Assembly: GCF_041765605.1 (NCBI RefSeq)
Contig: NZ_CP168900.1
Span: 822,001 to 886,000, forward strand
Direction of reading: 5' to 3'
Length of the DNA stretch: 64,000 nucleotides
DNA from: Listeria monocytogenes
GTDB taxonomy: Bacteria > Bacillota > Bacilli > Lactobacillales > Listeriaceae
The first letter of the stretch is position 1; each line of letters opens with the position of its first letter. Position numbers and translations under genes: made by a program. Positions 1 through 64,000 of this stretch are shown here, one piece after another. The notes below the pieces were generated by a model, which was not told the origin of the DNA, did no database searches, and saw only the letters and a program-made list of their open reading frames with translations.

Positions 1-59
1 GCTTCTTCTAAAATTCTCGAACCAGCTCGGCCCGTAGCACCAATGATACCAATTTTCAT
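1..59 (-). CDS. NAD(P)-binding epimerase, NmrA-like (5' end only)
   Basis: Only the first 19 codons lie in the window; the rest runs off the left edge. The translation starts MKIGIIGATGRAGSRILEEA, which holds the GxxGxxG dinucleotide-binding fingerprint (GATGRAG) of Rossmann-fold NAD(P)-binding proteins of the NmrA/atypical SDR type. An AGGGGG ribosome site sits seven bases upstream of the ATG at 57-59. The neighbour match to a YwnB-like protein (lmo0794 in EGD-e) is from memory. The substrate cannot be inferred from this fragment. Confidence 0.7.
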   Translation of the reverse strand, partial: MKIGIIGATGRAGSRILEE

Positions 60-142
60 GAAAAAAGCCCCCTATTCATTTTTATGGAATAGATTCTCGT
101 TTGATAGAAGAATTATTCCCGAAAGAGGGGACTGGGAAACAT

Positions 143-1063
143 TTATTTTTTTGCGGCGTTTGCTAATTGTTTGATTTTGGCTGCGGAATAAATGTGAGAA
201 ATCGTGAAAATAATCAGTGCTAACCAAATGAACATGAATGCAAACAATTGCATATGATCGAAACTTTCTTTAAATAGTAATACGCCGAGTGCGAGCATTA
301 ATGTTGGTCCGATATATTGCAGGAAGCCAACCATTGTATAGCTGATTTTTTTCGCAGCAGTGGCAAACAGAAGGAGTGGTATAGCTGTAACGACACCAGC
401 GCCAACTAAAATAATATTGGTTTGTGCCGCGTACTGCATTAATCCATTGGTCGCGAAAAAGATTACATAAATAAGCGCGAATGGCGTAATAATCATTGTC
501 TCAAGGGTTAAACCAGTCCAAACAGATACGGAAACGACTTTTTTAATTAGCCCGTAAAGCGAGAAAGTAACAGCCATACCGATTGCCGCCCAAGGAACAG
601 ATCCAAGATGCCATGTGAGGATTAAAACACCGATAGTAGCAGAAATAACAGCAATAATTTCGCCACGACTCAAGCGTTCTTTTAAGATAACTGTTGCGAG
701 AAGTACGTTTACAAGTGGATTGATGTAATAACCAAGACTTGCTTCGGTCACATGCCCACTATTCACCGTATAAATGAATAAATACCAGTTCGCTGTCACT
801 AAAAAAGCTGCCGCAATAATCGCAATCAGCGTTTTTGGTTTAAGCAATACGTCCTTTGTTTCTTGAAAAACCATCGAAGCTTTTCGCAAACAAACGATCA
901 AAAATAACATAAAAATAAAAGACCATATAATTCTATAGGCCAAAATCTCCATTGGTGGGACATTTGTGACTAGCTTCCAGTAAATCGGAAGGACACCCCA
1001 ACATACATAAGCGAGAGCGCCAGCGATAATTCCGCCTAGCTGTCCATTTTGTTTATTTTCCAT
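143..1063 (-). CDS. rarD: RarD-like EamA family transporter
   Basis: The protein has 306 residues and about ten hydrophobic segments, the size and layout of RarD, a branch of the drug/metabolite transporter superfamily. Family hallmarks visible are the N-terminal GxxxxxxAYVCWGVLPIYWK segment (about 11-30) and the TVNSGHVTEASLGYYINPL stretch in the middle, where RarD proteins carry a conserved SLGYFINPL motif. It should sit in the cytoplasmic membrane; the substrate of bacterial RarD is not settled (it was named for chloramphenicol sensitivity). A GGGGG ribosome site lies 10 bases upstream of the ATG. It follows the partial NmrA-like gene's strand but its 3' end has its own AT-rich gap, so co-transcription is uncertain. 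Confidence 0.85.
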   Translation of the reverse strand: MENKQNGQLGGIIAGALAYVCWGVLPIYWKLVTNVPPMEILAYRIIWSFIFMLFLIVCLRKASMVFQETKDVLLKPKTLIAIIAAAFLVTANWYLFIYTVNSGHVTEASLGYYINPLVNVLLATVILKERLSRGEIIAVISATIGVLILTWHLGSVPWAAIGMAVTFSLYGLIKKVVSVSVWTGLTLETMIITPFALIYVIFFATNGLMQYAAQTNIILVGAGVVTAIPLLLFATAAKKISYTMVGFLQYIGPTLMLALGVLLFKESFDHMQLFAFMFIWLALIIFTISHIYSAAKIKQLANAAKK

Positions 1064-1137
1064 AGCGATGTTAGCCCCCTTTTTTAAACAATAGAACTAT
1101 TTTAGCTTAAAAGGGGGAATAAAGCTACAAAAAAAAA

Positions 1138-1160
1138 TACGAATAGGCTAGCTATTCGTA
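1138..1160 (-). terminator. Intrinsic terminator of the YceI gene
   Basis: A near-perfect inverted repeat (CGAATAG-GCTAG-CTATTCG core) is followed on the minus strand by a run of about ten T residues (A-run at 1128-1137). It lies just past the YceI stop codon. Confidence 0.85.
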
Positions 1161-1170
1161 GTTTCCACCA

Positions 1171-1701
1171 TTATTTGCTTGCTTCGATTTGGATGTTTAA
1201 TTTCACTTCGTCGCCGATAAGTACGCCACCAGTTTCTAACGCAGCATTGTAATTAAGGCCAAAGTCTTTGCGGTTGAATTTACCTTTTGCTTCAAAGCCA
1301 GCTACCATGTTGCCAGTATTTGGATCTTTTCCTGTTCCTTCGTAGCTTACTTCTAGTGTAAGAGGTTTGGTTACGTCGCGAATAGTTAAGTCACCAGTCA
1401 CTTCGTATTCATCATCGCCGTCCGCTGTGATTTTTGTTGCCGTGAAAGTCACGTTTGGATATTTTTCTACATTAAAGAAGTCTTCGCTTTTCAAATGTCC
1501 ATCACGTTGCGCTTGACGAGTGTCAACAGAAGCGGCTGCAACGGAGAAGTTTAATTTTGCAGAAGTTAAATCTTCTGGATCCATTTCGATATCCGCTGTG
1601 AAATCGCTAAATGCACCTTTTACTTTTGATACCATCATGTGTTTTACTTGAAATTCGATTGAACTATGTGCTGGGTCTACGTTCCATTTTTCTACTGTCA
1701 T
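1171..1701 (-). CDS. YceI family lipid-binding-like protein
   Basis: This is a 176-residue protein of the YceI family, a lipocalin-like beta barrel that binds isoprenoid-type lipids in characterised members. Visible family features are WNVDPAHSSIEFQVKHMMVSK at the N-terminus, the DTRQAQRDGHLKSEDFF motif (about 75-91) and the late FNRKDFGLNYN motif. There is no signal peptide, so the protein is predicted to be cytoplasmic, unlike the periplasmic E. coli YceI. A GGAGG ribosome site precedes the ATG. Its match in EGD-e would be lmo0796, which I recall as stress responsive; a sigma-B-like promoter candidate lies upstream. The physiological ligand in Listeria is unknown. Confidence 0.9.
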   Translation of the reverse strand: MTVEKWNVDPAHSSIEFQVKHMMVSKVKGAFSDFTADIEMDPEDLTSAKLNFSVAAASVDTRQAQRDGHLKSEDFFNVEKYPNVTFTATKITADGDDEYEVTGDLTIRDVTKPLTLEVSYEGTGKDPNTGNMVAGFEAKGKFNRKDFGLNYNAALETGGVLIGDEVKLNIQIEASK

Positions 1702-1750
1702 TGTTTCATTCCTCCAAATATGTTTTTTTATAAAAGCATTCTCTTATAAT

Positions 1751-1776
1751 CTAGCCTAAATCCTAAGAAATTAAAC
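1751..1776 (-). promoter_or_regulatory. Candidate sigma-B-type promoter for YceI
   Basis: On the minus strand GTTTAA is followed after exactly 14 bases by GGCTAG. The -35 matches the sigma-B consensus GTTTAA fully, but the -10 matches GGGTAT only in part. It lies 50 bases upstream of the start codon. The spacing is right and the -10 is weak, so this is tentative. Confidence 0.35.
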
Positions 1777-1953
1777 CTGAGAAAAAATACTTTTACGCCT
1801 TAGAAAAGCAATTGCTTAACTGTTTATAAGTAAACTATATCATACTTACTTTTAATAAGCAACTATAAAATCGTACTATAAATATATTTTTTTCGTAAAT
1901 ATGATTGAGTTTTTCGGTTAAAGTGCGTAGAATAGGTTACAAGAGGAGGTTGG

Positions 1954-2418
1954 ATGATGGTAGGAATTAATACAGATACAGAAAATATTAGTGAACTATT
2001 AAAAACTTATTGGTCAATCCAGCGAATTTCAGCGGGATATGCCGATCAAAATGCGGCGAGTTTAGGATTAACGATTCAGCAACTTGCCATGATTAATGTG
2101 ATATACAGCACACCTGGTATTTCAGTGGCGGATTTAACGAAACGATTAATTATTACTGGAAGTTCGGCTGCAGCTAATGTTGACGGGTTAATTAGCCTAG
2201 GTTTAGTAGTGAAATTAAACAAAACAATTCCAAATGACAGCATGGATTTAACACTCAAGCTTTCGAAAAAAGGAGAAGACTTATCGAAACGCTCCACTGC
2301 AAACGCTTTTATGTACAAAGCCATGATGAAAGTATTCGAAAACCTGACCGAAAACGAAATAGAAGAATTAATTCGCCTAAATAAAAAAGTCGAAACCTTA
2401 CTGAAAAAGAGTAAATAA
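1954..2418 (+). CDS. MarR family transcriptional regulator
   Basis: A 154-residue protein with the MarR winged-helix layout: an N-terminal dimerisation helix, then a helix-turn-helix around residues 45-80 (LTIQQLAMINVIYSTPG, VADLTKRLIITGSSAAANVDGL), a short wing and a C-terminal helical dimer arm. MarR proteins bind palindromic operators as dimers and usually release DNA on binding small phenolic or oxidised ligands. Two adjacent ATG codons (1954 and 1957) follow an AAGAGGAGG site; the first was kept, with the second at better spacing. The gene diverges from YceI. The shared 250-bp gap has a 12-bp perfect palindrome (AAGCAATTGCTT, 1806-1817), a possible but unproven operator. Target genes cannot be told from the sequence. 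Confidence 0.85.
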   Translation: MMVGINTDTENISELLKTYWSIQRISAGYADQNAASLGLTIQQLAMINVIYSTPGISVADLTKRLIITGSSAAANVDGLISLGLVVKLNKTIPNDSMDLTLKLSKKGEDLSKRSTANAFMYKAMMKVFENLTENEIEELIRLNKKVETLLKKSK

Positions 2419-2470
2419 AAACATCTCCTGTATCATTCAAGTAAAAATGAATGAACAAGAGATGTTTTTT
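2417..2470. terminator. Bidirectional terminator between MarR and the permease
   Basis: The arms AAAACATCTC and GAGATGTTTT enclose a second inner pairing (ATTCA/TGAAT). T-runs follow on both strands, which serves the convergent genes ending at 2418 and 2470. Confidence 0.8.
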
Positions 2471-3930
2471 TATTTTTGATCAAATTTGCAGTCTTCCAGT
2501 GGAATAACTTTTGTTTTATTTGTAAATTTAAAAGATAACCAGAAAACAAGGAAAATAGGGAGGCCGATATAAGAAATACCGATTTTTTGCCACCAAGCAG
2601 GGTTCGTAAATTCTGGTTTCAAAAATGCCGCGTAATCTTGACCGACAATAACTAAAATACATAAAATCAGTGCTAAAATAGGTCCGAATGGGAAAAATTT
2701 TGCTTTATATTTTAGTTCACTTAAGTCATGTCCTTGTTTGATAAATGCTTTTCGGAAACGATAATGACTGATAGCGATGCCGACCCAAGCAATAAATCCG
2801 GTTAAACCAGAGGCAGAAAGTAACCACGTATAAATCACTGTGCCATTTTCTGTTAGCGTTGTAATGAATGTCATTGCACCAACGATCGTCGTAACAATTA
2901 AAGCTGCCATCGGAATACCACGACGGTTTACTTTACCCAAGAATTTAGGTGCTTTTTTATCGCGAGCCATTGCCCAAAGCATTCTTGTGGAAGCGTAAAG
3001 ACCTGAATTACCAGCAGATAGAACAGAAGTCAGGATAACCGCATTCATCACGGAAGCCGCAAATGCAAGACCAGCTTTTTCAAATACGAGTGTAAATGGA
3101 CTAATTGCCACATCTGTTGCCTCGGCACTAAGTAAATTCGGGTTAGTATAAGGAATAATCATCCCAATAATGAAAATCGCAAAAATATAAAATAACAAAA
3201 TCCGCCAGAATACTTGTTTAATCGCTTTTGGCACGCTGGTTTCTGGAGTGGCACTTTCACCAGCCGCAATACCAACCATTTCTGTACCTTGGAAAGAAAA
3301 TCCAGCAATCAAGAAGGTACCTAAGATGGCAAAAAATCCACCTTTAAACGGAGCATCGCCAGCTGTAAAGTTAGAAAAGCCAATAACTTCGCCGCCAAGA
3401 ATTCCGACAATAGTAAGCACGCCGACGATAAGGAAAATAATAACCGTGGCCACTTTAATAATCGAAAACCAATATTCTGATTCTCCGTAAGCTTTTACCG
3501 AAAGCGCATTTAAGCCAAAAATCAAAATTAAGAAAATCGCGCTCCATAGCCAAGCAGGAGTATTCGGTAGCCAAAATTGAACGATAATTGCAGCAGTGGA
3601 AATATCAACCGCAAGTGTAATGGCCCAGTTAAACCAATAATTCCAACCAAGCGCAAAACCGAAAGCCGGATCAACAAATCGACTAGCATACGTACTAAAT
3701 GAACCAGATACAGGCATATAAGTAGCCATTTCGCCTAAACTTGTCATTAAAAAGTACACCATAATTCCAATCGCGATATAAGCAACCAACGCGCCGCCAG
3801 GTCCGGCAGTATGAATCGCATTACCACTTGCTAAAAATAATCCCGTCCCGATCGAACCACCAATGGCAATCATGGACAAATGCCTTGTTTTTAAGTCACG
3901 ACGAATCTCGCCATGTGTTTCTTTTTTCAC
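2470..3930 (-). CDS. lysP: Amino acid permease, probably lysine-specific (APC family)
   Basis: A 486-residue APC-superfamily permease with about 12 membrane segments. The N-terminal cytoplasmic HLSMIAIGGSIGTGLFLASG motif and the GFALGWNYWFNWAI stretch mark the amino acid transporter (AAT) subfamily that includes LysP. The lysine assignment comes mainly from the leader: an L-box lysine riboswitch lies directly upstream, so uptake of lysine (or a related basic amino acid) is expected to be shut off when lysine is plentiful. Translation starts at GTG after AAAGGGAG. From memory it corresponds to EGD-e lmo0798. Confidence 0.9.
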   Translation of the reverse strand: MKKETHGEIRRDLKTRHLSMIAIGGSIGTGLFLASGNAIHTAGPGGALVAYIAIGIMVYFLMTSLGEMATYMPVSGSFSTYASRFVDPAFGFALGWNYWFNWAITLAVDISTAAIIVQFWLPNTPAWLWSAIFLILIFGLNALSVKAYGESEYWFSIIKVATVIIFLIVGVLTIVGILGGEVIGFSNFTAGDAPFKGGFFAILGTFLIAGFSFQGTEMVGIAAGESATPETSVPKAIKQVFWRILLFYIFAIFIIGMIIPYTNPNLLSAEATDVAISPFTLVFEKAGLAFAASVMNAVILTSVLSAGNSGLYASTRMLWAMARDKKAPKFLGKVNRRGIPMAALIVTTIVGAMTFITTLTENGTVIYTWLLSASGLTGFIAWVGIAISHYRFRKAFIKQGHDLSELKYKAKFFPFGPILALILCILVIVGQDYAAFLKPEFTNPAWWQKIGISYIGLPIFLVFWLSFKFTNKTKVIPLEDCKFDQK

Positions 3931-3965
3931 TATAAATCTCCCTTTCTATTATCAGAGGAAGTGCG

Positions 3966-3998
3966 CAAAAACAGCCAATCTGCAAGAAATTGGCTGTT
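3966..3998 (-). terminator. Riboswitch-controlled terminator
   Basis: A ten-base-pair stem (AACAGCCAAT with ATTGGCTGTT, loop TCTTGCAG) followed by TTTT on the minus strand forms the expression platform of the lysine riboswitch. Confidence 0.9.
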
Positions 3999-4228
3999 AC
4001 GTATTTTACCAACATCATTTTGTCAGATAGCACACCTATAAGAAATTTCGACAAATTCTTATAGCAGTCCAGCCCCTTTAGGAAACTGTCCCAACAACTA
4101 TTTCTAAACAAAGAGAAAATAGTCACTTCGGCGATCAACCTGTTCATTCTTTGTCGTCGGCGTCTTTGTTTCGCCTCGAAAAAATTACTAGTGCATCTCG
4201 CAACCTCTACCTCACCATTTGGATGAGG
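3966..4228 (-). promoter_or_regulatory. Lysine riboswitch (L-box) leader
   Basis: Read on the minus strand, the leader carries the L-box landmarks in order: GAGGTAGAGGTTGCGA near its 5' end (around 4200-4215), the GAGGCGAAACAAAGACGCCG block, the GATCGCCGAAG block and an AAAGGGGCTGG segment, followed by a strong terminator at 3970-3998. This is the aptamer plus expression platform of a transcription-terminating lysine riboswitch upstream of the permease. It begins about 55 bases after the stop of the upstream co-directional photoreceptor gene, with only a small stem-loop (CCTCA/TGAGG, 4210-4228) between. In L. monocytogenes this element has been reported (my recollection) also to end transcripts from the upstream gene. 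Confidence 0.93.
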
Positions 4229-4285
4229 GTTTATATTTGATTATTTACCCATAATAACGGAAAATGGGCTATTTTGCAATATCTT

Positions 4286-5047
4286 TTAGTAAAATTGTAA
4301 TGCTTCTTTGATTGTGCTGTAAGTAGTTAGGCTGGCTAGGTTTTCTTCGTAGCGAATTAATGTCATGGCGAATTTTGGCGAAATTCCGGTGATGATAAGT
4401 TCTACGCCAGTTAATTTCATAAATCCGTGGAACTTCACAAGATTCATTACCGCATCTTCATTAAATTCAGCTAAACCAGAAAGATCCATAATCAAATAAT
4501 CTTCTTTGCCGTGGTCCATGTATTCACTCACATATTCAGACATATGCTGAAAACGGTCATGTGTTAGCGAGCCTATCAGTGGTAACACACAAATATTTTC
4601 TTTGATCGGCACAATAGGCGTGGAAAGTTTCTCGATTTCGGTTAACGATTTTTCGAGTTCCTGTTGATAGTCGTGCTCTGTCGTTACATCTTTTTGAATA
4701 CCAACGAAATACAAATGATTATGATCATCGTAAATCGGTTCAATCGTAAGTTCATTCATAAAAGAAGTACCATCTTTTCGGTAATTTTTTAGTAAAACAT
4801 TCGCAGTTGATTTTTGGTTAATGGCATGACGGATTTTTGCAACTTCTTCTTTGTCAGTATCGTCTCCTTGTAAAAAGTGACAATTGGAGCCAAGTGCTTC
4901 TTCTTTAGCATAGCCGGTAATGTTTTCAAAACCAGTGTTAACAAAAATAATTGGATTATCTTTTTGCTCAGGATCTGTAATGATTACTCCTACGCTAGAC
5001 AAATTTAATGCTTTTAAAATAACATCGAATTGTGGATAAGCGGTCAT
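4286..5047 (-). CDS. rsbL: Blue-light photoreceptor, LOV-STAS stressosome protein
   Basis: A 253-residue protein joining an N-terminal LOV (PAS) domain (about 8-125) to a C-terminal STAS domain (about 150-253) through a helical linker. The flavin-adduct motif reads GSNCHFLQ at residues 53-60, so the photoactive cysteine is Cys56. Blue light forms a cysteinyl-FMN adduct, and the STAS domain feeds into the stressosome that activates sigma-B. Compared with the common GxNCRFLQ motif, Arg is replaced by His. The start at MTAYPQ was preferred over an upstream in-frame codon because AAAGGGGGAG sits about ten bases before it. It matches lmo0799. It has no own terminator; the lysine riboswitch begins shortly downstream. 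Confidence 0.95.
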   Translation of the reverse strand: MTAYPQFDVILKALNLSSVGVIITDPEQKDNPIIFVNTGFENITGYAKEEALGSNCHFLQGDDTDKEEVAKIRHAINQKSTANVLLKNYRKDGTSFMNELTIEPIYDDHNHLYFVGIQKDVTTEHDYQQELEKSLTEIEKLSTPIVPIKENICVLPLIGSLTHDRFQHMSEYVSEYMDHGKEDYLIMDLSGLAEFNEDAVMNLVKFHGFMKLTGVELIITGISPKFAMTLIRYEENLASLTTYSTIKEALQFY

Positions 5048-5199
5048 CTGCGTGTTTCTCCCCCTTTGTAAATACACTCCTATCATACCACGCAAGTGAA
5101 CGAAAACCCAATGTCTAATTTGTGAATTTAATCGTATGTGAGCAGTGCGAAGGAAAAGTTGGAAATGTGGGTGTATAATAGAGTTAGAGGTGATAAGTT

Positions 5200-5553
5200 A
5201 TGTATATAACATTTACAGATAGCGCTAAAAATCGGCTTGCTGCACTACGGTCGAATTTAGAAGGGCGGCTACATTTGTATTATGATACAGAAGGCTGTTC
5301 CTGCGAAAATAGCGGTATTTTCACATTGCGATTAGTAGAAGAGAAAACAGCGGAAGATGACGAAATTGAATCAAACATTGGTCCAGTGCTAATTAAAAGA
5401 TGGACAGAAATGTTTTTAGAAGAAGCACTAACTATCGATTACAACGACACAGAAAAAACCATGATTCTAAAAAGCGATGGTCAGTATTATAATCGTAATC
5501 TACTGCTTGTCACAAATACAGACGAAGTAATTAGTTGCCCAATAACTTCATAA
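5200..5553 (+). CDS. HesB/IscA-like iron-sulfur biogenesis domain protein
   Basis: A 117-residue protein resembling the Fe-S biosynthesis (HesB/YadR/YqkB) fold: MYITFTDSAKNRL at the start, a central CSCENSG cysteine cluster at about residues 33-39, and a terminal TNTDEVISCP segment. Canonical A-type carriers have three cysteines in C...CGC arrangement. Here the arrangement is C-x-C near the middle plus one near the C-terminus, so this is the YqkB-like variant and cluster binding is not assured. The ribosome site GAGGTG precedes the ATG. It is a monocistronic unit with its own terminator. Confidence 0.7.
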   Translation: MYITFTDSAKNRLAALRSNLEGRLHLYYDTEGCSCENSGIFTLRLVEEKTAEDDEIESNIGPVLIKRWTEMFLEEALTIDYNDTEKTMILKSDGQYYNRNLLLVTNTDEVISCPITS

Positions 5554-5560
5554 ATAGAAG

Positions 5561-5596
5561 AAAAGCCTAGGATAAATTTTTATTCTAGGCTTTTTT
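5561..5596 (+). terminator. Intrinsic terminator
   Basis: AAAAGCCTAG(GAT) pairs with (ATT)CTAGGCTTTT, followed by T residues, 8 bases after the HesB-like stop codon. Confidence 0.9.
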
Positions 5597-5704
5597 ATGA
5601 AAAATTCATGAGAAACTGGTGAAACTTTAGACATATAGTTACACTGATCTCTATTTTGTAGTAACATGGAATAGGAAGTTTATACATATGGAAGGAGTGT
5701 CCTC

Positions 5705-6343
5705 ATGGAACAACCATCAGTAGATGAGCTAAAAAATTGGCGAAATGTTATGCTTCTTCACCGTTTTGCGTTAGAAGAAGTCAACACGAAACTTAAGATA
5801 TTGAATGAAGAATTTCAATTTATTCATGATTATAATCCAATGGAACATTTGAAGTCACGTGTGAAGTCGCTGGAAAGTATCGGAGCAAAATTAGAAAAGA
5901 AACAGGTGGATATCACGCCAGAAAATGCACTAAAATATGTACACGATATTGCGGGTATTCGGATTACTTGTTCTTTTGTTTCAGATATTTTTAGAATTCA
6001 CGAAATGCTTGCTGGACAAAGTGATATCACTATCAAACGAGTAAAAGACTATGTAACGAATCCAAAACCTAATGGCTATCGGAGTTTACATTTACTTTGT
6101 GAAGTACCTGTATTCCTGACAAATCGTTCCGAGAAAATGACCGTGGAAATCCAAATTCGGACAGTTGCCATGGATTTTTGGGCGAGCTTGGAGCATAAAA
6201 TTTATTATAAATATCAACAAGAAGCGCCAGAGGAGTTAGTAAAAGAATTACAAGACGCCGCACGAATTATCACCCATTTAGACGAAAAAATGAAAAACTT
6301 AAACGATCAAATTGATCAATATAAAAAAGAAAAAGAAAAATAA
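5705..6343 (+). CDS. relP: Small alarmone synthetase RelP (GTP pyrophosphokinase)
   Basis: A 212-residue single-domain RelA/SpoT synthetase that transfers pyrophosphate from ATP to GDP or GTP to make (p)ppGpp. Seen motifs are HLKSRVKSLESI (substrate-binding basic helix), VHDIAGIRITCSF with the conserved D/R pair, PKPNGYRSLHL with the stacking Tyr, and EIQIRTVAMDFWASLEHKI. There is no hydrolase, TGS or ACT domain, hence 'small' synthetase. The N-terminal MLLHRFALEEVNTKL and overall text resemble B. subtilis YwaC (SasA/RelP) more than RelQ. It is expected to be induced by cell-envelope stress in related species. The ribosome site GGAAGGAG precedes the ATG. Confidence 0.9.
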   Translation: MEQPSVDELKNWRNVMLLHRFALEEVNTKLKILNEEFQFIHDYNPMEHLKSRVKSLESIGAKLEKKQVDITPENALKYVHDIAGIRITCSFVSDIFRIHEMLAGQSDITIKRVKDYVTNPKPNGYRSLHLLCEVPVFLTNRSEKMTVEIQIRTVAMDFWASLEHKIYYKYQQEAPEELVKELQDAARIITHLDEKMKNLNDQIDQYKKEKEK

Positions 6344-6352
6344 TCTAATAGG

Positions 6353-6405
6353 GAGCTTTATTTCTTTGCAAGTGGGATGGATGCAAAGAAATAAAGCTGT
6401 TTTAT
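6353..6405 (+). terminator. Intrinsic terminator after relP
   Basis: A long perfect stem (AGCTTTATTTCTTTGCA with its complement) and a U-rich tail GTTTTATAT. Confidence 0.9.
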
Positions 6406-6471
6406 ATTTGCGAGATAGTTTATTTTGCTTCATAATAATATACGAGAAAAAACGAAAGGGGACGATACATA

Positions 6472-8520
6472 TTGGAGATATTTTTATATGTTTTAGCATT
6501 ACTTGTTGCGATTTTTATTTCTAATTTACTCAACCGGTTTGTTCCCTTTGTCTCGGTACCGCTAATTCAAATCGGTCTTGGTGTATTAATTGCGATTATG
6601 CCGATTACGTTTGATTTGCAACTAAATCCGGAACTTTTTCTAGTAATGTTTATTGCGCCTTTGCTATTTAATGATGGTAGACAGACGGATAAAGCAGCTC
6701 TTTGGGGTATGCGAATGCCGATTTTAGTATTAGCGCTCGGACTTGTATTTGCAACGGTTGTCGTGATTGGGTATTTTGTCCATTGGATGATTCCGACGAT
6801 TCCACTGGCAGCAGCTTTTGCCTTAGCAGCAGCTCTTGCGCCAACGGATGCGGTAGCCGTTAGTTCCCTTTCTGGGCGGATTAATTTACCCAAACGGATT
6901 ATGAACTTGCTCGAAGGTGAGGCATTAATCAACGACGCGTCAGGACTAGTGGCATTCCAGTTCGCGATTGCAGCGATGGTGACCGGCGTGTTCAGTTTAA
7001 TGGATGCGAGTATCAGCTTTTTTGTTATTGCGATTGGTGGTATTTTAGTTGGGCTCATTTTGAGTTGGTTAAAATTCCGATTGTTAAAATGGGTTCGCGG
7101 CCTTGGAATGGAAGATGTTACGTTTCATATGCTTATCCAAATTTTAACACCATTTATTATTTACTTAGCGGCAGAAGAAATCCATGTTTCTGGGATTTTG
7201 GCAGTTGTTGCAGCCGGGATTATGCACTCGATGGAACAAAAGAAAATGGATCCTCAGTTGGTGAAATTAAATGTCGTTTCGCAAAGTACTTGGTCGGTGA
7301 TCATTTTTGTTTTAAATGGCTTAGTATTTTTACTTTTAGGCACACAACTTCCGGCGATTACTGAAGTAGTTTGGAATGATTCAGGAAGTAGTAATTTACA
7401 AGTGATGGCTTACATTTTGTCTATCACGGCGGCCTTAATTTTACTGCGCTTTTTATGGGTATACATATCATGGAGCATCGGCGCGAAGCAAAGGCAGAAA
7501 CAAAATAAAAAAACACAACTACCTAAATTTAGGCCCGTTGTTCTCACATCGCTTTCAGGTGTTCGCGGGGCGGTTACGCTTGCCAGTGCGCTCGCAATTC
7601 CGTTTTTCTTAGATGACGGATCACTATTTCCGCAGCGCTCGCTAATTATTTTTATCGCATCAGGTGTTATTCTTTGTACGTTAGTGATTGCAACATTTAT
7701 TTTACCGTTACTTGCCAAAAGTGAAGAAGTAACAACGGAAGATGAACGAGCTGAAATTGCAACCCGGATTCGAATTTTGAGAAATGTGATTAGAGAATTA
7801 AAAGAGCAGACGCTACCTGAAACGAAAGCAGCAACGGATGAAGTAATTGAAGATTATCGCAAAAGAATTTACGATTTACAGCAAAATAACAGTTCGAATC
7901 GAGGCATGGATGAAAGAGAACGCGCCAAACGATTAGAAATCATCCAGTGGGAACGTGAAAACACCCAAAAAATGACCGATGAAGGACGCATTGTTGCTAC
8001 AGATAGCTATCGTTATCAACACTATCTTAATATGATGGAACAAGCGATCAAACAACGCTTCCGGACAAAAGTAAAAACAGCATGGATGTTCCTTTATCGT
8101 CTCATGATGCTTGTCATTCATCCGAAAAAATGGGGTAGAATCACGCATAAAGTGAAAAAAGGTATTTCTAAAGACAGCGAACGATTCCAAGCAATTCGCC
8201 AATTACGCGAAGATAATGAAATACTCATAATTTCTAAACTCAAAGAACAGTTAACGAAAGAAAATGCCGATATCATTGGACCACTAATTACCGAACACAC
8301 TATTTTCTTAGAACGCGTGAGAAAAGAGCACAGTCCGAGAGGTAAGCGAGCAAAATTCGAACAGAAAAAACGCGAAGTCCAAGTGGTGGCTTTCCAATTA
8401 GAACGTGATATTATTCAGAATATGTTTGAAAAAGGCGGAATCTCGAGAGAGTTAGCCCGAGACTTACGCCAAAATTTAAATATGATTGAAACGTATTTAT
8501 ATGATGACTTTTTAGAATAA
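6472..8520 (+). CDS. Monovalent cation/proton antiporter, CPA1 family (NhaK-like)
   Basis: A 682-residue membrane protein. Residues about 1-420 form the CPA1 Na+/H+ exchanger core with about 12 membrane segments, including the ALAPTDAVAVSS signature and EGEALINDASGLVAF, which supplies the ion-binding Asp pair. The last 260 residues are a hydrophilic, helical cytoplasmic tail rich in charged residues, as in B. subtilis NhaK (YvgP). The role is Na+/K+/Li+ extrusion in exchange for protons. The start is TTG at 6472 after GAAAGGGG. From memory it matches lmo0803. It stands as its own transcription unit between two terminators. Confidence 0.9.
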   Translation: MEIFLYVLALLVAIFISNLLNRFVPFVSVPLIQIGLGVLIAIMPITFDLQLNPELFLVMFIAPLLFNDGRQTDKAALWGMRMPILVLALGLVFATVVVIGYFVHWMIPTIPLAAAFALAAALAPTDAVAVSSLSGRINLPKRIMNLLEGEALINDASGLVAFQFAIAAMVTGVFSLMDASISFFVIAIGGILVGLILSWLKFRLLKWVRGLGMEDVTFHMLIQILTPFIIYLAAEEIHVSGILAVVAAGIMHSMEQKKMDPQLVKLNVVSQSTWSVIIFVLNGLVFLLLGTQLPAITEVVWNDSGSSNLQVMAYILSITAALILLRFLWVYISWSIGAKQRQKQNKKTQLPKFRPVVLTSLSGVRGAVTLASALAIPFFLDDGSLFPQRSLIIFIASGVILCTLVIATFILPLLAKSEEVTTEDERAEIATRIRILRNVIRELKEQTLPETKAATDEVIEDYRKRIYDLQQNNSSNRGMDERERAKRLEIIQWERENTQKMTDEGRIVATDSYRYQHYLNMMEQAIKQRFRTKVKTAWMFLYRLMMLVIHPKKWGRITHKVKKGISKDSERFQAIRQLREDNEILIISKLKEQLTKENADIIGPLITEHTIFLERVRKEHSPRGKRAKFEQKKREVQVVAFQLERDIIQNMFEKGGISRELARDLRQNLNMIETYLYDDFLE

Positions 8521-8523
8521 GAA

Positions 8524-8560
8524 AAAGCCCTAAGAACAACACGATGTTCTTAGGGCTTTC
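8524..8560. terminator. Bidirectional terminator
   Basis: AAAGCCCTAAGAAC pairs with GTTCTTAGGGCTTT between the convergent antiporter and the small membrane protein gene. Confidence 0.9.
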
Positions 8561-8563
8561 TAT

Positions 8564-9034
8564 TTAAGCTTGTATTTTTTTTAATTGTTCAGCGAGACTT
8601 TCTATTTCCAAATGGAAGTTCTTTCTGCCATTTTTGTGAACAATGGCGGCATTTCGGAGCTTAATTTTTTCTTCTTTCCCTGTTTCTAAGTTAAGAATAT
8701 TGATAGTGTAATAGGGAAGAAAAGAAATGGTCCGACCGTGCAACAGAGTATCACATTCCAGCATATATTGACTAAAAGGATATTTTTTATCCGAAAATCC
8801 TCTTTTGTAAAATAGCGCGCGATTATTAATAGAGACAGTACCATTAACATAAGTGGAGAAGATGTTAATAGTTGAAATAACAAAAACGGCATATAAAAGC
8901 CAAAATTGCCAAACCCGTAAGACTTCATAAGTAATAAACAAGTAGAGACCAAGACCCAAGATAGCTAAGGCAACGATGAACGTAAAAAAAGTTTTGATAT
9001 TCATATTATATTTGAAGAAAGGATAGTTTTTCAT
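8564..9034 (-). CDS. Small membrane protein, EbsA-like, paralogue A
   Basis: A 156-residue protein with two hydrophobic segments (about 14-33 and 42-60), then a soluble C-terminal half starting with a short strand pair (ALFYKRGFSDKKYPFSQYMLECD) and ending in a charged helix (IESLAEQLKKIQA). It is clearly related to the next gene upstream: the two share KYPFSQYMLECD versus AYPYSKYIIECD, PYYTINILN versus PYYRIVIIN and similar ends. The layout suggests the EbsA-like family of two-TM proteins with a PH-like tail, but the family name is uncertain. The function is unknown. A GGCGG-type ribosome site precedes the ATG, 27 bases after the stop of its paralogue. Confidence 0.7.
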   Translation of the reverse strand: MKNYPFFKYNMNIKTFFTFIVALAILGLGLYLFITYEVLRVWQFWLLYAVFVISTINIFSTYVNGTVSINNRALFYKRGFSDKKYPFSQYMLECDTLLHGRTISFLPYYTINILNLETGKEEKIKLRNAAIVHKNGRKNFHLEIESLAEQLKKIQA

Positions 9035-9061
9035 ATTTGTGTACCGCCTAGGATGTTTTAG

Positions 9062-9523
9062 TTAAGATTGATATTGCTTGAGTTGATCACGTAATTCTTC
9101 CATTTCGACTTGCATCTGCTTATTTGCGCCTTTGTATCTACGCGCTGCATTGTGTACTTTAATTAGTTTCTCCGCGCGTGTATCTTTATTGATAATAACA
9201 ATTCGGTAATAAGGCATTGCTCTCGCACTAGGACTCTTAAAACGAATTAATTTTGCATCACATTCGATAATGTATTTGCTGTAAGGATATGCTTTTGATT
9301 TGTAGTAGAAAGCTTCCTCACTAACAGCCACTTCTCCAGGAAAAAAATTCTTGAAATTAAAAAAACTAATAATGACTAATGCTGAAAGAATAGCATAAAA
9401 TTCCCATGTCATGGAAAATAGAATAGATAGGATTACTGACAAAATAAAAAAAGAACTAAACATAACCAAAAGTGTAACACTACCTGCATTGATATTGAAT
9501 TTTGAAAAGCGATGTTTTTTCAT
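9062..9523 (-). CDS. Small membrane protein, EbsA-like, paralogue B
   Basis: A 153-residue paralogue of the downstream gene with the same plan: MKKHRFSKFN N-terminus, two membrane segments, then SEEAFYYKSKAYPYSKY and a C-terminal amphipathic helix ending EELRDQLKQYQS. The start at MKKHRF was chosen over an upstream in-frame ATG because TAGGTGG sits at the right distance before it. The two genes are very likely a tandem duplication transcribed together. The function is unknown; the conserved C-terminal charged helix suggests a shared partner or self-association (inference). Confidence 0.7.
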   Translation of the reverse strand: MKKHRFSKFNINAGSVTLLVMFSSFFILSVILSILFSMTWEFYAILSALVIISFFNFKNFFPGEVAVSEEAFYYKSKAYPYSKYIIECDAKLIRFKSPSARAMPYYRIVIINKDTRAEKLIKVHNAARRYKGANKQMQVEMEELRDQLKQYQS

Positions 9524-9653
9524 GAATGCTTGTCCACCTATGTTCATTTTATAACCAAATTTTAGCACTAAAAACAAAGGTTGTCTATCTTAGGAAAAAT
9601 CAAAAAAACTATTGTTCATGTGGAAGCTTTGTTGTATAATGTAGCTTGCTGTA

Positions 9654-9722
9654 AGTAAACTTTGTGTTTAATATTAGTAAACTTCTATGACTTGAGGTTT
9701 ACTATCACTAAACTTGAAAGAA
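9654..9722 (+). promoter_or_regulatory. Candidate operator repeats for the polyamine operon regulator
   Basis: Related half-sites AGTAAACTT occur at about 9654-9662 and 9676-9684, with TTTACTATCACTAAACTT at about 9702-9716, just before the ribosome site of the XRE-cupin regulator. Repeated half-sites in front of a regulator gene suggest autoregulation. No binding data are available. Confidence 0.35.
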
Positions 9723-9733
9723 AGGACATTGAC

Positions 9734-10276
9734 ATGGATATTGGCAAACGCATAAAAAATCTTAGGCTCAGTAAGAATTTGACACAAGAAGAATTAGGCG
9801 AACGAACGGATTTGACGAAGGGATATATTTCTCAACTAGAGCGAGATTTAAGTTCTCCTTCCATTGAAACGTTATTTGCTATTTTGGAAGTGTTAGGTTC
9901 TACTCCGAAAGATTTCTTTGATGAAGAAGAACACAATCAAAAAGTAATTTACGGAGAACTAGAGCATACTTTCTTTGAAGATGAAGAAAAAGGTTACAGA
10001 ATAAAGTGGCTTGTTCCAGAATCGAATGAAAAAGAAATGGAGCCAGTGCTACTTGAAATAGAGGCAAATAGCTGTTTTAAAAGCTTCGAACCATCACTTT
10101 CAGAAACTTTTGCCTACGTGTTAAAAGGGGAAGTGACCGTGCTGCTTGGTCGAAATGAGTATGTAGCCAAAAAAGGAGAAGCAATTTATTTCCACGCCGC
10201 AGATGAACATCAAATAATTAATCGATCGAATGAACAAGCAATACTCATCTTAGTAGCGACAGATTCATATTTATAA
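9734..10276 (+). CDS. XRE-cupin regulator of polyamine uptake
   Basis: A 180-residue regulator with an N-terminal XRE-type helix-turn-helix (about 1-60: IGKRIKNLRLSKNLTQEEL, TKGYISQLERDLSSPSI) and a C-terminal cupin sensor domain (about 105-178, with SETFAYVLKGEVTVLLG and the EAIYFHAADEHQI box). This matches the PuuR-like class of regulators. It lies upstream of potA with only a short gap and the same direction, so it probably heads and controls the polyamine operon. The start is the ATG at 9734, preceded by GAAAGGA; the longer upstream reading lacks a good ribosome site. AT-rich promoter sequence with repeated GTAAACTT-type half-sites (9654-9722) may be its own operator (inference). Confidence 0.85.
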   Translation: MDIGKRIKNLRLSKNLTQEELGERTDLTKGYISQLERDLSSPSIETLFAILEVLGSTPKDFFDEEEHNQKVIYGELEHTFFEDEEKGYRIKWLVPESNEKEMEPVLLEIEANSCFKSFEPSLSETFAYVLKGEVTVLLGRNEYVAKKGEAIYFHAADEHQIINRSNEQAILILVATDSYL

Positions 10277-10291
10277 GGGAGGTAAATGATT

Positions 10292-11386
10292 GTGACAGAA
10301 ACAATTATTCGGTTTGAAAACGTAACAAAACAATTTGATAATGATCCACCAGTGCTTGACAATGTCAGCTTTGAAATAGAAAAAGGGAAGTTTTATACTT
10401 TGCTCGGCCCATCTGGTTGCGGGAAAACAACTATTTTGCGCTTAATAGCTGGATTTTTAGAAGCTTCAGAAGGACAAATTTTCCTTGGAGAAAAAGTAAT
10501 TAACCAAATTCCAGCGAACAAACGACCGGTAAATACCGTTTTCCAAGATTATGCTTTATTTCCACATTTAAATGTGTATGAAAATGTGGCTTTTGGACTT
10601 CGTATTAAAAAGTTGAAAAAAGAAGCAATTGACGAAAAAGTAAAAGAAGCACTGCGCTTTGTTAACTTAAAAGGCTACGAAAAAAGAGAAATTAGCGAAA
10701 TGTCTGGTGGACAAAGACAACGTGTCGCGATTGCTCGGGCAATTGTCAATGAACCAGAAGTTATTTTGCTTGATGAACCACTGTCAGCGCTTGATTTAAA
10801 ACTACGTACGGAAATGCAATATGAATTGCGCGATTTGCAAAAGCGTCTTGGAATTACGTTTATTTTTGTGACGCATGATCAAGAAGAAGCACTTGCGATG
10901 AGTGATGAAATTTTTGTGTTAAATAAAGGCGAAATTCAACAAAGTGGTACGCCAATTGATATTTACGACGAGCCAATTAATAAATTTGTCGCAGATTTTA
11001 TCGGCGAATCGAACATTGTTAATGGCAAAATGATACAAGATTTCGAAGTGGAATTTGTGGAAAGACGTTTTGAATGTGTCGACCAAGGTTTCCGCCCAAA
11101 TGAAGTCGTGGAAGTAGTTATCCGTCCGGAAGATTTAGAGATTACTTCGGCTGAAAAAGGTCAACTGCAAGTAACCGTAGACTGGATGCTTTTCCGTGGT
11201 GTGCATTATGAAGTAGGTTGTATCGACACTGATGGAAATGAATGGCTTGTTCACACAACAAGAAAAGTTCGTGTGGGTGATAAGATTGGCTTAGCGTTTG
11301 AACCAGAGGCAATTCATGTTATGCGTCTTGGGGAAACGGAGGAAGAATTCGATAAGCGGCTTGATAGCTACGATGAGGTGCAGTAA
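10292..11386 (+). CDS. potA: Spermidine/putrescine ABC transporter, ATP-binding protein
   Basis: The protein is 364 residues. Residues 1-235 are an ABC nucleotide-binding domain with Walker [11 protein letters not shown]-loop FQDYALFPH, signature [14 protein letters not shown], Walker [13 protein letters not shown] and switch His in FVTHDQEEA. The rest is a TOBE-type regulatory domain, as in PotA/MalK importers. It energises polyamine import with PotB, PotC and PotD. The ribosome site GGGAGG lies only three bases before an ATG at 10286 but nine before the GTG at 10292, so the GTG was chosen. The stop overlaps the potB start (TAATG). Confidence 0.93.
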
Positions 11387-12195
11387 TGAATAGACGCACC
11401 CGTACAGTTTATCTTGTTCCTTATGTACTTTGGATTTTACTTTTTGTAGTCGCACCGATTTTATTGATTGTGTATTATTCATTTTTTGATGTTGATGGCA
11501 ATTTTACTGTAGATAATTATATTCATTTTTTCACCCCTGTCTATTTAAAAATGACAGCTAGTTCGTTCTGGTACGCGTTTTTAATTACTGTTTTTACGTT
11601 GTTGATTTCTTATCCAACGGCGTATCTTTTAACGAAATTAAAGCATAAACAATTGTGGTTATTACTCATTATTTTACCGACTTGGATTAATTTGCTGCTT
11701 AAAGCGTATGCCTTTATTGGGATTTTTGGGACATACGGGGCGGCGAATCAATTTTTGGAAATACTTGGAATTGGCTCGAAACAGATTTTATTTACGGATT
11801 TTAGTTTCTTATTTGTATCGACCTATATTTTTATTCCGTTTATGATATTACCGATTTTTAATGCAATTGAGGAAATTAATCCGACGTTGATTCAAGCGTC
11901 GCGTGATTTAGGCGCATCGAGTTTGACGACATTTAGACGGGTGATTTTCCCACTCACTGCTGATGGCGTGAAATCAGGGTGTCAGGCTGTTTTTATTCCA
12001 GCGCTATCACTCTTTATGATTACACGATTAATTGCAGGAAACCGTGTGATTACGCTCGGAACAGCGATTGAAGAACATTTTCTAGTAACGCAAGACTGGG
12101 GAATGGGTTCGACAATTGGCGTATTTTTAATTATTGCGATGATTTTAATTATGTTCCTAACAGGTTCGAAAAAGAAAAGAGGTGCGCGTAAATGA
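11386..12195 (+). CDS. potB: Spermidine/putrescine ABC transporter permease
   Basis: A 269-residue membrane protein with six predicted membrane segments and the EAA loop EINPTLIQASRDLGASSLTTF (about 165-185), which docks on the ATPase. The fold is the type I importer permease found in PotB. It overlaps potA by one base and potC by four (ATGA), which implies tight translational coupling in the pot operon. Confidence 0.93.
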   Translation: MNRRTRTVYLVPYVLWILLFVVAPILLIVYYSFFDVDGNFTVDNYIHFFTPVYLKMTASSFWYAFLITVFTLLISYPTAYLLTKLKHKQLWLLLIILPTWINLLLKAYAFIGIFGTYGAANQFLEILGIGSKQILFTDFSFLFVSTYIFIPFMILPIFNAIEEINPTLIQASRDLGASSLTTFRRVIFPLTADGVKSGCQAVFIPALSLFMITRLIAGNRVITLGTAIEEHFLVTQDWGMGSTIGVFLIIAMILIMFLTGSKKKRGARK

Positions 12196-12998
12196 AGAAA
12201 AGTAAATGGGGTACGATTTATTTAGTGCTTGTTTTTGTGATTTTATATGCGCCGATTTTCTATTTGATTTTTTACTCGTTTAATAAAGGCGGCACGATGC
12301 ATAATTTTAGTGGCTTTACGCTTGGCTATTATAAAGAAGTTTTCCAAGATACGCGCCTACTAATTATTGTTTTAAATACGTTTGTAATTGCGCTGCTTTC
12401 TTCGGTGATTGCAACTATTATTGGGGTTTGCGGGGCGCTGGCGATTAAATTTATGCCAAAACCTTTTGCGAAAAACTCGCTTTTAAGTTTGAATAATGTG
12501 TTGATTGTTAGCCCGGACGTTATTATCGGTGCTAGTTTCTTGATTTTTTTCACGATTTTAGGCGTAAAATTAGGTTTTATTTCCGTCTTAGTTTCGCATA
12601 TTGCTTTTAGTATTCCGATTGTCGTATTGATGATTTTGCCGAAATTACAAGAAATGAGCCCGACGTTAATGGATGCGGCGCGAGACTTAGGTGCAAGCCA
12701 GTGGCAAGTTCTTTCAAAAGTTATTTTGCCGTATATTATGCCGGGCGTTTTAGCTGGATTTTTCATGGCATTAACGTACTCGCTAGATGATTTTGCGGTG
12801 ACTTTCTTTGTAACCGGAAACGGCTTCTCAACTTTAGCGGTAGAAATTTATTCCCGAGCAAGACAAGGGATTTCGCTTTCTATCAATGCTTTATCGACAC
12901 TGATTTTCCTATTCACGATTATTCTCGTGATCGGTTATTACTTTATCAACCAACGTAATACAAGTAAAAATATTCGGACGGGGGCGACGAAAGAATGA
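12192..12998 (+). CDS. potC: Spermidine/putrescine ABC transporter permease
   Basis: The second permease half, 268 residues, six membrane segments, EAA loop EMSPTLMDAARDLGASQWQVL at about 155-175. It pairs with PotB to form the polyamine channel. The start overlaps the potB stop by four bases and its own stop overlaps the potD start by four bases. Confidence 0.93.
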   Translation: MKKSKWGTIYLVLVFVILYAPIFYLIFYSFNKGGTMHNFSGFTLGYYKEVFQDTRLLIIVLNTFVIALLSSVIATIIGVCGALAIKFMPKPFAKNSLLSLNNVLIVSPDVIIGASFLIFFTILGVKLGFISVLVSHIAFSIPIVVLMILPKLQEMSPTLMDAARDLGASQWQVLSKVILPYIMPGVLAGFFMALTYSLDDFAVTFFVTGNGFSTLAVEIYSRARQGISLSINALSTLIFLFTIILVIGYYFINQRNTSKNIRTGATKE

Positions 12999-14068
12999 AG
13001 CAACTGCTGAAAATTTTTGTACCAGTCATTGTCGTGGCACTCCTAATGATGCTACTTGCAACAACGATGAACCGTTCTGAGGGCTACGCTGGGAGCAATA
13101 CGCTGACAATTTATAACTGGGGCGATTACATTGACCCATCGCTCATTACTAAATTTGAAAAAGAAACAGGCATCAAGGTCATTTACCAAACATTTGATTC
13201 TAATGAAGCGATGATGACGAAAATTGAGCAAGGTGGAACGACCTTTGATATTGCGGTGCCAAGTGATTACGCGATTAGCAAAATGAAGGAAGAAAATTTG
13301 CTGATTCCACTTGATCATTCCAAATTACCAAATGAAAAATACCTTGATCCGCGTTTTATGGACTTGTCGTTTGATGACGATAATAAATATTCGATGCCGT
13401 ATTTCTGGGGAACGCTTGGCATTATTTATAATAAAGAGATGTTCCCGAACAAAAATTTCGATACGTGGAATGCGCTATTTGATCCCGAATTAAAAAACCA
13501 AATTTTGCTGATTGATGGGGCGCGTGAAGTCATGGGGCTTGGGTTGAATAGTCTCGGTTACTCACTGAACGATACGAATAAAGCTCACCTACAAGCTGCC
13601 AGAGACAAGCTAGAAACGATGACACCGAATGTTAAAGCAATTGTTGGCGATGAGATTAAACTTCTCATGGCGGACAATGAAGCAGGTGTCGCGGTTACTT
13701 TCTCCGGAGAAGCCGCGGAAATGCTCAGTGAAAATGAAGATTTAGAATATGTTATTCCAAAAGACGGCTCCAATTTATGGTTCGATAACATGGTCATTCC
13801 AAAAACGGCAAAAAATGTCGATGGCGCGCATAAATTTATTAACTTCATGCTAAAACCAGAAAATGCCGCAATTAACGCCGAATATGTTGGCTATGCAACA
13901 CCAAACGAAAAAGCCGTCCAATTGTTACCAAAAGAAATTTCGAGTGATGAACGTTTTTATCCGGATATGGACGAATTAAATAATTTAGAAGTATATGATA
14001 ACCTCGGTAAACGAATGCTGTCGTATTATAATGAATTGTTTTTGGAGTTTAAGATGTACCGGAAATAA
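12995..14068 (+). CDS. potD: Spermidine/putrescine-binding protein
   Basis: A 357-residue periplasmic-binding-type protein. An N-terminal hydrophobic segment (about 5-24, VPVIVVALLMMLLATTM) is followed by the mature start SNTLTIYNWGDYIDPSLI, the classic PotD/PotF opening, and then two lobes with YQTFDSNEAMMTKI and VPSDYAISKM ligand-pocket segments. Binding proteins of Gram-positive bacteria are usually lipoproteins, but there is no lipobox cysteine here. The N-terminal segment therefore probably serves as an uncleaved or signal-peptidase-I anchor. It is the last gene of the operon and is followed by a strong terminator. Confidence 0.93.
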   Translation: MKQLLKIFVPVIVVALLMMLLATTMNRSEGYAGSNTLTIYNWGDYIDPSLITKFEKETGIKVIYQTFDSNEAMMTKIEQGGTTFDIAVPSDYAISKMKEENLLIPLDHSKLPNEKYLDPRFMDLSFDDDNKYSMPYFWGTLGIIYNKEMFPNKNFDTWNALFDPELKNQILLIDGAREVMGLGLNSLGYSLNDTNKAHLQAARDKLETMTPNVKAIVGDEIKLLMADNEAGVAVTFSGEAAEMLSENEDLEYVIPKDGSNLWFDNMVIPKTAKNVDGAHKFINFMLKPENAAINAEYVGYATPNEKAVQLLPKEISSDERFYPDMDELNNLEVYDNLGKRMLSYYNELFLEFKMYRK

Positions 14069-14156
14069 TTGAAAATCTTGGTACCAAAATACATTAAGTC
14101 AACAAAAAAATCAGAGGAATAAGCTAACATTTTTACTTCTGGATTCCCAAAATCAA

Positions 14157-14197
14157 ACCAAAAAAAGTGACGAAATTGTCGCTTTTTTTGGTTTTTT
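14157..14197 (+). terminator. Intrinsic terminator of the pot operon
   Basis: A 15-base-pair stem (ACCAAAAAAAGTGAC with GTCGCTTTTTTTGGT, one G-U pair) and a T tail, about 90 bases after potD. It marks the last clearly core sequence before the accessory region. Confidence 0.9.
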
Positions 14198-14332
14198 TAA
14201 AGAGAATTCATAATATAAGTTTTTGATAGATAGGCTAATTAAGAGGAAAACAAGCACTTCTCATTTAAAAGAGATATTTTTTTACTATAAATAATATAAA
14301 TGATATATTATCTATGTTAAGGGGGGATTAAC

Positions 14333-15829
14333 TTGGTACCTTTTGAATTATCTAGTTTATTTTTATCAAAAACTCAGCTAGATAAGCTGTTTATTTTGAA
14401 GCAATTAGAGTCAGGGATGACTACATTTAGCAGCCTTGAGATGAAACTAAAAATTTCTAAACGGAAAATTAAAGAGATTGTATTGAGTTTGATAAAAGAG
14501 ATGAATGTAATTCGGTCAGACCAACGAAATGAATTATCTGTGGATAGAGAAATTATACAATTTAAATTAAAACTTAAAGATAACGAATATGTAGAGTTGA
14601 TTAATGATTTTAGAGTAAAATATTTACTAGAATCAAGTTTATATAGAGTACTGTTATTCGTTCTTGAAAAAAGAACTTTTAGTATTGTGATAATGGCAAA
14701 TGATTTATCATATAGTGAATCATATACATATAAATTATTTGGTAAGTTAAAGCAATTTTTTAAACATATGAATTATGGTATTCAATTAAAAAAAGAAAAT
14801 GCTTTTTTTTTCAAATTGGATGGAAACGAGTCTACCATAAGAATTCTCCATTATTTAGCCGTATCTGTTGCTTCTAAAGGAAATCAATGGTTATTTACAT
14901 CAATTTCTCAAAATGAAATAATGAATACACAATTTTATATTGATTCACACAGATATAAGAGATTGTCCCCAGTTGGTAAGAATCGCGTAAACTCTATTTT
15001 GGCAGTTTATGAGTTAGCTTTAAAGAATAAATACAAAATAACAAATTTAAATACAGAAGTTAGTGAATTAGGCAATGCCATTAATAGAGAAATAGAAATT
15101 AATTTATATCTAAAATATTTAAAAGAAGAAGTTGTAAATAATGATACGCAGCTTCAAGAAGAAATCATTCATTTGGCTTTTCTGATTAATTATTTTTCAC
15201 AAGAAGTAAGAACAGATGATGAAAAAGAAATTTTAGGAAAACATATACTCTCATTGACAAATAATTCGATAGCAAAAAATTGCGATAACATACTAAAATT
15301 GATAAATAGACGATACGAACTATCGGAAGAGACTAATAATATATTGCTTTATAGTCTATGTAACCGGTTTGTTGTTATTTATTATTTGGGATTATATAAA
15401 TTTATGCCATTATATAATGTTCCTCCATTACTTGGTGATAAAGAATGTTTTATAGGAAAATGTATTGATAACAGCCTCACTGATTATAAACACGATGCGT
15501 CTTACGAAAAAGTTAAGTATAGCTTTACGCAAGTAATCAGTGGGTATTTAAATTTAGAGCTTTCTTTAAGTCAGAAAATTTATGTTGAATTCTTTCATCG
15601 ACCAGAATATAAATCGATTATTGAAAACGCAATTAAACATAATTACAATCAAAAGGTACTTCAGATTACAAATAACTACCTAGAAGCAGATATAGTGATT
15701 TCAGATACACATGGGTATGATAAGAAAAAATTTTTCTATTTTAGAGATGTATTTGATCAAGGTTCATGGGAAAAATTAGGGTTATATTTAAACCAGGTTA
15801 TTAGAGATGAAATTTTAGAAACAAATTAA
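14333..15829 (+). CDS. Mga family transcriptional regulator
   Basis: A 498-residue protein with the plan of Mga/AtxA virulence regulators: an N-terminal winged helix (about 12-60, FLSKTQLDKLFILKQLESG, KLKISKRKIKEIVLSLI), a second Mga-type helix-turn-helix (about 100-140, VLEKRTFSIVIMANDLSYSESYTYKLF), then a long helical region where PRD-like modules and an EIIB-like C-terminal part (LQITNNYLEADIVISDT, about 445-460) would lie. These regulators often answer to PTS sugar phosphorylation and control surface proteins. Start TTG after AAGGGGGG. The base composition is markedly more AT-rich than the flanking pot genes, which fits acquisition. The likeliest target is the LPXTG gene 1.2 kb downstream (inference). 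Confidence 0.8.
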   Translation: MVPFELSSLFLSKTQLDKLFILKQLESGMTTFSSLEMKLKISKRKIKEIVLSLIKEMNVIRSDQRNELSVDREIIQFKLKLKDNEYVELINDFRVKYLLESSLYRVLLFVLEKRTFSIVIMANDLSYSESYTYKLFGKLKQFFKHMNYGIQLKKENAFFFKLDGNESTIRILHYLAVSVASKGNQWLFTSISQNEIMNTQFYIDSHRYKRLSPVGKNRVNSILAVYELALKNKYKITNLNTEVSELGNAINREIEINLYLKYLKEEVVNNDTQLQEEIIHLAFLINYFSQEVRTDDEKEILGKHILSLTNNSIAKNCDNILKLINRRYELSEETNNILLYSLCNRFVVIYYLGLYKFMPLYNVPPLLGDKECFIGKCIDNSLTDYKHDASYEKVKYSFTQVISGYLNLELSLSQKIYVEFFHRPEYKSIIENAIKHNYNQKVLQITNNYLEADIVISDTHGYDKKKFFYFRDVFDQGSWEKLGLYLNQVIRDEILETN

Positions 15830-15874
15830 AGGTATTCCTGAGTGAAGCTTATTTTCGCTTAGGAATACCTTTTT
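15828..15874. terminator. Bidirectional terminator, Mga regulator/recombinase remnant
   Basis: AAAGGTATTCCT pairs with AGGAATACCTTTTT, extended by GAAGC/GCTT inside. It overlaps the last codons of the convergent recombinase remnant. Confidence 0.85.
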
Positions 15875-16419
15875 CTTTGTAAATAGTTATACACGGTAGG
15901 TCTAGAGATATTGTATTTTTTGGCTAGTTCAACTATGGATAAATTTGTATTCAAATAGTCATTAATCACTTCATAAATATATTTATTTTCTACAGGTCTA
16001 CCCAATACTTTTCCTTTTTCTTTAGCAGCATCCATACCTGAAAGAACACGTTCCCGAATGAGTTCAGCTTCTATTTCGGCAAAAGCACTCATAATCGTAA
16101 AGAAAAATTTACCCATTGAAGTACTTGTATCAATATTATTTTGAATACTGATAAAATTGATATCTCTATCATTAAAATGTTCCATCAACCTAAGTAAATG
16201 TTTGGTTCCACGTGATAGTCAATCTAATTTAAAGATAACAAATGTATCTCCAGGCTCTAATGCATTTAATGCTTTGGAAAGTTCTTTTCTTTGTATGTTT
16301 CTTCCGCTATCAAATTCGATATAAATTTTATGGCAACCATACCTCTTTAGTGCATTTAATTGTGAGTCCAATTGTTGATGTACTGTACTTACACGGGCAT
16401 ACCCAATGGTTTTCATCAT
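15859..16419 (-). pseudogene. Serine recombinase (resolvase/invertase) broken by one stop codon
   Basis: Read through, this is a 186-residue resolvase: MKTIGYARVSTVHQQLDSQL carries the nucleophilic Ser of the YxRVST motif, then YIEFDSGRNIQRKEL, GDTFVIFKLD-stop-LSRGTKHLL, ISIQNNIDTSTSMGKFFFTIMSAFAEIEAELIRER, and a C-terminal helix-turn-helix LSIVELAKKYNISRPTVYNYLQRK. The single defect is TGA at 16219-16221 (plus strand tca). In relatives this position is Arg (FKLDRLSR), so a CGA-to-TGA change explains it; the frame is otherwise intact on both sides. GGAGGAG precedes the start. It is probably the recent loss of a Tn3/Tn552-type or DNA-invertase enzyme. The second half could still restart at an internal ATG, but would lack the catalytic serine. 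Confidence 0.9.
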
Positions 16420-16455
16420 TCTCCTCCTAAATTAAAAGCTTATATGTTATTTTAA

Positions 16456-16484
16456 AAAAAAATACAGGAAAAATGTATTTTTTT
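16456..16484. repeat. Perfect inverted repeat upstream of the recombinase remnant
   Basis: Eleven-base arms AAAAAAATACA and TGTATTTTTTT flank a seven-base centre. It lies 37 bases upstream of the recombinase start, where res-like or operator sites usually lie. A T-run at its end also allows a terminator role on the plus strand. Confidence 0.6.
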
Positions 16485-16699
16485 CATTATCCTTGTTGCG
16501 CTAAAGTTCACGAAATGTGGATAATCAGAAAACGCTATATTATGATACTATATTGCTACTAACAAGGCTGTAATCTATTCTAATATATAATTTACACTTG
16601 AAAAGTATAAAAAAACACCCTAGTTTATCACAAATCAAAGCACTTAGATGACAAAATTACACATAAATTGAAGTGTAAGGAAATCATTTGATAGTAGGT

Positions 16700-16825
16700 A
16701 TGGAAACAAGTGAACAAGTTCTTAAAAAGGCAATTAGAAAATATTTTCATGAAGAAAGTATTACCTTAGAATCGTTTAAAGAGGTTTGGTTGATGCGTGA
16801 TGAGACCATCATCAATCTAGAGTGA
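16700..16825 (+). CDS. Short ORF of unknown function (41 codons)
   Basis: METSEQVLKK opens a 41-residue reading frame ending DETIINLE, highly charged and predicted helical. A TTG four codons upstream (16688) is a possible alternative start; GTAAGGAAATC lies before it. It sits in the otherwise gene-free 570 bases between the recombinase remnant and the LPXTG gene. It may be the stub of a larger decayed gene rather than a functional peptide. An eight-base inverted pair TTACACTT (16592-16599) and AAGTGTAA (16671-16678) lies just upstream. Confidence 0.3.
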   Translation: METSEQVLKKAIRKYFHEESITLESFKEVWLMRDETIINLE

Positions 16826-16986
16826 GTCAATAGCAATTTAAAAACTGGCGAATACTTGAAGTTATATTTGGATGAATACTAAAGAACATGTGTTACACTT
16901 CCTAATCAAAAAAAAGAATTGTAAGTTATATGAGTATTTACGTTTATTCATATACATTCAAGAATTAAAGAAATGGGGATTAATGA

Positions 16987-18807
16987 ATGAAATTAATGAA
17001 GTATATTTGTGTATGTTTATTGATGGGACAGATTTTTGTAACGCCTGTGCTGTCATATGCAGAGGAAACAGATCAAAGTACAGGAAACAATGTATCAGAA
17101 GGTAACAAAATCAATTCTTTAACTGATAGCGAAGATACTAGCAATCAATCAGGGGAACTTGATGAAGAAGATATAATAGATGGTAATGTGAAAAATAAGA
17201 ATGCCATTAATCAATCAGAGGATACCAATAAAGAAAATAAAGCAATGTTAAAAGTAAAAGATTCTACGTTGTATGTAGGAGACAAATGGGTATCAGAAGA
17301 CAACTTTTTCTCAGCAACGGATAAAGACGGAAATAAATTAACAGTCGGTAATCTAGAGGTCGAAGGAACAGTAGACACAAGCACAGCAGGAGTATATGAA
17401 ATCACATACAAAAATGGAAGCTTGAGCGAAATCGCAAAAGTAAAAGTTGAGGCTAAGCAAACTGGAAGTATTACACTTCGATATGTAGACACCTATGGAA
17501 ATCTTGTTAAAGATCCTGTAGATGGGTGGGAACCAGAGCCACAAACAATTATTGGAAATATTGGAGAATCTGCAGACGGAGACCTTTATTGGATTGAAAT
17601 GAGGGGATGGCAAAAGATAAGTAATCTTCCTGAGGGCATAAAATATGAAGCGTACCCGCAAACTTATGATATCGTGTATGACAACATAGGAGTGATTTAT
17701 ATATCTTATAAAGACTCTTTGGGAAATGAGTTAAAACCTAAGGAGAGAAATACCGATTATGTATCAAAGTTTGATTGGAGTTTAGAAGAGCTCCCTCAGC
17801 CCGTGCCTTATGAAGTGATGCCGATTGATATTGAGGGGTATAAAAACACTGGAGTAGAAGGAGATCCCGCATCAGGTAGTATGGAGTTTTCCGAACCCAT
17901 AAAAAGAATTACGTTTATATATGATAAGATAGACAACAGTGCAATCAATGTCCACGATTCTATAATTTATACGGGAGATAATTGGGGTCCTATAGATAAT
18001 TTCGATGGTGCATTTGATAAACAAGGAAATGTAATAGATTTTCAAAATATAAAAGTAGAAGGTTTTGTCAATTCTAATCAAGCAGGCATATACGAAGTGA
18101 AATATAGTTATGAAGGTGTTACAAGTTTGGCGAAGATTACAGTGAAAGAGAATAAAACAAACTTGAAAGTAAAGGACGCTACATTATCTGTAGGAGATAA
18201 GTGGTCACCCAAAGATAATTTGGTTTTCGCAACAGATAAAGATGGTAATGAATTAACAGTAGGCAATCTAGAGGTCGAGGGTACGGTGGATACAAGTAAA
18301 GCAGGCGTGTATGAAGTTACGTATAAAAACGGAAACTTGAGTGAAACCGCGAAAATCACTGTAAAAGATCTCAATGAAAATGATCAAACATCCTTAGAAA
18401 TAAAAGACTCAACATTGTATGTAGGAGATAAGTGGGAAGCAACCGACAACTTTATTTCAGCGACAGATAAAGATGGGAATACTTTGAAAGTAACTGATCT
18501 TCAAATAGAAGGTGTAGTAAATACAAAAAAAGCTGGCATCTATGAAGTAACATACAGAAACGGCAACTTAAGCAAAATAGCTAAAGTAACAGTAAAAGAA
18601 AAACCATCTATCAGTACTTCTAATGGTGATCAAGGTGGAAAACAATCTCAAGATAAAGGAAGTAAGAATAAACAAGATACTAACAATACTAACAGCTCCT
18701 TACCAAAAACTGGAGAACAATCAACGTTCTATTTATCACTAATGGGTATTATACTTCTTTTAAGTGGCTTAGTCATGATGTATCGAAGAGTTAAACTTAA
18801 AAAATAA
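16987..18807 (+). CDS. LPXTG cell-wall-anchored surface protein with Ig-like repeats
   Basis: A 606-residue surface protein: signal peptide about 1-25 (cut near SYA|EETD), an acidic low-complexity linker to about 85, four copies of a 68-residue bacterial Ig-like (group 3) repeat at about 88-155, 320-387, 393-460 and 470-537, and a distinct MucBP-like region (about 158-316) between copies one and two. After a Ser/Asn/Lys-rich spacer comes the sorting signal: LPKTG at 572-576, a hydrophobic segment and the basic tail YRRVKLKK. It should be attached to peptidoglycan by sortase A and act outside the cell, perhaps in adhesion. Repeats 1, 3 and 4 share VGDKW, DNxxxATDKDGN and VYE(V/I)TY(K/R)NG, while repeat 2 is divergent. 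The ribosome site TGGGGAT is weak. It may be under the nearby Mga regulator (inference). Confidence 0.88.
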   Translation: MKLMKYICVCLLMGQIFVTPVLSYAEETDQSTGNNVSEGNKINSLTDSEDTSNQSGELDEEDIIDGNVKNKNAINQSEDTNKENKAMLKVKDSTLYVGDKWVSEDNFFSATDKDGNKLTVGNLEVEGTVDTSTAGVYEITYKNGSLSEIAKVKVEAKQTGSITLRYVDTYGNLVKDPVDGWEPEPQTIIGNIGESADGDLYWIEMRGWQKISNLPEGIKYEAYPQTYDIVYDNIGVIYISYKDSLGNELKPKERNTDYVSKFDWSLEELPQPVPYEVMPIDIEGYKNTGVEGDPASGSMEFSEPIKRITFIYDKIDNSAINVHDSIIYTGDNWGPIDNFDGAFDKQGNVIDFQNIKVEGFVNSNQAGIYEVKYSYEGVTSLAKITVKENKTNLKVKDATLSVGDKWSPKDNLVFATDKDGNELTVGNLEVEGTVDTSKAGVYEVTYKNGNLSETAKITVKDLNENDQTSLEIKDSTLYVGDKWEATDNFISATDKDGNTLKVTDLQIEGVVNTKKAGIYEVTYRNGNLSKIAKVTVKEKPSISTSNGDQGGKQSQDKGSKNKQDTNNTNSSLPKTGEQSTFYLSLMGIILLLSGLVMMYRRVKLKK

Positions 18808-18870
18808 GTAGCTAGGTAAATGTATAATAACTTTATTTTAAAAAATCAAATTCATAAGCATACTTTTTGG

Positions 18871-18909
18871 CAGGGAAGATTTAATTACTAAAATCTTCCC
18901 TGTTTTTTG
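18871..18909 (+). terminator. Intrinsic terminator of the LPXTG gene
   Basis: CAGGGAAGATTTTA-type stem (CAGGGAAGATTTAA with TAAAATCTTCCCTG) followed by a run of T, 64 bases after the stop codon. Confidence 0.9.
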
Positions 18910-18939
18910 TTTTTTTGAGAACTAAATGGATGTTATTTA

Positions 18940-19110
18940 TAGAAAGGAGTTACGTTAGATGGATAATTATTCTGAGAAAGAGTGCATTTCCTAACAAATG
19001 CACTTGATTTATATACCTTTAGCACAAGATATCTTAACAAAAAATGTAACGAGTTGTTAGGTATGTTAGGTAATGAAAGTAACAAAAGGAGTGACTGAAG
19101 AATAAAACTT
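18940..19110 (+). pseudogene. Decayed coding sequence, identity unclear
   Basis: After an AAAGGAG at about 18942 a short start MDNYSEKECIS stops at once. The next bases read LIYIPLAQDILTKNVTSC in one frame and ELLGMLGNESNKRSD in another, the look of a frameshifted C-terminus of a larger protein. Because it lies directly before the DUF3173/integrase remnants, a decayed mobile-element gene is likely, but no family could be fixed. Confidence 0.35.
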
Positions 19111-19137
19111 TTGAAGTAATGATAAATCAATTAGATT

Positions 19138-19278
19138 ATGATTCATAAAGTGTCTAAGCTTCATCAAGCGAGTCTGATGATAATAGAAGTAAAAGAGTAT
19201 TTATCAACTGTTAGGGGAATAATCTTTTATTCTAATCATCAGGTAGGTATCGTTCTTGCAAGGTTTATTGAGAAATAA
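19138..19278 (+). pseudogene. DUF3173-like remnant (mobile element partner of integrase)
   Basis: A 46-codon frame reads MIHKVSKLHQASLMIIEVKE, then YLSTVRGIIFYSNHQVGIVL and ends ARFIEK. The order HQAS-(helix)-EYL-FYSN-VG-V matches my recollection of DUF3173 proteins, which are short DNA-binding proteins encoded just before the integrase of many firmicute integrative conjugative elements. The normal N-terminal helix seems lost or out of frame (MINQLDYDS reads in another frame at 19119). The assignment is by eye. Confidence 0.5.
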
Positions 19279-19350
19279 TTTGGATACAAATAATCAAGTA
19301 AGTATTTTACTAGAATTAGGCTTATTTTATGTTTATTGTGAGGAGAATAT

Positions 19351-19687
19351 ATGGAGAAACCTACTAATATTTATAAAGACAAAAAAAGAATAAGTGGTTC
19401 TATTGAGCTTATTTAGATAAGGATAAAAATGATAATAAGTATAGAAAAGACTAAACGGGGGTTTTTCCACGCAAAAAGAGGCGAAGTAGACATGTATTAA
19501 ATCAATTAAGCCACATTATTTGGTACATTTCCATGTTGCGATGTTAGTTGAAATGAATATTCGGTTATTGATGATTCAAGAACAATTGTGACATGCGAAA
19601 ATCCAAATTCTGTTAGGAACTATGAATTATTTATATCCCAAAGCAGATGACCGAGTGGTAGACGAAATTGATAAGTTATTTGGTTAA
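19351..19687 (+). pseudogene. Tyrosine integrase remnant with large internal deletion
   Basis: It starts MEKPTNIYKDKK after AGGAGAATAT, the opening of an integrase arm-binding domain, continued after frameshifts by LDKDKNDNKYRKD and TKRGFFHAKRGEVDM. Most of the middle is missing. From 19532 a single frame reads HVAMLVEMNIRLLMIQEQL, stop, HAKIQILLGTMNYLYPKADD, then RVVDEIDKLFG and a terminal stop at 19685-19687. This is the C-terminal catalytic end of a tyrosine recombinase: the LGHA box has become L-stop-HA by a GGA-to-TGA change, and the Arg of the usual LRHTHVAM box is not seen. The gene is clearly dead. It shows that an integrative element once occupied this locus. Confidence 0.85.
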
Positions 19688-19741
19688 AATATTCTACCAG
19701 AAAAACTTTGAAAACAAGACTTCCTATCAAATAATTAGATT

Positions 19742-19775
19742 AGACTCTTGTATTCTAATACAAGAGTCTTTTTTA
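19742..19775. terminator. Perfect hairpin between the integrase remnant and the SDR gene
   Basis: AGACTCTTGTATT pairs perfectly with AATACAAGAGTCT around a two-base centre, followed by TTTTTT. It can end transcripts of both the integrase remnant and the convergent SDR gene. Confidence 0.85.
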
Positions 19776-19782
19776 CAGTTCC

Positions 19783-20556
19783 TTATTTTTGATTAAATGA
19801 GGCTTGGTTTGCGTAAGAAAACAAATTTTCAGTTAAAGTTAGGGAGAATGTTGTCCTATCAATCATGCCGACAATTTTGTCGCTGTCATACAAATCTAAT
19901 AAGAATTGGGCCATTTCATCACTTGTATGATAATTATTAAATTTTTTGTCATAGTCATAGTCGCTTACATTATTTGCTTTTTGTCCAAATTCGGTTTTGG
20001 TAGCAGCTGGTGCTAATACTTTTGCTTGAAGTGGCGAATCGCTTTCTCGTAATTCCAAACTTAATGCTTCAGTAAAGGAACTAACATAGAATTTACTAGC
20101 ACAATAAGTTGCTGCGGCAGGAACCATCGTATAGCCGCCTGCTGAAGAAACATTAATTAGTTGTGTACCTGATTGGTCATGATACTTTCTAACATACAAG
20201 ACTGATAGAACTGTTAATGCTTCAATATTCAAATGAAGAAGTTGTAAAGTCTTAGTTAGGCTCTGGTTTTTAACTTCACTATAATATCCTAGACCAGCAT
20301 TATTTATCCATGTTTCAATGAAATAAAGATCCAATTCAGAAAATAATTTCTCTAAACGGTCTATTTTTGTTAAATCAATCGCTTTGATTAGGACTTCAAT
20401 TTCGGGTACTTCCTTCTCAATCTCATTTTTCAACTTCAACAAATTAGCTTCTCTTCTGGCAATTAAGATGAGATTTTTTTTGTGTTTTGCAAACTGTTTA
20501 GCGGTAGCATAGCCAATACCGGAACTCGCGCCTGTGATGACAACATATTTTTTCAT
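19783..20556 (-). CDS. Short-chain dehydrogenase/reductase
   Basis: A 257-residue SDR: MKKYVVITGASSGIGYATAKQ carries the TGxxxGIG cofactor motif, NNAG occurs near residue 83 (WINNAGLGYY), the catalytic Ser is in INVSSAGGY and YCASKFY supplies the Tyr-x-x-x-Lys pair. It reduces or oxidises an unknown carbonyl or alcohol with NAD(P). The ATG at 20556 follows TAGGAGG; the longer upstream reading overlaps that ribosome site. A TTGACA-N19-TATAGT promoter of MerR-controlled type lies just upstream, and the co-directional MerR gene is the probable regulator. The base composition is AT-rich compared with core genes around it. Confidence 0.85.
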   Translation of the reverse strand: MKKYVVITGASSGIGYATAKQFAKHKKNLILIARREANLLKLKNEIEKEVPEIEVLIKAIDLTKIDRLEKLFSELDLYFIETWINNAGLGYYSEVKNQSLTKTLQLLHLNIEALTVLSVLYVRKYHDQSGTQLINVSSAGGYTMVPAAATYCASKFYVSSFTEALSLELRESDSPLQAKVLAPAATKTEFGQKANNVSDYDYDKKFNNYHTSDEMAQFLLDLYDSDKIVGMIDRTTFSLTLTENLFSYANQASFNQK

Positions 20557-20588
20557 GGCAATTCCTCCTAGCATTTTAGTATGAATCA

Positions 20589-20619
20589 ACTATAAATGCT
20601 GGAGTTAACACCATGTCAA
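20589..20619 (-). promoter_or_regulatory. MerR-type promoter of the SDR gene
   Basis: TTGACA and TATAGT are separated by 19 bases rather than 17, the hallmark of promoters that need a MerR protein to twist the spacer. The spacer reads TGGTGTTAACTCCAGCATT. A near copy of the spacer lies at the promoter on the other side of the merR gene. Confidence 0.75.
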
Positions 20620-20640
20620 CCCTTCTTATACGAGCAGAAA

Positions 20641-21012
20641 TTATTTAATATCTCGTTCACTCAACATTTCCTTATAAATATCTATTTTATTTAGTAGAAA
20701 CTGGGTATATAGCTCAGTTTCTTCCCTTTTCTCAACTAAAATATCATATTGCCTATATAACAAAGTCATACGTTGCTCGATGGTTTGATCTCCCAGATAC
20801 CGAAGTTTTGCATATTCCTTAATATTTTTAATTGGCATGCCTGTCTGTTTTAATTTTTTTATGAAATTAATCCAAGTAATATCCGAACTATCATAAATTC
20901 TACGGTTGATCTCATTTCTTTTTGGTAAAATTAGTTTTTCTTTTTCATAATATCGTAATGTATCAATTGATAACTCCACTTCTTTTGAAAATGCACCAAT
21001 TGTGTAATTCAC
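20641..21012 (-). CDS. MerR family transcriptional regulator
   Basis: A 123-residue MerR protein: winged helix at about 1-70 (YTIGAFSKEVELSIDTLRYYEKEKLI, then ITWINFIKKLKQTGMPIKNI) and a C-terminal dimerising coiled coil. There are no metal-binding cysteines, so a small-molecule or redox cue is more likely than a metal (inference). The start is GTG after GAGGAGATG. It sits between two promoters with nearly identical 19-base spacers, so it probably controls both the SDR gene and the truncated divergent gene. Confidence 0.85.
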   Translation of the reverse strand: MNYTIGAFSKEVELSIDTLRYYEKEKLILPKRNEINRRIYDSSDITWINFIKKLKQTGMPIKNIKEYAKLRYLGDQTIEQRMTLLYRQYDILVEKREETELYTQFLLNKIDIYKEMLSERDIK

Positions 21013-21035
21013 TTGTATTCATCTCCTCTTTTAAA

Positions 21036-21066
21036 TGGATATGGTGTTAAGTCCAGCATGCTACAT
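21036..21066 (+). promoter_or_regulatory. Second MerR-type promoter/operator
   Basis: TGGATA, a 19-base spacer TGGTGTTAAGTCCAGCATG and CTACAT mirror the SDR promoter: 16 of the first 18 spacer bases or more match. It points toward the truncated ORF at 21086 and lies just upstream of the divergent merR gene. Confidence 0.6.
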
Positions 21067-21085
21067 AAAAAGGAGCGGGGAAAGG

Positions 21086-21148
21086 ATGAGTGAAACGAAT
21101 ACAATTCTTACTGAATATCGTTCTAGAAGACAATTTTCAAATTTATAG
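21086..21148 (+). pseudogene. Truncated start of a gene next to merR (20 codons)
   Basis: An ATG after AAAAGGAGC opens MSETNTILTEYRSRRQFSNL and then stops at TAG. The opening resembles nitroreductase-type proteins (ILxxRSxRxF), but that is a guess from few residues. What follows to 21300 carries no coding frame. It is most likely the stub of a gene divergent from merR, cut by the event that joined the accessory region to the carbonic anhydrase gene. Confidence 0.5.
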
Positions 21149-21326
21149 TATAATGTTCTAAACTGGATATTTCCTGTTTATGATGGACCGAAAATAAAGC
21201 TACCAGTATCTTTCAGCAGGTTCACGCGAGAGTCACAACACGAACATTAAGCATATAACTTGTGAAATAGATCAGCTATCCGCTAAAATAATGTTACGCA
21301 ATTTTTTTCGAAAAGGAGAAATGGTT

Positions 21327-22028
21327 ATGACTAAGGAGAAAGTGTTATGGGGTTACGATGAGAAGACTGGGCCAGAAATGTGGGGGCATATCTGCTCTGA
21401 CTTTGAAATCGCACATACTGGAAAGGCACAATCGCCGGTAGATATTGAACAAGCTGACGTTGTGAAATTAAAACCATCAACAATGAAATTTTACTATAAA
21501 GAAACAGACTATACGATTAGAAGAATTGAGCAATCGGTGCATGTTTTTCCGCATGACAAAGAACAAGGGTTACGCTTTAACGGCGAGTATTATCCGCTTG
21601 TATCATTCCATGCACATATTCCGGCTGAGCATTTGCTTGACGGTTATATATATCCGATTGAATGGCATTTTGTTCATGAAAAACCAGACGGCACAACACT
21701 TGTTATGAGTGCTTGGATGGAAATTGATAATACAAACAATGTCGAATTCAAAGATTTACCAACCTATTTCCCAGAAGTGTTCGCTGATTTTGAAACAGAA
21801 CGGGAAATTACTTTGGATGTAAATGAATTTATGCCAGAAGAACGTGTTTTCTATACATACCAAGGTTCACGGACGACACCACCAACCGTGGAAGGCGTAA
21901 CTTGGATCGTGTTAAAAAATGCGAAGACACTTGGTCAAGAAGATTTCACTGAATTTGAAAAAGCAATTGGTAATACAAGTCGACCAGTACAAGATTTAAA
22001 TGGTCGTGAAATTACTTTTTACAATTAA
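21327..22028 (+). CDS. Alpha-class carbonic anhydrase
   Basis: A 233-residue alpha-carbonic anhydrase that interconverts CO2 and bicarbonate. Zinc ligands are visible as two His in SFHAHIPAEHL (about 93-95) and the third in IEWHFVHEKPDG (about 115). The opening WGYDEKTGPEMWG and QSPVDI motifs also fit. Most bacterial alpha-class enzymes are exported, but there is no signal peptide here, so it should act in the cytoplasm. The start at 21327 follows AAAGGAG at eight bases; an in-frame ATG at 21321 is too close. TTGTGA-N18-TAAAAT at 21261-21290 is a likely promoter. Confidence 0.93.
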   Translation: MTKEKVLWGYDEKTGPEMWGHICSDFEIAHTGKAQSPVDIEQADVVKLKPSTMKFYYKETDYTIRRIEQSVHVFPHDKEQGLRFNGEYYPLVSFHAHIPAEHLLDGYIYPIEWHFVHEKPDGTTLVMSAWMEIDNTNNVEFKDLPTYFPEVFADFETEREITLDVNEFMPEERVFYTYQGSRTTPPTVEGVTWIVLKNAKTLGQEDFTEFEKAIGNTSRPVQDLNGREITFYN

Positions 22029-22095
22029 AAAACTAGAAAGCCTCGCTCGAATCTTGTATAGTATAGACATAGATTCTGAGTGGAGGCTTCTTTTT

Positions 22096-22638
22096 ATGTA
22101 TGAAAAAGCGAGACAGATGATGATTGAAGCGCATAGTGGCCAAGTTCGCAAAATTACTGGCGAGCCTTATTTTTCGCACCCTTTAAACGTAGCGAGAATT
22201 TTGCGCCGCGCTGGTTTTCGCGAAGAAGTTGTTGTCGCGGGATTACTGCACGATGCCGTTGAGGATACGGAAATGACCGATGCCGATATTCGCGCAACAT
22301 TTGGTGATGAAGTAGCTGATTTAGTAGCGTCTCATACAGAAAATAAAACCTTATCCTGGGAAGAACGTAAAGCGCACACAATCGAACAAGTGCGCACCGG
22401 AAATTTAGAAGAAAAAGCGTTAATCGTGGCGGATAAGCTAGACAATTTAACTTCCGTCAAATATGCCTTAAGCTCAGAAGGAAAGTCTGTCTGGAGCTAT
22501 TTTAAACGCGGCTATGATCTGCAAAAATGGTACAACCAAGGGATTAAAAATAATATGGAATACGGATTAAATCCATCTGAAATCCCTCCATTTTTTGATG
22601 AATATGCGCGACTTGTGAAGTGGATTTTTAAGAAGTAA
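22096..22638 (+). CDS. HD-domain phosphohydrolase, MESH1/small alarmone hydrolase-like
   Basis: A 180-residue single HD domain of the kind found in RelA/SpoT hydrolase domains and stand-alone MESH1-like enzymes. Motifs in order: HSGQVRKITGEPYFSHPLNVA (first His metal ligand region), VVAGLLHDAVEDTEMT with the HD and ED pairs, and VADKLDNLTS with the late Asp. It probably hydrolyses (p)ppGpp or a related nucleotide using Mn2+. The start at 22096 follows GTGGAGG. It lies 67 bases after the carbonic anhydrase stop and could share its transcript. Confidence 0.8.
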   Translation: MYEKARQMMIEAHSGQVRKITGEPYFSHPLNVARILRRAGFREEVVVAGLLHDAVEDTEMTDADIRATFGDEVADLVASHTENKTLSWEERKAHTIEQVRTGNLEEKALIVADKLDNLTSVKYALSSEGKSVWSYFKRGYDLQKWYNQGIKNNMEYGLNPSEIPPFFDEYARLVKWIFKK

Positions 22639-22646
22639 AATTTTGT

Positions 22647-22672
22647 GTTTAAATATCTGTTAAATTAGGTAT
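22647..22672 (+). promoter_or_regulatory. Candidate sigma-B-type promoter before the sugar kinase
   Basis: GTTTAA, 14 bases, then AGGTAT (five of six to GGGTAT), about 104 bases before the ROK kinase start. It was found by eye and could be chance in AT-rich sequence. Confidence 0.3.
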
Positions 22673-22775
22673 TTAGAATTAAATTAATAAGTTTTTAGAA
22701 AACAAGTTTCTTTTTCCAGAAATCTATTGTAAAATGAAAGCGTTATAAAACTTACGAGAAGGGAAGTTTTTTTGA

Positions 22776-23648
22776 ATGGTTTATGGAGCAATTGAAGCAG
22801 GCGGAACTAAGTTTGTTGTAGCAATCGGAGAAAAGTCAGGGAAAATTATTAAGCGCGAGAGCTACCCGACAACGGAGCCAGCAGAAACAATGAAAGCAGT
22901 CATTCAATTTTTTAAACAGTATGAGGATGAATTAAAAGCAATTGGGATTGGCTCATTTGGACCGATTGATATTCGGAAATCAAGTACTACATACGGTTAT
23001 ATCACGCAAACACCAAAACTTGCATGGCGCAATTATGATATCGTTGGTGCAATGAAAAAAGAATTTAATGTACCTATTGGTTTTACGACGGATGTTAATG
23101 CAGCCGCTTTAGGAGAGGTAAGTTTAGGCGCGGCAGCAGGTTTGGATAGTTGTATTTATTTAACGATCGGAACAGGAATCGGTGGTGGAGCGGTTGTTTC
23201 CGGTAAAATTCTCGAAGGTTTCTCTCACCCAGAAATGGGACATATTATGGTGCGCCGTCATAAGCGTGACCGTTTCACAGGCAGCTGCCCGAGTCATAGC
23301 GACTGTTTAGAAGGTCTCGCAGCAGGTGGAGCAATTGAAAAACGTTGGGGTCAAAAAGCGGCAGAACTTGCGGATAATGAAGAAGTGTGGAATTTAGAAG
23401 CGCATTATATCGCGCAAGCTTTAATGAATTATACACTTATCCTATCCCCAGAAAGAATCGTGTTAGGTGGAGGCGTCATGAAACAACGCCAACTTTTCCC
23501 ACTTGTCCGTCAAAAATTGAAGGCACTCGTGAATAATTATGTGCAATTGCCGGATTTAGAAGAATATATCGTTCCTCCAAAACTAGAAGATGATGCTGGG
23601 ATAACTGGCTGTGTCTTACTAGCAGTGGATGCTGAAGAGTCCAATTAA
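22776..23648 (+). CDS. ROK family fructokinase
   Basis: A 290-residue ROK sugar kinase: GAIEAGGTKFVVAIG phosphate loop at the start, DVNAAALGE catalytic region, LTIGTGIGGGAVVSGKI, the HPEMGH segment and a CPSHSDCLEG zinc motif (about 171-180) typical of the YdhR/GmuE fructokinase branch. It phosphorylates fructose (or mannose) to the 6-phosphate with ATP. It has its own terminator. Confidence 0.88.
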   Translation: MVYGAIEAGGTKFVVAIGEKSGKIIKRESYPTTEPAETMKAVIQFFKQYEDELKAIGIGSFGPIDIRKSSTTYGYITQTPKLAWRNYDIVGAMKKEFNVPIGFTTDVNAAALGEVSLGAAAGLDSCIYLTIGTGIGGGAVVSGKILEGFSHPEMGHIMVRRHKRDRFTGSCPSHSDCLEGLAAGGAIEKRWGQKAAELADNEEVWNLEAHYIAQALMNYTLILSPERIVLGGGVMKQRQLFPLVRQKLKALVNNYVQLPDLEEYIVPPKLEDDAGITGCVLLAVDAEESN

Positions 23649-23652
23649 AGCC

Positions 23653-23685
23653 GAAAAACAGCTCTAGTTTATAGGGCTGTTTTTT
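23653..23685 (+). terminator. Intrinsic terminator
   Basis: AACAGCTC and GGGCTGTT stem with a TTTT tail after the kinase gene. Confidence 0.85.
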
Positions 23686-23732
23686 GATATACTAAATTGT
23701 GATAAAACAAACAAGAACGCAGGAGGAAAAAG

Positions 23733-24659
23733 ATGTCCATTACGAACTTATTAAATATTAAATATCCGATTATCCAAGGTGCGATGGCTCAAATTGCCAA
23801 AGCTCCACTTGTAGCCGCTGTGTCTAATGCAGGCGGTTTAGGAATTATCGCTTCTGGCGGAATGACTGCCGACATGCTACGCGAAGAAATCCAAAAAACA
23901 AAAGCACTGACAGATAAACCATTTGGCGTCAACTTAATGCTAATGATGACCAATATTGCCGAATTAACCGAAGTAATTATTGAAGAAAAAGTGGGAATCG
24001 TTACAACCGGAGCGGGAACGCCAAAAACGTTCATGCCAATTTGGAAAGAAGCTGGAATTATCGTGATTCCCGTTGTCCCATCCGTGATGATTGCTAAGCG
24101 TATGGAAAAAATGGGCGCAGATGCAGTTATCGCAGAAGGAACAGAAGCAGGCGGACACGTCGGCGAAACAACAACAATGGCACTTTTACCTCAAATCGTG
24201 GATGCTGTAACTATTCCAGTCATTGGCGCAGGAGGAATTGCAGATGGGCGTGGAATCGTCGCAGCGCTAGCTCTAGGTGCAAAAGGCGTCCAAATCGGTA
24301 CACGCTTCCTAGCAACCGATGAATGTCCAGTACACCCGGACTTCAAAGCAGCCGTGATTAAAGCTTCCGACCGCGACACAATGGTTACCGGTCGAAAAGC
24401 AGGCGCACCAGTCCGCTCGATTAAAAACAAAATGATCAAAGAATACATCCGTTTAGAAGAAGAAAACGCCGATCGCGACACGTTAGAAGAGCTAACTTTA
24501 GGTTCTTTACGAAAAGCAGTACAAGAAGGCGACACAGACAACGGCTCTGTCATGGCCGGTCAAATCGCTGGCTTAATTACAGAAATCAAACCTTGTAAAG
24601 ATGTTATCGAAGAAATGATGACAGAGGCTAAGAATGTGATTGCTGGGTTAGAATTATAA
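23733..24659 (+). CDS. fabK: FMN-dependent enoyl-ACP reductase II (FabK)
   Basis: A 308-residue TIM-barrel flavoprotein of the nitronate monooxygenase/FabK group: IKYPIIQGAMAQIAKAPLVAAVSNAGGLG opening, the AEGTEAGGHVG signature with its catalytic His, VIGAGGIADGRG and GVQIGTRFLATDE. FabK reduces trans-2-enoyl-ACP with NADH and FMN in fatty acid elongation. From memory this is lmo0814, shown to encode a working FabK beside the main FabI. A close alternative is nitronate monooxygenase, but the text favours FabK. The ribosome site GGAGGAAA precedes the ATG. Confidence 0.85.
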   Translation: MSITNLLNIKYPIIQGAMAQIAKAPLVAAVSNAGGLGIIASGGMTADMLREEIQKTKALTDKPFGVNLMLMMTNIAELTEVIIEEKVGIVTTGAGTPKTFMPIWKEAGIIVIPVVPSVMIAKRMEKMGADAVIAEGTEAGGHVGETTTMALLPQIVDAVTIPVIGAGGIADGRGIVAALALGAKGVQIGTRFLATDECPVHPDFKAAVIKASDRDTMVTGRKAGAPVRSIKNKMIKEYIRLEEENADRDTLEELTLGSLRKAVQEGDTDNGSVMAGQIAGLITEIKPCKDVIEEMMTEAKNVIAGLEL

Positions 24660-24663
24660 ACTA

Positions 24664-24711
24664 AAAACAGTTATTTTCTGCTTAATAAAGTAGAGAATAA
24701 CTGTTTTTTTG
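24664..24711 (+). terminator. Intrinsic terminator after fabK
   Basis: AAAACAGTTATTTTCT pairs with AGAGAATAACTGTTTT followed by T residues. Confidence 0.88.
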
Positions 24712-24852
24712 TAGTTGCGATGTTGGCTCTAAAGGTAAAGTCGAAAAATGCACTAATTTGTTCTGTAGTTGGCTATATTTATACACAGAGGTTCACAAAA
24801 CGCTCACAAAATGGAATCGTTGCTGGTGCTATAATGGAAGGGTGGAAATGAA

Positions 24853-24948
24853 TGGACTAATATATTTGAAGGATTAAAAAAACTAGATGCTCTAGTTCAC
24901 AAAAAATGGACAGAAGAAGAAATCTCCTATTTAAAAAATATGATTTGA
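24853..24948 (+). pseudogene. Frame-broken small coding sequence
   Basis: A frame without a start codon reads WTNIFEGLKKLDALVHKKWT then EEEISYLKNMI and stops. The nearest ATG (24850), with GAAGGGTGGAAA before it, is out of frame and stops at once, so a frameshift near 24855 seems to have split the gene. It lies 25 bases upstream of the intact 142-codon ORF and probably belonged to the same unit. Confidence 0.45.
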
Positions 24949-24973
24949 AAATTTTAGGAGAAGGGGGTAAGAA

Positions 24974-25402
24974 ATGGACTGGCTAACTATACTAAATAAT
25001 CCAAAGAAAAGTAAGCGTGATAAATTGGAAGCGATTGGTTTTATCCGAGATACTTTAGATTATGGGGATATACCAGATGATACTGCGTTAGAAATAGTCA
25101 ATAACTTAGCTAAGCAAGTTGTAAAACAGAATGATTCAGACATTAAAGAATCCATACTTGATGCCATGCTAGAAGGGTCAAAAGCCCCTTTTGTTGAAAA
25201 AACAATTAACTTAGCTCCTATCGTGAAGCATTTAAACGAATTTAATGAGGCGTGTTTAAGTTATATATTAAGTTTATTAGGAAATTCTGGGGAAATTGCT
25301 TACAGAGCAATTATTGAATCTTATAAAACTAATTTAAGTTTAAAAGAAGATGTGGAAGAGGCACTAGCAGAAATGGATTATAGAATTAAAAATAACTTAT
25401 GA
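24974..25402 (+). CDS. Hypothetical helical protein, HEAT-like; possible orphan immunity protein
   Basis: A 142-residue protein that I do not recognise. It is almost wholly helical by composition, with paired helices such as KRDKLEAIGFIRDTLDY, DTALEIVNNLAKQV and ESILDAMLEGSKA, suggesting a short HEAT-like solenoid. It is cytoplasmic, with no signal or membrane segment. A strong GGGGG ribosome site lies before the ATG. A frame-broken mini-ORF sits directly upstream and no toxin gene is nearby. Small helical orphan proteins of this kind are often immunity proteins left by polymorphic toxin loci, which is inference only. Confidence 0.6.
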   Translation: MDWLTILNNPKKSKRDKLEAIGFIRDTLDYGDIPDDTALEIVNNLAKQVVKQNDSDIKESILDAMLEGSKAPFVEKTINLAPIVKHLNEFNEACLSYILSLLGNSGEIAYRAIIESYKTNLSLKEDVEEALAEMDYRIKNNL

Positions 25403-25414
25403 ATACATTTCTTA

Positions 25415-25457
25415 AAAAAACCAGTTACCCAACAAACTCCTGGCGTAACTGGTTTTC
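25415..25457. terminator. Bidirectional terminator
   Basis: AAAACCAGTTAC with GTAACTGGTTTT, placed between two convergent genes. Confidence 0.88.
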
Positions 25458-25463
25458 TAAATC

Positions 25464-25868
25464 TCACCCAAAATTAAGCTGCCAAAACACCCCAAACCGG
25501 TCCGTAACTTGCGCATAAGTCGAACCCCAGAACGCCACTTGCAACTCCATCTCCACTTTGCCCGTAGCACTCAAAACTTCATAGGCGTACTTAATATCAT
25601 CCTCTGTTTCAAAATTGATCAAGATCGTCACCCGATTGCCAATTGTAAAACCATCATAAGGCGCATCGGTAATATAAATAAATTCTTCGCCGTTTTTTGC
25701 TAAACGACTATGCATCAATCGCTCACCAAAAACGGCATCGCCATCAAAATTGTTCATCTCTTTAAAACGCTGAACGCTTGAAATCTCAGCTTGAAACACA
25801 TCCGCATAAAATGTTAGCGCATCTTGACCTTCTCCGTTAAAAACTAAGTAAGGAACTGCAAAAGACAT
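25464..25868 (-). CDS. VOC family protein (PhnB-like)
   Basis: A 134-residue vicinal-oxygen-chelate fold protein of the PhnB/YjdN type: PYLVFNGEGQDALTFYADVF opening, VQRFKEM, then RLMHSRLAKNGEEFIYITD and the ending WGSTYAQVTDRFGVFWQLNF. PhnB-like members often lack known activity; a metal-dependent isomerase or binding role is possible. The ATG follows TAGGAGATG. Confidence 0.85.
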   Translation of the reverse strand: MSFAVPYLVFNGEGQDALTFYADVFQAEISSVQRFKEMNNFDGDAVFGERLMHSRLAKNGEEFIYITDAPYDGFTIGNRVTILINFETEDDIKYAYEVLSATGKVEMELQVAFWGSTYAQVTDRFGVFWQLNFG

Positions 25869-26092
25869 CTCATCATCTCCTATACAATTAATAGCTTTAG
25901 TATAAGCCTAATCTACTGCGAAGTCATGTCTCAAAATAATGAGGATTTGTGAATAAAAACAAAATACTTGCAAATAAACGTGATATATTATACAATTACA
26001 CTAAGAAATCGGATATATTTAAATTAATATTTTTTTGCAATAAAATAAAGTAAGTACTTGCTTTTGGGAGTAGGTGCGTAGGAGGTAGATGT

Positions 26093-28723
26093 ATGCTTTG
26101 GGTAAAAGAGTCAATTGAGCAACTTCTCAGCAAACTACACACGAATTTAGACACAGGGTTAACGAAAGAACAAGTGAAACAAAAACATGCAGAGTTCGGG
26201 ACGAATGAATTTGAAGAGGGGAAGAAAGAATCACTTCTTCAAAAAATTGGTCACCATTTAGTTGAAATTACGACGATTGTGTTGCTTTTTGCAGCGGCGA
26301 TTTCCGCTTATTTAGCAATTACAACCGGTTATGGTTGGGCGAAAGTGGTTGTTATTTTAGGGATTGTCGTGTTGAATATGGTGCTCGGCATTTACCAGGA
26401 AAACAGCGCCGAGAAAGCACTTGCTGCATTACAAAGTATGAATGCGCATTTAACGACGGTTGTTCGTGATGGTGTGCGGATGCAAGTGGACGCAACGGAA
26501 TTAGTGCCAGGGGATATTATTGAAATCGTTGCAGGAGACATGATTCCTGCAGATGCACGGATTATTTCTAGTAGCAGTTTGCAAGTCGAGGAATCTGCGT
26601 TAACTGGCGAAAGTGTTCCAGTTGAAAAAGACGCAAATGCGGTTGTTTCGGAAAAAGCACCAATTGGCGACCGGCTGAATATGCTTTACTCAGGCTGTCT
26701 TGTAACAAATGGTCGTGCAACAGCGGTTGTCGTAGAAATTGGTATGGAAACAGAGATGGGGAAAATTGCTGGACTTTTAAACAGCACCTCAAAACTGATG
26801 ACGCCTTTACAACTTCGCTTAAAAGAATTAGCAAAACGACTTAGTATTGTAGCACTTTTAGCAGGTATTTTAATTTTTATCATTGATGTATATGTTTACG
26901 GTGAAACGATTATTGAAACGTTGATGATCGCGATTTCTCTAGCTGTAGCAGCAGTTCCTGAGACGTTGCCAGTTATTGTGACATTAACACTTGCTTATGG
27001 GGTTCAAAATATGGTGCGGAAAAATACGATCATCCGCCGAATTCCTGCAGTAGAAACAATCGGAAATACGTCAGTTATTTGTTCTGATAAAACAGGAACA
27101 TTAACGCAAAATAAAATGATTATCCAGCAAATTTGGGCAGCAGACCACACACCGATAAAAGCAACAGCTGAATTTGATACTGCAGAACAAAAAGTATTAG
27201 AAATGTTGAGCCTTTCCAGTAACGCGACGATTGATGTAACAGACGGCGAAGAAACCATTATTGGTGATCCAACCGAAAGTGCAATTATCCGACTACTGGA
27301 AGAAAAAGGAACAACGAAAAAAGCATTGGAAGCCAAATATCCACGCGTGTTCGAACTTCCTTTTGACTCAGATAGAAAGTTAATGACGACAATTCACCAA
27401 GTAGAAGACGGCTTTCTTTCCATTACAAAAGGTGCTTTTGACCGAATTCCCGTAAACTTTTCCGAGGCGTTTTTAGCGGAAGCGGAGCGGGTGCATGACA
27501 GTTTTGCGGAGGATGCACTTAGGGTGTTAGTTGTTGCCTATAAAAAATATCCGGAAATGCCGACAGACTTGTCTAGTGAGGCGCTTGAGACGGACTTAAC
27601 GTTCGCGGGGATGGTTGGAATGATTGACCCACCGAGACCGGAAAGTAAAGCGGCTGTGTTAGCGGCGAAAAAAGCGGGTATTAAGACTGTAATGATTACT
27701 GGTGACCATATTGTAACGGCATCAGCAATTGCAAAAGAAATTGGTATTCTAACGGATGGGGACAAAGCGATTACTGGAGCAGAGCTTGCTGAAATGTCAG
27801 AAGCAGATCTGGAGAGAAACATTCGAGATTATGCGGTTTACGCTCGTGTTAGTCCAGAAGATAAAATTCGAATCGTTAAAGCTTGGCAGAAAAATGGTGA
27901 AATTGTCACGATGACAGGTGATGGTGTAAATGATGCGCCGGCTCTAAAAGCAGCAGATGTTGGAGCAGCAATGGGGATTACTGGAACAGATGTATCTAAA
28001 AACGCTGCAGATATGGTTATAACCGACGATAATTTTGCAACGATTGTAGATGCAGTCAAAGAAGGGCGTACAGCCTATGAGAATATCCGCAAAACGATTT
28101 ACTTTTTACTAAGTACAAACTTTTCTCAAATTTTCATTATGTTAATTGCGATTATTCTTGGCTGGGGCGCGCCGGTTGTAGCTGTTCAGTTGCTATTAAT
28201 CAACGTTGTGTCTGATGGGATTCCAGGCTTCTTCTTAAGTCGTGAAAAGGCAGATGACTCGATTATGGAGCGTAAGCCAATTCCAAAAAATGCAGGGATC
28301 TTTGCGAATGGACTTGGCAAGAAAATGGCGACACAAGCGGTTGTCTTTACGATTGTGACACTTGCAGGATTTTATATCGGACAGTTTGTAACGATTAATA
28401 ATTCGATTGGTGCAAGTTATGAAGTAGGGATGACAATGGCGTTTGTTATTCTAGCATGGTCATCTGTTGCACATATTTTCAACGTAAGAAGTGATAAGTC
28501 GATTTTCACTATCGGATTTTTATCTAACCGTGGCTTGTTCTTTAGCGCGATTTGTTCGATGCTGATTATTTTAGGACTTGCGATTATTCCACCACTAGCA
28601 AACATGTTCTTCTTAGTAGAAATGAGCTTGACGCACTGGATTCTCGCATTCATCCTCTCGATGTTCCCACTCCTATTCGTAGAAATTCAAAAGCTTATTC
28701 AGCGAAAAAGAGCAAAAGCTTGA
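26093..28723 (+). CDS. P-type calcium-transporting ATPase (type II)
   Basis: An 876-residue P2-type ATPase: actuator TGES at 171-174, PET at 289-291 in the fourth membrane helix, phosphorylated Asp332 in SDKTGTLTQNK, KGAFDRI nucleotide pocket, MITGDH and TGDGVNDAPALKAAD hinge motifs, and ten membrane segments. It should pump Ca2+ (or a related cation) out of the cell at the cost of ATP. The PEGL-type membrane motif reads PETL, as in the PMR1/SERCA-like bacterial branch. From memory it is lmo0818. GGAGGT precedes the ATG. The gene at 28738 follows within 14 bases, so both probably share a transcript. Confidence 0.9.
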   Translation: MLWVKESIEQLLSKLHTNLDTGLTKEQVKQKHAEFGTNEFEEGKKESLLQKIGHHLVEITTIVLLFAAAISAYLAITTGYGWAKVVVILGIVVLNMVLGIYQENSAEKALAALQSMNAHLTTVVRDGVRMQVDATELVPGDIIEIVAGDMIPADARIISSSSLQVEESALTGESVPVEKDANAVVSEKAPIGDRLNMLYSGCLVTNGRATAVVVEIGMETEMGKIAGLLNSTSKLMTPLQLRLKELAKRLSIVALLAGILIFIIDVYVYGETIIETLMIAISLAVAAVPETLPVIVTLTLAYGVQNMVRKNTIIRRIPAVETIGNTSVICSDKTGTLTQNKMIIQQIWAADHTPIKATAEFDTAEQKVLEMLSLSSNATIDVTDGEETIIGDPTESAIIRLLEEKGTTKKALEAKYPRVFELPFDSDRKLMTTIHQVEDGFLSITKGAFDRIPVNFSEAFLAEAERVHDSFAEDALRVLVVAYKKYPEMPTDLSSEALETDLTFAGMVGMIDPPRPESKAAVLAAKKAGIKTVMITGDHIVTASAIAKEIGILTDGDKAITGAELAEMSEADLERNIRDYAVYARVSPEDKIRIVKAWQKNGEIVTMTGDGVNDAPALKAADVGAAMGITGTDVSKNAADMVITDDNFATIVDAVKEGRTAYENIRKTIYFLLSTNFSQIFIMLIAIILGWGAPVVAVQLLLINVVSDGIPGFFLSREKADDSIMERKPIPKNAGIFANGLGKKMATQAVVFTIVTLAGFYIGQFVTINNSIGASYEVGMTMAFVILAWSSVAHIFNVRSDKSIFTIGFLSNRGLFFSAICSMLIILGLAIIPPLANMFFLVEMSLTHWILAFILSMFPLLFVEIQKLIQRKRAKA

Positions 28724-28737
28724 AGGAGGATAACTAT

Positions 28738-29586
28738 ATGAACGAAACAGAAAAATTGGTAGCTGCGTCATTAGAACGTAACTTTGGTAAAAATATCGGT
28801 ACACGCTATCCTGGAAATGAGGAAGCGCAAATGCGTGCCGAGGAAGTTATTGAAGAAATTGCTATCGTTATTACACCCTTGGTTGAAAAATTAGGAATCG
28901 AAAGTAAGACCGTGAAAAAGACGATTCCATTCTTATATGAACTTCAAAAAAATCAATTTTGTGATATGAGCGCCTATCCGTATCCGCTACTTCTAGTCAA
29001 TGGGACGAGTGCGGATACAGAAAAATATTGGCGGGATCTACCAACTTACTGGACCGATGATGCGAATAAAATCGTGCTACCGTATGTTTTAGAGCATATT
29101 AAAAATAATAAAGTACGTCAAAAACTACTAGCTTTTCATGCTTGGCTTTTAGGAGAAGTAGCAGAAATGAATGGAGTACTTGGAGCAGATTTTCGTGTAA
29201 AATTAGTTTTCGAGTCAGATATGCGTATTCGTTTACGGGTTTATGAAGTAGAACAAATTGCTATCGAAGTGCATTTTTTAGATAATCATGACACGGAACA
29301 ACAACATTTAGGCTATGATGTGAGTTTAGATGCAGACTTCACCGAGAAAGCAAGGCTCTTATTACGCCAAGGTATTTTGACAGAAAACCTAGGTTTGGAA
29401 GCGCTGAAAGCTTATATGAAATCCGTTTTACCAATAGCGCATAGTTTGAAAAATTTGGAACAGTTAACGGAAGAAGAGACAAAAAAACTGACCAAATTGC
29501 TAACGCAAGAAGAACCTAAAATCATGGAAGATACAGATTTAACAAGTAAAGCATTAGACTTCTTACAAAACGCAGCACTGCAATAA
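28738..29586 (+). CDS. Conserved hypothetical protein (282 residues)
   Basis: I do not recognise this family. The protein is soluble, acidic and mostly helical at both ends (MNETEKLVAASLERNFG; TDLTSKALDFLQNAALQ), with a central strand-rich part (VKLVFESDMRIRLRVYEVEQIAIEVHFLDN). There are no membrane segments or obvious catalytic motif. The start is the ATG at 28738 after GGAGGA; a longer frame from 28552 lies inside the ATPase gene and was rejected. Its close spacing behind the calcium pump suggests co-expression, but a link in function is not shown. Confidence 0.75.
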   Translation: MNETEKLVAASLERNFGKNIGTRYPGNEEAQMRAEEVIEEIAIVITPLVEKLGIESKTVKKTIPFLYELQKNQFCDMSAYPYPLLLVNGTSADTEKYWRDLPTYWTDDANKIVLPYVLEHIKNNKVRQKLLAFHAWLLGEVAEMNGVLGADFRVKLVFESDMRIRLRVYEVEQIAIEVHFLDNHDTEQQHLGYDVSLDADFTEKARLLLRQGILTENLGLEALKAYMKSVLPIAHSLKNLEQLTEEETKKLTKLLTQEEPKIMEDTDLTSKALDFLQNAALQ

Positions 29587-29589
29587 GAA

Positions 29590-29634
29590 TAAAATGCTAT
29601 TTGGAGGAAAGTAATCCTAATAGCATTTTATTTT
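29590..29634 (+). terminator. Intrinsic terminator
   Basis: AAAATGCTATT with AATAGCATTTTA, then TTTTT, after the hypothetical gene. Confidence 0.8.
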
Positions 29635-29697
29635 TGCAAGTAGGGCAGAAAGAATAGTAAAATGAGACAAAGAAATTAGAAATGAGGATGTAAAAAA

Positions 29698-30255
29698 TTG
29701 ATTCGACAAGCGAAAAAATCAGACGCGCCAAAAATTGCGCCCCTTTTACTAGTTATATGGAAAGATATGGAATTACCTATTTTAGAAGTAGAGACGGAAG
29801 AAGCGATTACAAATGCGCTAATCGAAGCGATTCAGACAGAAGATTATCGTTATAGTTATAGACATCTGCATGTCTATGAGAAAGATGGAGATATAGCAGG
29901 AGTTCTGGCAGGGTATCCTGGTGAAATCGAACCTGAAATCGACCGTGCTTGGAATGCGATTGCGAAGAAACACGGCATCACATACGACGAACCAATTTTT
30001 GTTGATAAAGAAACATTCCCTGGCGAATGGTACTTAGATTCAATCGTAACAAACGAAAAATATCGCGGTCATGGTGTTGGAACAGCGCTTCTTGCTAAAT
30101 TAACAGAAATTGCTGCAGCAGATGGTGAAAAAGTAGTAGGATTAAATTGCGACAAAGGAAACCCGCATGCTAAGCGGCTATATGAACGTTTAGGATTTCA
30201 TGTAACTGGTGAAACCACACTTAGCGGTCACGAATATGAACACATGCAAAAATAA
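29698..30255 (+). CDS. GNAT family N-acetyltransferase
   Basis: A 185-residue acetyltransferase of the Gcn5-related fold: IRQAKKSDAPKIAPLLL opening, YLDSIVTNEKYRGHGVGTALLAKL with the acetyl-CoA-binding RGHGVG (motif A), and NCDKGNPHAKRLYERLGFHVTGE, the motif-B helix ending. The acceptor is unknown. The start is TTG after GAGGATG. It lies 16 bases upstream of the lipoprotein gene and is likely co-transcribed. Confidence 0.88.
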   Translation: MIRQAKKSDAPKIAPLLLVIWKDMELPILEVETEEAITNALIEAIQTEDYRYSYRHLHVYEKDGDIAGVLAGYPGEIEPEIDRAWNAIAKKHGITYDEPIFVDKETFPGEWYLDSIVTNEKYRGHGVGTALLAKLTEIAAADGEKVVGLNCDKGNPHAKRLYERLGFHVTGETTLSGHEYEHMQK

Positions 30256-30271
30256 GAAATGAGGCCAACCA

Positions 30272-30934
30272 ATGAAAAAAATCATATTCACCGTAGTAAT
30301 GAGTTTGGTGTTAGTTCTTGCTGGATGTGCTGATGTAACCAATACAGTAAAAGTGGATAAAAAAGGGGAAGCGACCATTTCCTTTGATATCGATATTTCT
30401 TCTGTAGCAGGGATTTTCGCCTCAAGTTACTCGGATGAAGTAGAATCCAAACTGAAGGAAGCTGGATTTACAGTAGATAAAAAATCAAATACAAGCTATC
30501 ATATTGAAAAGAAACTAGATAAAAATGAAACAACGAAAAGCGATATGAAACCGGAAGATTTTGGAGTGAAAATTACTAATAGCAAAAGTTTCTTCACACA
30601 AAAAATCAAAGTAGATGCCGATATTGACATCGAAAAGATATGGAAAAAAGAAATGGCGGATGTTCCATTTCCAAAAGAAATTTTAAGCCAAGTTGATTAT
30701 ACATTTATTTTGGATTTACCAATTTCGTCAATTGGAGAGAACAATGCTAAAAGTGTGGATGGCGGGAAGCTCACTTGGGATGTGCCGCTCGACAAAAAAT
30801 CCGAAATGTATTTTGAAGTCACTGTACCAAACGTAAAAAACATTGCGATTGTTGGTGGGATTCTACTTGTCGCAATCATTGGTCTACTTATTTATCTTAT
30901 TAAAAGACATCGGAAAAAGAAAAAACAACTATAA
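30272..30934 (+). CDS. Membrane-anchored lipoprotein of unknown function
   Basis: A 220-residue protein with a lipoprotein signal peptide (lipobox VLAGC, Cys about residue 18), an extracellular domain rich in strands that opens with VTNTVKVDKKGEATISFDID, and a C-terminal membrane segment (about 189-210) with a basic tail RHRKKKKQL. A lipid anchor plus a second C-terminal anchor is the LppM/DUF3153-like layout. The function is unknown. Confidence 0.78.
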   Translation: MKKIIFTVVMSLVLVLAGCADVTNTVKVDKKGEATISFDIDISSVAGIFASSYSDEVESKLKEAGFTVDKKSNTSYHIEKKLDKNETTKSDMKPEDFGVKITNSKSFFTQKIKVDADIDIEKIWKKEMADVPFPKEILSQVDYTFILDLPISSIGENNAKSVDGGKLTWDVPLDKKSEMYFEVTVPNVKNIAIVGGILLVAIIGLLIYLIKRHRKKKKQL

Positions 30935-30973
30935 AAAAGTGTGGATCAGTTAGCTAAACTGGTCCACACTTTT
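30934..30973. terminator. Bidirectional terminator
   Basis: AAAAGTGTGGA(T)CAGTT pairs with AACTGG(T)CCACACTTTT. It serves the convergent lipoprotein and MerR genes and overlaps the merR stop. Confidence 0.88.
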
Positions 30974-31339
30974 ATTTACTGCTTGTTCTAACTCTTCGTA
31001 GCAAGCTAATTTTTTCTCGATTTTTTTAAATGCTCGGTCTAGCTCTGCTTGCCGGCGGTACATATCTTGTTGATGTTCTTTCAGTACAGCGATACGTTCG
31101 GAGACAGTACCGTCACCACCTTTAGTTAGTTCAACAATTTCTTTTTGTTTAGCAAGGGGCATTCCGGTGACGCGTAAACAAGTGAGTAGTTCAAGCCAGT
31201 GAAGGGCATCATTATCAAAAATTCGGTTATTATTTTTATCGCGTGCTAGAAAAGGGATTAATCCTTCTCGTTCATAATAGCGAATCGTATGGGCGCTTAA
31301 ACCCGTGTGTTCAGAAGCTTCTTTGATTGTTTGTTGCAC
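30950..31339 (-). CDS. MerR family regulator of the aldo-keto reductase
   Basis: A 129-residue MerR protein: winged helix opening VQQTIKEASEHTGLSAHTIRYYEREGLI, second helical hairpin with LLTCLRVTGMPLAKQKEIVEL, then a long dimer coil. It resembles AdhR, which senses aldehydes in B. subtilis; a single Cys in LACYEEL and another in LLTCLRV could be redox or aldehyde targets (inference). The start is GTG at 31339 after AGAGGTG, chosen over a longer frame. It diverges from the reductase gene, whose promoter has a 19-base spacer. Confidence 0.87.
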   Translation of the reverse strand: MQQTIKEASEHTGLSAHTIRYYEREGLIPFLARDKNNNRIFDNDALHWLELLTCLRVTGMPLAKQKEIVELTKGGDGTVSERIAVLKEHQQDMYRRQAELDRAFKKIEKKLACYEELEQAVNKSVDQFS

Positions 31340-31396
31340 TAAAATCACCTCTTTTTTTCTTAATAATAGCACCTTGAAAATCGAAAAGCCAAATGT

Positions 31397-31427
31397 TTGC
31401 CTTTGAGTATACTCTAAGGTGTATAGT
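31397..31427 (+). promoter_or_regulatory. MerR-type promoter of the aldo-keto reductase gene
   Basis: TTGCCT, a 19-base spacer TTGAGTATACTCTAAGGTG, then TATAGT. The spacer includes the dyad GAGTATACTC and CTAAGG, which resembles operators of AdhR/NmlR-type MerR regulators. Confidence 0.75.
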
Positions 31428-31459
31428 AAACGTGTTATTACTTTTAGGAGGCGGATAAA

Positions 31460-32284
31460 TTGAACTTAAAAGATACAGTAAAACTTGCAAATGGTGTAGA
31501 AATGCCCCGTTTAGGATTTGGCGTATGGAAAGTGCAAGACGGCGATGAAGCAGTAAATTCTGTTAAATGGGCGATCGAAGCTGGTTACATTAGCATTGAT
31601 ACAGCTGCTGCTTACAAAAATGAAGAAGGCGTTGGTCAAGCGATTAAAGAGTCTGGCGTTAAAAGAGAAGACTTATTCGTAACAACGAAACTTTGGAATG
31701 CGGAGCAAGGTTATGAATCCACTTTGGCTGCATTTGATGAAAGCTTACGTAAATTAGAACTTGATTATGTAGACTTATATTTAATTCACTGGCCAGTTAA
31801 AGGTAAATTCAAAGACACTTGGCGCGCTTTTGAAAAATTATATAAAGATAAACGCGTTCGCGCAATCGGCGTATGTAACTTCCACGAACATCACCTAAAA
31901 GAATTAATGGAAGACGCGGAAATTGCGCCAATGGTAAACCAAATTGAATTACATCCACAATTAACACAAGAACCGTTACGCAAATTCTGTGCTGAAAACA
32001 ACATTGTAGTAGAAGCTTGGTCTCCACTAGGTAATGGGAAATTACTCTCTAACCCAGAAATCAAAGCGATTGCCGATGCACATGGTAAATCAGTTGCACA
32101 AGTTATCTTACGTTGGGATTTACAAATCGGTGTCGTGACTATTCCGAAATCCGTTCACCAAGAACGTATTATCCAAAATGCTGATATTTTCGACTTCGAA
32201 TTAAGCGAAGAAGAAGTAGCAAAAATCAGCGGATTAAATAAAGACGAAAGAACTGGCCCAGATCCAGACAACTTTAATTTCTAA
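31460..32284 (+). CDS. Aldo/keto reductase
   Basis: A 274-residue aldo-keto reductase, a TIM barrel that reduces aldehydes with NADPH. Catalytic Asp and Tyr lie in [15 protein letters not shown], Lys in VTTKLWN and His in [20 protein letters not shown] near the end binds the cofactor phosphate. It matches the YvgN/glyoxal reductase branch. The start is TTG after AGGAGG. It is probably induced by aldehydes through the divergent MerR regulator (inference). Confidence 0.92.
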
Positions 32285-32289
32285 TAGTG

Positions 32290-32330
32290 AAAAAATCCCT
32301 TCCAGCTTATCGAACTGGAGGGGATTTTTA
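32290..32330 (+). terminator. Intrinsic terminator
   Basis: AAAAATCCCTTCCAG with CTGGAGGGGATTTTT, placed after the reductase gene. Confidence 0.88.
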
Positions 32331-32362
32331 TGCTACAATAAACTAAAAAAAGAGGTTAACAG

Positions 32363-33331
32363 ATGGACGCAAAAACAATAATAGAAAACCGCTTTCGGAA
32401 TCAGAAGTTAATACAAACTGCGTGGAGTAACTCTCCGGAAAGAATTGTTTTTCATTTTGGAGCAATGCAATCACAAAACTATGGTCAGTCGCTCTGGGCT
32501 GTTGGGAGTAGAATGACGACGCCAAGTGAAAAGGCTGTAGAGCAAGCGATTAATAATGGTGAAATTATCCGGACATGGCTTTTGCGCGGAACGATTCACT
32601 TGTTTTCAGCCAAAGATTATCACTGGATGATGGAGTTAATTGCGCCTTCCATAGATAAAATATGTAAGCCATATCGAGCGAAATTAGGCTTAACAGATGA
32701 GGTTCTTCATAAGGCTACAGAAGTCGTTTCGGAAATTGTTTCAGAACAAGCCGTTACGAGAAAAGACTTGGTGGCTCATTTAGCGACCAAAGATTTACCG
32801 AGTGCAGGGATTCCTTTTGCTCAGCTGTTAGTTTATTTAAGCTCGCGGAAAGTCATTTGTTCAGGCCCGAATGAAACTTTTAGAAATACGATGCATATTC
32901 CGGCTGATACGAATCATTTCACTCGAGAAGAAGCAATAAAAGAATTAGCCAAACGATACATCCAAAGCCATGCACCAGCTACTTTGAAAGATTTTTGTTT
33001 TTGGTCGGGATTGACTGTGAGCGATGCCAAAATAGGATTAGTAGCCATGCCTAAATTGGGCGATTATTACATAACAACATTAGCTAGAAATGACGCGGTA
33101 ACTAGTACAATTCCACTGGCTGGTTTTGATGAATGGATTATCGGCTACCGAGATCGCTCAGCCGTTTTACCGGAAATATGGCACGATGAAATTATGACGA
33201 AAAATGGGATTTTCAGACCGGCGATTATCACGGAGGGCAAAGTAGTCGGGAAATGGGAAAAACCAAAGAAACGTGCTGAATTAGACGGAGATTTCTGGGA
33301 CCGTTACATCCAGTTTCGAAATATGCTATAG
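32363..33331 (+). CDS. Winged-helix DNA-binding protein, AlkZ/YcaQ-like
   Basis: A 322-residue protein of the HTH_42 family, which includes the DNA glycosylases AlkZ and YcaQ. Recognisable text: AMQSQNYGQSLWAVGSRM near residue 35 (the QxQ-type catalytic region of the family), IIRTWLLRGTIHLFSAKDYHWM and AGFDEWIIGYRDRS near the C-terminus. It may repair bulky or crosslinked bases, but many members remain untested. It forms a single unit between the reductase terminator and mvaA. Confidence 0.75.
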   Translation: MDAKTIIENRFRNQKLIQTAWSNSPERIVFHFGAMQSQNYGQSLWAVGSRMTTPSEKAVEQAINNGEIIRTWLLRGTIHLFSAKDYHWMMELIAPSIDKICKPYRAKLGLTDEVLHKATEVVSEIVSEQAVTRKDLVAHLATKDLPSAGIPFAQLLVYLSSRKVICSGPNETFRNTMHIPADTNHFTREEAIKELAKRYIQSHAPATLKDFCFWSGLTVSDAKIGLVAMPKLGDYYITTLARNDAVTSTIPLAGFDEWIIGYRDRSAVLPEIWHDEIMTKNGIFRPAIITEGKVVGKWEKPKKRAELDGDFWDRYIQFRNML

Positions 33332-33371
33332 TCAAGTAGATGGATAAATTTTAATTTGAGGTGATAAAGCT

Positions 33372-34652
33372 ATGAATGCTTTTGATAAATTTTACAAAAA
33401 AACAGTAGAAGAACGACGTGCGATTTTGACAGAATATGCCGACTTAAATGAAGAAGAGGAGGCATTTTTAGCTTCTACAGGGGCGCTTTCTTTTGATAAA
33501 GCGAATCATATGATTGAAAACACGATTGGCATTTATTCGCTGCCGCTCGGATTAGGAATGAACATGCTTTTAAATGATAAACGTTATGTGGTACCGATGG
33601 CGATGGAAGAGCCTTCTGTTGTGGCGGCCCAAAGCGCTGGGGCGAAACTTATTGCACAAAATGGCGGGATAACTGGAAGTGCAACAAAACGAAAAATGAT
33701 TGGTCAGATTGAGTTGATTTCTGTTTCTGATATCCAAGCAGCAAAAGAAAACATCATCGCGAACGAAGAACAACTAATTGCTATCGCTAACCAAGCGCAT
33801 CCATCGTTACAAAAGCGTGGCGGTGGTGCGGTTGAAATTCAAGTCAGAACAGCACAAACAGCCAACGACGAAACGTTACTTATCGTTCATTTACTCGTAG
33901 ACACCCAAGAAGCAATGGGCGCGAATATGGTCAATACGATGGTCGAAACCTTAGCGCCAGAATTAGAAATGTTGACGAACGGAACAGCCAATATGCGTAT
34001 TTTATCTAATTTAGTAGATGAAGCGACCGCAACTGCTGTTTGTCGGATTAATCCAGAAAGTTTAGCAACCAAAACCCAGAGCGGTGAATGGGTTCGTGAT
34101 AGAATCATTGCTGCATATGAATTTGCTGATGCAGACATTTACCGAGCAGCAACACATAATAAAGGAATAATGAATGGTATTGATGCGGTAATTATGGCGT
34201 TTGGGAACGATTGGCGCGCGGTAGAAGCGGCAAGTCACGCCTACGCAGCTAGAACAGGAAGCTACAAACCGATGTCTAAGTGGTCAAAAGATGCGGAGGG
34301 GTATTTGGTTGGGGAATTAACTTTACCGATGCCAGTAGCCTTTGTAGGAGGTTCTATCGGCATCCATCCAATCGCAACACTTTCGAAAAAAATTGCCCGT
34401 GTTGAATCAGCGAAGGAATTAGCGATGTTAGTATGTGCCGTTGGATTAACACAAAATTTATCAGCTTTAAAAGCACTCGTAACAGAAGGAATTCAACGCG
34501 GTCATATGTCATTACAAGCGAAATCACTAGCCATGACAGCCGGTGCAGAAGCAGATGAGATTGAAAAAGTAGCCACATTTTTACAAGAAAGTAAACAATT
34601 AAATGTAGTTGCTGCAAAAGAATTTATTACCAAATTACGCAGTGGAAAATAA
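33372..34652 (+). CDS. mvaA: Hydroxymethylglutaryl-CoA reductase, class II
   Basis: A 426-residue class II HMG-CoA reductase, which makes mevalonate from HMG-CoA for isoprenoid synthesis. By position the catalytic set is Glu80 (MAMEEPSVVAAQ), Lys264 (THNKGIMNGID), Asp280 (AFGNDWRA) and His378 (RGHMSLQAK), in the same order and spacing as in Pseudomonas mevalonii. DTQEAMGANMVNTM is the substrate-binding segment. Listeria uses the mevalonate route beside the non-mevalonate route, so a biosynthetic role fits. The ribosome site GAGGTG precedes the ATG. Confidence 0.93.
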   Translation: MNAFDKFYKKTVEERRAILTEYADLNEEEEAFLASTGALSFDKANHMIENTIGIYSLPLGLGMNMLLNDKRYVVPMAMEEPSVVAAQSAGAKLIAQNGGITGSATKRKMIGQIELISVSDIQAAKENIIANEEQLIAIANQAHPSLQKRGGGAVEIQVRTAQTANDETLLIVHLLVDTQEAMGANMVNTMVETLAPELEMLTNGTANMRILSNLVDEATATAVCRINPESLATKTQSGEWVRDRIIAAYEFADADIYRAATHNKGIMNGIDAVIMAFGNDWRAVEAASHAYAARTGSYKPMSKWSKDAEGYLVGELTLPMPVAFVGGSIGIHPIATLSKKIARVESAKELAMLVCAVGLTQNLSALKALVTEGIQRGHMSLQAKSLAMTAGAEADEIEKVATFLQESKQLNVVAAKEFITKLRSGK

Positions 34653-34850
34653 AATAAATTATTAAGCCCACCTTTACAAAAACTTAACAATACATTCGGA
34701 ACGTGATAAAGCCTTTAGTATCAACAACTTTCAGAGATTTACTTGGACTTCACTTTACAAAATAAAAAAAAGTTATTTACGTTGCTTTTACTTTCTTTTA
34801 TGATGAAAAAAGAGTGAAATTACAAGATTACAAACAAAAAGGAGATATTC

Positions 34851-36485
34851 ATGGGAGACATAAATATTCAGCAGATGATTTTTCAATTTATCGGAGGACT
34901 TGGAATTTTTCTTTTCGGTATAAAATACATGGGAGACGGACTGCAAATGGCAGCCGGCGACAGACTCCGTGATATTTTAGATAAGTACACAACGAATCCT
35001 TTTATGGGTGTACTTGCCGGGATTTTAGTTACTGTATTAATTCAAAGTAGCTCAGGTACAACTGTTTTGACGGTCGGACTAGTAAGTGCCGGATTTATGA
35101 CGTTAAAACAAGCAATTGGTGTTATCATGGGGGCGAACATCGGAACAACCGTTACCGCCTTTATTATTGGGATTAAGCTATCCGAATACTCTTTACCAAT
35201 AATTGCTGTTGGTGCAGTACTTTTATTCTTCTTTAAAAATCATAAAGTCAAAAATATTGGCCAAGTATTCTTTGGATTTGGTGCCTTATTTTATGGACTA
35301 GATTTGATGGGGCAAGGGATGAAACCTCTTGCTGGAATGGAATCTTTCCATGAATTAACTGCTCAAATGAGTACGAATCCATTCTTAGGTTTGCTAATCG
35401 GAACGATCTTCACGGCAGTTGTACAGTCATCGAGTGCGACTATCGGGATTTTACAAGAATTATATGGGCAAGGTGCGATTGATCTTCAAGCGGCCTTACC
35501 GGTTCTATTCGGTGACAATATCGGAACAACCATCACAGCTGTTCTTGCAGCGATTGGTGCGAGTGTTGCCGCGAAACGTGCAGCAGCGACACATGTTATC
35601 TTTAACTTAATCGGTGCCGTCATTTTCATGCTGGTACTTCCATTATTTACCGCACTGGTTTCCTATTTACAAGGATTGTTTGGACTAAATCCAGAGATGA
35701 CGATTGCTGTCGCGCACGGGACGTTTAATATTACGAATACCTTTATTCAATTCTGGTTTATCGGTGCATTTGCATGGCTTGTTACGAAGCTTATTCCAGG
35801 CGACGACTCGCGAATTGATTATAAAACCAAACATTTGGATACGAATTTAATTGATCAATCTCCTGGTATCGCTCTTGAAATGGCACGTGAAGAAACGCTA
35901 CGCATGGCGGATTACGCGAAATTCGGGTTGCAAGAAGCGAGACAATACCTTGTGAACCGGGAATCGAAGCATGCGGAATCGACTATTCAAGTAGAAGAAG
36001 CCGTAAATAATTTAGACCGAAAAATCACCGAGTATTTAACGAAAATTTCTTCTGTAGCCTTAACGAACAACGAGACAGAAGAGCACGCGCTAATGCTTGA
36101 TACCGTTCGTGATATTGAACGCGTTGGTGATCACATGGAAAACATCGTAGAAAACATCGATCAACTAATTAAAAATAAAGCGAAAATGTCAGAAGAAGCT
36201 TCCGAGCAACTCATCGAAATGTTTGAGCTGACAACCGCGAATTTCGAACGTGCAGTGAAAGCAATGCACAAAAAAGATCGCACACTCGCAGAAGAAACTA
36301 TTTTAGTAGAAAAAGATATTGATAAAGCAGAACGCAGATTACGTAAAAATCATATTCGTCGCTTAAACGAAGGCAAATGCCAAGTCGTTAGCGGAATTCT
36401 ATACATTGATATCGTCAGTGATTTAGAACGAATTGGTGACCACGCGAACAACATTGCTGAATCTGTTTTAGAATTAAATGAATAA
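34851..36485 (+). CDS. Na+/phosphate cotransporter with PhoU domain (NptA-like)
   Basis: A 544-residue protein: about eight membrane segments in residues 1-330 with two inverted QSSS repeats (LIQSSSGTTVLTVGL and VVQSSSATIGIL), the hallmark of Na/Pi cotransporters of the NptA/PF02690 family, then a cytoplasmic PhoU-like helical bundle (about 345-540) with VRDIERVGDHMENI and VSDLERIGDHANNI. It imports (or balances) inorganic phosphate with sodium. AAAGGAG precedes the ATG. A 200-bp AT-rich leader with no clear regulator site lies upstream. Confidence 0.88.
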   Translation: MGDINIQQMIFQFIGGLGIFLFGIKYMGDGLQMAAGDRLRDILDKYTTNPFMGVLAGILVTVLIQSSSGTTVLTVGLVSAGFMTLKQAIGVIMGANIGTTVTAFIIGIKLSEYSLPIIAVGAVLLFFFKNHKVKNIGQVFFGFGALFYGLDLMGQGMKPLAGMESFHELTAQMSTNPFLGLLIGTIFTAVVQSSSATIGILQELYGQGAIDLQAALPVLFGDNIGTTITAVLAAIGASVAAKRAAATHVIFNLIGAVIFMLVLPLFTALVSYLQGLFGLNPEMTIAVAHGTFNITNTFIQFWFIGAFAWLVTKLIPGDDSRIDYKTKHLDTNLIDQSPGIALEMAREETLRMADYAKFGLQEARQYLVNRESKHAESTIQVEEAVNNLDRKITEYLTKISSVALTNNETEEHALMLDTVRDIERVGDHMENIVENIDQLIKNKAKMSEEASEQLIEMFELTTANFERAVKAMHKKDRTLAEETILVEKDIDKAERRLRKNHIRRLNEGKCQVVSGILYIDIVSDLERIGDHANNIAESVLELNE

Positions 36486-36490
36486 AAGGA

Positions 36491-36530
36491 AAAAGAAACT
36501 AGCTTAATTTTACAGCTGGTTTCTTTTTTT
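36491..36530 (+). terminator. Intrinsic terminator
   Basis: AAAGAAACTAGCT with AGCTGGTTTCTTT and a T-run. Confidence 0.85.
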
Positions 36531-36639
36531 GTTAAAAATCTACACTTTTACTAGTCCTTGTGAAGCATTGAGTATAAACGAATAGTGGTGTAAAATAAGA
36601 ATGATTATAAAACTAGAATGACTGGAAGTGTTGAGTCTT

Positions 36640-39600
36640 ATGCGAAATAGAAAAACAATGGATGGAAACACGGCCGCAGCTTATATTTCTTATGCTTTTA
36701 CAGAAGTTGCAGCAATCTATCCGATTACCCCTTCCTCCACCATGGCTGAACTTGTGGATGAATGGTCATCAAAGAACAAGAAAAATTTATTCAATGAACC
36801 CGTAAAAGTAGTAGAAATGCAATCAGAAGCAGGAGCGGCAGGAACTGTTCACGGATCACTTCAAGCTGGTGCGCTAACTAGCACATACACGGCGAGCCAA
36901 GGTTTACTTTTAATGATTCCTAATATGTACAAAATTGCCGGTGAACTATTGCCAACTGTTTTCCATGTTTCCGCAAGAACAATTTCGGCAGCCTCGCTAA
37001 ATATTTTTGGCGACCATAGTGATGTGATGGCAGCGCGTCAAACAGGATTTGCGATGCTAGCAGAAGGTTCCGTTCAAGAAGTAATGGACTTATCCGCGGT
37101 TGCTCATCTGGCTTCACTAAAAGGAAGTTTGCCATTTTTAAATTTCTTTGACGGCTTCCGCACAAGTCATGAATTACAAAAAGTCGAAGTACTCGAATAC
37201 GACGAATTAGAAAATTCACTCGACAAAGAGGCATTACAACAATTCAGAAATCGGGCTATGACACCAAATAATCCTAAAACTTTAGGTTCGAATCAAAATC
37301 CAGATATCTTTTTCCAACAAAGAGAAACGGTGAACCGCTATTACGAGGAAATCCCTAACATTGTTCAAAATTATATGAAAGAAATCAATCAGCTTCGTGG
37401 CACGGATTATGACTTAGTAAATTATTATGGAGCAGAAGACGCAACAGACGTGATTGTGGCGATGGGTTCTGTAACGCCGGTCATTGAGCAAGTTATTGAT
37501 TACTTAACAACGCAAGGCAAGAAAGTGGGATTACTCAATATCCGTTTATATCGTCCTTTCCCAGCAGAAACCTTTTTAGCAAAACTACCGAAAACAGTAG
37601 AACGCGTGGCTGTTCTAGATCGGACGAAAGAACCCGGATCAGGCGGGGAACCACTTTTACTCGACGTGCAAAGTGTGCTTTATGATAGTGAGACTCGTCC
37701 ACTAGTTATTGGCGGTAGATATGGCTTAGGTTCAAAAGATGTTACACCAGACCAGATTCTCGGTGTTTATTCGCACCTAACGACAGAAAATCCAAAACCG
37801 CGCTTTACAATTGGAATTACGGATGATATTACTAATCTTTCTATTGAAAATACAGGACCGAGCGATCTAACTTCAGAAAAAACGTTCCAATGTAAATTCT
37901 GGGGCTTCGGTTCGGATGGGACAGTTGGCGCGAATAAAGCCGCTATCAAAATTATTGGCGATAACACCGATTTATATGCACAAGGTTACTTTTCCTATGA
38001 TTCGAAAAAATCGGGCGGGCTAACTGTTTCGCATTTGCGCTTTGGTGAAAAACGAATTCGCTCAGCCTATCTAATCCAACAAGCGGATTTTGTCTCATGC
38101 TCCACCTCGGCCTATTTACGTTCCTATGATTTATTAAAAGGTTTAAAACCAGGCGGAACATTCTTGCTCAATACCATTTGGGAAGGCAAACAGTTAGAAC
38201 GCCATTTGCCAGCTGCCATGCGTGAATATATTGCGAAAAATAATATTCAATTTTATACATTAAATGCGATGAGAATTGCAGGAGAAGCAGGACTTGGTAG
38301 AAGAATTAATACCGTTATGCAAACGGCCTTTTTCCGAGTGACCGACATTTTACCGTTCGAAAAAGCACTTGCTGATTTAAAAGCATCGGCTATCGCTACT
38401 TACGGGAAAAAAGATATGGCGGTTGCAGAGAAAAATATTTTCGCGATGGACCAAACTGTTGCTAATTTGCATAAAGTAGAAGTTCCTGCAAGCTGGGCAA
38501 ATCCAGTTGTAACAGCAGAAACGAATGCAACGACTGAAAAACCAGCTTATGTACAAAATATCCTTGAGCCAGTGAATCGCTTAGAAGGCGATAACTTGAC
38601 TGTTGGTGATTTAATTTCGAATGGTATGGTCAGTGGGGCTTATCCTCCGGGGACTGCAGCTTACGAAAAACGCGGAATTGCACTCGAAGTTCCTGAATGG
38701 ATTTCTGAAAACTGTACGATGTGTAATGAATGCGCCTTTGTTTGTCCGCATGCTGCCATTCGTCCGATTTTAACAGATGAAGAAGAAATGGAATCTGCTC
38801 CAGAAGGTTTTATGACAAGAGAAATGCGCGGCAAAGATGGCCTTCGTTACCGTATCCAAGTTTCCCCAATGGACTGCACTGGTTGTAACTTATGTGCGGA
38901 AACGTGTCCGGCGAAAGATAAAGCGCTTGTAATGAAACCATTTGAAGAAGTGGCAGCTAAAGAAAATCCGAATTGGTCATTTGCGATTAATGTGAAACCG
39001 AAGAAAAACCCTGGGAAGAAAAATACTGTGCCAGGAAGCCAATTTGAACAACCGTTACTGGAGTTCTCTGGTGCTTGTGCAGGTTGCGGTGAAACTCCTT
39101 ATGTTAAATTATTAACGCAAATGTTTGGCGACCGGATGATGATTGCTAATGCAACTGGTTGTTCCTCTATTTGGGGCGCATCTGCACCTGCAACGCCTTA
39201 TACTGTCAATGATAAAGGACATGGACCGGCGTGGGGCAATTCCCTTTTAGAAGATAACGCAGAATATGGTTATGGTATGTATTTAGCAAACCAAACCATG
39301 CGAAAAGCTTTAAACAATAAAGTGACAAAAGCGCTCAGAGAAGAAGCCATGTCAGAAACGTTACGCGAGGCGCTTGTTGACTGGCAAACACAAATGGATG
39401 TTTCAGAAGATACACGCGAACGGGCAGAAGCATTACAACTTGCGCTTCTTAGTGAGATGGAAGATAGCGCGGCACTCGAATCCATCTATAATGACCGAGA
39501 ATTATTTATTAAACGATCGCAGTGGATGCTTGGAGGCGACGGCTGGGCTTATGATATTGGCTTCGGCGGAATTGATCATGTGTTAGCATCAGGCGAAGAT

Positions 39601-40287
39601 GTAAATATTTTCGTAATGGATAATGAAGTATATTCAAATACTGGTGGACAATCATCGAAAGCCACACCAACCGCAGCAATTGCCAAATTTGCTTCAGGCG
39701 GGAAATCTGTCGGCAAAAAAGACCTTGGTATTATGGCGATGAGTTACGGAAATATCTATGTGGCGCAAATTGCGATGGGGGCGAACAAACGTCAAACCTT
39801 AAAAGCTATTGAAGAAGCAGAGGCATATCCAGGACCATCTCTAATTATTGCTTATACGCCGTGTATTAATCACGGTATTTCAAGCGGTATGAAAACGATG
39901 CTAAGTGAAACGCAAAAAGCAGTGGAATGCGGCTACTGGAGCTTGTACCGTTATAATCCAGCACTAGAAGAAAAAGGAAAAAATCCAATGACAATGGATT
40001 ATAAAAAAGTCGATTTCGATCAATTCGAAGACTTCCTAAAACGCGAAACACGATACTCAGCGCTTTACAAAGCAAATCCAGATGTTGCAACAAAACTATC
40101 CGAAAAAACCCGTTTAGATGCAGAAAAACGTTTTAAACGCTATGCGACGATGGCTGGGCTTGATTTAGAGAAAATTTTAAAGAAAAAAGAAGTAACAGAA
40201 GAAGTGAAAGCACCTGTGGATGATGAGCGAGCAGCTAGAAAAGCTGCGCGTGAGGCTAGAAGATTAGCACGGGAGCAAGGGAAATAA
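36640..40287 (+). CDS. nifJ: Pyruvate:flavodoxin/ferredoxin oxidoreductase
   Basis: A 1215-residue single-chain PFOR that turns pyruvate and CoA to acetyl-CoA and CO2 with ferredoxin or flavodoxin as acceptor. In order: the thiamine-diphosphate/pyrimidine domain (MDGNTAAAYISYAFTEVAAIYPITPSS), the transketolase-like domain, the gamma domain, the 2x[4Fe-4S] ferredoxin insert with CTMCNECAFVCP and CTGCNLCAETCP (about 690-760), then the diphosphate-binding domain with CAGCGETPY and GGDGWAYDIG and the C-terminal tail. The ATG at 36640 is preferred; the frame opens four codons earlier at GTG and TTG codons with poor spacing. An odd Arg/Ala-rich C-terminal tail (ERAARKAAREARRLAREQGK) has been added to the usual end. 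The enzyme is sensitive to oxygen, so low-oxygen use is expected. Confidence 0.92.
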   Translation: MRNRKTMDGNTAAAYISYAFTEVAAIYPITPSSTMAELVDEWSSKNKKNLFNEPVKVVEMQSEAGAAGTVHGSLQAGALTSTYTASQGLLLMIPNMYKIAGELLPTVFHVSARTISAASLNIFGDHSDVMAARQTGFAMLAEGSVQEVMDLSAVAHLASLKGSLPFLNFFDGFRTSHELQKVEVLEYDELENSLDKEALQQFRNRAMTPNNPKTLGSNQNPDIFFQQRETVNRYYEEIPNIVQNYMKEINQLRGTDYDLVNYYGAEDATDVIVAMGSVTPVIEQVIDYLTTQGKKVGLLNIRLYRPFPAETFLAKLPKTVERVAVLDRTKEPGSGGEPLLLDVQSVLYDSETRPLVIGGRYGLGSKDVTPDQILGVYSHLTTENPKPRFTIGITDDITNLSIENTGPSDLTSEKTFQCKFWGFGSDGTVGANKAAIKIIGDNTDLYAQGYFSYDSKKSGGLTVSHLRFGEKRIRSAYLIQQADFVSCSTSAYLRSYDLLKGLKPGGTFLLNTIWEGKQLERHLPAAMREYIAKNNIQFYTLNAMRIAGEAGLGRRINTVMQTAFFRVTDILPFEKALADLKASAIATYGKKDMAVAEKNIFAMDQTVANLHKVEVPASWANPVVTAETNATTEKPAYVQNILEPVNRLEGDNLTVGDLISNGMVSGAYPPGTAAYEKRGIALEVPEWISENCTMCNECAFVCPHAAIRPILTDEEEMESAPEGFMTREMRGKDGLRYRIQVSPMDCTGCNLCAETCPAKDKALVMKPFEEVAAKENPNWSFAINVKPKKNPGKKNTVPGSQFEQPLLEFSGACAGCGETPYVKLLTQMFGDRMMIANATGCSSIWGASAPATPYTVNDKGHGPAWGNSLLEDNAEYGYGMYLANQTMRKALNNKVTKALREEAMSETLREALVDWQTQMDVSEDTRERAEALQLALLSEMEDSAALESIYNDRELFIKRSQWMLGGDGWAYDIGFGGIDHVLASGEDVNIFVMDNEVYSNTGGQSSKATPTAAIAKFASGGKSVGKKDLGIMAMSYGNIYVAQIAMGANKRQTLKAIEEAEAYPGPSLIIAYTPCINHGISSGMKTMLSETQKAVECGYWSLYRYNPALEEKGKNPMTMDYKKVDFDQFEDFLKRETRYSALYKANPDVATKLSEKTRLDAEKRFKRYATMAGLDLEKILKKKEVTEEVKAPVDDERAARKAAREARRLAREQGK

Positions 40288-40323
40288 AAAAGAAGGTCCA
40301 GCATTAGCTGGACCTTCTTTTTT
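40286..40323 (+). terminator. Intrinsic terminator after nifJ
   Basis: AAAAAAGAAGGTCCAGC with GCTGGACCTTCTTTTTT. Confidence 0.92.
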
Positions 40324-40535
40324 GCTTTTGATCTGTGGGAATCAGAAGCAATGTGGGAATGAATAGATATTCTCTTATGAAAGTTATAAAGAAATAACTA
40401 CTATTTAAATATAACTTTTTTTCTTGGAAGATGCACTAGGAAAATTAAGCGAGATATATTCAATTAAGTGTTAGTGGTTGCAGCCCAAGCCATTTGCCAC
40501 TTGTGAAAGTTTTATGACAATGATAAACCTGTTAG

Positions 40536-42500
40536 CTAACGATTTTCATGTAGCAAACCATTACGGTAAGCATCTAGCAGCACTTTTAAATCTTCTGCTT
40601 GCTCACTTAGTTTCGCACCAATGTCCGTATCTCTTACTCGTTTACGGTTAATTTCCATTTCGATAACTTGTCGAGTGGAAAGAATGTCCGTTTCATTTTT
40701 AATCGCGTCTTCTTTCGTAGTAAAGGGTTGATGACTGACTAATTGTAAACCGTAACTGTTGAAAAGTAACGTATATCCAGCCAAGCTCGTTTCTTTGTGA
40801 TAGGCTTTAGCAAATCCGCCATCAATCACGAGCATTTTGCCACTCGCTTTAATGGGACTTTCTCCTTTGCCTTCTTTGACGGGTGTATGGCCGTTAATAA
40901 TATGTCCACATTCCCCATCAAGACCAAATTCTTCCAAAATTTGCTTACAAATGAATTCATCGTTGCGTAATTTATAATAAGGATTTTTTTCCTCTTTGTG
41001 TGTTTCTTTTTCAGCAACAAAATAGCGTTCAAAGGTAGTCATTTCACTTTTTCCAAAGAGTGAAGAAATGGCACCAGTCCATAAATACCAAACGATATCA
41101 CACGCATATTTCTTTTCTTTTGTTCCTGGTGGGCGGACGTATGCTTCACGAGTTAGTATTTCAAATTGCTCTAAAAGTGCGCGACCGGCATATTTCTCCC
41201 CGCGCAATTTCATTTCCATAAAAGTCCCATCTTCATGAAGCGGAATGCAGCCATGGTACAACAAATTGCCGTTATAAGTTAAAAACATGCTCCCTTTCGA
41301 ATATAAAAATTGCACATGCTTTTGCAAGCGACGACAATTTTTAAAAGAGGCAGTAATTTTTTCGATAAGATCTTTCTCTCCATCGGTAAGAGTGTAGGGA
41401 TTTTCTGGATCAATCGTTGGGAAATGTGTGTCTAGAAGCTGGTAAGTTTTTCCTTTTAGCTGAATGGTGCCTTTTTTATAATCGATAAATTGAAGTAATA
41501 GCCGATGCTCCATATTAAATTCTTTACGACGATTAATAATTTCGCCCTCTAATTTAAACTGAATAATCGAGATGGCTTTGTGCATTCTAGCTATTTGTGT
41601 GATTTCTGCGTTACTATAGTCCGTATTATCTTCATTTTTTGGTTGGAAGTATTTACAAGGGTCATCTTTATACACTTCATCCGCAAACAGGGCAAGAGGG
41701 CGAAGGGAGATGCCGTAACTATCTTCTAAAATATCTAAATTTAAATAACGGGCAGAGATCCGAATAACATTAGCTGCACAAACTCTAGAACCACTAGCTG
41801 CTCCCATCCATAAAATATCATGATTGCCCCACTGGAAATCGAGTGAATGATAATTCATCAAAGTATCCATGATTTTATCTGGATAAGGACCGCGATCGTA
41901 AACATCACCAACAATATGCAGGTGATCTACAACCAATTGTTGAATAAGACGCGAGAGAGCACTAATAAATTCTTCTGCACGACCAAGTGAAATAATATGT
42001 TGTAAAATTTCTTCATAGTAAAGTTTTTTGTCATCTTCATTGTAGTTTTCATGAAGCAACTCTTCTAATATGTAGGCAAAATCTTCCGGCATGGCTTTTC
42101 TAACTTTGGACCGCGTGTATTTAGAAGCGACATATTGACATAGTTCAATTAAGCGAAAGAGCGTAGTGCGGTACCAAGCATGCAAATCTTCCGTCTCACT
42201 AGCAATCAAATCCATCTTTTCTTCCGGATAATAAATCAGCGTACTTAGTGAATTAATCTCCGCATCATCTAATTCTGCTCCAAAAATATCACGAATTTTT
42301 CGTTTTACAACACCAGAACCGTTACGAAGCACTTGTTCAAAAGCACTATATTCCCCGTGAACATCACTTAAAAAATGTTCGGTTCCTTTGGGAAGATTCA
42401 TAATTGCTTCCAGATTAATGATTTCCGTAGCTGTTTTAGCGATAGTGGGATATTCTTTTGCTAATAAATGCAAATATTTCATATCTAAAGTATTCACCAC
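40536..42500 (-). CDS. fbp: Fructose-1,6-bisphosphatase, class III
   Basis: A 654-residue class III (firmicute) fructose bisphosphatase, which has a calcineurin-like metallophosphatase core. Metal-binding motifs appear as [13 protein letters not shown] (about 43-55), [23 protein letters not shown] and the late [15 protein letters not shown] and IDGGFAKAY. It removes the 1-phosphate to commit carbon to gluconeogenesis. The start GTG at 42500 follows AAAGGAGG at seven bases; a second GTG follows directly. A sizeable 215-bp untranslated gap separates its end from nifJ. Confidence 0.93.
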
Positions 42501-42610
42501 TCGACGGCCTCCTTTTTAATTGGTATAGCAATTATATTTCTTAAATGATAGTAAGGCAAACGTTTTGTTTTATAATTGGTCTATACAAAAAAGACGAGCT
42601 AGAGCCCGCC

Positions 42611-43522
42611 TTAGAAAACTGGATGAAGAAAATAGAGCACGATTGGTAAAGTAATGATACTTAAAACAGTACTGATAAACGTGGCACTGGAAACTAAATC
42701 CGGTTTTGTATCAAATTGTACAGCCATTAATGTTGTATTCGCTGCAGTTGGCATCGCTGCGAGTAAAATCATGATTTGTTTCGTCATTTCATCCACCGGA
42801 AGAATCAACGTTAAACCAAAAGCGATAATTGGCGCAATGAGCAACTTGAGCACTAGGGCAATACCAACTTTCGCAAGTTCAATCCGTCGAAACGAAATTA
42901 CAGCCAGTTGCATTCCGAGTACAATCATAATCGTTGGAATAGCAGCATCTCCAACCAGTTTCACACAAGTCATTAGGGCGGAAGGGAGCGAGACATGTAG
43001 CAATTGTAGCGCGAGTCCGAGTAATGCCCCGTAAGCAATCGGCATGCGAACGACCCGCTTCATAACGGTTTTCATTCCGTTCGCATCCTTACTTCCTTTT
43101 GCAGCGAAATAAATACCAATCGTACTCATAGCTAGTTGTTGAAGTACCATTAACACAACTGCGATATCAAGCCCCATAGCCCCAAAAACAAGCAATACAA
43201 CAGGGGTTCCATAATTCCCATTATTCATAAACGCACTAGCCAAAATGAGCGCGCAACGATCTTGCAAGTTGTAACCAAGCAGAAAACTAACCAAACTGAC
43301 GAGCAAAATTAAACTCAAACAAAGCGCAAAAATGTAAATCGCCAAATAAACATAATCCATCGTAAGTGGATTGGTATAAAAAGTATTAAATGCAAGAAAC
43401 GGCGACATTAAGTAAAGCGTGAGTTTAGACAAATTGGGAATATCAAATTTTAATGTCTTTTGCCCAATAAATCCAATAGCGAAAATCCCAAAAACTGGCA
43501 GTAAAATAAGTAGAAATTCCAT
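42611..43522 (-). CDS. Auxin efflux carrier (AEC) family transporter
   Basis: A 303-residue membrane protein with about ten hydrophobic segments arranged in two halves. NNGNYGTPVVLLVFG in the middle and the C-terminal AAMPTAANTTLMAVQF segment are conserved AEC family features (MleP-like malate or related organic acid carriers). The substrate is unknown. The GAGGGC ribosome site is weak but well placed. It is on the same strand as fbp, with a gap of about 110 bases. Confidence 0.85.
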   Translation of the reverse strand: MEFLLILLPVFGIFAIGFIGQKTLKFDIPNLSKLTLYLMSPFLAFNTFYTNPLTMDYVYLAIYIFALCLSLILLVSLVSFLLGYNLQDRCALILASAFMNNGNYGTPVVLLVFGAMGLDIAVVLMVLQQLAMSTIGIYFAAKGSKDANGMKTVMKRVVRMPIAYGALLGLALQLLHVSLPSALMTCVKLVGDAAIPTIMIVLGMQLAVISFRRIELAKVGIALVLKLLIAPIIAFGLTLILPVDEMTKQIMILLAAMPTAANTTLMAVQFDTKPDLVSSATFISTVLSIITLPIVLYFLHPVF

Positions 43523-43679
43523 AGCAGCCCTCTTTTCTATGTATATTGTAGCTTATTGTACCATAAATGAAAAAAAGCTAATCAATAAAACACTTTTATA
43601 AGAAAAAAGCTAATCGATTAACTAAATGAAAGTAAAAATTATTTAAAATAGACCAGGAGAGATAAATACTGCGATGATT

Positions 43680-43820
43680 TAATGATTTATTCAGAGAAAG
43701 GCGCTTTTAAATCGGTAAAAACGCTTTAGTTACAAGTGATGTTGCTAATATAACGCATCTGAATAGCAATGAAAGTTTGATGTGAAAGTGGCATTTTTGC
43801 TAGTTAAAAATGCTTTTTTT
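43680..43820 (+). ncRNA. Possible small RNA ending at an orphan terminator
   Basis: The intergenic stretch has no ORF, yet holds a clean intrinsic terminator at 43791-43820: GCATTTTT, a seven-base loop GCTAGTT, AAAAATGC, then seven T. No gene lies upstream on this strand (the neighbour is convergent in the opposite sense), so a short transcript ending here is implied. The start is not known; the 5' limit given is approximate. A -10-like TAAAAT lies near 43640. Confidence 0.4.
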
Positions 43821-44053
43821 CCTTAAAAAGTGCTAATGTAATAGTGAAATGAGCAAGAAGTTTTACCAACTTCACTGAACAGACACCAAAAAGTCACTTT
43901 TTAGCCACAAAAATCATTGAAAAGGTCTTTTTTTAGTATAAAAAACAAGAGAGATTCTATTATAATGGTTATGTTGAACTAGAAATATTGCTATATCTAA
44001 AGAGATTTTTAGGTATCAGTTATGTTTACTGAAAATCAAAGGAGATAATACAA

Positions 44054-44162
44054 ATGAATAACAACCAGCGCTTAAATCAGCATTTATTTAGCTGAAATTT
44101 TTTCAAAAGAAGAGAATCTAGTAGTTGCAACAAGAAAAAAGCTAGTAGATTTTGTCTCCTAA
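44054..44162 (+). pseudogene. Small peptide gene with a frame break
   Basis: AAAGGAGATAATACAA precedes ATG at 44054, giving MNNNQRLNQHLFS and a TGA. From 44091 another frame continues AEIFSKEENLVVATRKKLVD then FVS and a stop. The two halves look like one protein of about 36 residues interrupted by a single-base shift at about 44092. It has no known relative. A functional 13-residue peptide cannot be excluded. Confidence 0.4.
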
Positions 44163-44321
44163 AAGATTATATAAATAAATTAGTGGAGAGAAGCGAAACA
44201 GGGGGAAATTTTTCACTTTTCTAACTCACTAAAAAATATTAAGTCATTTAAAACAACTTAATTTAAACAGTTATCTGGGAAACTTACTTTATATGAAATA
44301 CGCACAGGAGAGGAACTGTTC

Positions 44322-44600
44322 ATGCCTACTAAAAAATATACCGAAAAATTCAAAATTAGCCTTGTCTACTTACACTATAAAGGAACACCTAAACAAACAT
44401 TATGCGATGATTTTGGCGTTTCTATTGCATCGCTTTCTAGATGGATTAAAGGATACGATCCAACAAGCGTCGATTTAAACGAAGCCGCCAATATATTACA
44501 AATGTACGAACTAAAAAAACAAAAAGCAAAATTAGAAGCCGAAGTTTTAGCACTTTCAAAAGCGATTAAACTTTTTAATTCTGATTTAAATCCAGTTTAA
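44322..44600 (+). CDS. IS3-type transposase OrfA (helix-turn-helix part), orphan
   Basis: A 92-residue protein opening MPTKKYTEKFKISLVYLHYK, with the helix-turn-helix TPKQTLCDDFGVSIASLSRWI at about 26-46 and a C-terminal leucine-rich coil (QMYELKKQKAKLEAEVLALSKAIKLF). This is the plan of OrfA of IS3-family insertion sequences. No OrfB with the DDE catalytic domain follows; a terminator comes at once. It may be a domesticated DNA-binding protein or the remains of an IS. It matches what I recall as lmo0832. Confidence 0.8.
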   Translation: MPTKKYTEKFKISLVYLHYKGTPKQTLCDDFGVSIASLSRWIKGYDPTSVDLNEAANILQMYELKKQKAKLEAEVLALSKAIKLFNSDLNPV

Positions 44601-44605
44601 AAACA

Positions 44606-44643
44606 AAGACTACTCAAACAAAGCGAATGAGTAGTCTTTTTTG
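44606..44643 (+). terminator. Intrinsic terminator
   Basis: AAGACTACTC with GAGTAGTCTT, then TTTT, after the OrfA gene. Confidence 0.88.
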
Positions 44644-44790
44644 CTGCCAATGTGACATTTTTGTAAGTTTTATTTTAAAAGTAAAAGCGTTAAACTACTA
44701 AAGTGAATATGCCAGAATAGCAATAAGCGCTTCTTCCAAGAACATCAACCTATATTTTCTGAAATTGGATTTTTGTGGAGGAGGAGGAAC

Positions 44791-45681
44791 ATGGTTGCTT
44801 ATGGAGAATTAATCCGAGAAGTACGACTTTCAAAAGGTTTAACTCAAAAAGAAGTCTATACCGGAATTATTTCGAAGTCCTATGCAATAGGTTTTGAAAA
44901 AGGCAAACATGATATTACTTTAGTATTATTTGAAGAAATTTTGGAACGAGTAATGCTAAGTTCAGATGAATTTTTCTTTATGAATAGAGGCTACTCGTTA
45001 GCAGAAGAAGATAATTTTTGGTACAAGTTTGCTCATGCGGCGAATCAAAACAGTTTGAAAGAGTTACAAGCATTACACAAAGAAGTATTGCAGCAAAAAG
45101 GCGAAAGAGCAATGCTGAGGGAGGCTATTGTCCACTCTAGAATCGAAGTCCATGAACAATTTCTTTTAAATAATAAATTTGATGTGAGCATCGTTTCGAA
45201 GGAGGACAAGGAAGTAATCCAAACCTACTTGTGGAAAGTGCAATCATGGACGCTGGAAGAGATTCGTATTTTTGCAAATTCGGTCGATTATTTTGACGAG
45301 GACGTCCAAATTTATTTTTTCCAATTAGTTTTAAAATCTATCGAAAAATACAAACATTACGACCGCGGTAAAAAAGTATTTTCAACGCTTTTGACGAATA
45401 TTACAGAGGAATTAATTGCTCGAAACCAATTGGATTATGCCTCGCAATTATTAGACATTCTATATGAACTATCGGCTTCGCATGATTGTGCTTTTTACCG
45501 AATTATGCATCATTACTATCAAGGCTTGATCTGGATGAAAAGCGAGCAGGTCGAACAAGGTTACAATAAATCTAAAAGCGCCATAGAAATTCTTGATACG
45601 CTTGGCTATGAGTCACTTGCGCTACTTTACCAGACATTACTCATGCAGTTTTTAGAGAAAGAGCAGATTGAAATACTATAA
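44791..45681 (+). CDS. Rgg/GadR/MutR-type transcriptional regulator
   Basis: A 296-residue regulator with an N-terminal XRE helix-turn-helix (about 5-60: GELIREVRLSKGLTQKEVYTG, IISKSYAIGFEKGKHDI) and a long helical TPR-like region. This is the plan of Rgg proteins, which answer to short peptides. The start at 44791 follows GAGGAGGAGG. It heads a same-strand row of two hypothetical genes and an LPXTG gene and may control them (inference). The small peptide-like ORF at 44054 lies 740 bases upstream, with the OrfA gene between. Confidence 0.8.
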   Translation: MVAYGELIREVRLSKGLTQKEVYTGIISKSYAIGFEKGKHDITLVLFEEILERVMLSSDEFFFMNRGYSLAEEDNFWYKFAHAANQNSLKELQALHKEVLQQKGERAMLREAIVHSRIEVHEQFLLNNKFDVSIVSKEDKEVIQTYLWKVQSWTLEEIRIFANSVDYFDEDVQIYFFQLVLKSIEKYKHYDRGKKVFSTLLTNITEELIARNQLDYASQLLDILYELSASHDCAFYRIMHHYYQGLIWMKSEQVEQGYNKSKSAIEILDTLGYESLALLYQTLLMQFLEKEQIEIL

Positions 45682-45763
45682 ATATATTGATTGAATGGGC
45701 TATCTTAATAGATTATAATGCACCAAAGAGGACAAAAAAGCAGCTAGTTAAGGAGCTAACAAC

Positions 45764-46399
45764 ATGAACGATAGCACGACTCAAAATCTAATAAACAACA
45801 TAGAACAAAGACCTGGAATGTACCTTCGAACAGAAACGATAAATTCCTTATGTGATTTTCTGAATGGTTATTTCATGCATAATAAAAATGAGCTAACCAA
45901 AGGGTTCTCAATGGACTTTTGGTTTTTTAATGAGTTTATAAAGAACTATTATAACGAATCTTCCTCTGTTTCTGGATGGGCCAATATGCTGCTTTATAAT
46001 TGCGAGCATGACCAAGAAAGAGCATTTCGCGCGTTTTTTAAAAGATATCATGAATTCACTCAAATCCATGTAGAAGCGGTATTTAAAGCAACGTTAGATG
46101 AGCGTAATATTAGTTTTCACACGGATATGACAAAAGGAAAAAATCTTGTCGTAGGGCTAGACTTAAAACAATTAGCGCCAATTTACCATAATCCAAAAAG
46201 CTATTTGGTTTTACAACTTTCTAAAGATAATGGCTATCTATTGCTAGTAGAGTCAGATAATGTCTATTATCAAGAAAGAATATTATTTAAAGACTTAGCA
46301 AAAATCAATCACGAAATCTCAAGTCTGTTCGGCACAGTGCAAAAACAACAGCAGATTGAATTAGCGATTTTAGATGAAATTTTATATTATCCATCATAA
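45764..46399 (+). CDS. Hypothetical protein (211 residues) with RPGMYL motif
   Basis: Not recognised beyond a shared opening NNIEQRPGMYLRTETINSLCDF, a motif found in a loose group of bacterial hypothetical proteins that open with RPxMYLG. The protein is soluble with a mix of helices and strands; FSMDFWFFNEFIKNYY and the aromatic run following are notable. It lies 82 bases after the Rgg-like gene, with its own terminator downstream. The function is unknown. Confidence 0.65.
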   Translation: MNDSTTQNLINNIEQRPGMYLRTETINSLCDFLNGYFMHNKNELTKGFSMDFWFFNEFIKNYYNESSSVSGWANMLLYNCEHDQERAFRAFFKRYHEFTQIHVEAVFKATLDERNISFHTDMTKGKNLVVGLDLKQLAPIYHNPKSYLVLQLSKDNGYLLLVESDNVYYQERILFKDLAKINHEISSLFGTVQKQQQIELAILDEILYYPS

Positions 46400-46441
46400 A
46401 AACTTCTTAAAAAGGAATCCTTTTTAAGAAGTTTTATTTTT
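46398..46441 (+). terminator. Intrinsic terminator
   Basis: AAAACTTCTTAAAAAGGA pairs with TCCTTTTTAAGAAGTTTT. Confidence 0.9.
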
Positions 46442-46539
46442 TGGTCTTATATATATGACCTAATGATTTTTACGGGCAGTTTGTTGTAATATTTGGAATG
46501 TACTAATTTTCACATGTAATGAAAGGAGTGAATGGCATT

Positions 46540-47196
46540 TTGACTCAGCAGTATCAGTTAGTACTTCAAGATCAATATGATCCGAGAAGTGGTCAACTTA
46601 TCAAAAAAGAAATAATTCCCACTAAAAACGTAGTAGAACATCTCACTTCTTATCTGTTATGTATTAAAAATCAAGCAGAGTATAGGAATTTTATTAAGTG
46701 GTATGAGCGTGAAATTCGTCAAGTATTGAAAGAGCATCCAGAGCAAGATTTCATTATTAAAATTTCTTTCCAACAACTGTACTTCCGAGAAACCATGCTC
46801 TTATTAGAAAATATAAAAGCGTTTAGCAAACAAATAACGATTGAATTGGTGGGAGACAGTCAAATAAGCGCAGGTGAAAGAGAGCATTTCTCTCCAGAGG
46901 ACATAGATGCTTTTCTCAAAGGCAGACTAAAAATGTTGAAAAAATGGCATTATTTTATTTCCAAGCATATCGAAAGTGGCGCGATGGAACAAACACTTAT
47001 TTTTACACCTTACATAGATGAGTTAAAATACAGTTTGAAAAAAGGGGCAAAATTACTTGATAATCAAACAGAATTAGCATTTTTTCTATCTTTTTGGAAA
47101 AGTTGGGCCAAGCTTCGGTGTGTCCATTTCGTTCTGATTGTCGATGAAATGTCTACTGATTTTCCAGAAGAAGTAGCTATAAGATGTGAAATGTAG
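46540..47196 (+). CDS. Hypothetical protein, possibly a degenerate EAL-domain protein
   Basis: A 218-residue soluble protein. Its opening YQLVLQDQYDPRSGQLIKKE looks like the YQPIVDLKTGxxxGxE start of EAL domains, and later FIIKISFQQLYFRETMLLL then ITIELVGDS resemble the INLSPxxL and LEITE motifs. But the catalytic Glu-Ala-Leu and the DDFGxGYSS metal loop are absent, so it would not cleave cyclic di-GMP; binding or a protein-contact role is possible. This is inference from patterns only. The start TTG at 46540 after GAAAGGAG is preferred to an ATG overlapping the ribosome site. It sits 22 bases before the LPXTG gene. Confidence 0.55.
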   Translation: MTQQYQLVLQDQYDPRSGQLIKKEIIPTKNVVEHLTSYLLCIKNQAEYRNFIKWYEREIRQVLKEHPEQDFIIKISFQQLYFRETMLLLENIKAFSKQITIELVGDSQISAGEREHFSPEDIDAFLKGRLKMLKKWHYFISKHIESGAMEQTLIFTPYIDELKYSLKKGAKLLDNQTELAFFLSFWKSWAKLRCVHFVLIVDEMSTDFPEEVAIRCEM

Positions 47197-47218
47197 AAGA
47201 ATTTAGGAGGAATTATCC

Positions 47219-48226
47219 GTGTTCGAAAGTTGTAAAAAAATAGTTATAAGCATGTTAGCAGTAATCATTATCGTGAGCCTAGGTAGCGGAGTCTTTTCGC
47301 CTATCCGTGCGCATGCAGATGCTACACAAAATCCAAATGGTTTTACCGTTCTTGTCAAGTATATGGACGAAACTGGAACGGAAATTGCTCCGTCAGAAAC
47401 TTTAACAGAGTACTATTATGTATCGGTTGAAAAAAGTATTCCTGGTTACAAATTAAAAGAAACACCGAGTAATGCAACAGGTAGAATCACTGACTCGGGG
47501 ATAGAAGTGCACTATATTTATGAAAGATCCATTAAAGTGAGCTATGTGGATGAAACAGGGCAGGACTTGTTACCTACTGTAGAAGTAGCAGATAGTGATG
47601 CAGCTGTACTCGAAACAATCACTGGTTATACGTTTGTCAGAAAAGAAGTTAGTGCAGATAACTCGCATATTATTTTTCGTTATAAAAAGAACATTTCTAC
47701 AATTCCTGATTTTGGAAAACCGAATCAAGTAATGGTAAATTATGTTGATGAAAATAAAACACAAATCGCGCCATCGTTCTATTTAAGTGGACTTTTCAAC
47801 GAATCTTACCAAGTACCAATGAAAAAAATCAAAGGCTATACGTTATTAAAATACGATCCAGAAATTCTTGGAGTATTCACGGAAAGCGCGCAAACAATCA
47901 ATATTATTTACCAGAAAAATCGGCCTGAACAATCCCCGAGCGTAGAAAATCCGCCTAATCCAATTGTTCCGATAGCGCCTCAAGTAGAAGTAGAACCTCC
48001 CAAAGCAGAAATTGCAGAAAAACCAGTTTCACCAAAAGAACAAATCACACCACCAACTACGAAAAAAACGAAAGCAGTGCTAAAAAAACAAATAGCTAAA
48101 GCAACCTTGCCAAAAACGGGGGATAGCTCAATAGACTTATTAGTCACCTGTCTTGGCATTATAGCCATTTCTTGTGGAATTTATTTAATCGTGCAACAAT
48201 CCCAAAAGCGGCGTCGTAAGGAATAA
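47219..48226 (+). CDS. LPXTG cell-wall protein with MucBP repeats
   Basis: A 335-residue surface protein: signal peptide (about 1-37, cut near AHA|DATQ), three MucBP-type repeats (about 43-100, 101-150, 165-230) marked by VxYVDExG, GY and YxYxR/K features, a Pro/Glu/Lys spacer, then LPKTG near residue 298, a hydrophobic segment and the basic tail QKRRRKE. It is fixed to the wall by sortase. The start is GTG after AGGAGG. It resembles what I recall as lmo0835. It is probably co-transcribed with the gene 22 bases upstream. Confidence 0.9.
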   Translation: MFESCKKIVISMLAVIIIVSLGSGVFSPIRAHADATQNPNGFTVLVKYMDETGTEIAPSETLTEYYYVSVEKSIPGYKLKETPSNATGRITDSGIEVHYIYERSIKVSYVDETGQDLLPTVEVADSDAAVLETITGYTFVRKEVSADNSHIIFRYKKNISTIPDFGKPNQVMVNYVDENKTQIAPSFYLSGLFNESYQVPMKKIKGYTLLKYDPEILGVFTESAQTINIIYQKNRPEQSPSVENPPNPIVPIAPQVEVEPPKAEIAEKPVSPKEQITPPTTKKTKAVLKKQIAKATLPKTGDSSIDLLVTCLGIIAISCGIYLIVQQSQKRRRKE

Positions 48227-48231
48227 ACAAT

Positions 48232-48270
48232 AAAAAGAGCAAGCCGGAAGAAAACCGGCTTGCTCTTTTA
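48232..48270. terminator. Bidirectional terminator
   Basis: AAAAAGAGCAAGCCGG pairs with CCGGCTTGCTCTTTTA between convergent genes. Confidence 0.9.
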
Positions 48271-48681
48271 GCCCTCTCGCTTGAGTAACTTTGTATTAGC
48301 TAAAAATAGCGCAGCGACTAGGAGCAGAATCGCGCCTGAAAGTATCAACGTGGAAGTCGCGCTAGAATGGTCGACAATAATAAATCGAATAATCGCTGTG
48401 ATACCAATGTAAATGAAGTAACGCAGCGGGAAATGGAAATGGGATTCGAAATATTTTACAATAAGCGCAATAAATTCAAAGTAAAGGAAAAACGTCAAAA
48501 TATCTTGTGTCATATAATAGTAAGAAACGTCTGTATCTAAGAAGAAAATATTATTGAAAATCGTAAATGCCTCTCTAATTAAAAAAGCAACAAGGGTAAA
48601 ACCGACCATAATAAGCGCCAGATTTAGGGTAATTCGTAGCAGGATGGGAACAATAGAAGAAATTTTTTCTAATCGTTTCAT
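48268..48681 (-). CDS. PsiE-like phosphate-starvation-inducible membrane protein
   Basis: A 137-residue protein with four membrane segments and the PsiE pattern: [30 protein letters not shown] in the middle with the His and charged pair, then [17 protein letters not shown]. The start at MKRLEKISS (48681) follows AAAGGAGG; a longer frame was rejected. The role of PsiE is unknown. Confidence 0.8.
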
Positions 48682-48769
48682 CAGTTGCCTCCTTTCCAAA
48701 AACGATATCGCTTTTTTAGTCATTTTACACTATAATGGGAACCATGACTATTTTTAAGGGGGGATTGTT

Positions 48770-50491
48770 ATTCTAAAACGATTTTTTAGTTATTATAAAC
48801 CGTATCGAACACTTTTTATCATTGATTTTGGTTGTGCCGTTTTAGCTGCTATTTTGGAGCTGGCCTTTCCAGTCGCGGTTAACCACGTGATTGATACATT
48901 ACTTCCAGGAAAAGATTTTGGGCTGATTATTACTGCGGCACTCGCCTTATTATTCTTTTACATACTTAACACATTTATGCAGTACATTGTCACTTATTTT
49001 GGCCATATGCTTGGTCTTAACATAGAAACAGATATGCGCAGAGATTTATTCAGTCATTTGCAAAAACAACCATTTGGCTTTTACGACAATCAGAAAACCG
49101 GAAAATTGATGTCACGAATGACGACTGATTTATTTGAAATTGGTGAAGTAGCGCATCATGGTCCAGAAGATATTTTTATTTCGATTATGTCCCTTTTCGG
49201 TGCATTTTTCTTAATGTTGAATATCAATGTGAAATTAGCGATTTCGACTTTTATTCTAGTACCGATTCTGACTGTTTTAATTGTTTACTTCAACAAACGA
49301 ATGACCAAAGTAACAACCGGGATTTTTAAAGATTTAGGGAATTTTAATGCCGGCGTGGAAAATGCTATTAGTGGGGTGCGGGTTGTGCAAGCATTCGCCA
49401 ACGAACCACATGAAAAAGGGCGTTTTAGAGTGCTCAACCAAGCGTACCGTCAGTCAAAGTTAATGTTCTACAAAGTGATGGGCTTGAGTTTTTCGTTTAA
49501 CTATTTTCTGATGCGATTGATTAGTTTATTTGCCCTTTTATTCGGAGCTTATTTTACGATTAATGGCGAAATATCATACGGGGAATTTGTCGGATTTATC
49601 TTGCTAACAAACGTGTTCATTCGACCAATCGAGAAAATCAACAACGTAATCGAAAGCTATCCAAAAGGCTTTGCAGGGTTTAAGCGATTCCTAGAAGTCA
49701 TGGATACAGAACCAGCAATCCAAGACGAAAAAGATGCAAAACCAGCCAAGGCGTTCCGCGGTGACATTGCTTACAACCATGTATCTTTTGAATATAGCGA
49801 TGGGAAAAATGTGCTAAATCATATAAATCTTTCTATTAAAGCCGGCGAAACTGTTGCATTTGTTGGGCCAAGTGGGGCCGGGAAAACAACCATTTGTAAT
49901 TTATTGCCACGTTTTTACGATGTGTCAGCTGGCGAGATTACGATTGACGGTGAAAATATTAAACGATTTACTTTACCATCCTTACGAGCGCAAATCGGTG
50001 TCGTGCAACAAGATGTCTTTTTGTTTTCCGGTACGGTTCGTGAAAATATCGCGTACGGAAAATTAGATGCTAGCGATGAAGAAATAGAGCATGTCGTGAA
50101 ACTTGCGCATCTTTCCAAAGTAGTGGAAGAAATGCCAGATGGTCTTGACACCATCATTGGTGAGCGTGGAGTCAAACTTTCTGGGGGACAAAAACAACGG
50201 TTAGCTATTGCGCGAATGTTTTTGAAAAACCCACCGATTTTAATTTTAGATGAAGCGACGTCAGCACTTGATACCGAAACAGAGCAAGTGATTCAAGCCT
50301 CTCTAGAAGAGTTAGCGGAAGGAAGAACGACTTTAATTATCGCGCACAGACTCGCAACGATTAAGCATGCCGACCGAATTATCGTTGTAAATGAAACAGG
50401 CATCGCAGAAACGGGAACGCATGATGAGCTTTTAGCGCAAGATAATGGTGCCTATAAGCGATTATATGATGCCCAGTTTAATACAATTTAA
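48770..50491 (+). CDS. ABC transporter, fused permease and ATPase (multidrug/lipid exporter type)
   Basis: An exporter half of about 574 residues: six membrane segments (about 1-310), then an ATPase domain with Walker A GPSGAGKTT, Q-loop GVVQQDVFLFSG, signature [14 protein letters not shown], Walker B ILILDEATSALD and IIAHRLATIK. It works as a dimer, exporting drugs or lipids. The start is unusual. The frame runs from a TAA at 48755 with only GGG GGG ATT GTT ATT CTA codons before the first conserved residues (LKRFFSYYKPYRTLF). No ATG, GTG or TTG is present, so an ATT at 48770, six bases after AAGGGGGG, is taken as start. A TTG at 48854 would lose the first membrane segment. Confidence 0.85.
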   Translation: MLKRFFSYYKPYRTLFIIDFGCAVLAAILELAFPVAVNHVIDTLLPGKDFGLIITAALALLFFYILNTFMQYIVTYFGHMLGLNIETDMRRDLFSHLQKQPFGFYDNQKTGKLMSRMTTDLFEIGEVAHHGPEDIFISIMSLFGAFFLMLNINVKLAISTFILVPILTVLIVYFNKRMTKVTTGIFKDLGNFNAGVENAISGVRVVQAFANEPHEKGRFRVLNQAYRQSKLMFYKVMGLSFSFNYFLMRLISLFALLFGAYFTINGEISYGEFVGFILLTNVFIRPIEKINNVIESYPKGFAGFKRFLEVMDTEPAIQDEKDAKPAKAFRGDIAYNHVSFEYSDGKNVLNHINLSIKAGETVAFVGPSGAGKTTICNLLPRFYDVSAGEITIDGENIKRFTLPSLRAQIGVVQQDVFLFSGTVRENIAYGKLDASDEEIEHVVKLAHLSKVVEEMPDGLDTIIGERGVKLSGGQKQRLAIARMFLKNPPILILDEATSALDTETEQVIQASLEELAEGRTTLIIAHRLATIKHADRIIVVNETGIAETGTHDELLAQDNGAYKRLYDAQFNTI

Positions 50492-50534
50492 TGAATAAAA
50501 ACTTTCGGATTTTAGGAAATATTTGACTAAAAGG

Positions 50535-50579
50535 AAAGCAGGAATTATTTGGGAAGCCCAAGATAATTCCTGCTTTTTT
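50535..50579 (+). terminator. Intrinsic terminator
   Basis: AAAGCAGGAATTAT with ATAATTCCTGCTTT plus an inner GGG/CCC pairing. Confidence 0.88.
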
Positions 50580-50591
50580 GTTTTCTGCATG

Positions 50592-50605
50592 ATAACAAGT
50601 GTTAA
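50592..50605 (+). promoter_or_regulatory. PrfA box
   Basis: ATAACAAGTGTTAA matches the palindromic PrfA consensus TTAACANNTGTTAA except at the first base. TATATT, a likely -10, begins 23 bases after its end (50629-50634), the spacing of PrfA-dependent promoters. It controls hpt, a known PrfA regulon gene. Confidence 0.92.
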
Positions 50606-50656
50606 TGACGGAAAGAGAGTATTTGGTTTATATTTTTATCAGCGCAAAAAGGTGAA

Positions 50657-50728
50657 ATGATGCATTTGGACAGCAGAGGTGATTGCTTTAGAAAAATTGG
50701 TAGACTTTATATGGAAGCGTTTGCGTAA
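50657..50728 (+). promoter_or_regulatory. Possible leader ORF in the hpt 5' untranslated region
   Basis: A 23-codon frame opens MMHLDSRGDCFRKIGRLYME and ends before hpt; AAAGGTG lies close before it. The gap GGAAGCGTTTGCG at its end (50713-50725) also resembles a CcpA cre site. Both are weak calls. Confidence 0.25.
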
Positions 50729-50784
50729 AAAACTCATCGCATTCTAAATTTGGAATGAAGATTACACTTGAAAGGAAAATTATA

Positions 50785-52170
50785 ATGTCATTATTCAGTT
50801 TGAAAAAAAAGAACCATTTTGTTCCACTAGAAATTCAAAGACAACAATGGTTCAAACACTTTATCGTTGCATTTATGTCTGTATTTATTTGTTATCTAAC
50901 GGTCTATCTTCTAAGGAATAACTTTAAAGCAGCTCAGACATTGTTAATTGAGCAGAACCATTTCAGCACCACAGAACTAGGAATGATTGGTTTAGCTTTT
51001 TCTGTTATGTACGGAATTGGAAAAACGATTTTAGGATATGCCGTGGATGGAAGAAATGCTAAAAAAATAATGAGTTTTTTATTAGGGATTTCCGCTATTA
51101 TATCAATTATTATTGGAATACTTTTAGTTACAAAGCAAGCAACAGTGGGTGTATTGTTTATCCTTTGGGGAGCAAATGGATTTGTGCAATCACCAGGTGG
51201 ACCGGCTTCCTATTCAACTATCACACGATGGACGCCAAAATTGAAAAGAGGAAGATGGTTAGGTTTTTGGAATGCCTCGCATAATATAGGTGGTGCTTTA
51301 GCGGGAATTGTTGCTTTTTGGGGTGCGACTACTTTCTTTAATGGCGGCGCAGGGGGAATGTTTATCGTTCCAGGTATCATTGCAATCATCATTGCAATTA
51401 TTTGCTTCTCGGTGGGGCATGATGAACCAGAAGAATTAGGCTGGAACTCTGCCGCTGAAATTTTTGAAGAGCGGGAAGAACAAGGAGAATCGGAGACAAA
51501 AGACCTTTCTAGATTTCAAATTTTGTGTCGATTTGTTATTAATAATCCGTGGGTATGGACTTTATGTGTCATAAATATATTCATCTATATTGTTAGAATT
51601 GGTATTGATAATTGGGCGCCCGTTTATTGTATTCAAGCGCTAGGATGGAGCACAAAAGATGCAATTATGACTATTTCTTTTTTTGAAATTGGAGCATTAC
51701 TAGGTTCATTATCGTGGGGCTGGCTCTCAGATATTATGAAAGGCCGCCGTATGCTTTGCTCGATTATTGCAGTTGTCATTGAATTTTTCATGTTAATTAG
51801 TTATTCGCAAGTTACAAGTGTTTATAGCATGTATACGGTATTATTTATTTTAGGATTCTTAGTATTTGGCCCCCAACTTTTAATTGGCGTGTCGGTGATC
51901 GAGTTTGTTCCTAGAAATGCTTTAGCTGTAACAAATGGCTTAACTGGAACGTTTGCATACTTATTCGGAGATTCTTTTGCTAAAGTCTTTCTAGGATATA
52001 TCGCAGACCCAACAAAAGCAGGTATACAAATTTTTGGCTATACTTTACACGGCTGGGGTGCAACTTTTACCATTATGTTTACAGCTTTAATTATTGCTGG
52101 CTTAATGATGATTCCAGTTGCATTAAAACAAGAGAAAATCATCCGACAAGCAAAAGTTTTACATCTATAA
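50785..52170 (+). CDS. hpt: Hexose phosphate transporter Hpt (UhpT family)
   Basis: A 461-residue major facilitator with 12 membrane segments of the organophosphate:phosphate antiporter family (UhpT/GlpT). Visible family elements are YLTVYLLRNNFKAAQTLL in the first helix (with the conserved basic residue), MYGIGKTILGYAVDGRNAKK and RWTPKLKRGRWLGFWNASHNIGGAL. It imports hexose phosphates from the host cytosol in exchange for phosphate and is needed for fast growth inside cells. The start at 50785 follows GAAAGGAAA. A PrfA box and -10 lie about 180 bases upstream, giving a long leader. It matches lmo0838. Confidence 0.95.
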   Translation: MSLFSLKKKNHFVPLEIQRQQWFKHFIVAFMSVFICYLTVYLLRNNFKAAQTLLIEQNHFSTTELGMIGLAFSVMYGIGKTILGYAVDGRNAKKIMSFLLGISAIISIIIGILLVTKQATVGVLFILWGANGFVQSPGGPASYSTITRWTPKLKRGRWLGFWNASHNIGGALAGIVAFWGATTFFNGGAGGMFIVPGIIAIIIAIICFSVGHDEPEELGWNSAAEIFEEREEQGESETKDLSRFQILCRFVINNPWVWTLCVINIFIYIVRIGIDNWAPVYCIQALGWSTKDAIMTISFFEIGALLGSLSWGWLSDIMKGRRMLCSIIAVVIEFFMLISYSQVTSVYSMYTVLFILGFLVFGPQLLIGVSVIEFVPRNALAVTNGLTGTFAYLFGDSFAKVFLGYIADPTKAGIQIFGYTLHGWGATFTIMFTALIIAGLMMIPVALKQEKIIRQAKVLHL

Positions 52171-52205
52171 GTTGAAAAGCAATGAGTGAAGATAAACTAA
52201 TTACT

Positions 52206-52244
52206 AAAAAGGTATCCTTATTAATAGTATAAGGATACCTTTTT
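52206..52244. terminator. Bidirectional terminator
   Basis: AAAAAGGTATCCTTAT with ATAAGGATACCTTTTT between hpt and the convergent MFS gene. Confidence 0.9.
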
Positions 52245-52277
52245 CATTGCAAAATGGTTTGTTAAATACGAAAAACA

Positions 52278-53489
52278 TTATTTTGCTAAAGAAGTCTTTT
52301 TATAAAGGATAAAAATTGCAACAGTGATTAAAAGGACACCCATAACAGCTGGAGCGGCATGGCCAAACGTAATATAAAGTTGCCCGCCGATAATTGGTCC
52401 GATAATACGCGCCACCGACTGAATGGCTTGGCTACCCCCTTGAATCCGACCTTGTTCGCTAGCGCTGGCAGATTTTGAAACCATACCGTTAAACGAAGGT
52501 CCGAAAATCGAGTCGCCAAAACCGAAAACGAACATACCGATAACGAGTAGCGGAGCAAGTGTGAAAATCGAGGAAGCTGCAATTAGCAAATAGCCAATAA
52601 TTTCAGCAATCATCCCCAAAATAGCTATTTGTTTGTCCGTTAACTTGAGTAGTAATTTAGGCATAACAAAGGCTTGCGACAGGATATCTTGAATACCCAT
52701 AATCGAAAACATCATCCCGATTAAAGCGGGCTTCCAACTGAAGCTATCAATGGCGAATTGCGACATGACAGCTTGCAACGAACCATTCGGAACCCAAATG
52801 AAAAATCCAGCAATCAGTAAACGTCCTAAGTTTTTGATGGTCAGAATATTAAGCAACTGGGAAAACGGATTGAGTCGCATTAGCGGAATTCGTTTTAAAC
52901 GATTTGCTTCGTCTAAACTCTCAGGCATGTAGAAATAACCGAATAAAAGGTTGATGAAAGTAATCGCTGCTCCAAAGAAAAACGGCATTGCGTAACCAAA
53001 GTGGGCAAGCAATCCGCCGAAAGCCGGACCAAGCGCAGCACCCGCACCAGCTGCAGCGCTAACCCAACCAAAGTATTTCGTCCGCTCCTCTTGAGGCGTA
53101 ATATCAGCAAAGAAAGCAAATAGTGTACTTATGCTACCACCAGTGATTCCTTCAATAATTCGACCAAGAAAGAGCACCCAAAGTGCCCCACCAAGACCGA
53201 AAATAAAGTAACCAATCGCAGAGCCGATAAAACAAATGAGTAACACTGGGCGTCTGCCAAATCGGTCACTTAAAGCACCAAGACCAGGTGCAGCAAAGAA
53301 CACGCAAAGCGCATAAACAGATGTGAGCAGTGTCACCATAAGCGCTTGATCACTAGCATTTGTTACGTAAGGTGTTACGAGAAACGGGACAACGGGCATA
53401 ATAATACTAAAACCCATCCCACAAAGGAAAACAGATATAAGACCGAAAAGTAAAGTTTTCTTATTAATAATAGATTTAGTTGAAGACAT
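52278..53489 (-). CDS. MFS drug efflux protein, TetA-like
   Basis: A 403-residue major facilitator with 12 membrane segments (DHA1 type). The loop motif A, GALSDRFGRRPVLL, and motif C-like GAALGPAFGGLL place it with tetracycline-type and multidrug antiporters of the TetA/TetV class. It exports an unknown compound against protons. The MarR gene on the same strand just upstream may control it (inference). It matches the gene I recall as lmo0839. Confidence 0.85.
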   Translation of the reverse strand: MSSTKSIINKKTLLFGLISVFLCGMGFSIIMPVVPFLVTPYVTNASDQALMVTLLTSVYALCVFFAAPGLGALSDRFGRRPVLLICFIGSAIGYFIFGLGGALWVLFLGRIIEGITGGSISTLFAFFADITPQEERTKYFGWVSAAAGAGAALGPAFGGLLAHFGYAMPFFFGAAITFINLLFGYFYMPESLDEANRLKRIPLMRLNPFSQLLNILTIKNLGRLLIAGFFIWVPNGSLQAVMSQFAIDSFSWKPALIGMMFSIMGIQDILSQAFVMPKLLLKLTDKQIAILGMIAEIIGYLLIAASSIFTLAPLLVIGMFVFGFGDSIFGPSFNGMVSKSASASEQGRIQGGSQAIQSVARIIGPIIGGQLYITFGHAAPAVMGVLLITVAIFILYKKTSLAK

Positions 53490-53571
53490 GTAATACTCCT
53501 ATCGATTGTAATTAGTGTCCTAGGAAACATAATCAGCTTAACTCGTTTTTGTTTCCTTGTCAACAAAAATA

Positions 53572-53612
53572 AAACAATAAAAAACAACCTAACTTGAAAA
53601 ATTAGGCTGTTA
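53572..53612 (-). terminator. Intrinsic terminator of the MarR gene
   Basis: On the minus strand AACAGCCTAA and TTAGGTTGTT form a stem with a T-rich tail. It separates marR from the MFS gene, so the pair may not be one transcript. Confidence 0.8.
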
Positions 53613-53618
53613 CTAGGT

Positions 53619-54089
53619 TTATTCGGATTTTTGATTGTAAACTTTCTGCATTTCATTATCTAAATGACGACTATATTTATCCACGAATTTTAACACTTCT
53701 GCATATTGTGCATCCGTTACGTCTTCGAAAACTACCTTGTCACGATCGAGGAATTCTTGATGCAAATCATCGTGGACTTGGTTAATTTCAGCGCCTTTAG
53801 CTGTTAGACGGAAATAAATTTCTTTCTTATTCTCCGGTTTTTGATAACTTTCAATATAGCCTTTATCCATCAGCTTTTTTGTGATTTTGCTAATCGCGCT
53901 CTTTGTCATATAGAATGCTTCCGCGAGTTTCGTTACATTAGGATCTTCGTTTTTGGCAATGTATTCGATGCAGTGGACTTCAGAAGGTTTATATCCCTCT
54001 AGCGCTTTTTCCATCTTCACTTTATTAATCCAAGCGAGCTTATTAAATAAATCTCTGACGTTTGCCATGACTTGTTCATTTTTATCCAT
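53619..54089 (-). CDS. MarR family transcriptional regulator
   Basis: A 156-residue MarR protein with an N-terminal helix, the winged helix-turn-helix at about 45-100 (PSEVHCIEYIAKNEDPNVTKLAEAFYMTKSAISKITKKLMDKGYIE) and a charged wing (KPENKKEIYFRLTAKG). The ATG at 54089 follows TAGGAGGG; an upstream in-frame start has none. It is probably a repressor of itself and the adjacent MFS pump, with ligand unknown. Confidence 0.88.
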   Translation of the reverse strand: MDKNEQVMANVRDLFNKLAWINKVKMEKALEGYKPSEVHCIEYIAKNEDPNVTKLAEAFYMTKSAISKITKKLMDKGYIESYQKPENKKEIYFRLTAKGAEINQVHDDLHQEFLDRDKVVFEDVTDAQYAEVLKFVDKYSRHLDNEMQKVYNQKSE

Positions 54090-54290
54090 GCCATGCCCTC
54101 CTACTCTATCTGCTTGTAGTATAGCTGTTTTTTGTGTCCGGTTCAACTATTTATTGCCTTTCGTAGCTAAAAGGGGGACTTGAAAGCGCTGTTTGTTAAG
54201 AGTGTGTAAATTTCCAGTGTTATCAATATTATTTCACTGTTAAGATTTGTTATACTTAACACATAAATTGTTTGGAAGGGGCTGACATGA

Positions 54291-56939
54291 TTGGAGATTT
54301 ACCGCAAAAGCGCGGCAGAAACATTTGAACAACTAGAAGCGACAGAACAAGGATTAACAACTAGTGAGGTAACGAAACGACAAGAAAAATACGGTTTTAA
54401 CGAACTGAAGAATAAAAAGAAAGATCCACTTTGGAAACTTTTCCTGGAAACATTTAAAGATCCAATGGTTATTGTTTTAGTCATTGCTGCCTTAGTGCAG
54501 TTGGTTTTAGGCGAAGTGGTTGAATCGCTTATTATCTTTTTAGTACTTATTGTCAACTCGATTATTAGCGTAGTTCAGACGAGGAAAGCAGAAAGTTCGC
54601 TCGATGCGTTACGAGAAATGTCTGCGCCGGTTGCCAAAGTTATTCGTGATGGTTCTAAGCAAAGTATTCATGCGCGCGAACTTGTTCCGGGCGATGTCGT
54701 TATTTTAGATGCGGGAGATTTTGTCCCAGCAGACGGCCGTTTGTTCGAAAGTGGCTCGTTAAAAATCGACGAAGGGATGCTTACTGGAGAATCGGAAGCG
54801 GTCGAGAAATATATTGATACCATTCCAGATGAAGTAGGGCTTGGCGACCGTGTGAATATGGTTTTCAGCGGTTCTCTCGTTGTATATGGTCGTGGGATGT
54901 TTGTTGTAACAGGCACAGCGAGCGAAACAGAAATTGGGAAAATCGCCGGACTTCTTGAAACAGCAGAAGCAAAACAAACACCACTACAAAGAAAGCTAGA
55001 ATCATTTAGTAAAAAATTAGGGCTTGGTATTTTAGCGCTCTGTGTACTTATTTTTGCAGTTGAGGCTGGCCGCGTTTTACTTGGCGACAATTCAGCGGAT
55101 ATGGCAACGGCGATTTTAAATGCCTTTATGTTTGCCGTGGCAGTAGCAGTAGCAGCCATTCCGGAAGCACTTTCTTCTATTGTAACGATTGTACTTGCGG
55201 TCGGAACAAACAAAATGGCAAAGCAGCACGCGATTATTAGAAAGCTCCCGGCAGTTGAAACACTAGGCTCCACAAGCGTTATTTGTACAGACAAAACCGG
55301 AACGTTAACGCAAAATAAAATGACGGTAGTCGATTACTATTTACCCGATGGAACAAAAGAAAATTTCCCGGAAAGTCCAGAAAATTGGTCAGAAGGGGAA
55401 CGCCGTTTGATTCATATAGCGGTACTTTGTAATGACTCAAATATTAATAGCGAGGGCAAGGAGTTAGGCGACCCAACCGAAGTGGCGCTAATTGCCTTTA
55501 GTAATAAAAACAATCAAGATTACAATGAAATTCGCGAAAAATTCATCCGTGAAGGCGAAATTCCATTTGATTCAGATCGTAAATTAATGTCAACACTGCA
55601 CACCTTCAATGACAATAAAGCCATGCTAACAAAAGGTGGTCCAGACGTGATGTTTGCGCGTTGTAGTTATGTTTTCCTTGACGGTGAAGAAAAGCCGATG
55701 ACAGAAGAAATTTTAACGAAACTAAAAGCAACAAACGAAGAATTTTCCAATCAGGCGCTCCGGGTCCTTGCTTACGGCTACAAACGGATGCCTGCTGATA
55801 CAACTGAATTAAAATTAGAAGACGAACAAGATATCGTGCTAGTTGGCTTAACCGCAATGATTGATCCGCCGCGTGAAGCTGTATATGCATCTATTGAAGA
55901 GTCCAAAAAAGCTGGCATTCGCACAGTTATGATTACTGGAGACCATAAAACCACGGCACAAGCCATCGGTCGCGACATTGGTTTAATGGATGCGGATGAC
56001 ATCGCATTAACTGGTCAAGAGCTTGATGCAATGCCAGAAGAAGAACTCGACAAAAAACTAGAACATATCGCTGTCTACGCCCGAGTTTCTCCAGAAAATA
56101 AAATCCGTATCGTCAAAGCTTGGCAGAAAAAAGGTAAAATCACTGCAATGACTGGAGACGGTGTCAATGATGCGCCTGCTCTAAAACAAGCCGATATTGG
56201 TGTCGCAATGGGTAGCGGAACAGACGTTGCGAAAGACTCTGCTGCAATGATTCTAACAGATGATAATTTCGTTTCGATTGTGGATGCAGTTGGCGTTGGT
56301 AGGACTGTTTTTGACAATATTAAGAAATCAATTGCTTATCTATTTGCAGGAAACTTAGGCGCGATTATAGCGATTTTATTCGCGCTAGTACTGGACTGGA
56401 TTAACCCGTTCACAGCGCTACAACTACTATTTATCAACTTAGTCAATGACTCCTTACCGGCAATTGCGCTAGGAATGGAAAAAGCAGAACCTGATGTAAT
56501 GAAACGCAAACCGAGAGATATTAACGAAGGTATTTTTGCTGGTGGCACGATGCGCGCCGTTATCAGTCGTGGTGTCTTAATCGGTATCGCCGTTATCATC
56601 TCACAATACATCGGTATGCAAATTTCACCAGAGATGAGTGTCGCAATGGCGTTCACTACACTTATCCTAGCTCGTACACTACAAACATTTGCAGCCCGCT
56701 CAAACGTCCAAACCGCATTTGGCGCAGGCTTCTTCAGCAACAAATACGTAATCGGCGCGGTATTACTTTGTTTCGTCCTATACGGAATTACCGTACTACC
56801 GGGAGCTCGCGAAATCTTCTCGATCCCAGCAACATTCGGCTTACATGAATGGTCGATTGCAGCAGGCTTAGCACTCGGAGCAGTTGTGATGATGGAGATA
56901 ATTAAAGTAGTTCAGAATAAATTTTTTAAAGAAGCGTAA
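54291..56939 (+). CDS. Calcium-transporting P-type ATPase LMCA1
   Basis: An 882-residue P2A-type Ca2+ pump. Phosphorylated Asp334 lies in CTDKTGTLTQNK, TGES at 165-168, IPEAL at 290-294 (Glu292), TGDH and TGDGVNDAPALKQAD in the hinge, and FINLVNDSLPA in helix six (Asn and Asp of site II). The text matches LMCA1 of L. monocytogenes, which exports one Ca2+ per ATP in exchange for proton and suits alkaline conditions. The start is TTG at 54291 after AAGGGG; the nearby ATG at 54288 is out of frame. It is the second calcium pump of this window, the other being at 26093. Confidence 0.95.
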   Translation: MEIYRKSAAETFEQLEATEQGLTTSEVTKRQEKYGFNELKNKKKDPLWKLFLETFKDPMVIVLVIAALVQLVLGEVVESLIIFLVLIVNSIISVVQTRKAESSLDALREMSAPVAKVIRDGSKQSIHARELVPGDVVILDAGDFVPADGRLFESGSLKIDEGMLTGESEAVEKYIDTIPDEVGLGDRVNMVFSGSLVVYGRGMFVVTGTASETEIGKIAGLLETAEAKQTPLQRKLESFSKKLGLGILALCVLIFAVEAGRVLLGDNSADMATAILNAFMFAVAVAVAAIPEALSSIVTIVLAVGTNKMAKQHAIIRKLPAVETLGSTSVICTDKTGTLTQNKMTVVDYYLPDGTKENFPESPENWSEGERRLIHIAVLCNDSNINSEGKELGDPTEVALIAFSNKNNQDYNEIREKFIREGEIPFDSDRKLMSTLHTFNDNKAMLTKGGPDVMFARCSYVFLDGEEKPMTEEILTKLKATNEEFSNQALRVLAYGYKRMPADTTELKLEDEQDIVLVGLTAMIDPPREAVYASIEESKKAGIRTVMITGDHKTTAQAIGRDIGLMDADDIALTGQELDAMPEEELDKKLEHIAVYARVSPENKIRIVKAWQKKGKITAMTGDGVNDAPALKQADIGVAMGSGTDVAKDSAAMILTDDNFVSIVDAVGVGRTVFDNIKKSIAYLFAGNLGAIIAILFALVLDWINPFTALQLLFINLVNDSLPAIALGMEKAEPDVMKRKPRDINEGIFAGGTMRAVISRGVLIGIAVIISQYIGMQISPEMSVAMAFTTLILARTLQTFAARSNVQTAFGAGFFSNKYVIGAVLLCFVLYGITVLPGAREIFSIPATFGLHEWSIAAGLALGAVVMMEIIKVVQNKFFKEA

Positions 56940-56980
56940 AAAAACAGAAATCCCTTTTTGAAGAGGGGTTTCTGTTTTTT
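56940..56980 (+). terminator. Intrinsic terminator
   Basis: AACAGAAATCCC with GGGTTTCTGTT and a T-run after the LMCA1 gene. Confidence 0.88.
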
Positions 56981-57103
56981 AGTTAGAAAAGCTTCACATA
57001 AGTTAATATTTAAAAGATAGAAAATTAAAAATAGAATATAGTAAGTGTTTGTATTCTAATTTATACTATCATTGGATAAAAATATTTGGCTAAGTAAAAA
57101 TTT

Positions 57104-57361
57104 TCAATACAACCACCAAACCAAAACCCCAACAGTCCAAACCATCGCAAGCGGCACTAAAATACGGAACTTCGGCTTTTGGGTTTTATGGTGAAACAAC
57201 TGCATCGACATCCAGCTGCCAAAAGCCCCGCCGAGAAAAGCGGTGAAAAGCAGTACAGATTCGGGTATCCGGTAAGCGTGTTTTATTGCTTTCCGTTTAT
57301 CAATAGCGAATAATAGAAAAGAAATAAGCGTTATCGCGATTAAATATATCGTTAAAATCAT
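57104..57361 (-). CDS. DUF1294 small membrane protein
   Basis: An 85-residue protein with two or three membrane segments and the DUF1294 signature: FAIDKRKAIKHAYRIPES, then FTAFLGGAFGSWMSMQLFHHKT and QKPKFRILVP. The start at MILTIY follows GAAGGGGG. The function is unknown. It stands alone. Confidence 0.85.
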   Translation of the reverse strand: MILTIYLIAITLISFLLFAIDKRKAIKHAYRIPESVLLFTAFLGGAFGSWMSMQLFHHKTQKPKFRILVPLAMVWTVGVLVWWLY

Positions 57362-57439
57362 CCAAAAATCCCCCTTCATTGCTAAAACAAACATTATTGA
57401 TTAGAATAAAAGCATACCATAAAAGAAAGCAGGGATAAA

Positions 57440-57817
57440 ATGGCAAAAGAAATAATTCAAACATCGTCAGCCCCAAAAGCACTAGGACCATACTCGCAAG
57501 CTGTAAAAGTGAACGGACTTATTTTTACATCAGGTCAACTTGGTATTAACCCAGAAACTGGAGAATTAGCAGAAGGCGCAACAAAACAAGCCGAGCAAGC
57601 TTTCAAAAATCTAGCAGCCGTGTTAGAAGAAGCGGGCTCCGGACTAGAAAAAATCATTAAAGCAACTGTTTTTTTCAAAGATTTAAATGAATTCACAGCC
57701 GTAAATGAAGTTTATGCCACATTCTTTTCCAGTGATTTCCCCGCAAGAAGTGCTTTCCAAGTAGCAAAATTACCACTTGATGCTGAAATTGAAATCGAAG
57801 TTATCGCAGAAGCATAA
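57440..57817 (+). CDS. ridA: Reactive intermediate/imine deaminase RidA
   Basis: A 125-residue YjgF/RidA protein that hydrolyses 2-aminoacrylate and related imines. The catalytic Arg is in FPARSAFQVAKLP, and APKALGPYSQAVKVNGLIF and EVYATFF are family motifs. It forms a trimer. The ribosome site is weak (GCAGGGATAAA), and the SAM riboswitch promoter begins 17 bases after its stop. Confidence 0.92.
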   Translation: MAKEIIQTSSAPKALGPYSQAVKVNGLIFTSGQLGINPETGELAEGATKQAEQAFKNLAAVLEEAGSGLEKIIKATVFFKDLNEFTAVNEVYATFFSSDFPARSAFQVAKLPLDAEIEIEVIAEA

Positions 57818-57833
57818 ATATTCAGAAATAAAT

Positions 57834-57863
57834 TTGACAACAACAAGAAACAAACGATATAAT
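57834..57863 (+). promoter_or_regulatory. Sigma-A promoter upstream of the S-box
   Basis: TTGACA, 18 bases, TATAAT, just before the SAM riboswitch. Confidence 0.85.
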
Positions 57864-57883
57864 AAAAACCAATTACATAGCAA

Positions 57884-58038
57884 CTTATCAAGAAAGGTGG
57901 AGGGTTCTGGCCCTATGAAGCCTTGGCAACCGGATGTTTCACGGTGCCAAATCCAGCAGGTAACACTGACAGATAAGGCACGCGAATCAGGTAAATTCAC
58001 TTTCCTTTAAAAGCTGTCTTTTGAGGGAAAGTTTTTTT
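57884..58038 (+). promoter_or_regulatory. SAM-I riboswitch (S-box) with terminator
   Basis: The P1 arm CTTATC is followed by AAGAAAGGTGGAGGGTTCTG, GCCCTATGAAGCC and GGCAACC blocks typical of S-box leaders, and closed by GATAAG at 57972-57977. The terminator follows at 57999-58038: ACTTTCCTTTAAAA with TTTTGAGGGAAAGT and a T-run. At high SAM the downstream methionine gene should be switched off. Confidence 0.96.
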
Positions 58039-58072
58039 GTACATAAAAATAAAACGAATTGAGGCGAAGGAA

Positions 58073-59176
58073 ATGAATCAAGTAGCACCATTTTATGCAG
58101 ATCATGTCGGAAGTATTTTACGAACAAAGGCAATTAAAGACGCGCGCGAGAAATTCCAAAACGGTGAGATAACTGACACTACGTTGCGGGAAGTGGAAAA
58201 TACGGAAATTAAATACATCGTTGAAAAGCAAAAAGAAGTCGGCTTGAAATCAATCACAGATGGCGAATTTCGTCGTGCGTGGTGGCATTTTGACTTCTTG
58301 GAGAATTTGGATGGGGTAGAAGGGTACGATGCGGCTGGAGGTATTCAATTCAGCAAAGTGCAAACAAAATCGCATTCGGTGAAAATTACCGGCCCAATTG
58401 ACTTTACAACACATCCATTTATAGAAGATTTTATTTTTCTCAAAGAAGCTGTTGGTGACAAGCATGTCGCGAAACAAACGATTCCTAGTCCGGCGATGCT
58501 TCATTATCGCGGGGACATCGAGTATCAGCCTTACTTAGAAGATGCGGACAAATTTGCCAAAGATTTAGCTGTTGCCTATCAAAAAGCGATTCAAGCATTT
58601 TACGATGCTGGTTGTCGCTACCTGCAATTAGATGATACATCATGGAGCTACTTATGCTCAGATGAACAGCGCGAAGTTGTACGCCAAAGAGGTTTTGACC
58701 CAGATACTTTACAAGAAACATATAAAAATCTTATCAATGAGGCCATTAAATTTAAACCAGCTGATATGGTTATTACGATGCACATTTGCCGTGGTAATTT
58801 CCGTTCCACTTGGATCGCAGAAGGTGGCTACGGTCCAGTGGCCGAAACGTTATTTGGCAAATTAAATATCGATGGTTTCTTTTTAGAGTATGATAATGAA
58901 CGTTCTGGAGATTTTGCTCCCCTAAAATATGTGACGCGTAAAGACTTAAAAATCGTTCTTGGTTTAATTACATCTAAAACAGGTGAATTAGAGGACGAAG
59001 CAGCCATTAAAGCGCGGATAGAAGAAGCAAGTGAAATTGTGCCGCTGAGTCAGTTACGCTTAAGTCCACAATGCGGTTTCGCCTCAACAGAAGAAGGAAA
59101 TATTTTGACTGAAGAAGAACAATGGGATAAATTGCGTTACGTTGTTCAACTTGCGAAAGATGTGTGGGGTAAGTAA
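58073..59176 (+). CDS. MetE-like methyltransferase (YxjG/YxjH type)
   Basis: A 367-residue single-domain protein resembling the C-terminal half of cobalamin-independent methionine synthase: FYADHVGSILRTKAIKDAR, QLDDTSWSYLCSD, MHICRGNFRS and the SPQCGFAS zinc Cys motif near the C-terminus. A zinc site built from HxC, E and C seems present (MHICRGN; QCGFAS). Such genes (B. subtilis yxjG, yxjH) probably methylate homocysteine or recycle methylated sulfur compounds. The S-box upstream fits methionine metabolism. The start at 58073 follows GAGGCGAAGG. Confidence 0.9.
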   Translation: MNQVAPFYADHVGSILRTKAIKDAREKFQNGEITDTTLREVENTEIKYIVEKQKEVGLKSITDGEFRRAWWHFDFLENLDGVEGYDAAGGIQFSKVQTKSHSVKITGPIDFTTHPFIEDFIFLKEAVGDKHVAKQTIPSPAMLHYRGDIEYQPYLEDADKFAKDLAVAYQKAIQAFYDAGCRYLQLDDTSWSYLCSDEQREVVRQRGFDPDTLQETYKNLINEAIKFKPADMVITMHICRGNFRSTWIAEGGYGPVAETLFGKLNIDGFFLEYDNERSGDFAPLKYVTRKDLKIVLGLITSKTGELEDEAAIKARIEEASEIVPLSQLRLSPQCGFASTEEGNILTEEEQWDKLRYVVQLAKDVWGK

Positions 59177-59183
59177 CAAATAG

Positions 59184-59219
59184 GAAGAACTAGCCAACGT
59201 GTTTGCGCTAGTTCTTTTT
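59184..59219 (+). terminator. Intrinsic terminator
   Basis: AAGAACTAGC with GCTAGTTCTT followed by TTTT. Confidence 0.88.
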
Positions 59220-59280
59220 GCGTCTTTACAAAAAGAGTGACTAGGGATAGAATAGATGTTCTAGAAGGAGGGGAAGCCCT

Positions 59281-60381
59281 TTGGACGACAAATTACAAAA
59301 GAAATTGACCTTACTACCTGAATCGCCAGGTTGTTATATTTATAGAGATGAAAATAATGAAATTTTATATATCGGCAAATCTAAATGCTTGAAAAATCGT
59401 GTAAAATCTTATTTTCATAGTAAACAAATTGGGAAAACAGCAAGACTCGTCAGGCAAATTCGAGATTTAGAATTAATTATTACAACTTCCGAAAAAGAAG
59501 CTTTACTACTCGAAATGATCTTAATTCAAAAATACCAGCCACCTTTTAATATCCAGCTAAAAGAAGGAACGAGCTACCCATATATCAAAATTACGAACGA
59601 AAAAAATCCGCATATTGAAGTTGTGTTTGAAGTAAAGCGAGACGGCGCGCATTATTTTGGCCCTTATCCAGGTCGTTTTTCCGCGAGACAAACGGTAGAT
59701 TTGATTGAAAAATTATTTCCGCTTTGCAGATGTGATGGAAAGCCGGGCCGGCCATGTTTATACTATCATCTTGGATTATGTTTAGGTCCATGTCAGGCAG
59801 AAATTGATCCTGCTGTTTATAAAAAGCAAATCCACAAAATCAGTCGCTTTCTTGAAGGTGATGTTAAAAATGTGAAAGCGAAACTACAGGAAGATATGCT
59901 AACAGCAACCGAAAATCTCGAATTCGAAAGAGCAGCAGAGCTTCGAGATAAAATACACGCTATTAATGAAACGATTGAGAAACAACATATTATTTTCCCA
60001 GGGCTAAAAAATCGCGACATCATCGGTTGTTACGAACAAGATAATCATTTAAGTGTCTTTGTTTTCTTCGTTCGTAATGGCGCTATTAATGGAAGTAAAT
60101 GGCACGTATTCCAAATCGAAAAATCCCTTCAAGAAGATTTAGCCAAATTTCTCAATCAATTTTATGAAGATCCTAATAACATTCAACCGAAAGAATTGTT
60201 AATCGCTGAGAAACTAGATAAAAAATTACTGAATGAACCACTTAGAAAAGCATGTTTATTCCCACAAAAAGGCGGTAAAAAGAAGCAAATAGAGCTGGCC
60301 ATAGAAAATGCTAAAAGTGCTTATATCGCATACGCAAAGATGAAAGAATATGATTTTGAAAAGCAAATAACCAATCAGTAG
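59281..60381 (+). CDS. UvrC-like GIY-YIG protein lacking the C-terminal nuclease
   Basis: A 366-residue UvrC homologue. Residues about 15-95 are the GIY-YIG nuclease (GCYIYRDENNEILYIGKSK), Cys149/159/167/171 match the UvrC iron-sulfur pattern (FPLCRCDGKPGRPCLYYHLG), and LEFERAAELRDKI at about 213-225 is the UVR motif for UvrB contact. UvrC is usually about 600 residues, and the RNase H-like nuclease and HhH domains are missing. It could make only the 3' cut, like Cho in E. coli, though Cho lacks the UVR and Fe-S parts. The start is TTG after GAAGGAGGGG. The main uvrC must lie elsewhere (expected from family knowledge). Confidence 0.85.
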   Translation: MDDKLQKKLTLLPESPGCYIYRDENNEILYIGKSKCLKNRVKSYFHSKQIGKTARLVRQIRDLELIITTSEKEALLLEMILIQKYQPPFNIQLKEGTSYPYIKITNEKNPHIEVVFEVKRDGAHYFGPYPGRFSARQTVDLIEKLFPLCRCDGKPGRPCLYYHLGLCLGPCQAEIDPAVYKKQIHKISRFLEGDVKNVKAKLQEDMLTATENLEFERAAELRDKIHAINETIEKQHIIFPGLKNRDIIGCYEQDNHLSVFVFFVRNGAINGSKWHVFQIEKSLQEDLAKFLNQFYEDPNNIQPKELLIAEKLDKKLLNEPLRKACLFPQKGGKKKQIELAIENAKSAYIAYAKMKEYDFEKQITNQ

Positions 60382-60411
60382 AAGCTAATTCATAAGGGTT
60401 AGCTTCTTTTC
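60380..60411 (+). terminator. Intrinsic terminator
   Basis: AGAAGCTAA with TTAGCTTCT then TTTT. Confidence 0.85.
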
Positions 60412-60550
60412 TTTGTCGTGTTGAAAATCTTATCATAAATAACTATGGTCAATAATCTACCCTTATGGTAAAATCTTACGAGTACGGAAAAAAATTAGGC
60501 TACATAAAATATTTCATTTAAGCTAAACACATATAGAGGGAGGACACAAT

Positions 60551-61993
60551 ATGAAGAAATTTTCACGCTTCATACTAATGATGGCAATTGCTTGTGTTGC
60601 CGCATTTATTTTCACAGGAAACGGGTTAAATGCAAAAGCTGCGGAAGAAACTTACTTGATTGGTACAGACACAACCTTTGCACCTTTTGAATTTGAGAAA
60701 GATGGAGAACATGTCGGCATTGATATGGACATCCTAAAAGCAATTGCAAAAGACCAAAATTTTAAATATGAAATTAAAGCAATGGGATTCAATGCAGCGG
60801 TACAAGCACTAGAAGCTAACCAAGTAGACGGTGTTATCGCTGGGATGAGTATTACAGACGAACGTAAGCAAAAGTTCGATTTCTCTGACCCATACTTCGA
60901 CTCTGGTGTCGTTATGGGAATTCTGAAAGATAACGACGAAATCAAAACTTACGACGATTTAAAAGGAAAAAAAGTAGCTGTTAAAACAGGTACAGAAGGC
61001 TATGCATTCGCAGAAAAAATTAAAGATAAATACGACTTCGATATTGTTGTCTTTGATGATTCAGCTCAAATGTATGATGATGTTAAAACAAGAAATTCAG
61101 TAGCATGTTTCGATGATTATCCCGTACTAGCTTACGGCGTTCAAACAGGAAACGGCCTGAAAATTGTTACGGATAAAGAAAAAGGAAACTCCTATGGTTT
61201 TGCTGTCAATAAAGGTAAAAACCAAGAACTTTTAGAGAAATTCAATGCTGGATTAGTTAATATTAAAGCAAGCGGCGAATATGATAAAATTTTAGAGAAC
61301 TACTTAGGTGATAATGCGATTAAAGAAAACACAAATGAAAAAGGCTTTATGGGGATTATTAAATCTTCTTGGCCAGCACTATTATCTGGTTTGTGGTTGA
61401 CGATTAGATTAGCCGTAGTTTCGCTAATCATCGCCTTCATTATTGGGATTACATTTGGATTTATGAAAGTGAGCAATAGCAAAATCTTGCGCGGGATTGC
61501 GACTGTTTATGTCGATATCTTCCGTGGAACGCCATTAATTGTACAAGCATTCTTCTTCTACTTTGGTATTCCAGCAGCACTTGATTTCAGGATGCCTGTA
61601 TTCTTAGCCGGGGTTATCGCGCTAAGCTTGAACGCCGGTGCCTACATGGTCGAAATCGTTCGTGGTGGTATTCAATCAGTCGACAAAGGACAAATGGAAG
61701 CAGCAAGAAGTCTTGGTTTACCACATAAAAAAGCCATGATGAAAGTCGTTCTACCGCAAGCAATTCGAATGATGATTCCATCCTTTATTAACCAATTCGT
61801 TATCACGCTTAAAGATACATCCATTATGTCAGCGATTGGACTCGTCGAATTAACGCAATCGGGTAAAATCATTATGGCGCGTACATTCGAAAGTACTTGG
61901 ACATGGCTAATCATCGGAATTATGTACCTTATCGTTATTACCATTTTAACGAAAATATCCGATCGTTTAGAAAGGAGATTACGAAATGACTAA
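60551..61993 (+). CDS. Glutamine-type ABC transporter, fused binding protein and permease
   Basis: A 480-residue fusion. Residues 1-31 are a signal peptide, about 34-255 a polar amino acid binding domain ([19 protein letters not shown], then [21 protein letters not shown]) and about 270-478 a HisM/GlnP-type permease with [15 protein letters not shown] and the [14 protein letters not shown] loop. It imports glutamine or a related amino acid with the ATPase encoded next. GAGGGAGG precedes the ATG. It matches lmo0847. Confidence 0.92.
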
Positions 61994-62714
61994 ACTTAAA
62001 GTAACTGGCCTGAAAAAAAGTTTTGGCGCAAATGAAGTGTTAAAAGGCATTGATATAGAAGTAAAAGAAGGCGAAGTAGTTTGTGTCATCGGACCTTCTG
62101 GCTCTGGTAAAAGTACATTTCTTCGTTGCATGAATAACCTGGAAGAAATTACTGCAGGCGATGTAGTCGTTGATGATTTTAATATTACGGATAAAAAAGT
62201 AGACATTAATAAGGTTCGCGAAAATATCGGCATGGTTTTCCAACATTTTAATCTTTTTCCACATTTGTCTGTTTTAGAAAATATCACTTTAGCACCTGTT
62301 GAATTGAAAAAAATGGATAAAGAAGCGGCGAAAAGTAATGCTTTACGTTTATTAGAACAAGTTGGCTTACGAGAAAAAGCAGAAGAATTTCCTAATCAAC
62401 TGTCTGGTGGACAAAAACAACGGGTGGCGATTGCGAGAGCACTTGCGATGGATCCTGATATTATGTTGTTCGATGAGCCAACATCAGCGCTCGATCCAGA
62501 AATGGTTGGCGAAGTTTTAGGCGTTATGAAAGAACTAGCCAAAGATGGCATGACGATGATGATTGTTACACACGAAATGGGCTTTGCTCGTGAAGTTGGT
62601 GACCGAGTAATCTTTATGGACGGTGGTTACATTGTCGAAGAAGGCAAGCCAGCTGAGATTTTTGATAACCCAACGAATGAAAGAACAATCAGTTTCTTAG
62701 ATAAAGTTTTATAA
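61986..62714 (+). CDS. glnQ: Glutamine-type ABC transporter ATP-binding protein
   Basis: A 242-residue ATPase with Walker [11 protein letters not shown]-loop [11 protein letters not shown], signature [14 protein letters not shown], Walker [13 protein letters not shown] and VTHEMGF. It powers the preceding fused permease. Its start overlaps that gene by eight bases, with GAAAGGAG inside the upstream coding end. It matches lmo0848. Confidence 0.93.
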
Positions 62715-62717
62715 ACT

Positions 62718-62766
62718 AAAAAGCACTATGACTTGGGGATTTCCCAAACCATAGTGCTTTTTTTAT
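62718..62766. terminator. Bidirectional terminator
   Basis: AAAAAGCACTATG with CATAGTGCTTTTT and an inner GGGA/TCCC pairing, between glnQ and the convergent small gene. Confidence 0.88.
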
Positions 62767-63053
62767 TTTTTGTTTTGTTTATCGTTCTTTTGTTTGAGCG
62801 TACTTTGTGAAACCCGGCCAGTTATTCGCTCCACTTCTAATTGCTTGTCGCCGAAGTCTTTTTCTAAATGGAAGTTCTCTTTATTTTTGCCAATTGTTAC
62901 ATTAATTTTGGAATGTTTATGGGGACTCTTCTTAGAAACGGCACTTTTTTTCTCTGGTGTACTAGTTTGTTGGTTATCCAAAAAGAAATAGCCGCCGACA
63001 AGACTGAGGGCTGCACAAACTGCGATGCTTGTTAGTATAATGCGTTTTTTCAT
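62763..63053 (-). CDS. Small exported or membrane-anchored protein
   Basis: A 96-residue protein with an N-terminal hydrophobic segment (about 5-25) after MKKR, then a highly basic, Lys/Ser/His-rich hydrophilic part (EKKSAVSKKSPHKHSKINV) and a charged end. It is outside the membrane or the wall by topology. No family is recognised. TTGGAGGAA precedes the ATG. Confidence 0.65.
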   Translation of the reverse strand: MKKRIILTSIAVCAALSLVGGYFFLDNQQTSTPEKKSAVSKKSPHKHSKINVTIGKNKENFHLEKDFGDKQLEVERITGRVSQSTLKQKNDKQNKK

Positions 63054-63471
63054 GCGATTCCTCCAATGCTTATATATGTATATAATTATATAGTATTGAT
63101 AAAAGTAAACCAGTGAAGATTTTGTGAAAACTAAAAAACATGTCGAAATTTAGCTGTTTTAACATCCAATTGAGACTGATAATGCGTAATTAATCGCCTT
63201 TTTTTATCGAAATTCACCCTGTTGAAAAAGAAGGAATTGGATTATAACAATGATTTCAGAGAGAATAATGCTGTTTCGATTATAGAACTTCATAAAAAAG
63301 ACACATTTTCAGCGAGATTTGTAAATAATCTGCCTATTTTATGAGGTTTTATTTTATAATAAGGAAGAACGTTTACATATTTGCTTGAAAAACGCTAGAA
63401 ATCGCCTGTTTGAGACAAGTGTTATCAAGGTTTTTCTTTATATTATCTTAAAAACAACGAAAAAAATTCGT

Positions 63472-63488
63472 GTTTCAAACGCTTTCTT
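63472..63488. promoter_or_regulatory. Candidate CcpA cre site
   Basis: The minus strand reads AAGAAAGCGTTTGAAA, close to the cre consensus TGAAARCGYTTNCW. It lies about 20 bases upstream of the sigma-B-like promoter for the small ORF. Confidence 0.35.
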
Positions 63489-63507
63489 GAAAAAAAGTAG
63501 ATATTTT

Positions 63508-63533
63508 GGTTAATATTTTTATTAATAGGGTAT
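63508..63533 (+). promoter_or_regulatory. Sigma-B-type promoter
   Basis: GGTTAA, exactly 14 bases, then GGGTAT. The -10 matches sigma-B consensus fully and the -35 (GTTTAA) in five of six bases. It is placed about 50 bases before the possible ATG at 63585. Confidence 0.65.
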
Positions 63534-63617
63534 TCTTAGTAAAGAGAATATGATAAAGTAAGGAAAGAGAGAAAAATAAAAAGAATGAAAACAAATTTTG
63601 AAGATGGAGTGATGAGA

Positions 63618-63764
63618 TTGGATAATAATCAAAAAGACTTGAATCAAGTAATCCGTCAGCTCAAAGAAAAAGGAATTGTTGTTGAAAAAACAAAATCACG
63701 AAAAGATATTTGGAAATCGGTTAGTAGTAAAGCGATGCCGAATATGACACTTCGATTGCAGTAA
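63618..63764 (+). CDS. Small ORF under a sigma-B-like promoter (48 codons)
   Basis: The TTG at 63618 gives MDNNQKDLNQVIRQLKEKGI, then VVEKTKSRKDIWKSVSSKAM and ends PNMTLRLQ. GGAG lies eight bases before it. An in-frame ATG at 63585 would add 11 residues and has a weak site. The protein would be short, basic and helical. A good promoter before it and a long hairpin just after it support real expression. No family is recognised. Confidence 0.55.
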   Translation: MDNNQKDLNQVIRQLKEKGIVVEKTKSRKDIWKSVSSKAMPNMTLRLQ

Positions 63765-63768
63765 ATCG

Positions 63769-63865
63769 AAAAGTGAAGTTTTATATGATTTTTATGTAGC
63801 TTTGAAGGAACAAAATGAACTCAAAGCAGCATGATTTACATATAAAATAACTTCACTTTTTTTCT
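63769..63865 (+). terminator. Long hairpin terminator after the small ORF
   Basis: AAAAGTGAAGTT(TTATATG) at 63769-63787 pairs with (CATATAAA)ATAACTTCAC at 63838-63856, then TTTTTTTC. About 50 bases lie in the loop, more than in a typical terminator, so the inner part may fold or carry RNA of its own. Confidence 0.65.
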
Positions 63866-63985
63866 TTGTCATGAATTAGTCATTAAGTTTTGATGTTTCT
63901 GTTATCCTTTTTACGTAAAAATGTTGTATGATGGAGTGGAAGGCTTTTGTCATAGAAGAAAATAGAAATAGAGTGAGGCATATAC

Positions 63986-64000
63986 ATGAAAAAAGAAGCG
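63986..64000 (+). CDS. Start of the next gene (partial)
   Basis: ATG AAA AAA GAA GCG follows GAGTGAGG; the gene runs off the right edge. In EGD-e an amidase (lmo0849) would be expected here, from memory only. Five codons cannot support a product call. Confidence 0.4.

Follow-up and report, generated by a model that had tools for sequence, protein, structure and literature searches.

Between the pot operon and the carbonic anhydrase gene, this Listeria monocytogenes genome carries AT-rich DNA in which recombination genes are broken while a regulator and a surface protein gene are open. What brought this DNA to the locus, and have its open genes been kept by selection or are they simply young? 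We studied the locus within a 64-kb stretch of DNA (the window). An earlier note on the window had proposed a degraded integrative element. This origin is well supported by sequence comparison: the site is empty in some genomes and occupied in others, the edges carry att-like repeats, the left end is shared with other inserts, shreds of DUF3173 and integrase genes are present, and a full relative (the ICE of genome G024) lies at the same spot.

An insert directly after potD

The insert starts at the 3' end of potD (14047-14068, + strand), which includes the stop codon and forms the left attachment site, GTTTAAGATGTACCGGAAATAA, an edge common to empty sites. At its other edge stands an imperfect duplicate of this sequence (21176-21197, + strand), the right attachment-like site GTTTATGATGGACCGAAAATAA, which is directly preceded by TTTCCT, as are the right ends of elements, and whose 22 bases are identical in genome G012. 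The GC content is 0.26-0.30 over 14.0-17.0 kb and 0.36 over the LPXTG gene, against 0.38-0.40 in the upstream pot genes and at least 0.375 from 21.0 kb on. The 7 kb of AT-rich DNA described earlier is thus confirmed, with its edges corrected from 14198 to 14069, directly after the potD stop, and from 21300 to about 21197. The earlier note had also proposed a comparison of strains with and without the insert. Empty and occupied sites do occur: the potD site is empty in 6 of 25 Listeria genomes, and across the genomes compared it accretes many different inserts. Candidates for the direct repeats that it suggested looking for at the edges are the att-like pair at 14047 and 21176, but the match is imperfect (19 of 22 bases), the second copy lies beyond a layer of two other genes (SDR/MerR, see below), and the listing of repeat families for the window, which shows 20 of 23, does not include the pair. 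When up to 3 mismatches are allowed, the att pattern is about as common per genome as a reversed control. Since chance often produces sites that match as well as this, the repeat alone proves nothing; the proof comes from the comparison with empty sites. No tRNA gene was found in the 64-kb window, and Rfam gave no match at 13500-22000.

The left end of the element (14069-14200, + strand) contains a terminator-like hairpin at 14155-14194 (arms 14155-14171 and 14178-14194), which is missing from the terminator list that gave the other hairpins of the window. The hairpin recurs at the same distance from potD in 12 of the 14 other potD inserts compared (the exceptions being G259 and G084) and in none of 6 empty sites searched within 150 bases after potD. 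It therefore belongs to the element and is not the pot operon terminator that it had been taken for. By BLAST, the left end is 73-74% identical over about 100 bases to those of G024 and G011, and it also has a match in an E. faecalis record; the CTACCA repeats of 10 other inserts are absent from it. The window thus carries the conserved left end of a potD-specific ICE/IME family.

The element family and the decay of mobility genes

The genes for integration survive in the window as remnants alone, with neither a whole tyrosine integrase nor a whole DUF3173 gene, much as had been noted from the sequence. The DUF3173 remnant (19135-19281, + strand; 42-46 codons) was recognised through tblastn matches to DUF3173 proteins encoded by related elements, of which that of G024 is a PF11372 protein. 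Constraint has not clearly been lost in this remnant, at 54-61% compared with 57-88% for intact pairs. The integrase, also detected by tblastn (19285-19699, + strand), is reduced to N-terminal shreds and a C terminus of 58-71 aligned codons, in two pieces (19285-19448 and 19481-19678) from which the middle is gone; the 12 bases at 19688-19699, 3' of the remnant, are common to the right arm of the G024 element. Its C terminus is 54-60% identical in amino acids to those of relatives, compared with 74-98% for intact pairs, and judging from these sequences the integrase decayed long ago. The right att that the element itself would have had next to this remnant was not found in the window, and neither a relaxase nor a conjugation gene could be detected in the insert. 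ORFs of at least 60 aa were taken from 14 ICE, IME and plasmid loci and compared with the insert; the matches listed at E 1e-3 were restricted to the Mga-type gene, the recombinase (including one weak match to an ORF of G294), the surface gene, DUF3173 and the integrase.

A search of 395 genomes for the integrase gave 43 matches, 12 of which are at least 66% identical to that of G024 (itself included). We compared the position of the att core in 30 loci of these 43: with up to 3 mismatches, 9 of the 12 close loci have it 116-126 bp downstream of where the integrase match stops, and none of the 18 loci whose integrases reach at most 40% do. G024 itself carries a full ICE at potD, presumably ICE lwe0767-lwe0796 of L. 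welshimeri SLCC5334, which has the same att and, like the window, a recombinase, a Mga-type gene, a Big_3 surface gene, DUF3173 and an integrase. It differs in having conjugation genes, in its Mga-type protein (18% identical to ours in the codon alignment, 24-26% by tblastn) and in its surface gene, which is itself split while that of the window is open. A family of Enterococcaceae-like genomes (f3) has ICEs and small arsenic IMEs at potD with related integrases. The arsenic IMEs (G034, G105, G358) resemble the window's kind in the att at the integrase end, the left end, DUF3173 and the integrase, but their cargo is an arsenic operon and a Rep_trans protein, with no surface gene seen. Integration site, family and decay are in this way shown by comparison, at the level of sequence.

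The site is already known for insertions of ICEs and IMEs. L. welshimeri SLCC5334 is described as carrying ICE lwe0767-lwe0796 (PMC3019230), and Tn7103, from L. monocytogenes HC183 (ST119), is presented as a putative IME located between lmo0810 and lmo0811 and carrying a Big-like protein together with an InlJ-like internalin (PMC8386393). By this description, Tn7103 and the window are alike in insertion site and Big-like protein and differ in the internalin, as the Pfam scan lists no LRR family for the intact genes of the insert.

The gene list drawn up earlier (Mga, recombinase, DUF3173, integrase, LPXTG) holds as far as it goes but omits two open genes at the right end of the insert. This stretch (19741-21175, - strand) encodes an SDR oxidoreductase (19786-20556, - strand) and a MerR regulator (20641-21012, - strand), both identified with Pfam; near 21087 it also includes a short remnant of an ORF start. 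The SDR/MerR part stands alone at the potD site of G012, 95% identical to the window, and occurs without the ICE part in L. monocytogenes FDAARGOS_57. From its sequence, the insert appears to be built of two or more layers and not to be one element. Alternatively, the whole of 14069-21197 could be one element whose own cargo includes SDR and MerR, the rest having been lost in G012 and FDAARGOS_57, and the att at 21176 does have an element-type left flank, with TTTCCT before the core. We regard this as unlikely: with the att core within 126 bp of the integrase in 9 of the 12 close loci, there is no room for cargo between the two, and the left att of G012 has AAAGCT after it, the letters also seen on the carbonic anhydrase side.

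The regulator, the recombinase and the surface protein

The Mga-type regulator and the LPXTG gene, both described earlier as intact, are indeed open. The regulator (14333-15829, + strand; 498 aa, TTG start) has the Mga HTH domain PF05043 at 24 bits, against a cut-off of 21.1, and no NCBIfam match; a terminator-like hairpin lies at the end of its gene (15828-15872). The surface protein (16987-18807, + strand; 606 aa) ends in an LPKTG anchor (PF00746 and TIGR01167 above cut-off). It has a signal-like N terminus (by eye), four stretches of Big_3 (PF07523, above cut-off) and a MucBP match mid-protein (PF06458), which passes the cut-off in a scan restricted to the middle 162 aa but is unlisted for the whole protein. 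Another terminator-like hairpin lies downstream (18869-18904). In the genus Listeria, only the repeat part of the LPXTG gene was matched at E 1e-20, with no homologue covering the gene as a whole, and no relatives of the Mga-type or LPXTG proteins were confirmed in viral contigs. The sigma-70 promoter scan was uninformative, with 43 hits compared with a mean of 39.0 in shuffles.

The small serine recombinase (15859-16419, - strand) is split by one in-frame stop into pieces of 66 aa (16419-16219) and 109 aa (16188-15859), both matching PF00239. Its substitution pattern mostly resembles that of intact pairs. With a single stop and constraint otherwise apparent in the sequence, it probably broke recently. 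The recombination genes had been called dead as one group; the recombinase is indeed broken, but the losses differ in age, that of the integrase being old.

The Mga/recombinase pair also occurs on plasmids of Enterococcus (LX10, NZ_CP092785.1; E. faecalis, LR962024.1), which hold the nearest recombinases and where the two genes are convergent and in the same order as in the window, and adjoin WxL/LPXTG genes (annotated in LX10). The Mga-type proteins are 41% identical in amino acids, with Mga pairs near saturation at silent sites in codon alignments, and the recombinase is 80% identical to that of the E. faecalis plasmid. The plasmid versions differ in being plasmid-borne, in having a larger surface cluster and in their open recombinase. 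This neighbourhood, with short inverted repeats upstream of the plasmid surface genes, is what one might expect if the recombinase were an invertase that made the surface gene phase-variable by turning a promoter round, until the stop froze it. Yet all 10 plasmid records found, close relatives of one another, are colinear in one piece and none is inverted (8 cover the whole query, the other two 96% and 88%). The region between recombinase and surface gene in the window has no clear likeness to the plasmid ones, their similarity being equalled by 7, 25, 53, 111 and 120 of 200 shuffles in five comparisons. Promoter inversion is thus not supported, and we consider it very improbable.

Is the cargo under selection? 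At 0.17 substitutions per site, our reading of the integrase's excess change, and on the assumption that the cargo arrived with the integrase, a neutral simulation predicts 12-16 stops in each cargo gene. That both are open gives indirect support to selection, and it is plausible that the Mga-LPXTG pair has been kept by it. If Mga and LPXTG had come after the death of the integrase, swapped in from a different element at potD, their open frames would be silent on selection. The nearly undamaged recombinase beside Mga, next to so old an integrase, fits such a late arrival, as does the variety of inserts that accumulate at potD. We nevertheless hold it to be the less probable course, since G024 has the recombinase, Mga and Big_3 genes in one element with the left end, DUF3173 and integrase, which makes a common arrival simpler.

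Proposed history and meaning

Overall, we think it likely that an element of the potD family integrated here with Mga, recombinase and LPXTG as cargo, lost its transfer genes and most of its integrase, and left an LPXTG gene that Mga probably still activates. The order of events, the regulation and the function are what we infer. An element of a family of Listeria, and very likely also of Enterococcaceae, would have used its tyrosine integrase to enter potD within the final ~20 bases, keeping the reading frame whole, and brought in the Mga-type regulator, the small serine recombinase and the LPXTG protein with its Big_3 domains. Loss of the transfer genes, of its own right end and of most of the integrase would have followed and, later, the stop in the recombinase, leaving the element immobile. 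The neighbouring SDR/MerR piece would be a second layer at the same hotspot. The Mga-type protein would most likely still activate the LPXTG gene, whose predicted product is an adhesin-like protein of the cell wall. More tentatively, the Mga and Big_3/MucBP LPXTG pair may have been domesticated in a Listeria lineage, as a regulator and adhesin of the chromosome, after the element died, and may belong to an element family of Listeria and Enterococcaceae that is defined by integration at potD and swaps its cargo (adhesins, arsenic resistance) at one site.

These results add a decayed element to Tn7103 and lwe0767-lwe0796. They tie the scattered potD inserts of Listeria and of the Enterococcaceae-like family to one integrase/att family, which explains the variation between Listeria genomes at this spot. 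They alter no general view, but are useful for annotating the accessory surface proteins of Listeria, and present a case in which surface-protein cargo outlasts the element that brought it.

The 3' end of potD as an insertion site

The insert lies at window positions 14069-21197, between the 3' end of potD (14047-14068) and the carbonic anhydrase gene, which we take to be lmo0811. When 25 Listeria genomes, the window's own included, were searched for its edges, matches on the potD side ended at 14068 and those on the carbonic anhydrase side began at 21176 or slightly later. The two sides abut in six empty sites (G017, G018, G019, G002, G016, G020), and other inserts occupy the potD site in further Listeria, of ~0.6 kb in G003, G022 and G005, ~4 to 7 kb in G013, G015 and G011, and ~40 kb in G024 (site states are given for all but ten more distant genomes: G001, G004, G006-G010, G014, G021 and G023). 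The earlier note had looked to direct repeats at the edges; an imperfect candidate is present, with GTTTAAGATGTACCGGAAATAA at 14047 and GTTTATGATGGACCGAAAATAA at 21176 alike in 19 of 22 bases, the second copy lying past the SDR and MerR genes described below. The passage of PMC3091722 that names lmo0810 gives it as a spermidine/putrescine-binding protein.

The hairpin previously read as the pot operon terminator is absent after potD in all six empty sites and is therefore part of the insert. Among 14 sequences taken 3' of potD from other inserts, a hairpin with a T run begins 79-92 bases past potD in 12 (86 in the window) and is absent from G259 and G084, whose left ends are mutually identical. 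Those of G034 and G105 do not differ from each other either, and the counts are therefore of rows and not of independent cases. By BLAST, the window's left end is 73-74% identical to those of G024 and G011, and window 14026-14188 is 72.7% identical to an E. faecalis record. Against a shared left end count the CTACCA repeats, found in 10 of the 14 left ends and absent from the window's. The left ends of G015, G011 and the E. faecalis record, where no integrase was seen, and of five genomes with the integrase on another contig, are only by inference those of such elements.

The insert also carries a second layer, the SDR and MerR genes (19741-21175), which alone occupy the site in G012. This part is 95% identical to that of G012, a genome just 83% identical to window 30000-34000, which suggests a recent exchange between species. 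Over that same interval, the closest of the 24 other genomes in the sample are G018 (97%), G019 (95%) and G017 (95%), and L. monocytogenes FDAARGOS_57 is ~95% identical to window 22000-46000 (88% covered). The genome that contains the window, a Listeria genome of 2.98 Mb, very probably belongs to L. monocytogenes in a broad sense. The FDAARGOS_57 sequence is a chromosome-sized record filed as a plasmid. In it potD is followed by SDR/MerR and by a second, decayed end of potD; next come genes that PADLOC names as RmrT- and RmrA-like and as RT-Toprim (I-C), before att and carbonic anhydrase. The stretch from the second potD end to the closing att copy (10522-15313 of locus L134) is a further insert at the same site. 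A ~82% identical counterpart of the RmrT/A-like DNA lies at the potD site in G015 and G011. The potD end is a place of repeated insertion. Nine hotspots are reported in PMC3556495, the main text of which has no terms starting lmo080 or lmo081.

A full relative and its integrase family

The potD-carbonic anhydrase interval of G024 encodes a Rep_trans/Rol_Rep_N protein, FtsK-like and AAA_10 ATPases, a lysozyme/CHAP protein, DUF3173 and a tyrosine integrase, with the att core at potD and again 116 bp past the integrase. It is an ICE of Tn916-like make-up, with an additional serine recombinase, Mga-type gene and split Big_3 surface gene; the sugar-metabolism-like genes (identified by eye) past the second att are another layer. 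An L. welshimeri ICE is given in a table footnote of PMC3019230.

With the G024 integrase as query, 41 of 395 genomes across the order matched at 1e-60 (43 rows). Twelve rows reach at least 66% identity, one from G024 itself and the others from 11 genomes in family f3 (the row of G346 covers residues 108-385 only); G184 has a partial row at 61%, and the remaining 30 are at most 40% identical. We take f3 for Enterococcaceae because potD of G034 and G290 resembles that of a named E. faecalis record (76% and 79% identity). The att core was sought at 30 loci. It lies, with at most three mismatches, 116-126 bp past the end of the integrase match in 9 of the 12 loci with close integrases, and none of the 18 distant loci has it with fewer than five. 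It is missing at this threshold past the integrases of G184, G294 and G346, the last having a five-mismatch copy at +120. All 12 genomes have potD, which is near the integrase and on the same strand in six (27-33 kb away in G024, G290 and G294, 6.3 kb in G034, G105 and G358), on a separate contig in five, and 314 kb away in G346. At potD, G034, G105 and G358 (loci L185, L183 and L184) have closely similar small, IME-like elements that combine an arsenic operon with genes for a Rep_trans protein, DUF3173 and the integrase. By eye, the bases that follow the right att in G290 and G263 (L141, L142) resemble another left end, which suggests elements in tandem. Full-text literature searches returned no description of a cross-genus potD integrase/att family.

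Arrangement of the cargo

In the window, the Mga-type gene (14333-15829) and the serine recombinase gene (15859-16419, with one in-frame stop) are convergent. An Enterococcus sp. LX10 plasmid has the same order, followed by annotated WxL and LPXTG genes, and E. faecalis LR962024.1, a record without annotation, has the same ORF layout; the window proteins are 80% (recombinase) and 41% (Mga) identical to their Enterococcus plasmid homologues. In pEK4L and G024 both genes run in the same direction, divergently from the surface gene. Across the order the recombinase matched 26 of 395 genomes at 1e-50 (57 rows). The Mga-recombinase link is confined to the nearest recombinases, since a clear Mga neighbour occurs within 1.5 kb flanks at just 4 of 30 loci (one more has a weak match), and G000 (the window's own genome) and G024 were in the Mga profile used, which leaves G040, where the match is split over two frames, and G053 as independent cases. 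In genus g21, each of the 15 genomes with a match has relatives of the recombinase in pairs that face outward, most of them separated by 17-19 kb.

The LPXTG protein (16987-18807) has four Big_3 stretches, and its middle, scanned alone, matches MucBP. Self aside, none of its matches in the genus at 1e-20 begins before residue 254, and most begin at 313-320; they are 33-54% identical and mostly lie within very long open frames.

Decay of the element and state of its cargo

Of the DUF3173 gene, 42-46 codons remain (19135-19281), and the integrase (19285-19699) is reduced to pieces of its N-terminal part and 58-71 codons of its C terminus, which lie in different frames and include a stop. When ORFs of at least 60 aa from 14 loci were compared with the insert (surface-gene rows weaker than 1e-20 left out), matches were confined to Mga, the recombinase, the surface gene, DUF3173 and the integrase, so that the comparison revealed neither a relaxase nor a conjugation gene. 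The integrase C terminus is 54-60% identical to its relatives in amino acids, versus 74-98% between intact pairs, with pN of 0.27-0.29 versus 0.01-0.17, figures that, like pN/pS, are coarse, silent sites being near saturation in most pairs. The window recombinase is as conserved as intact genes (identity 61-80% versus 63-99%; pN/pS 0.16-0.36 versus 0.04-0.33), bar a slight excess against G024 (0.36, versus 0.30-0.33 for intact pairs with G024). For DUF3173, identities of 54-61%, versus 57-88% between intact pairs, give no clear sign of relaxed constraint.

In simulations at 0.17 substitutions per site, our reading of the integrase excess, and assuming that cargo and integrase arrived together, Mga and LPXTG acquired on average 12-16 stops and none of 500 runs stayed stop-free; at 0.01, about one third of runs stayed open. 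The earlier note is right in its outline: this is a decayed integrative element with open regulator and surface-protein genes, known in kind, and selection on this Mga/LPXTG cargo is plausible.
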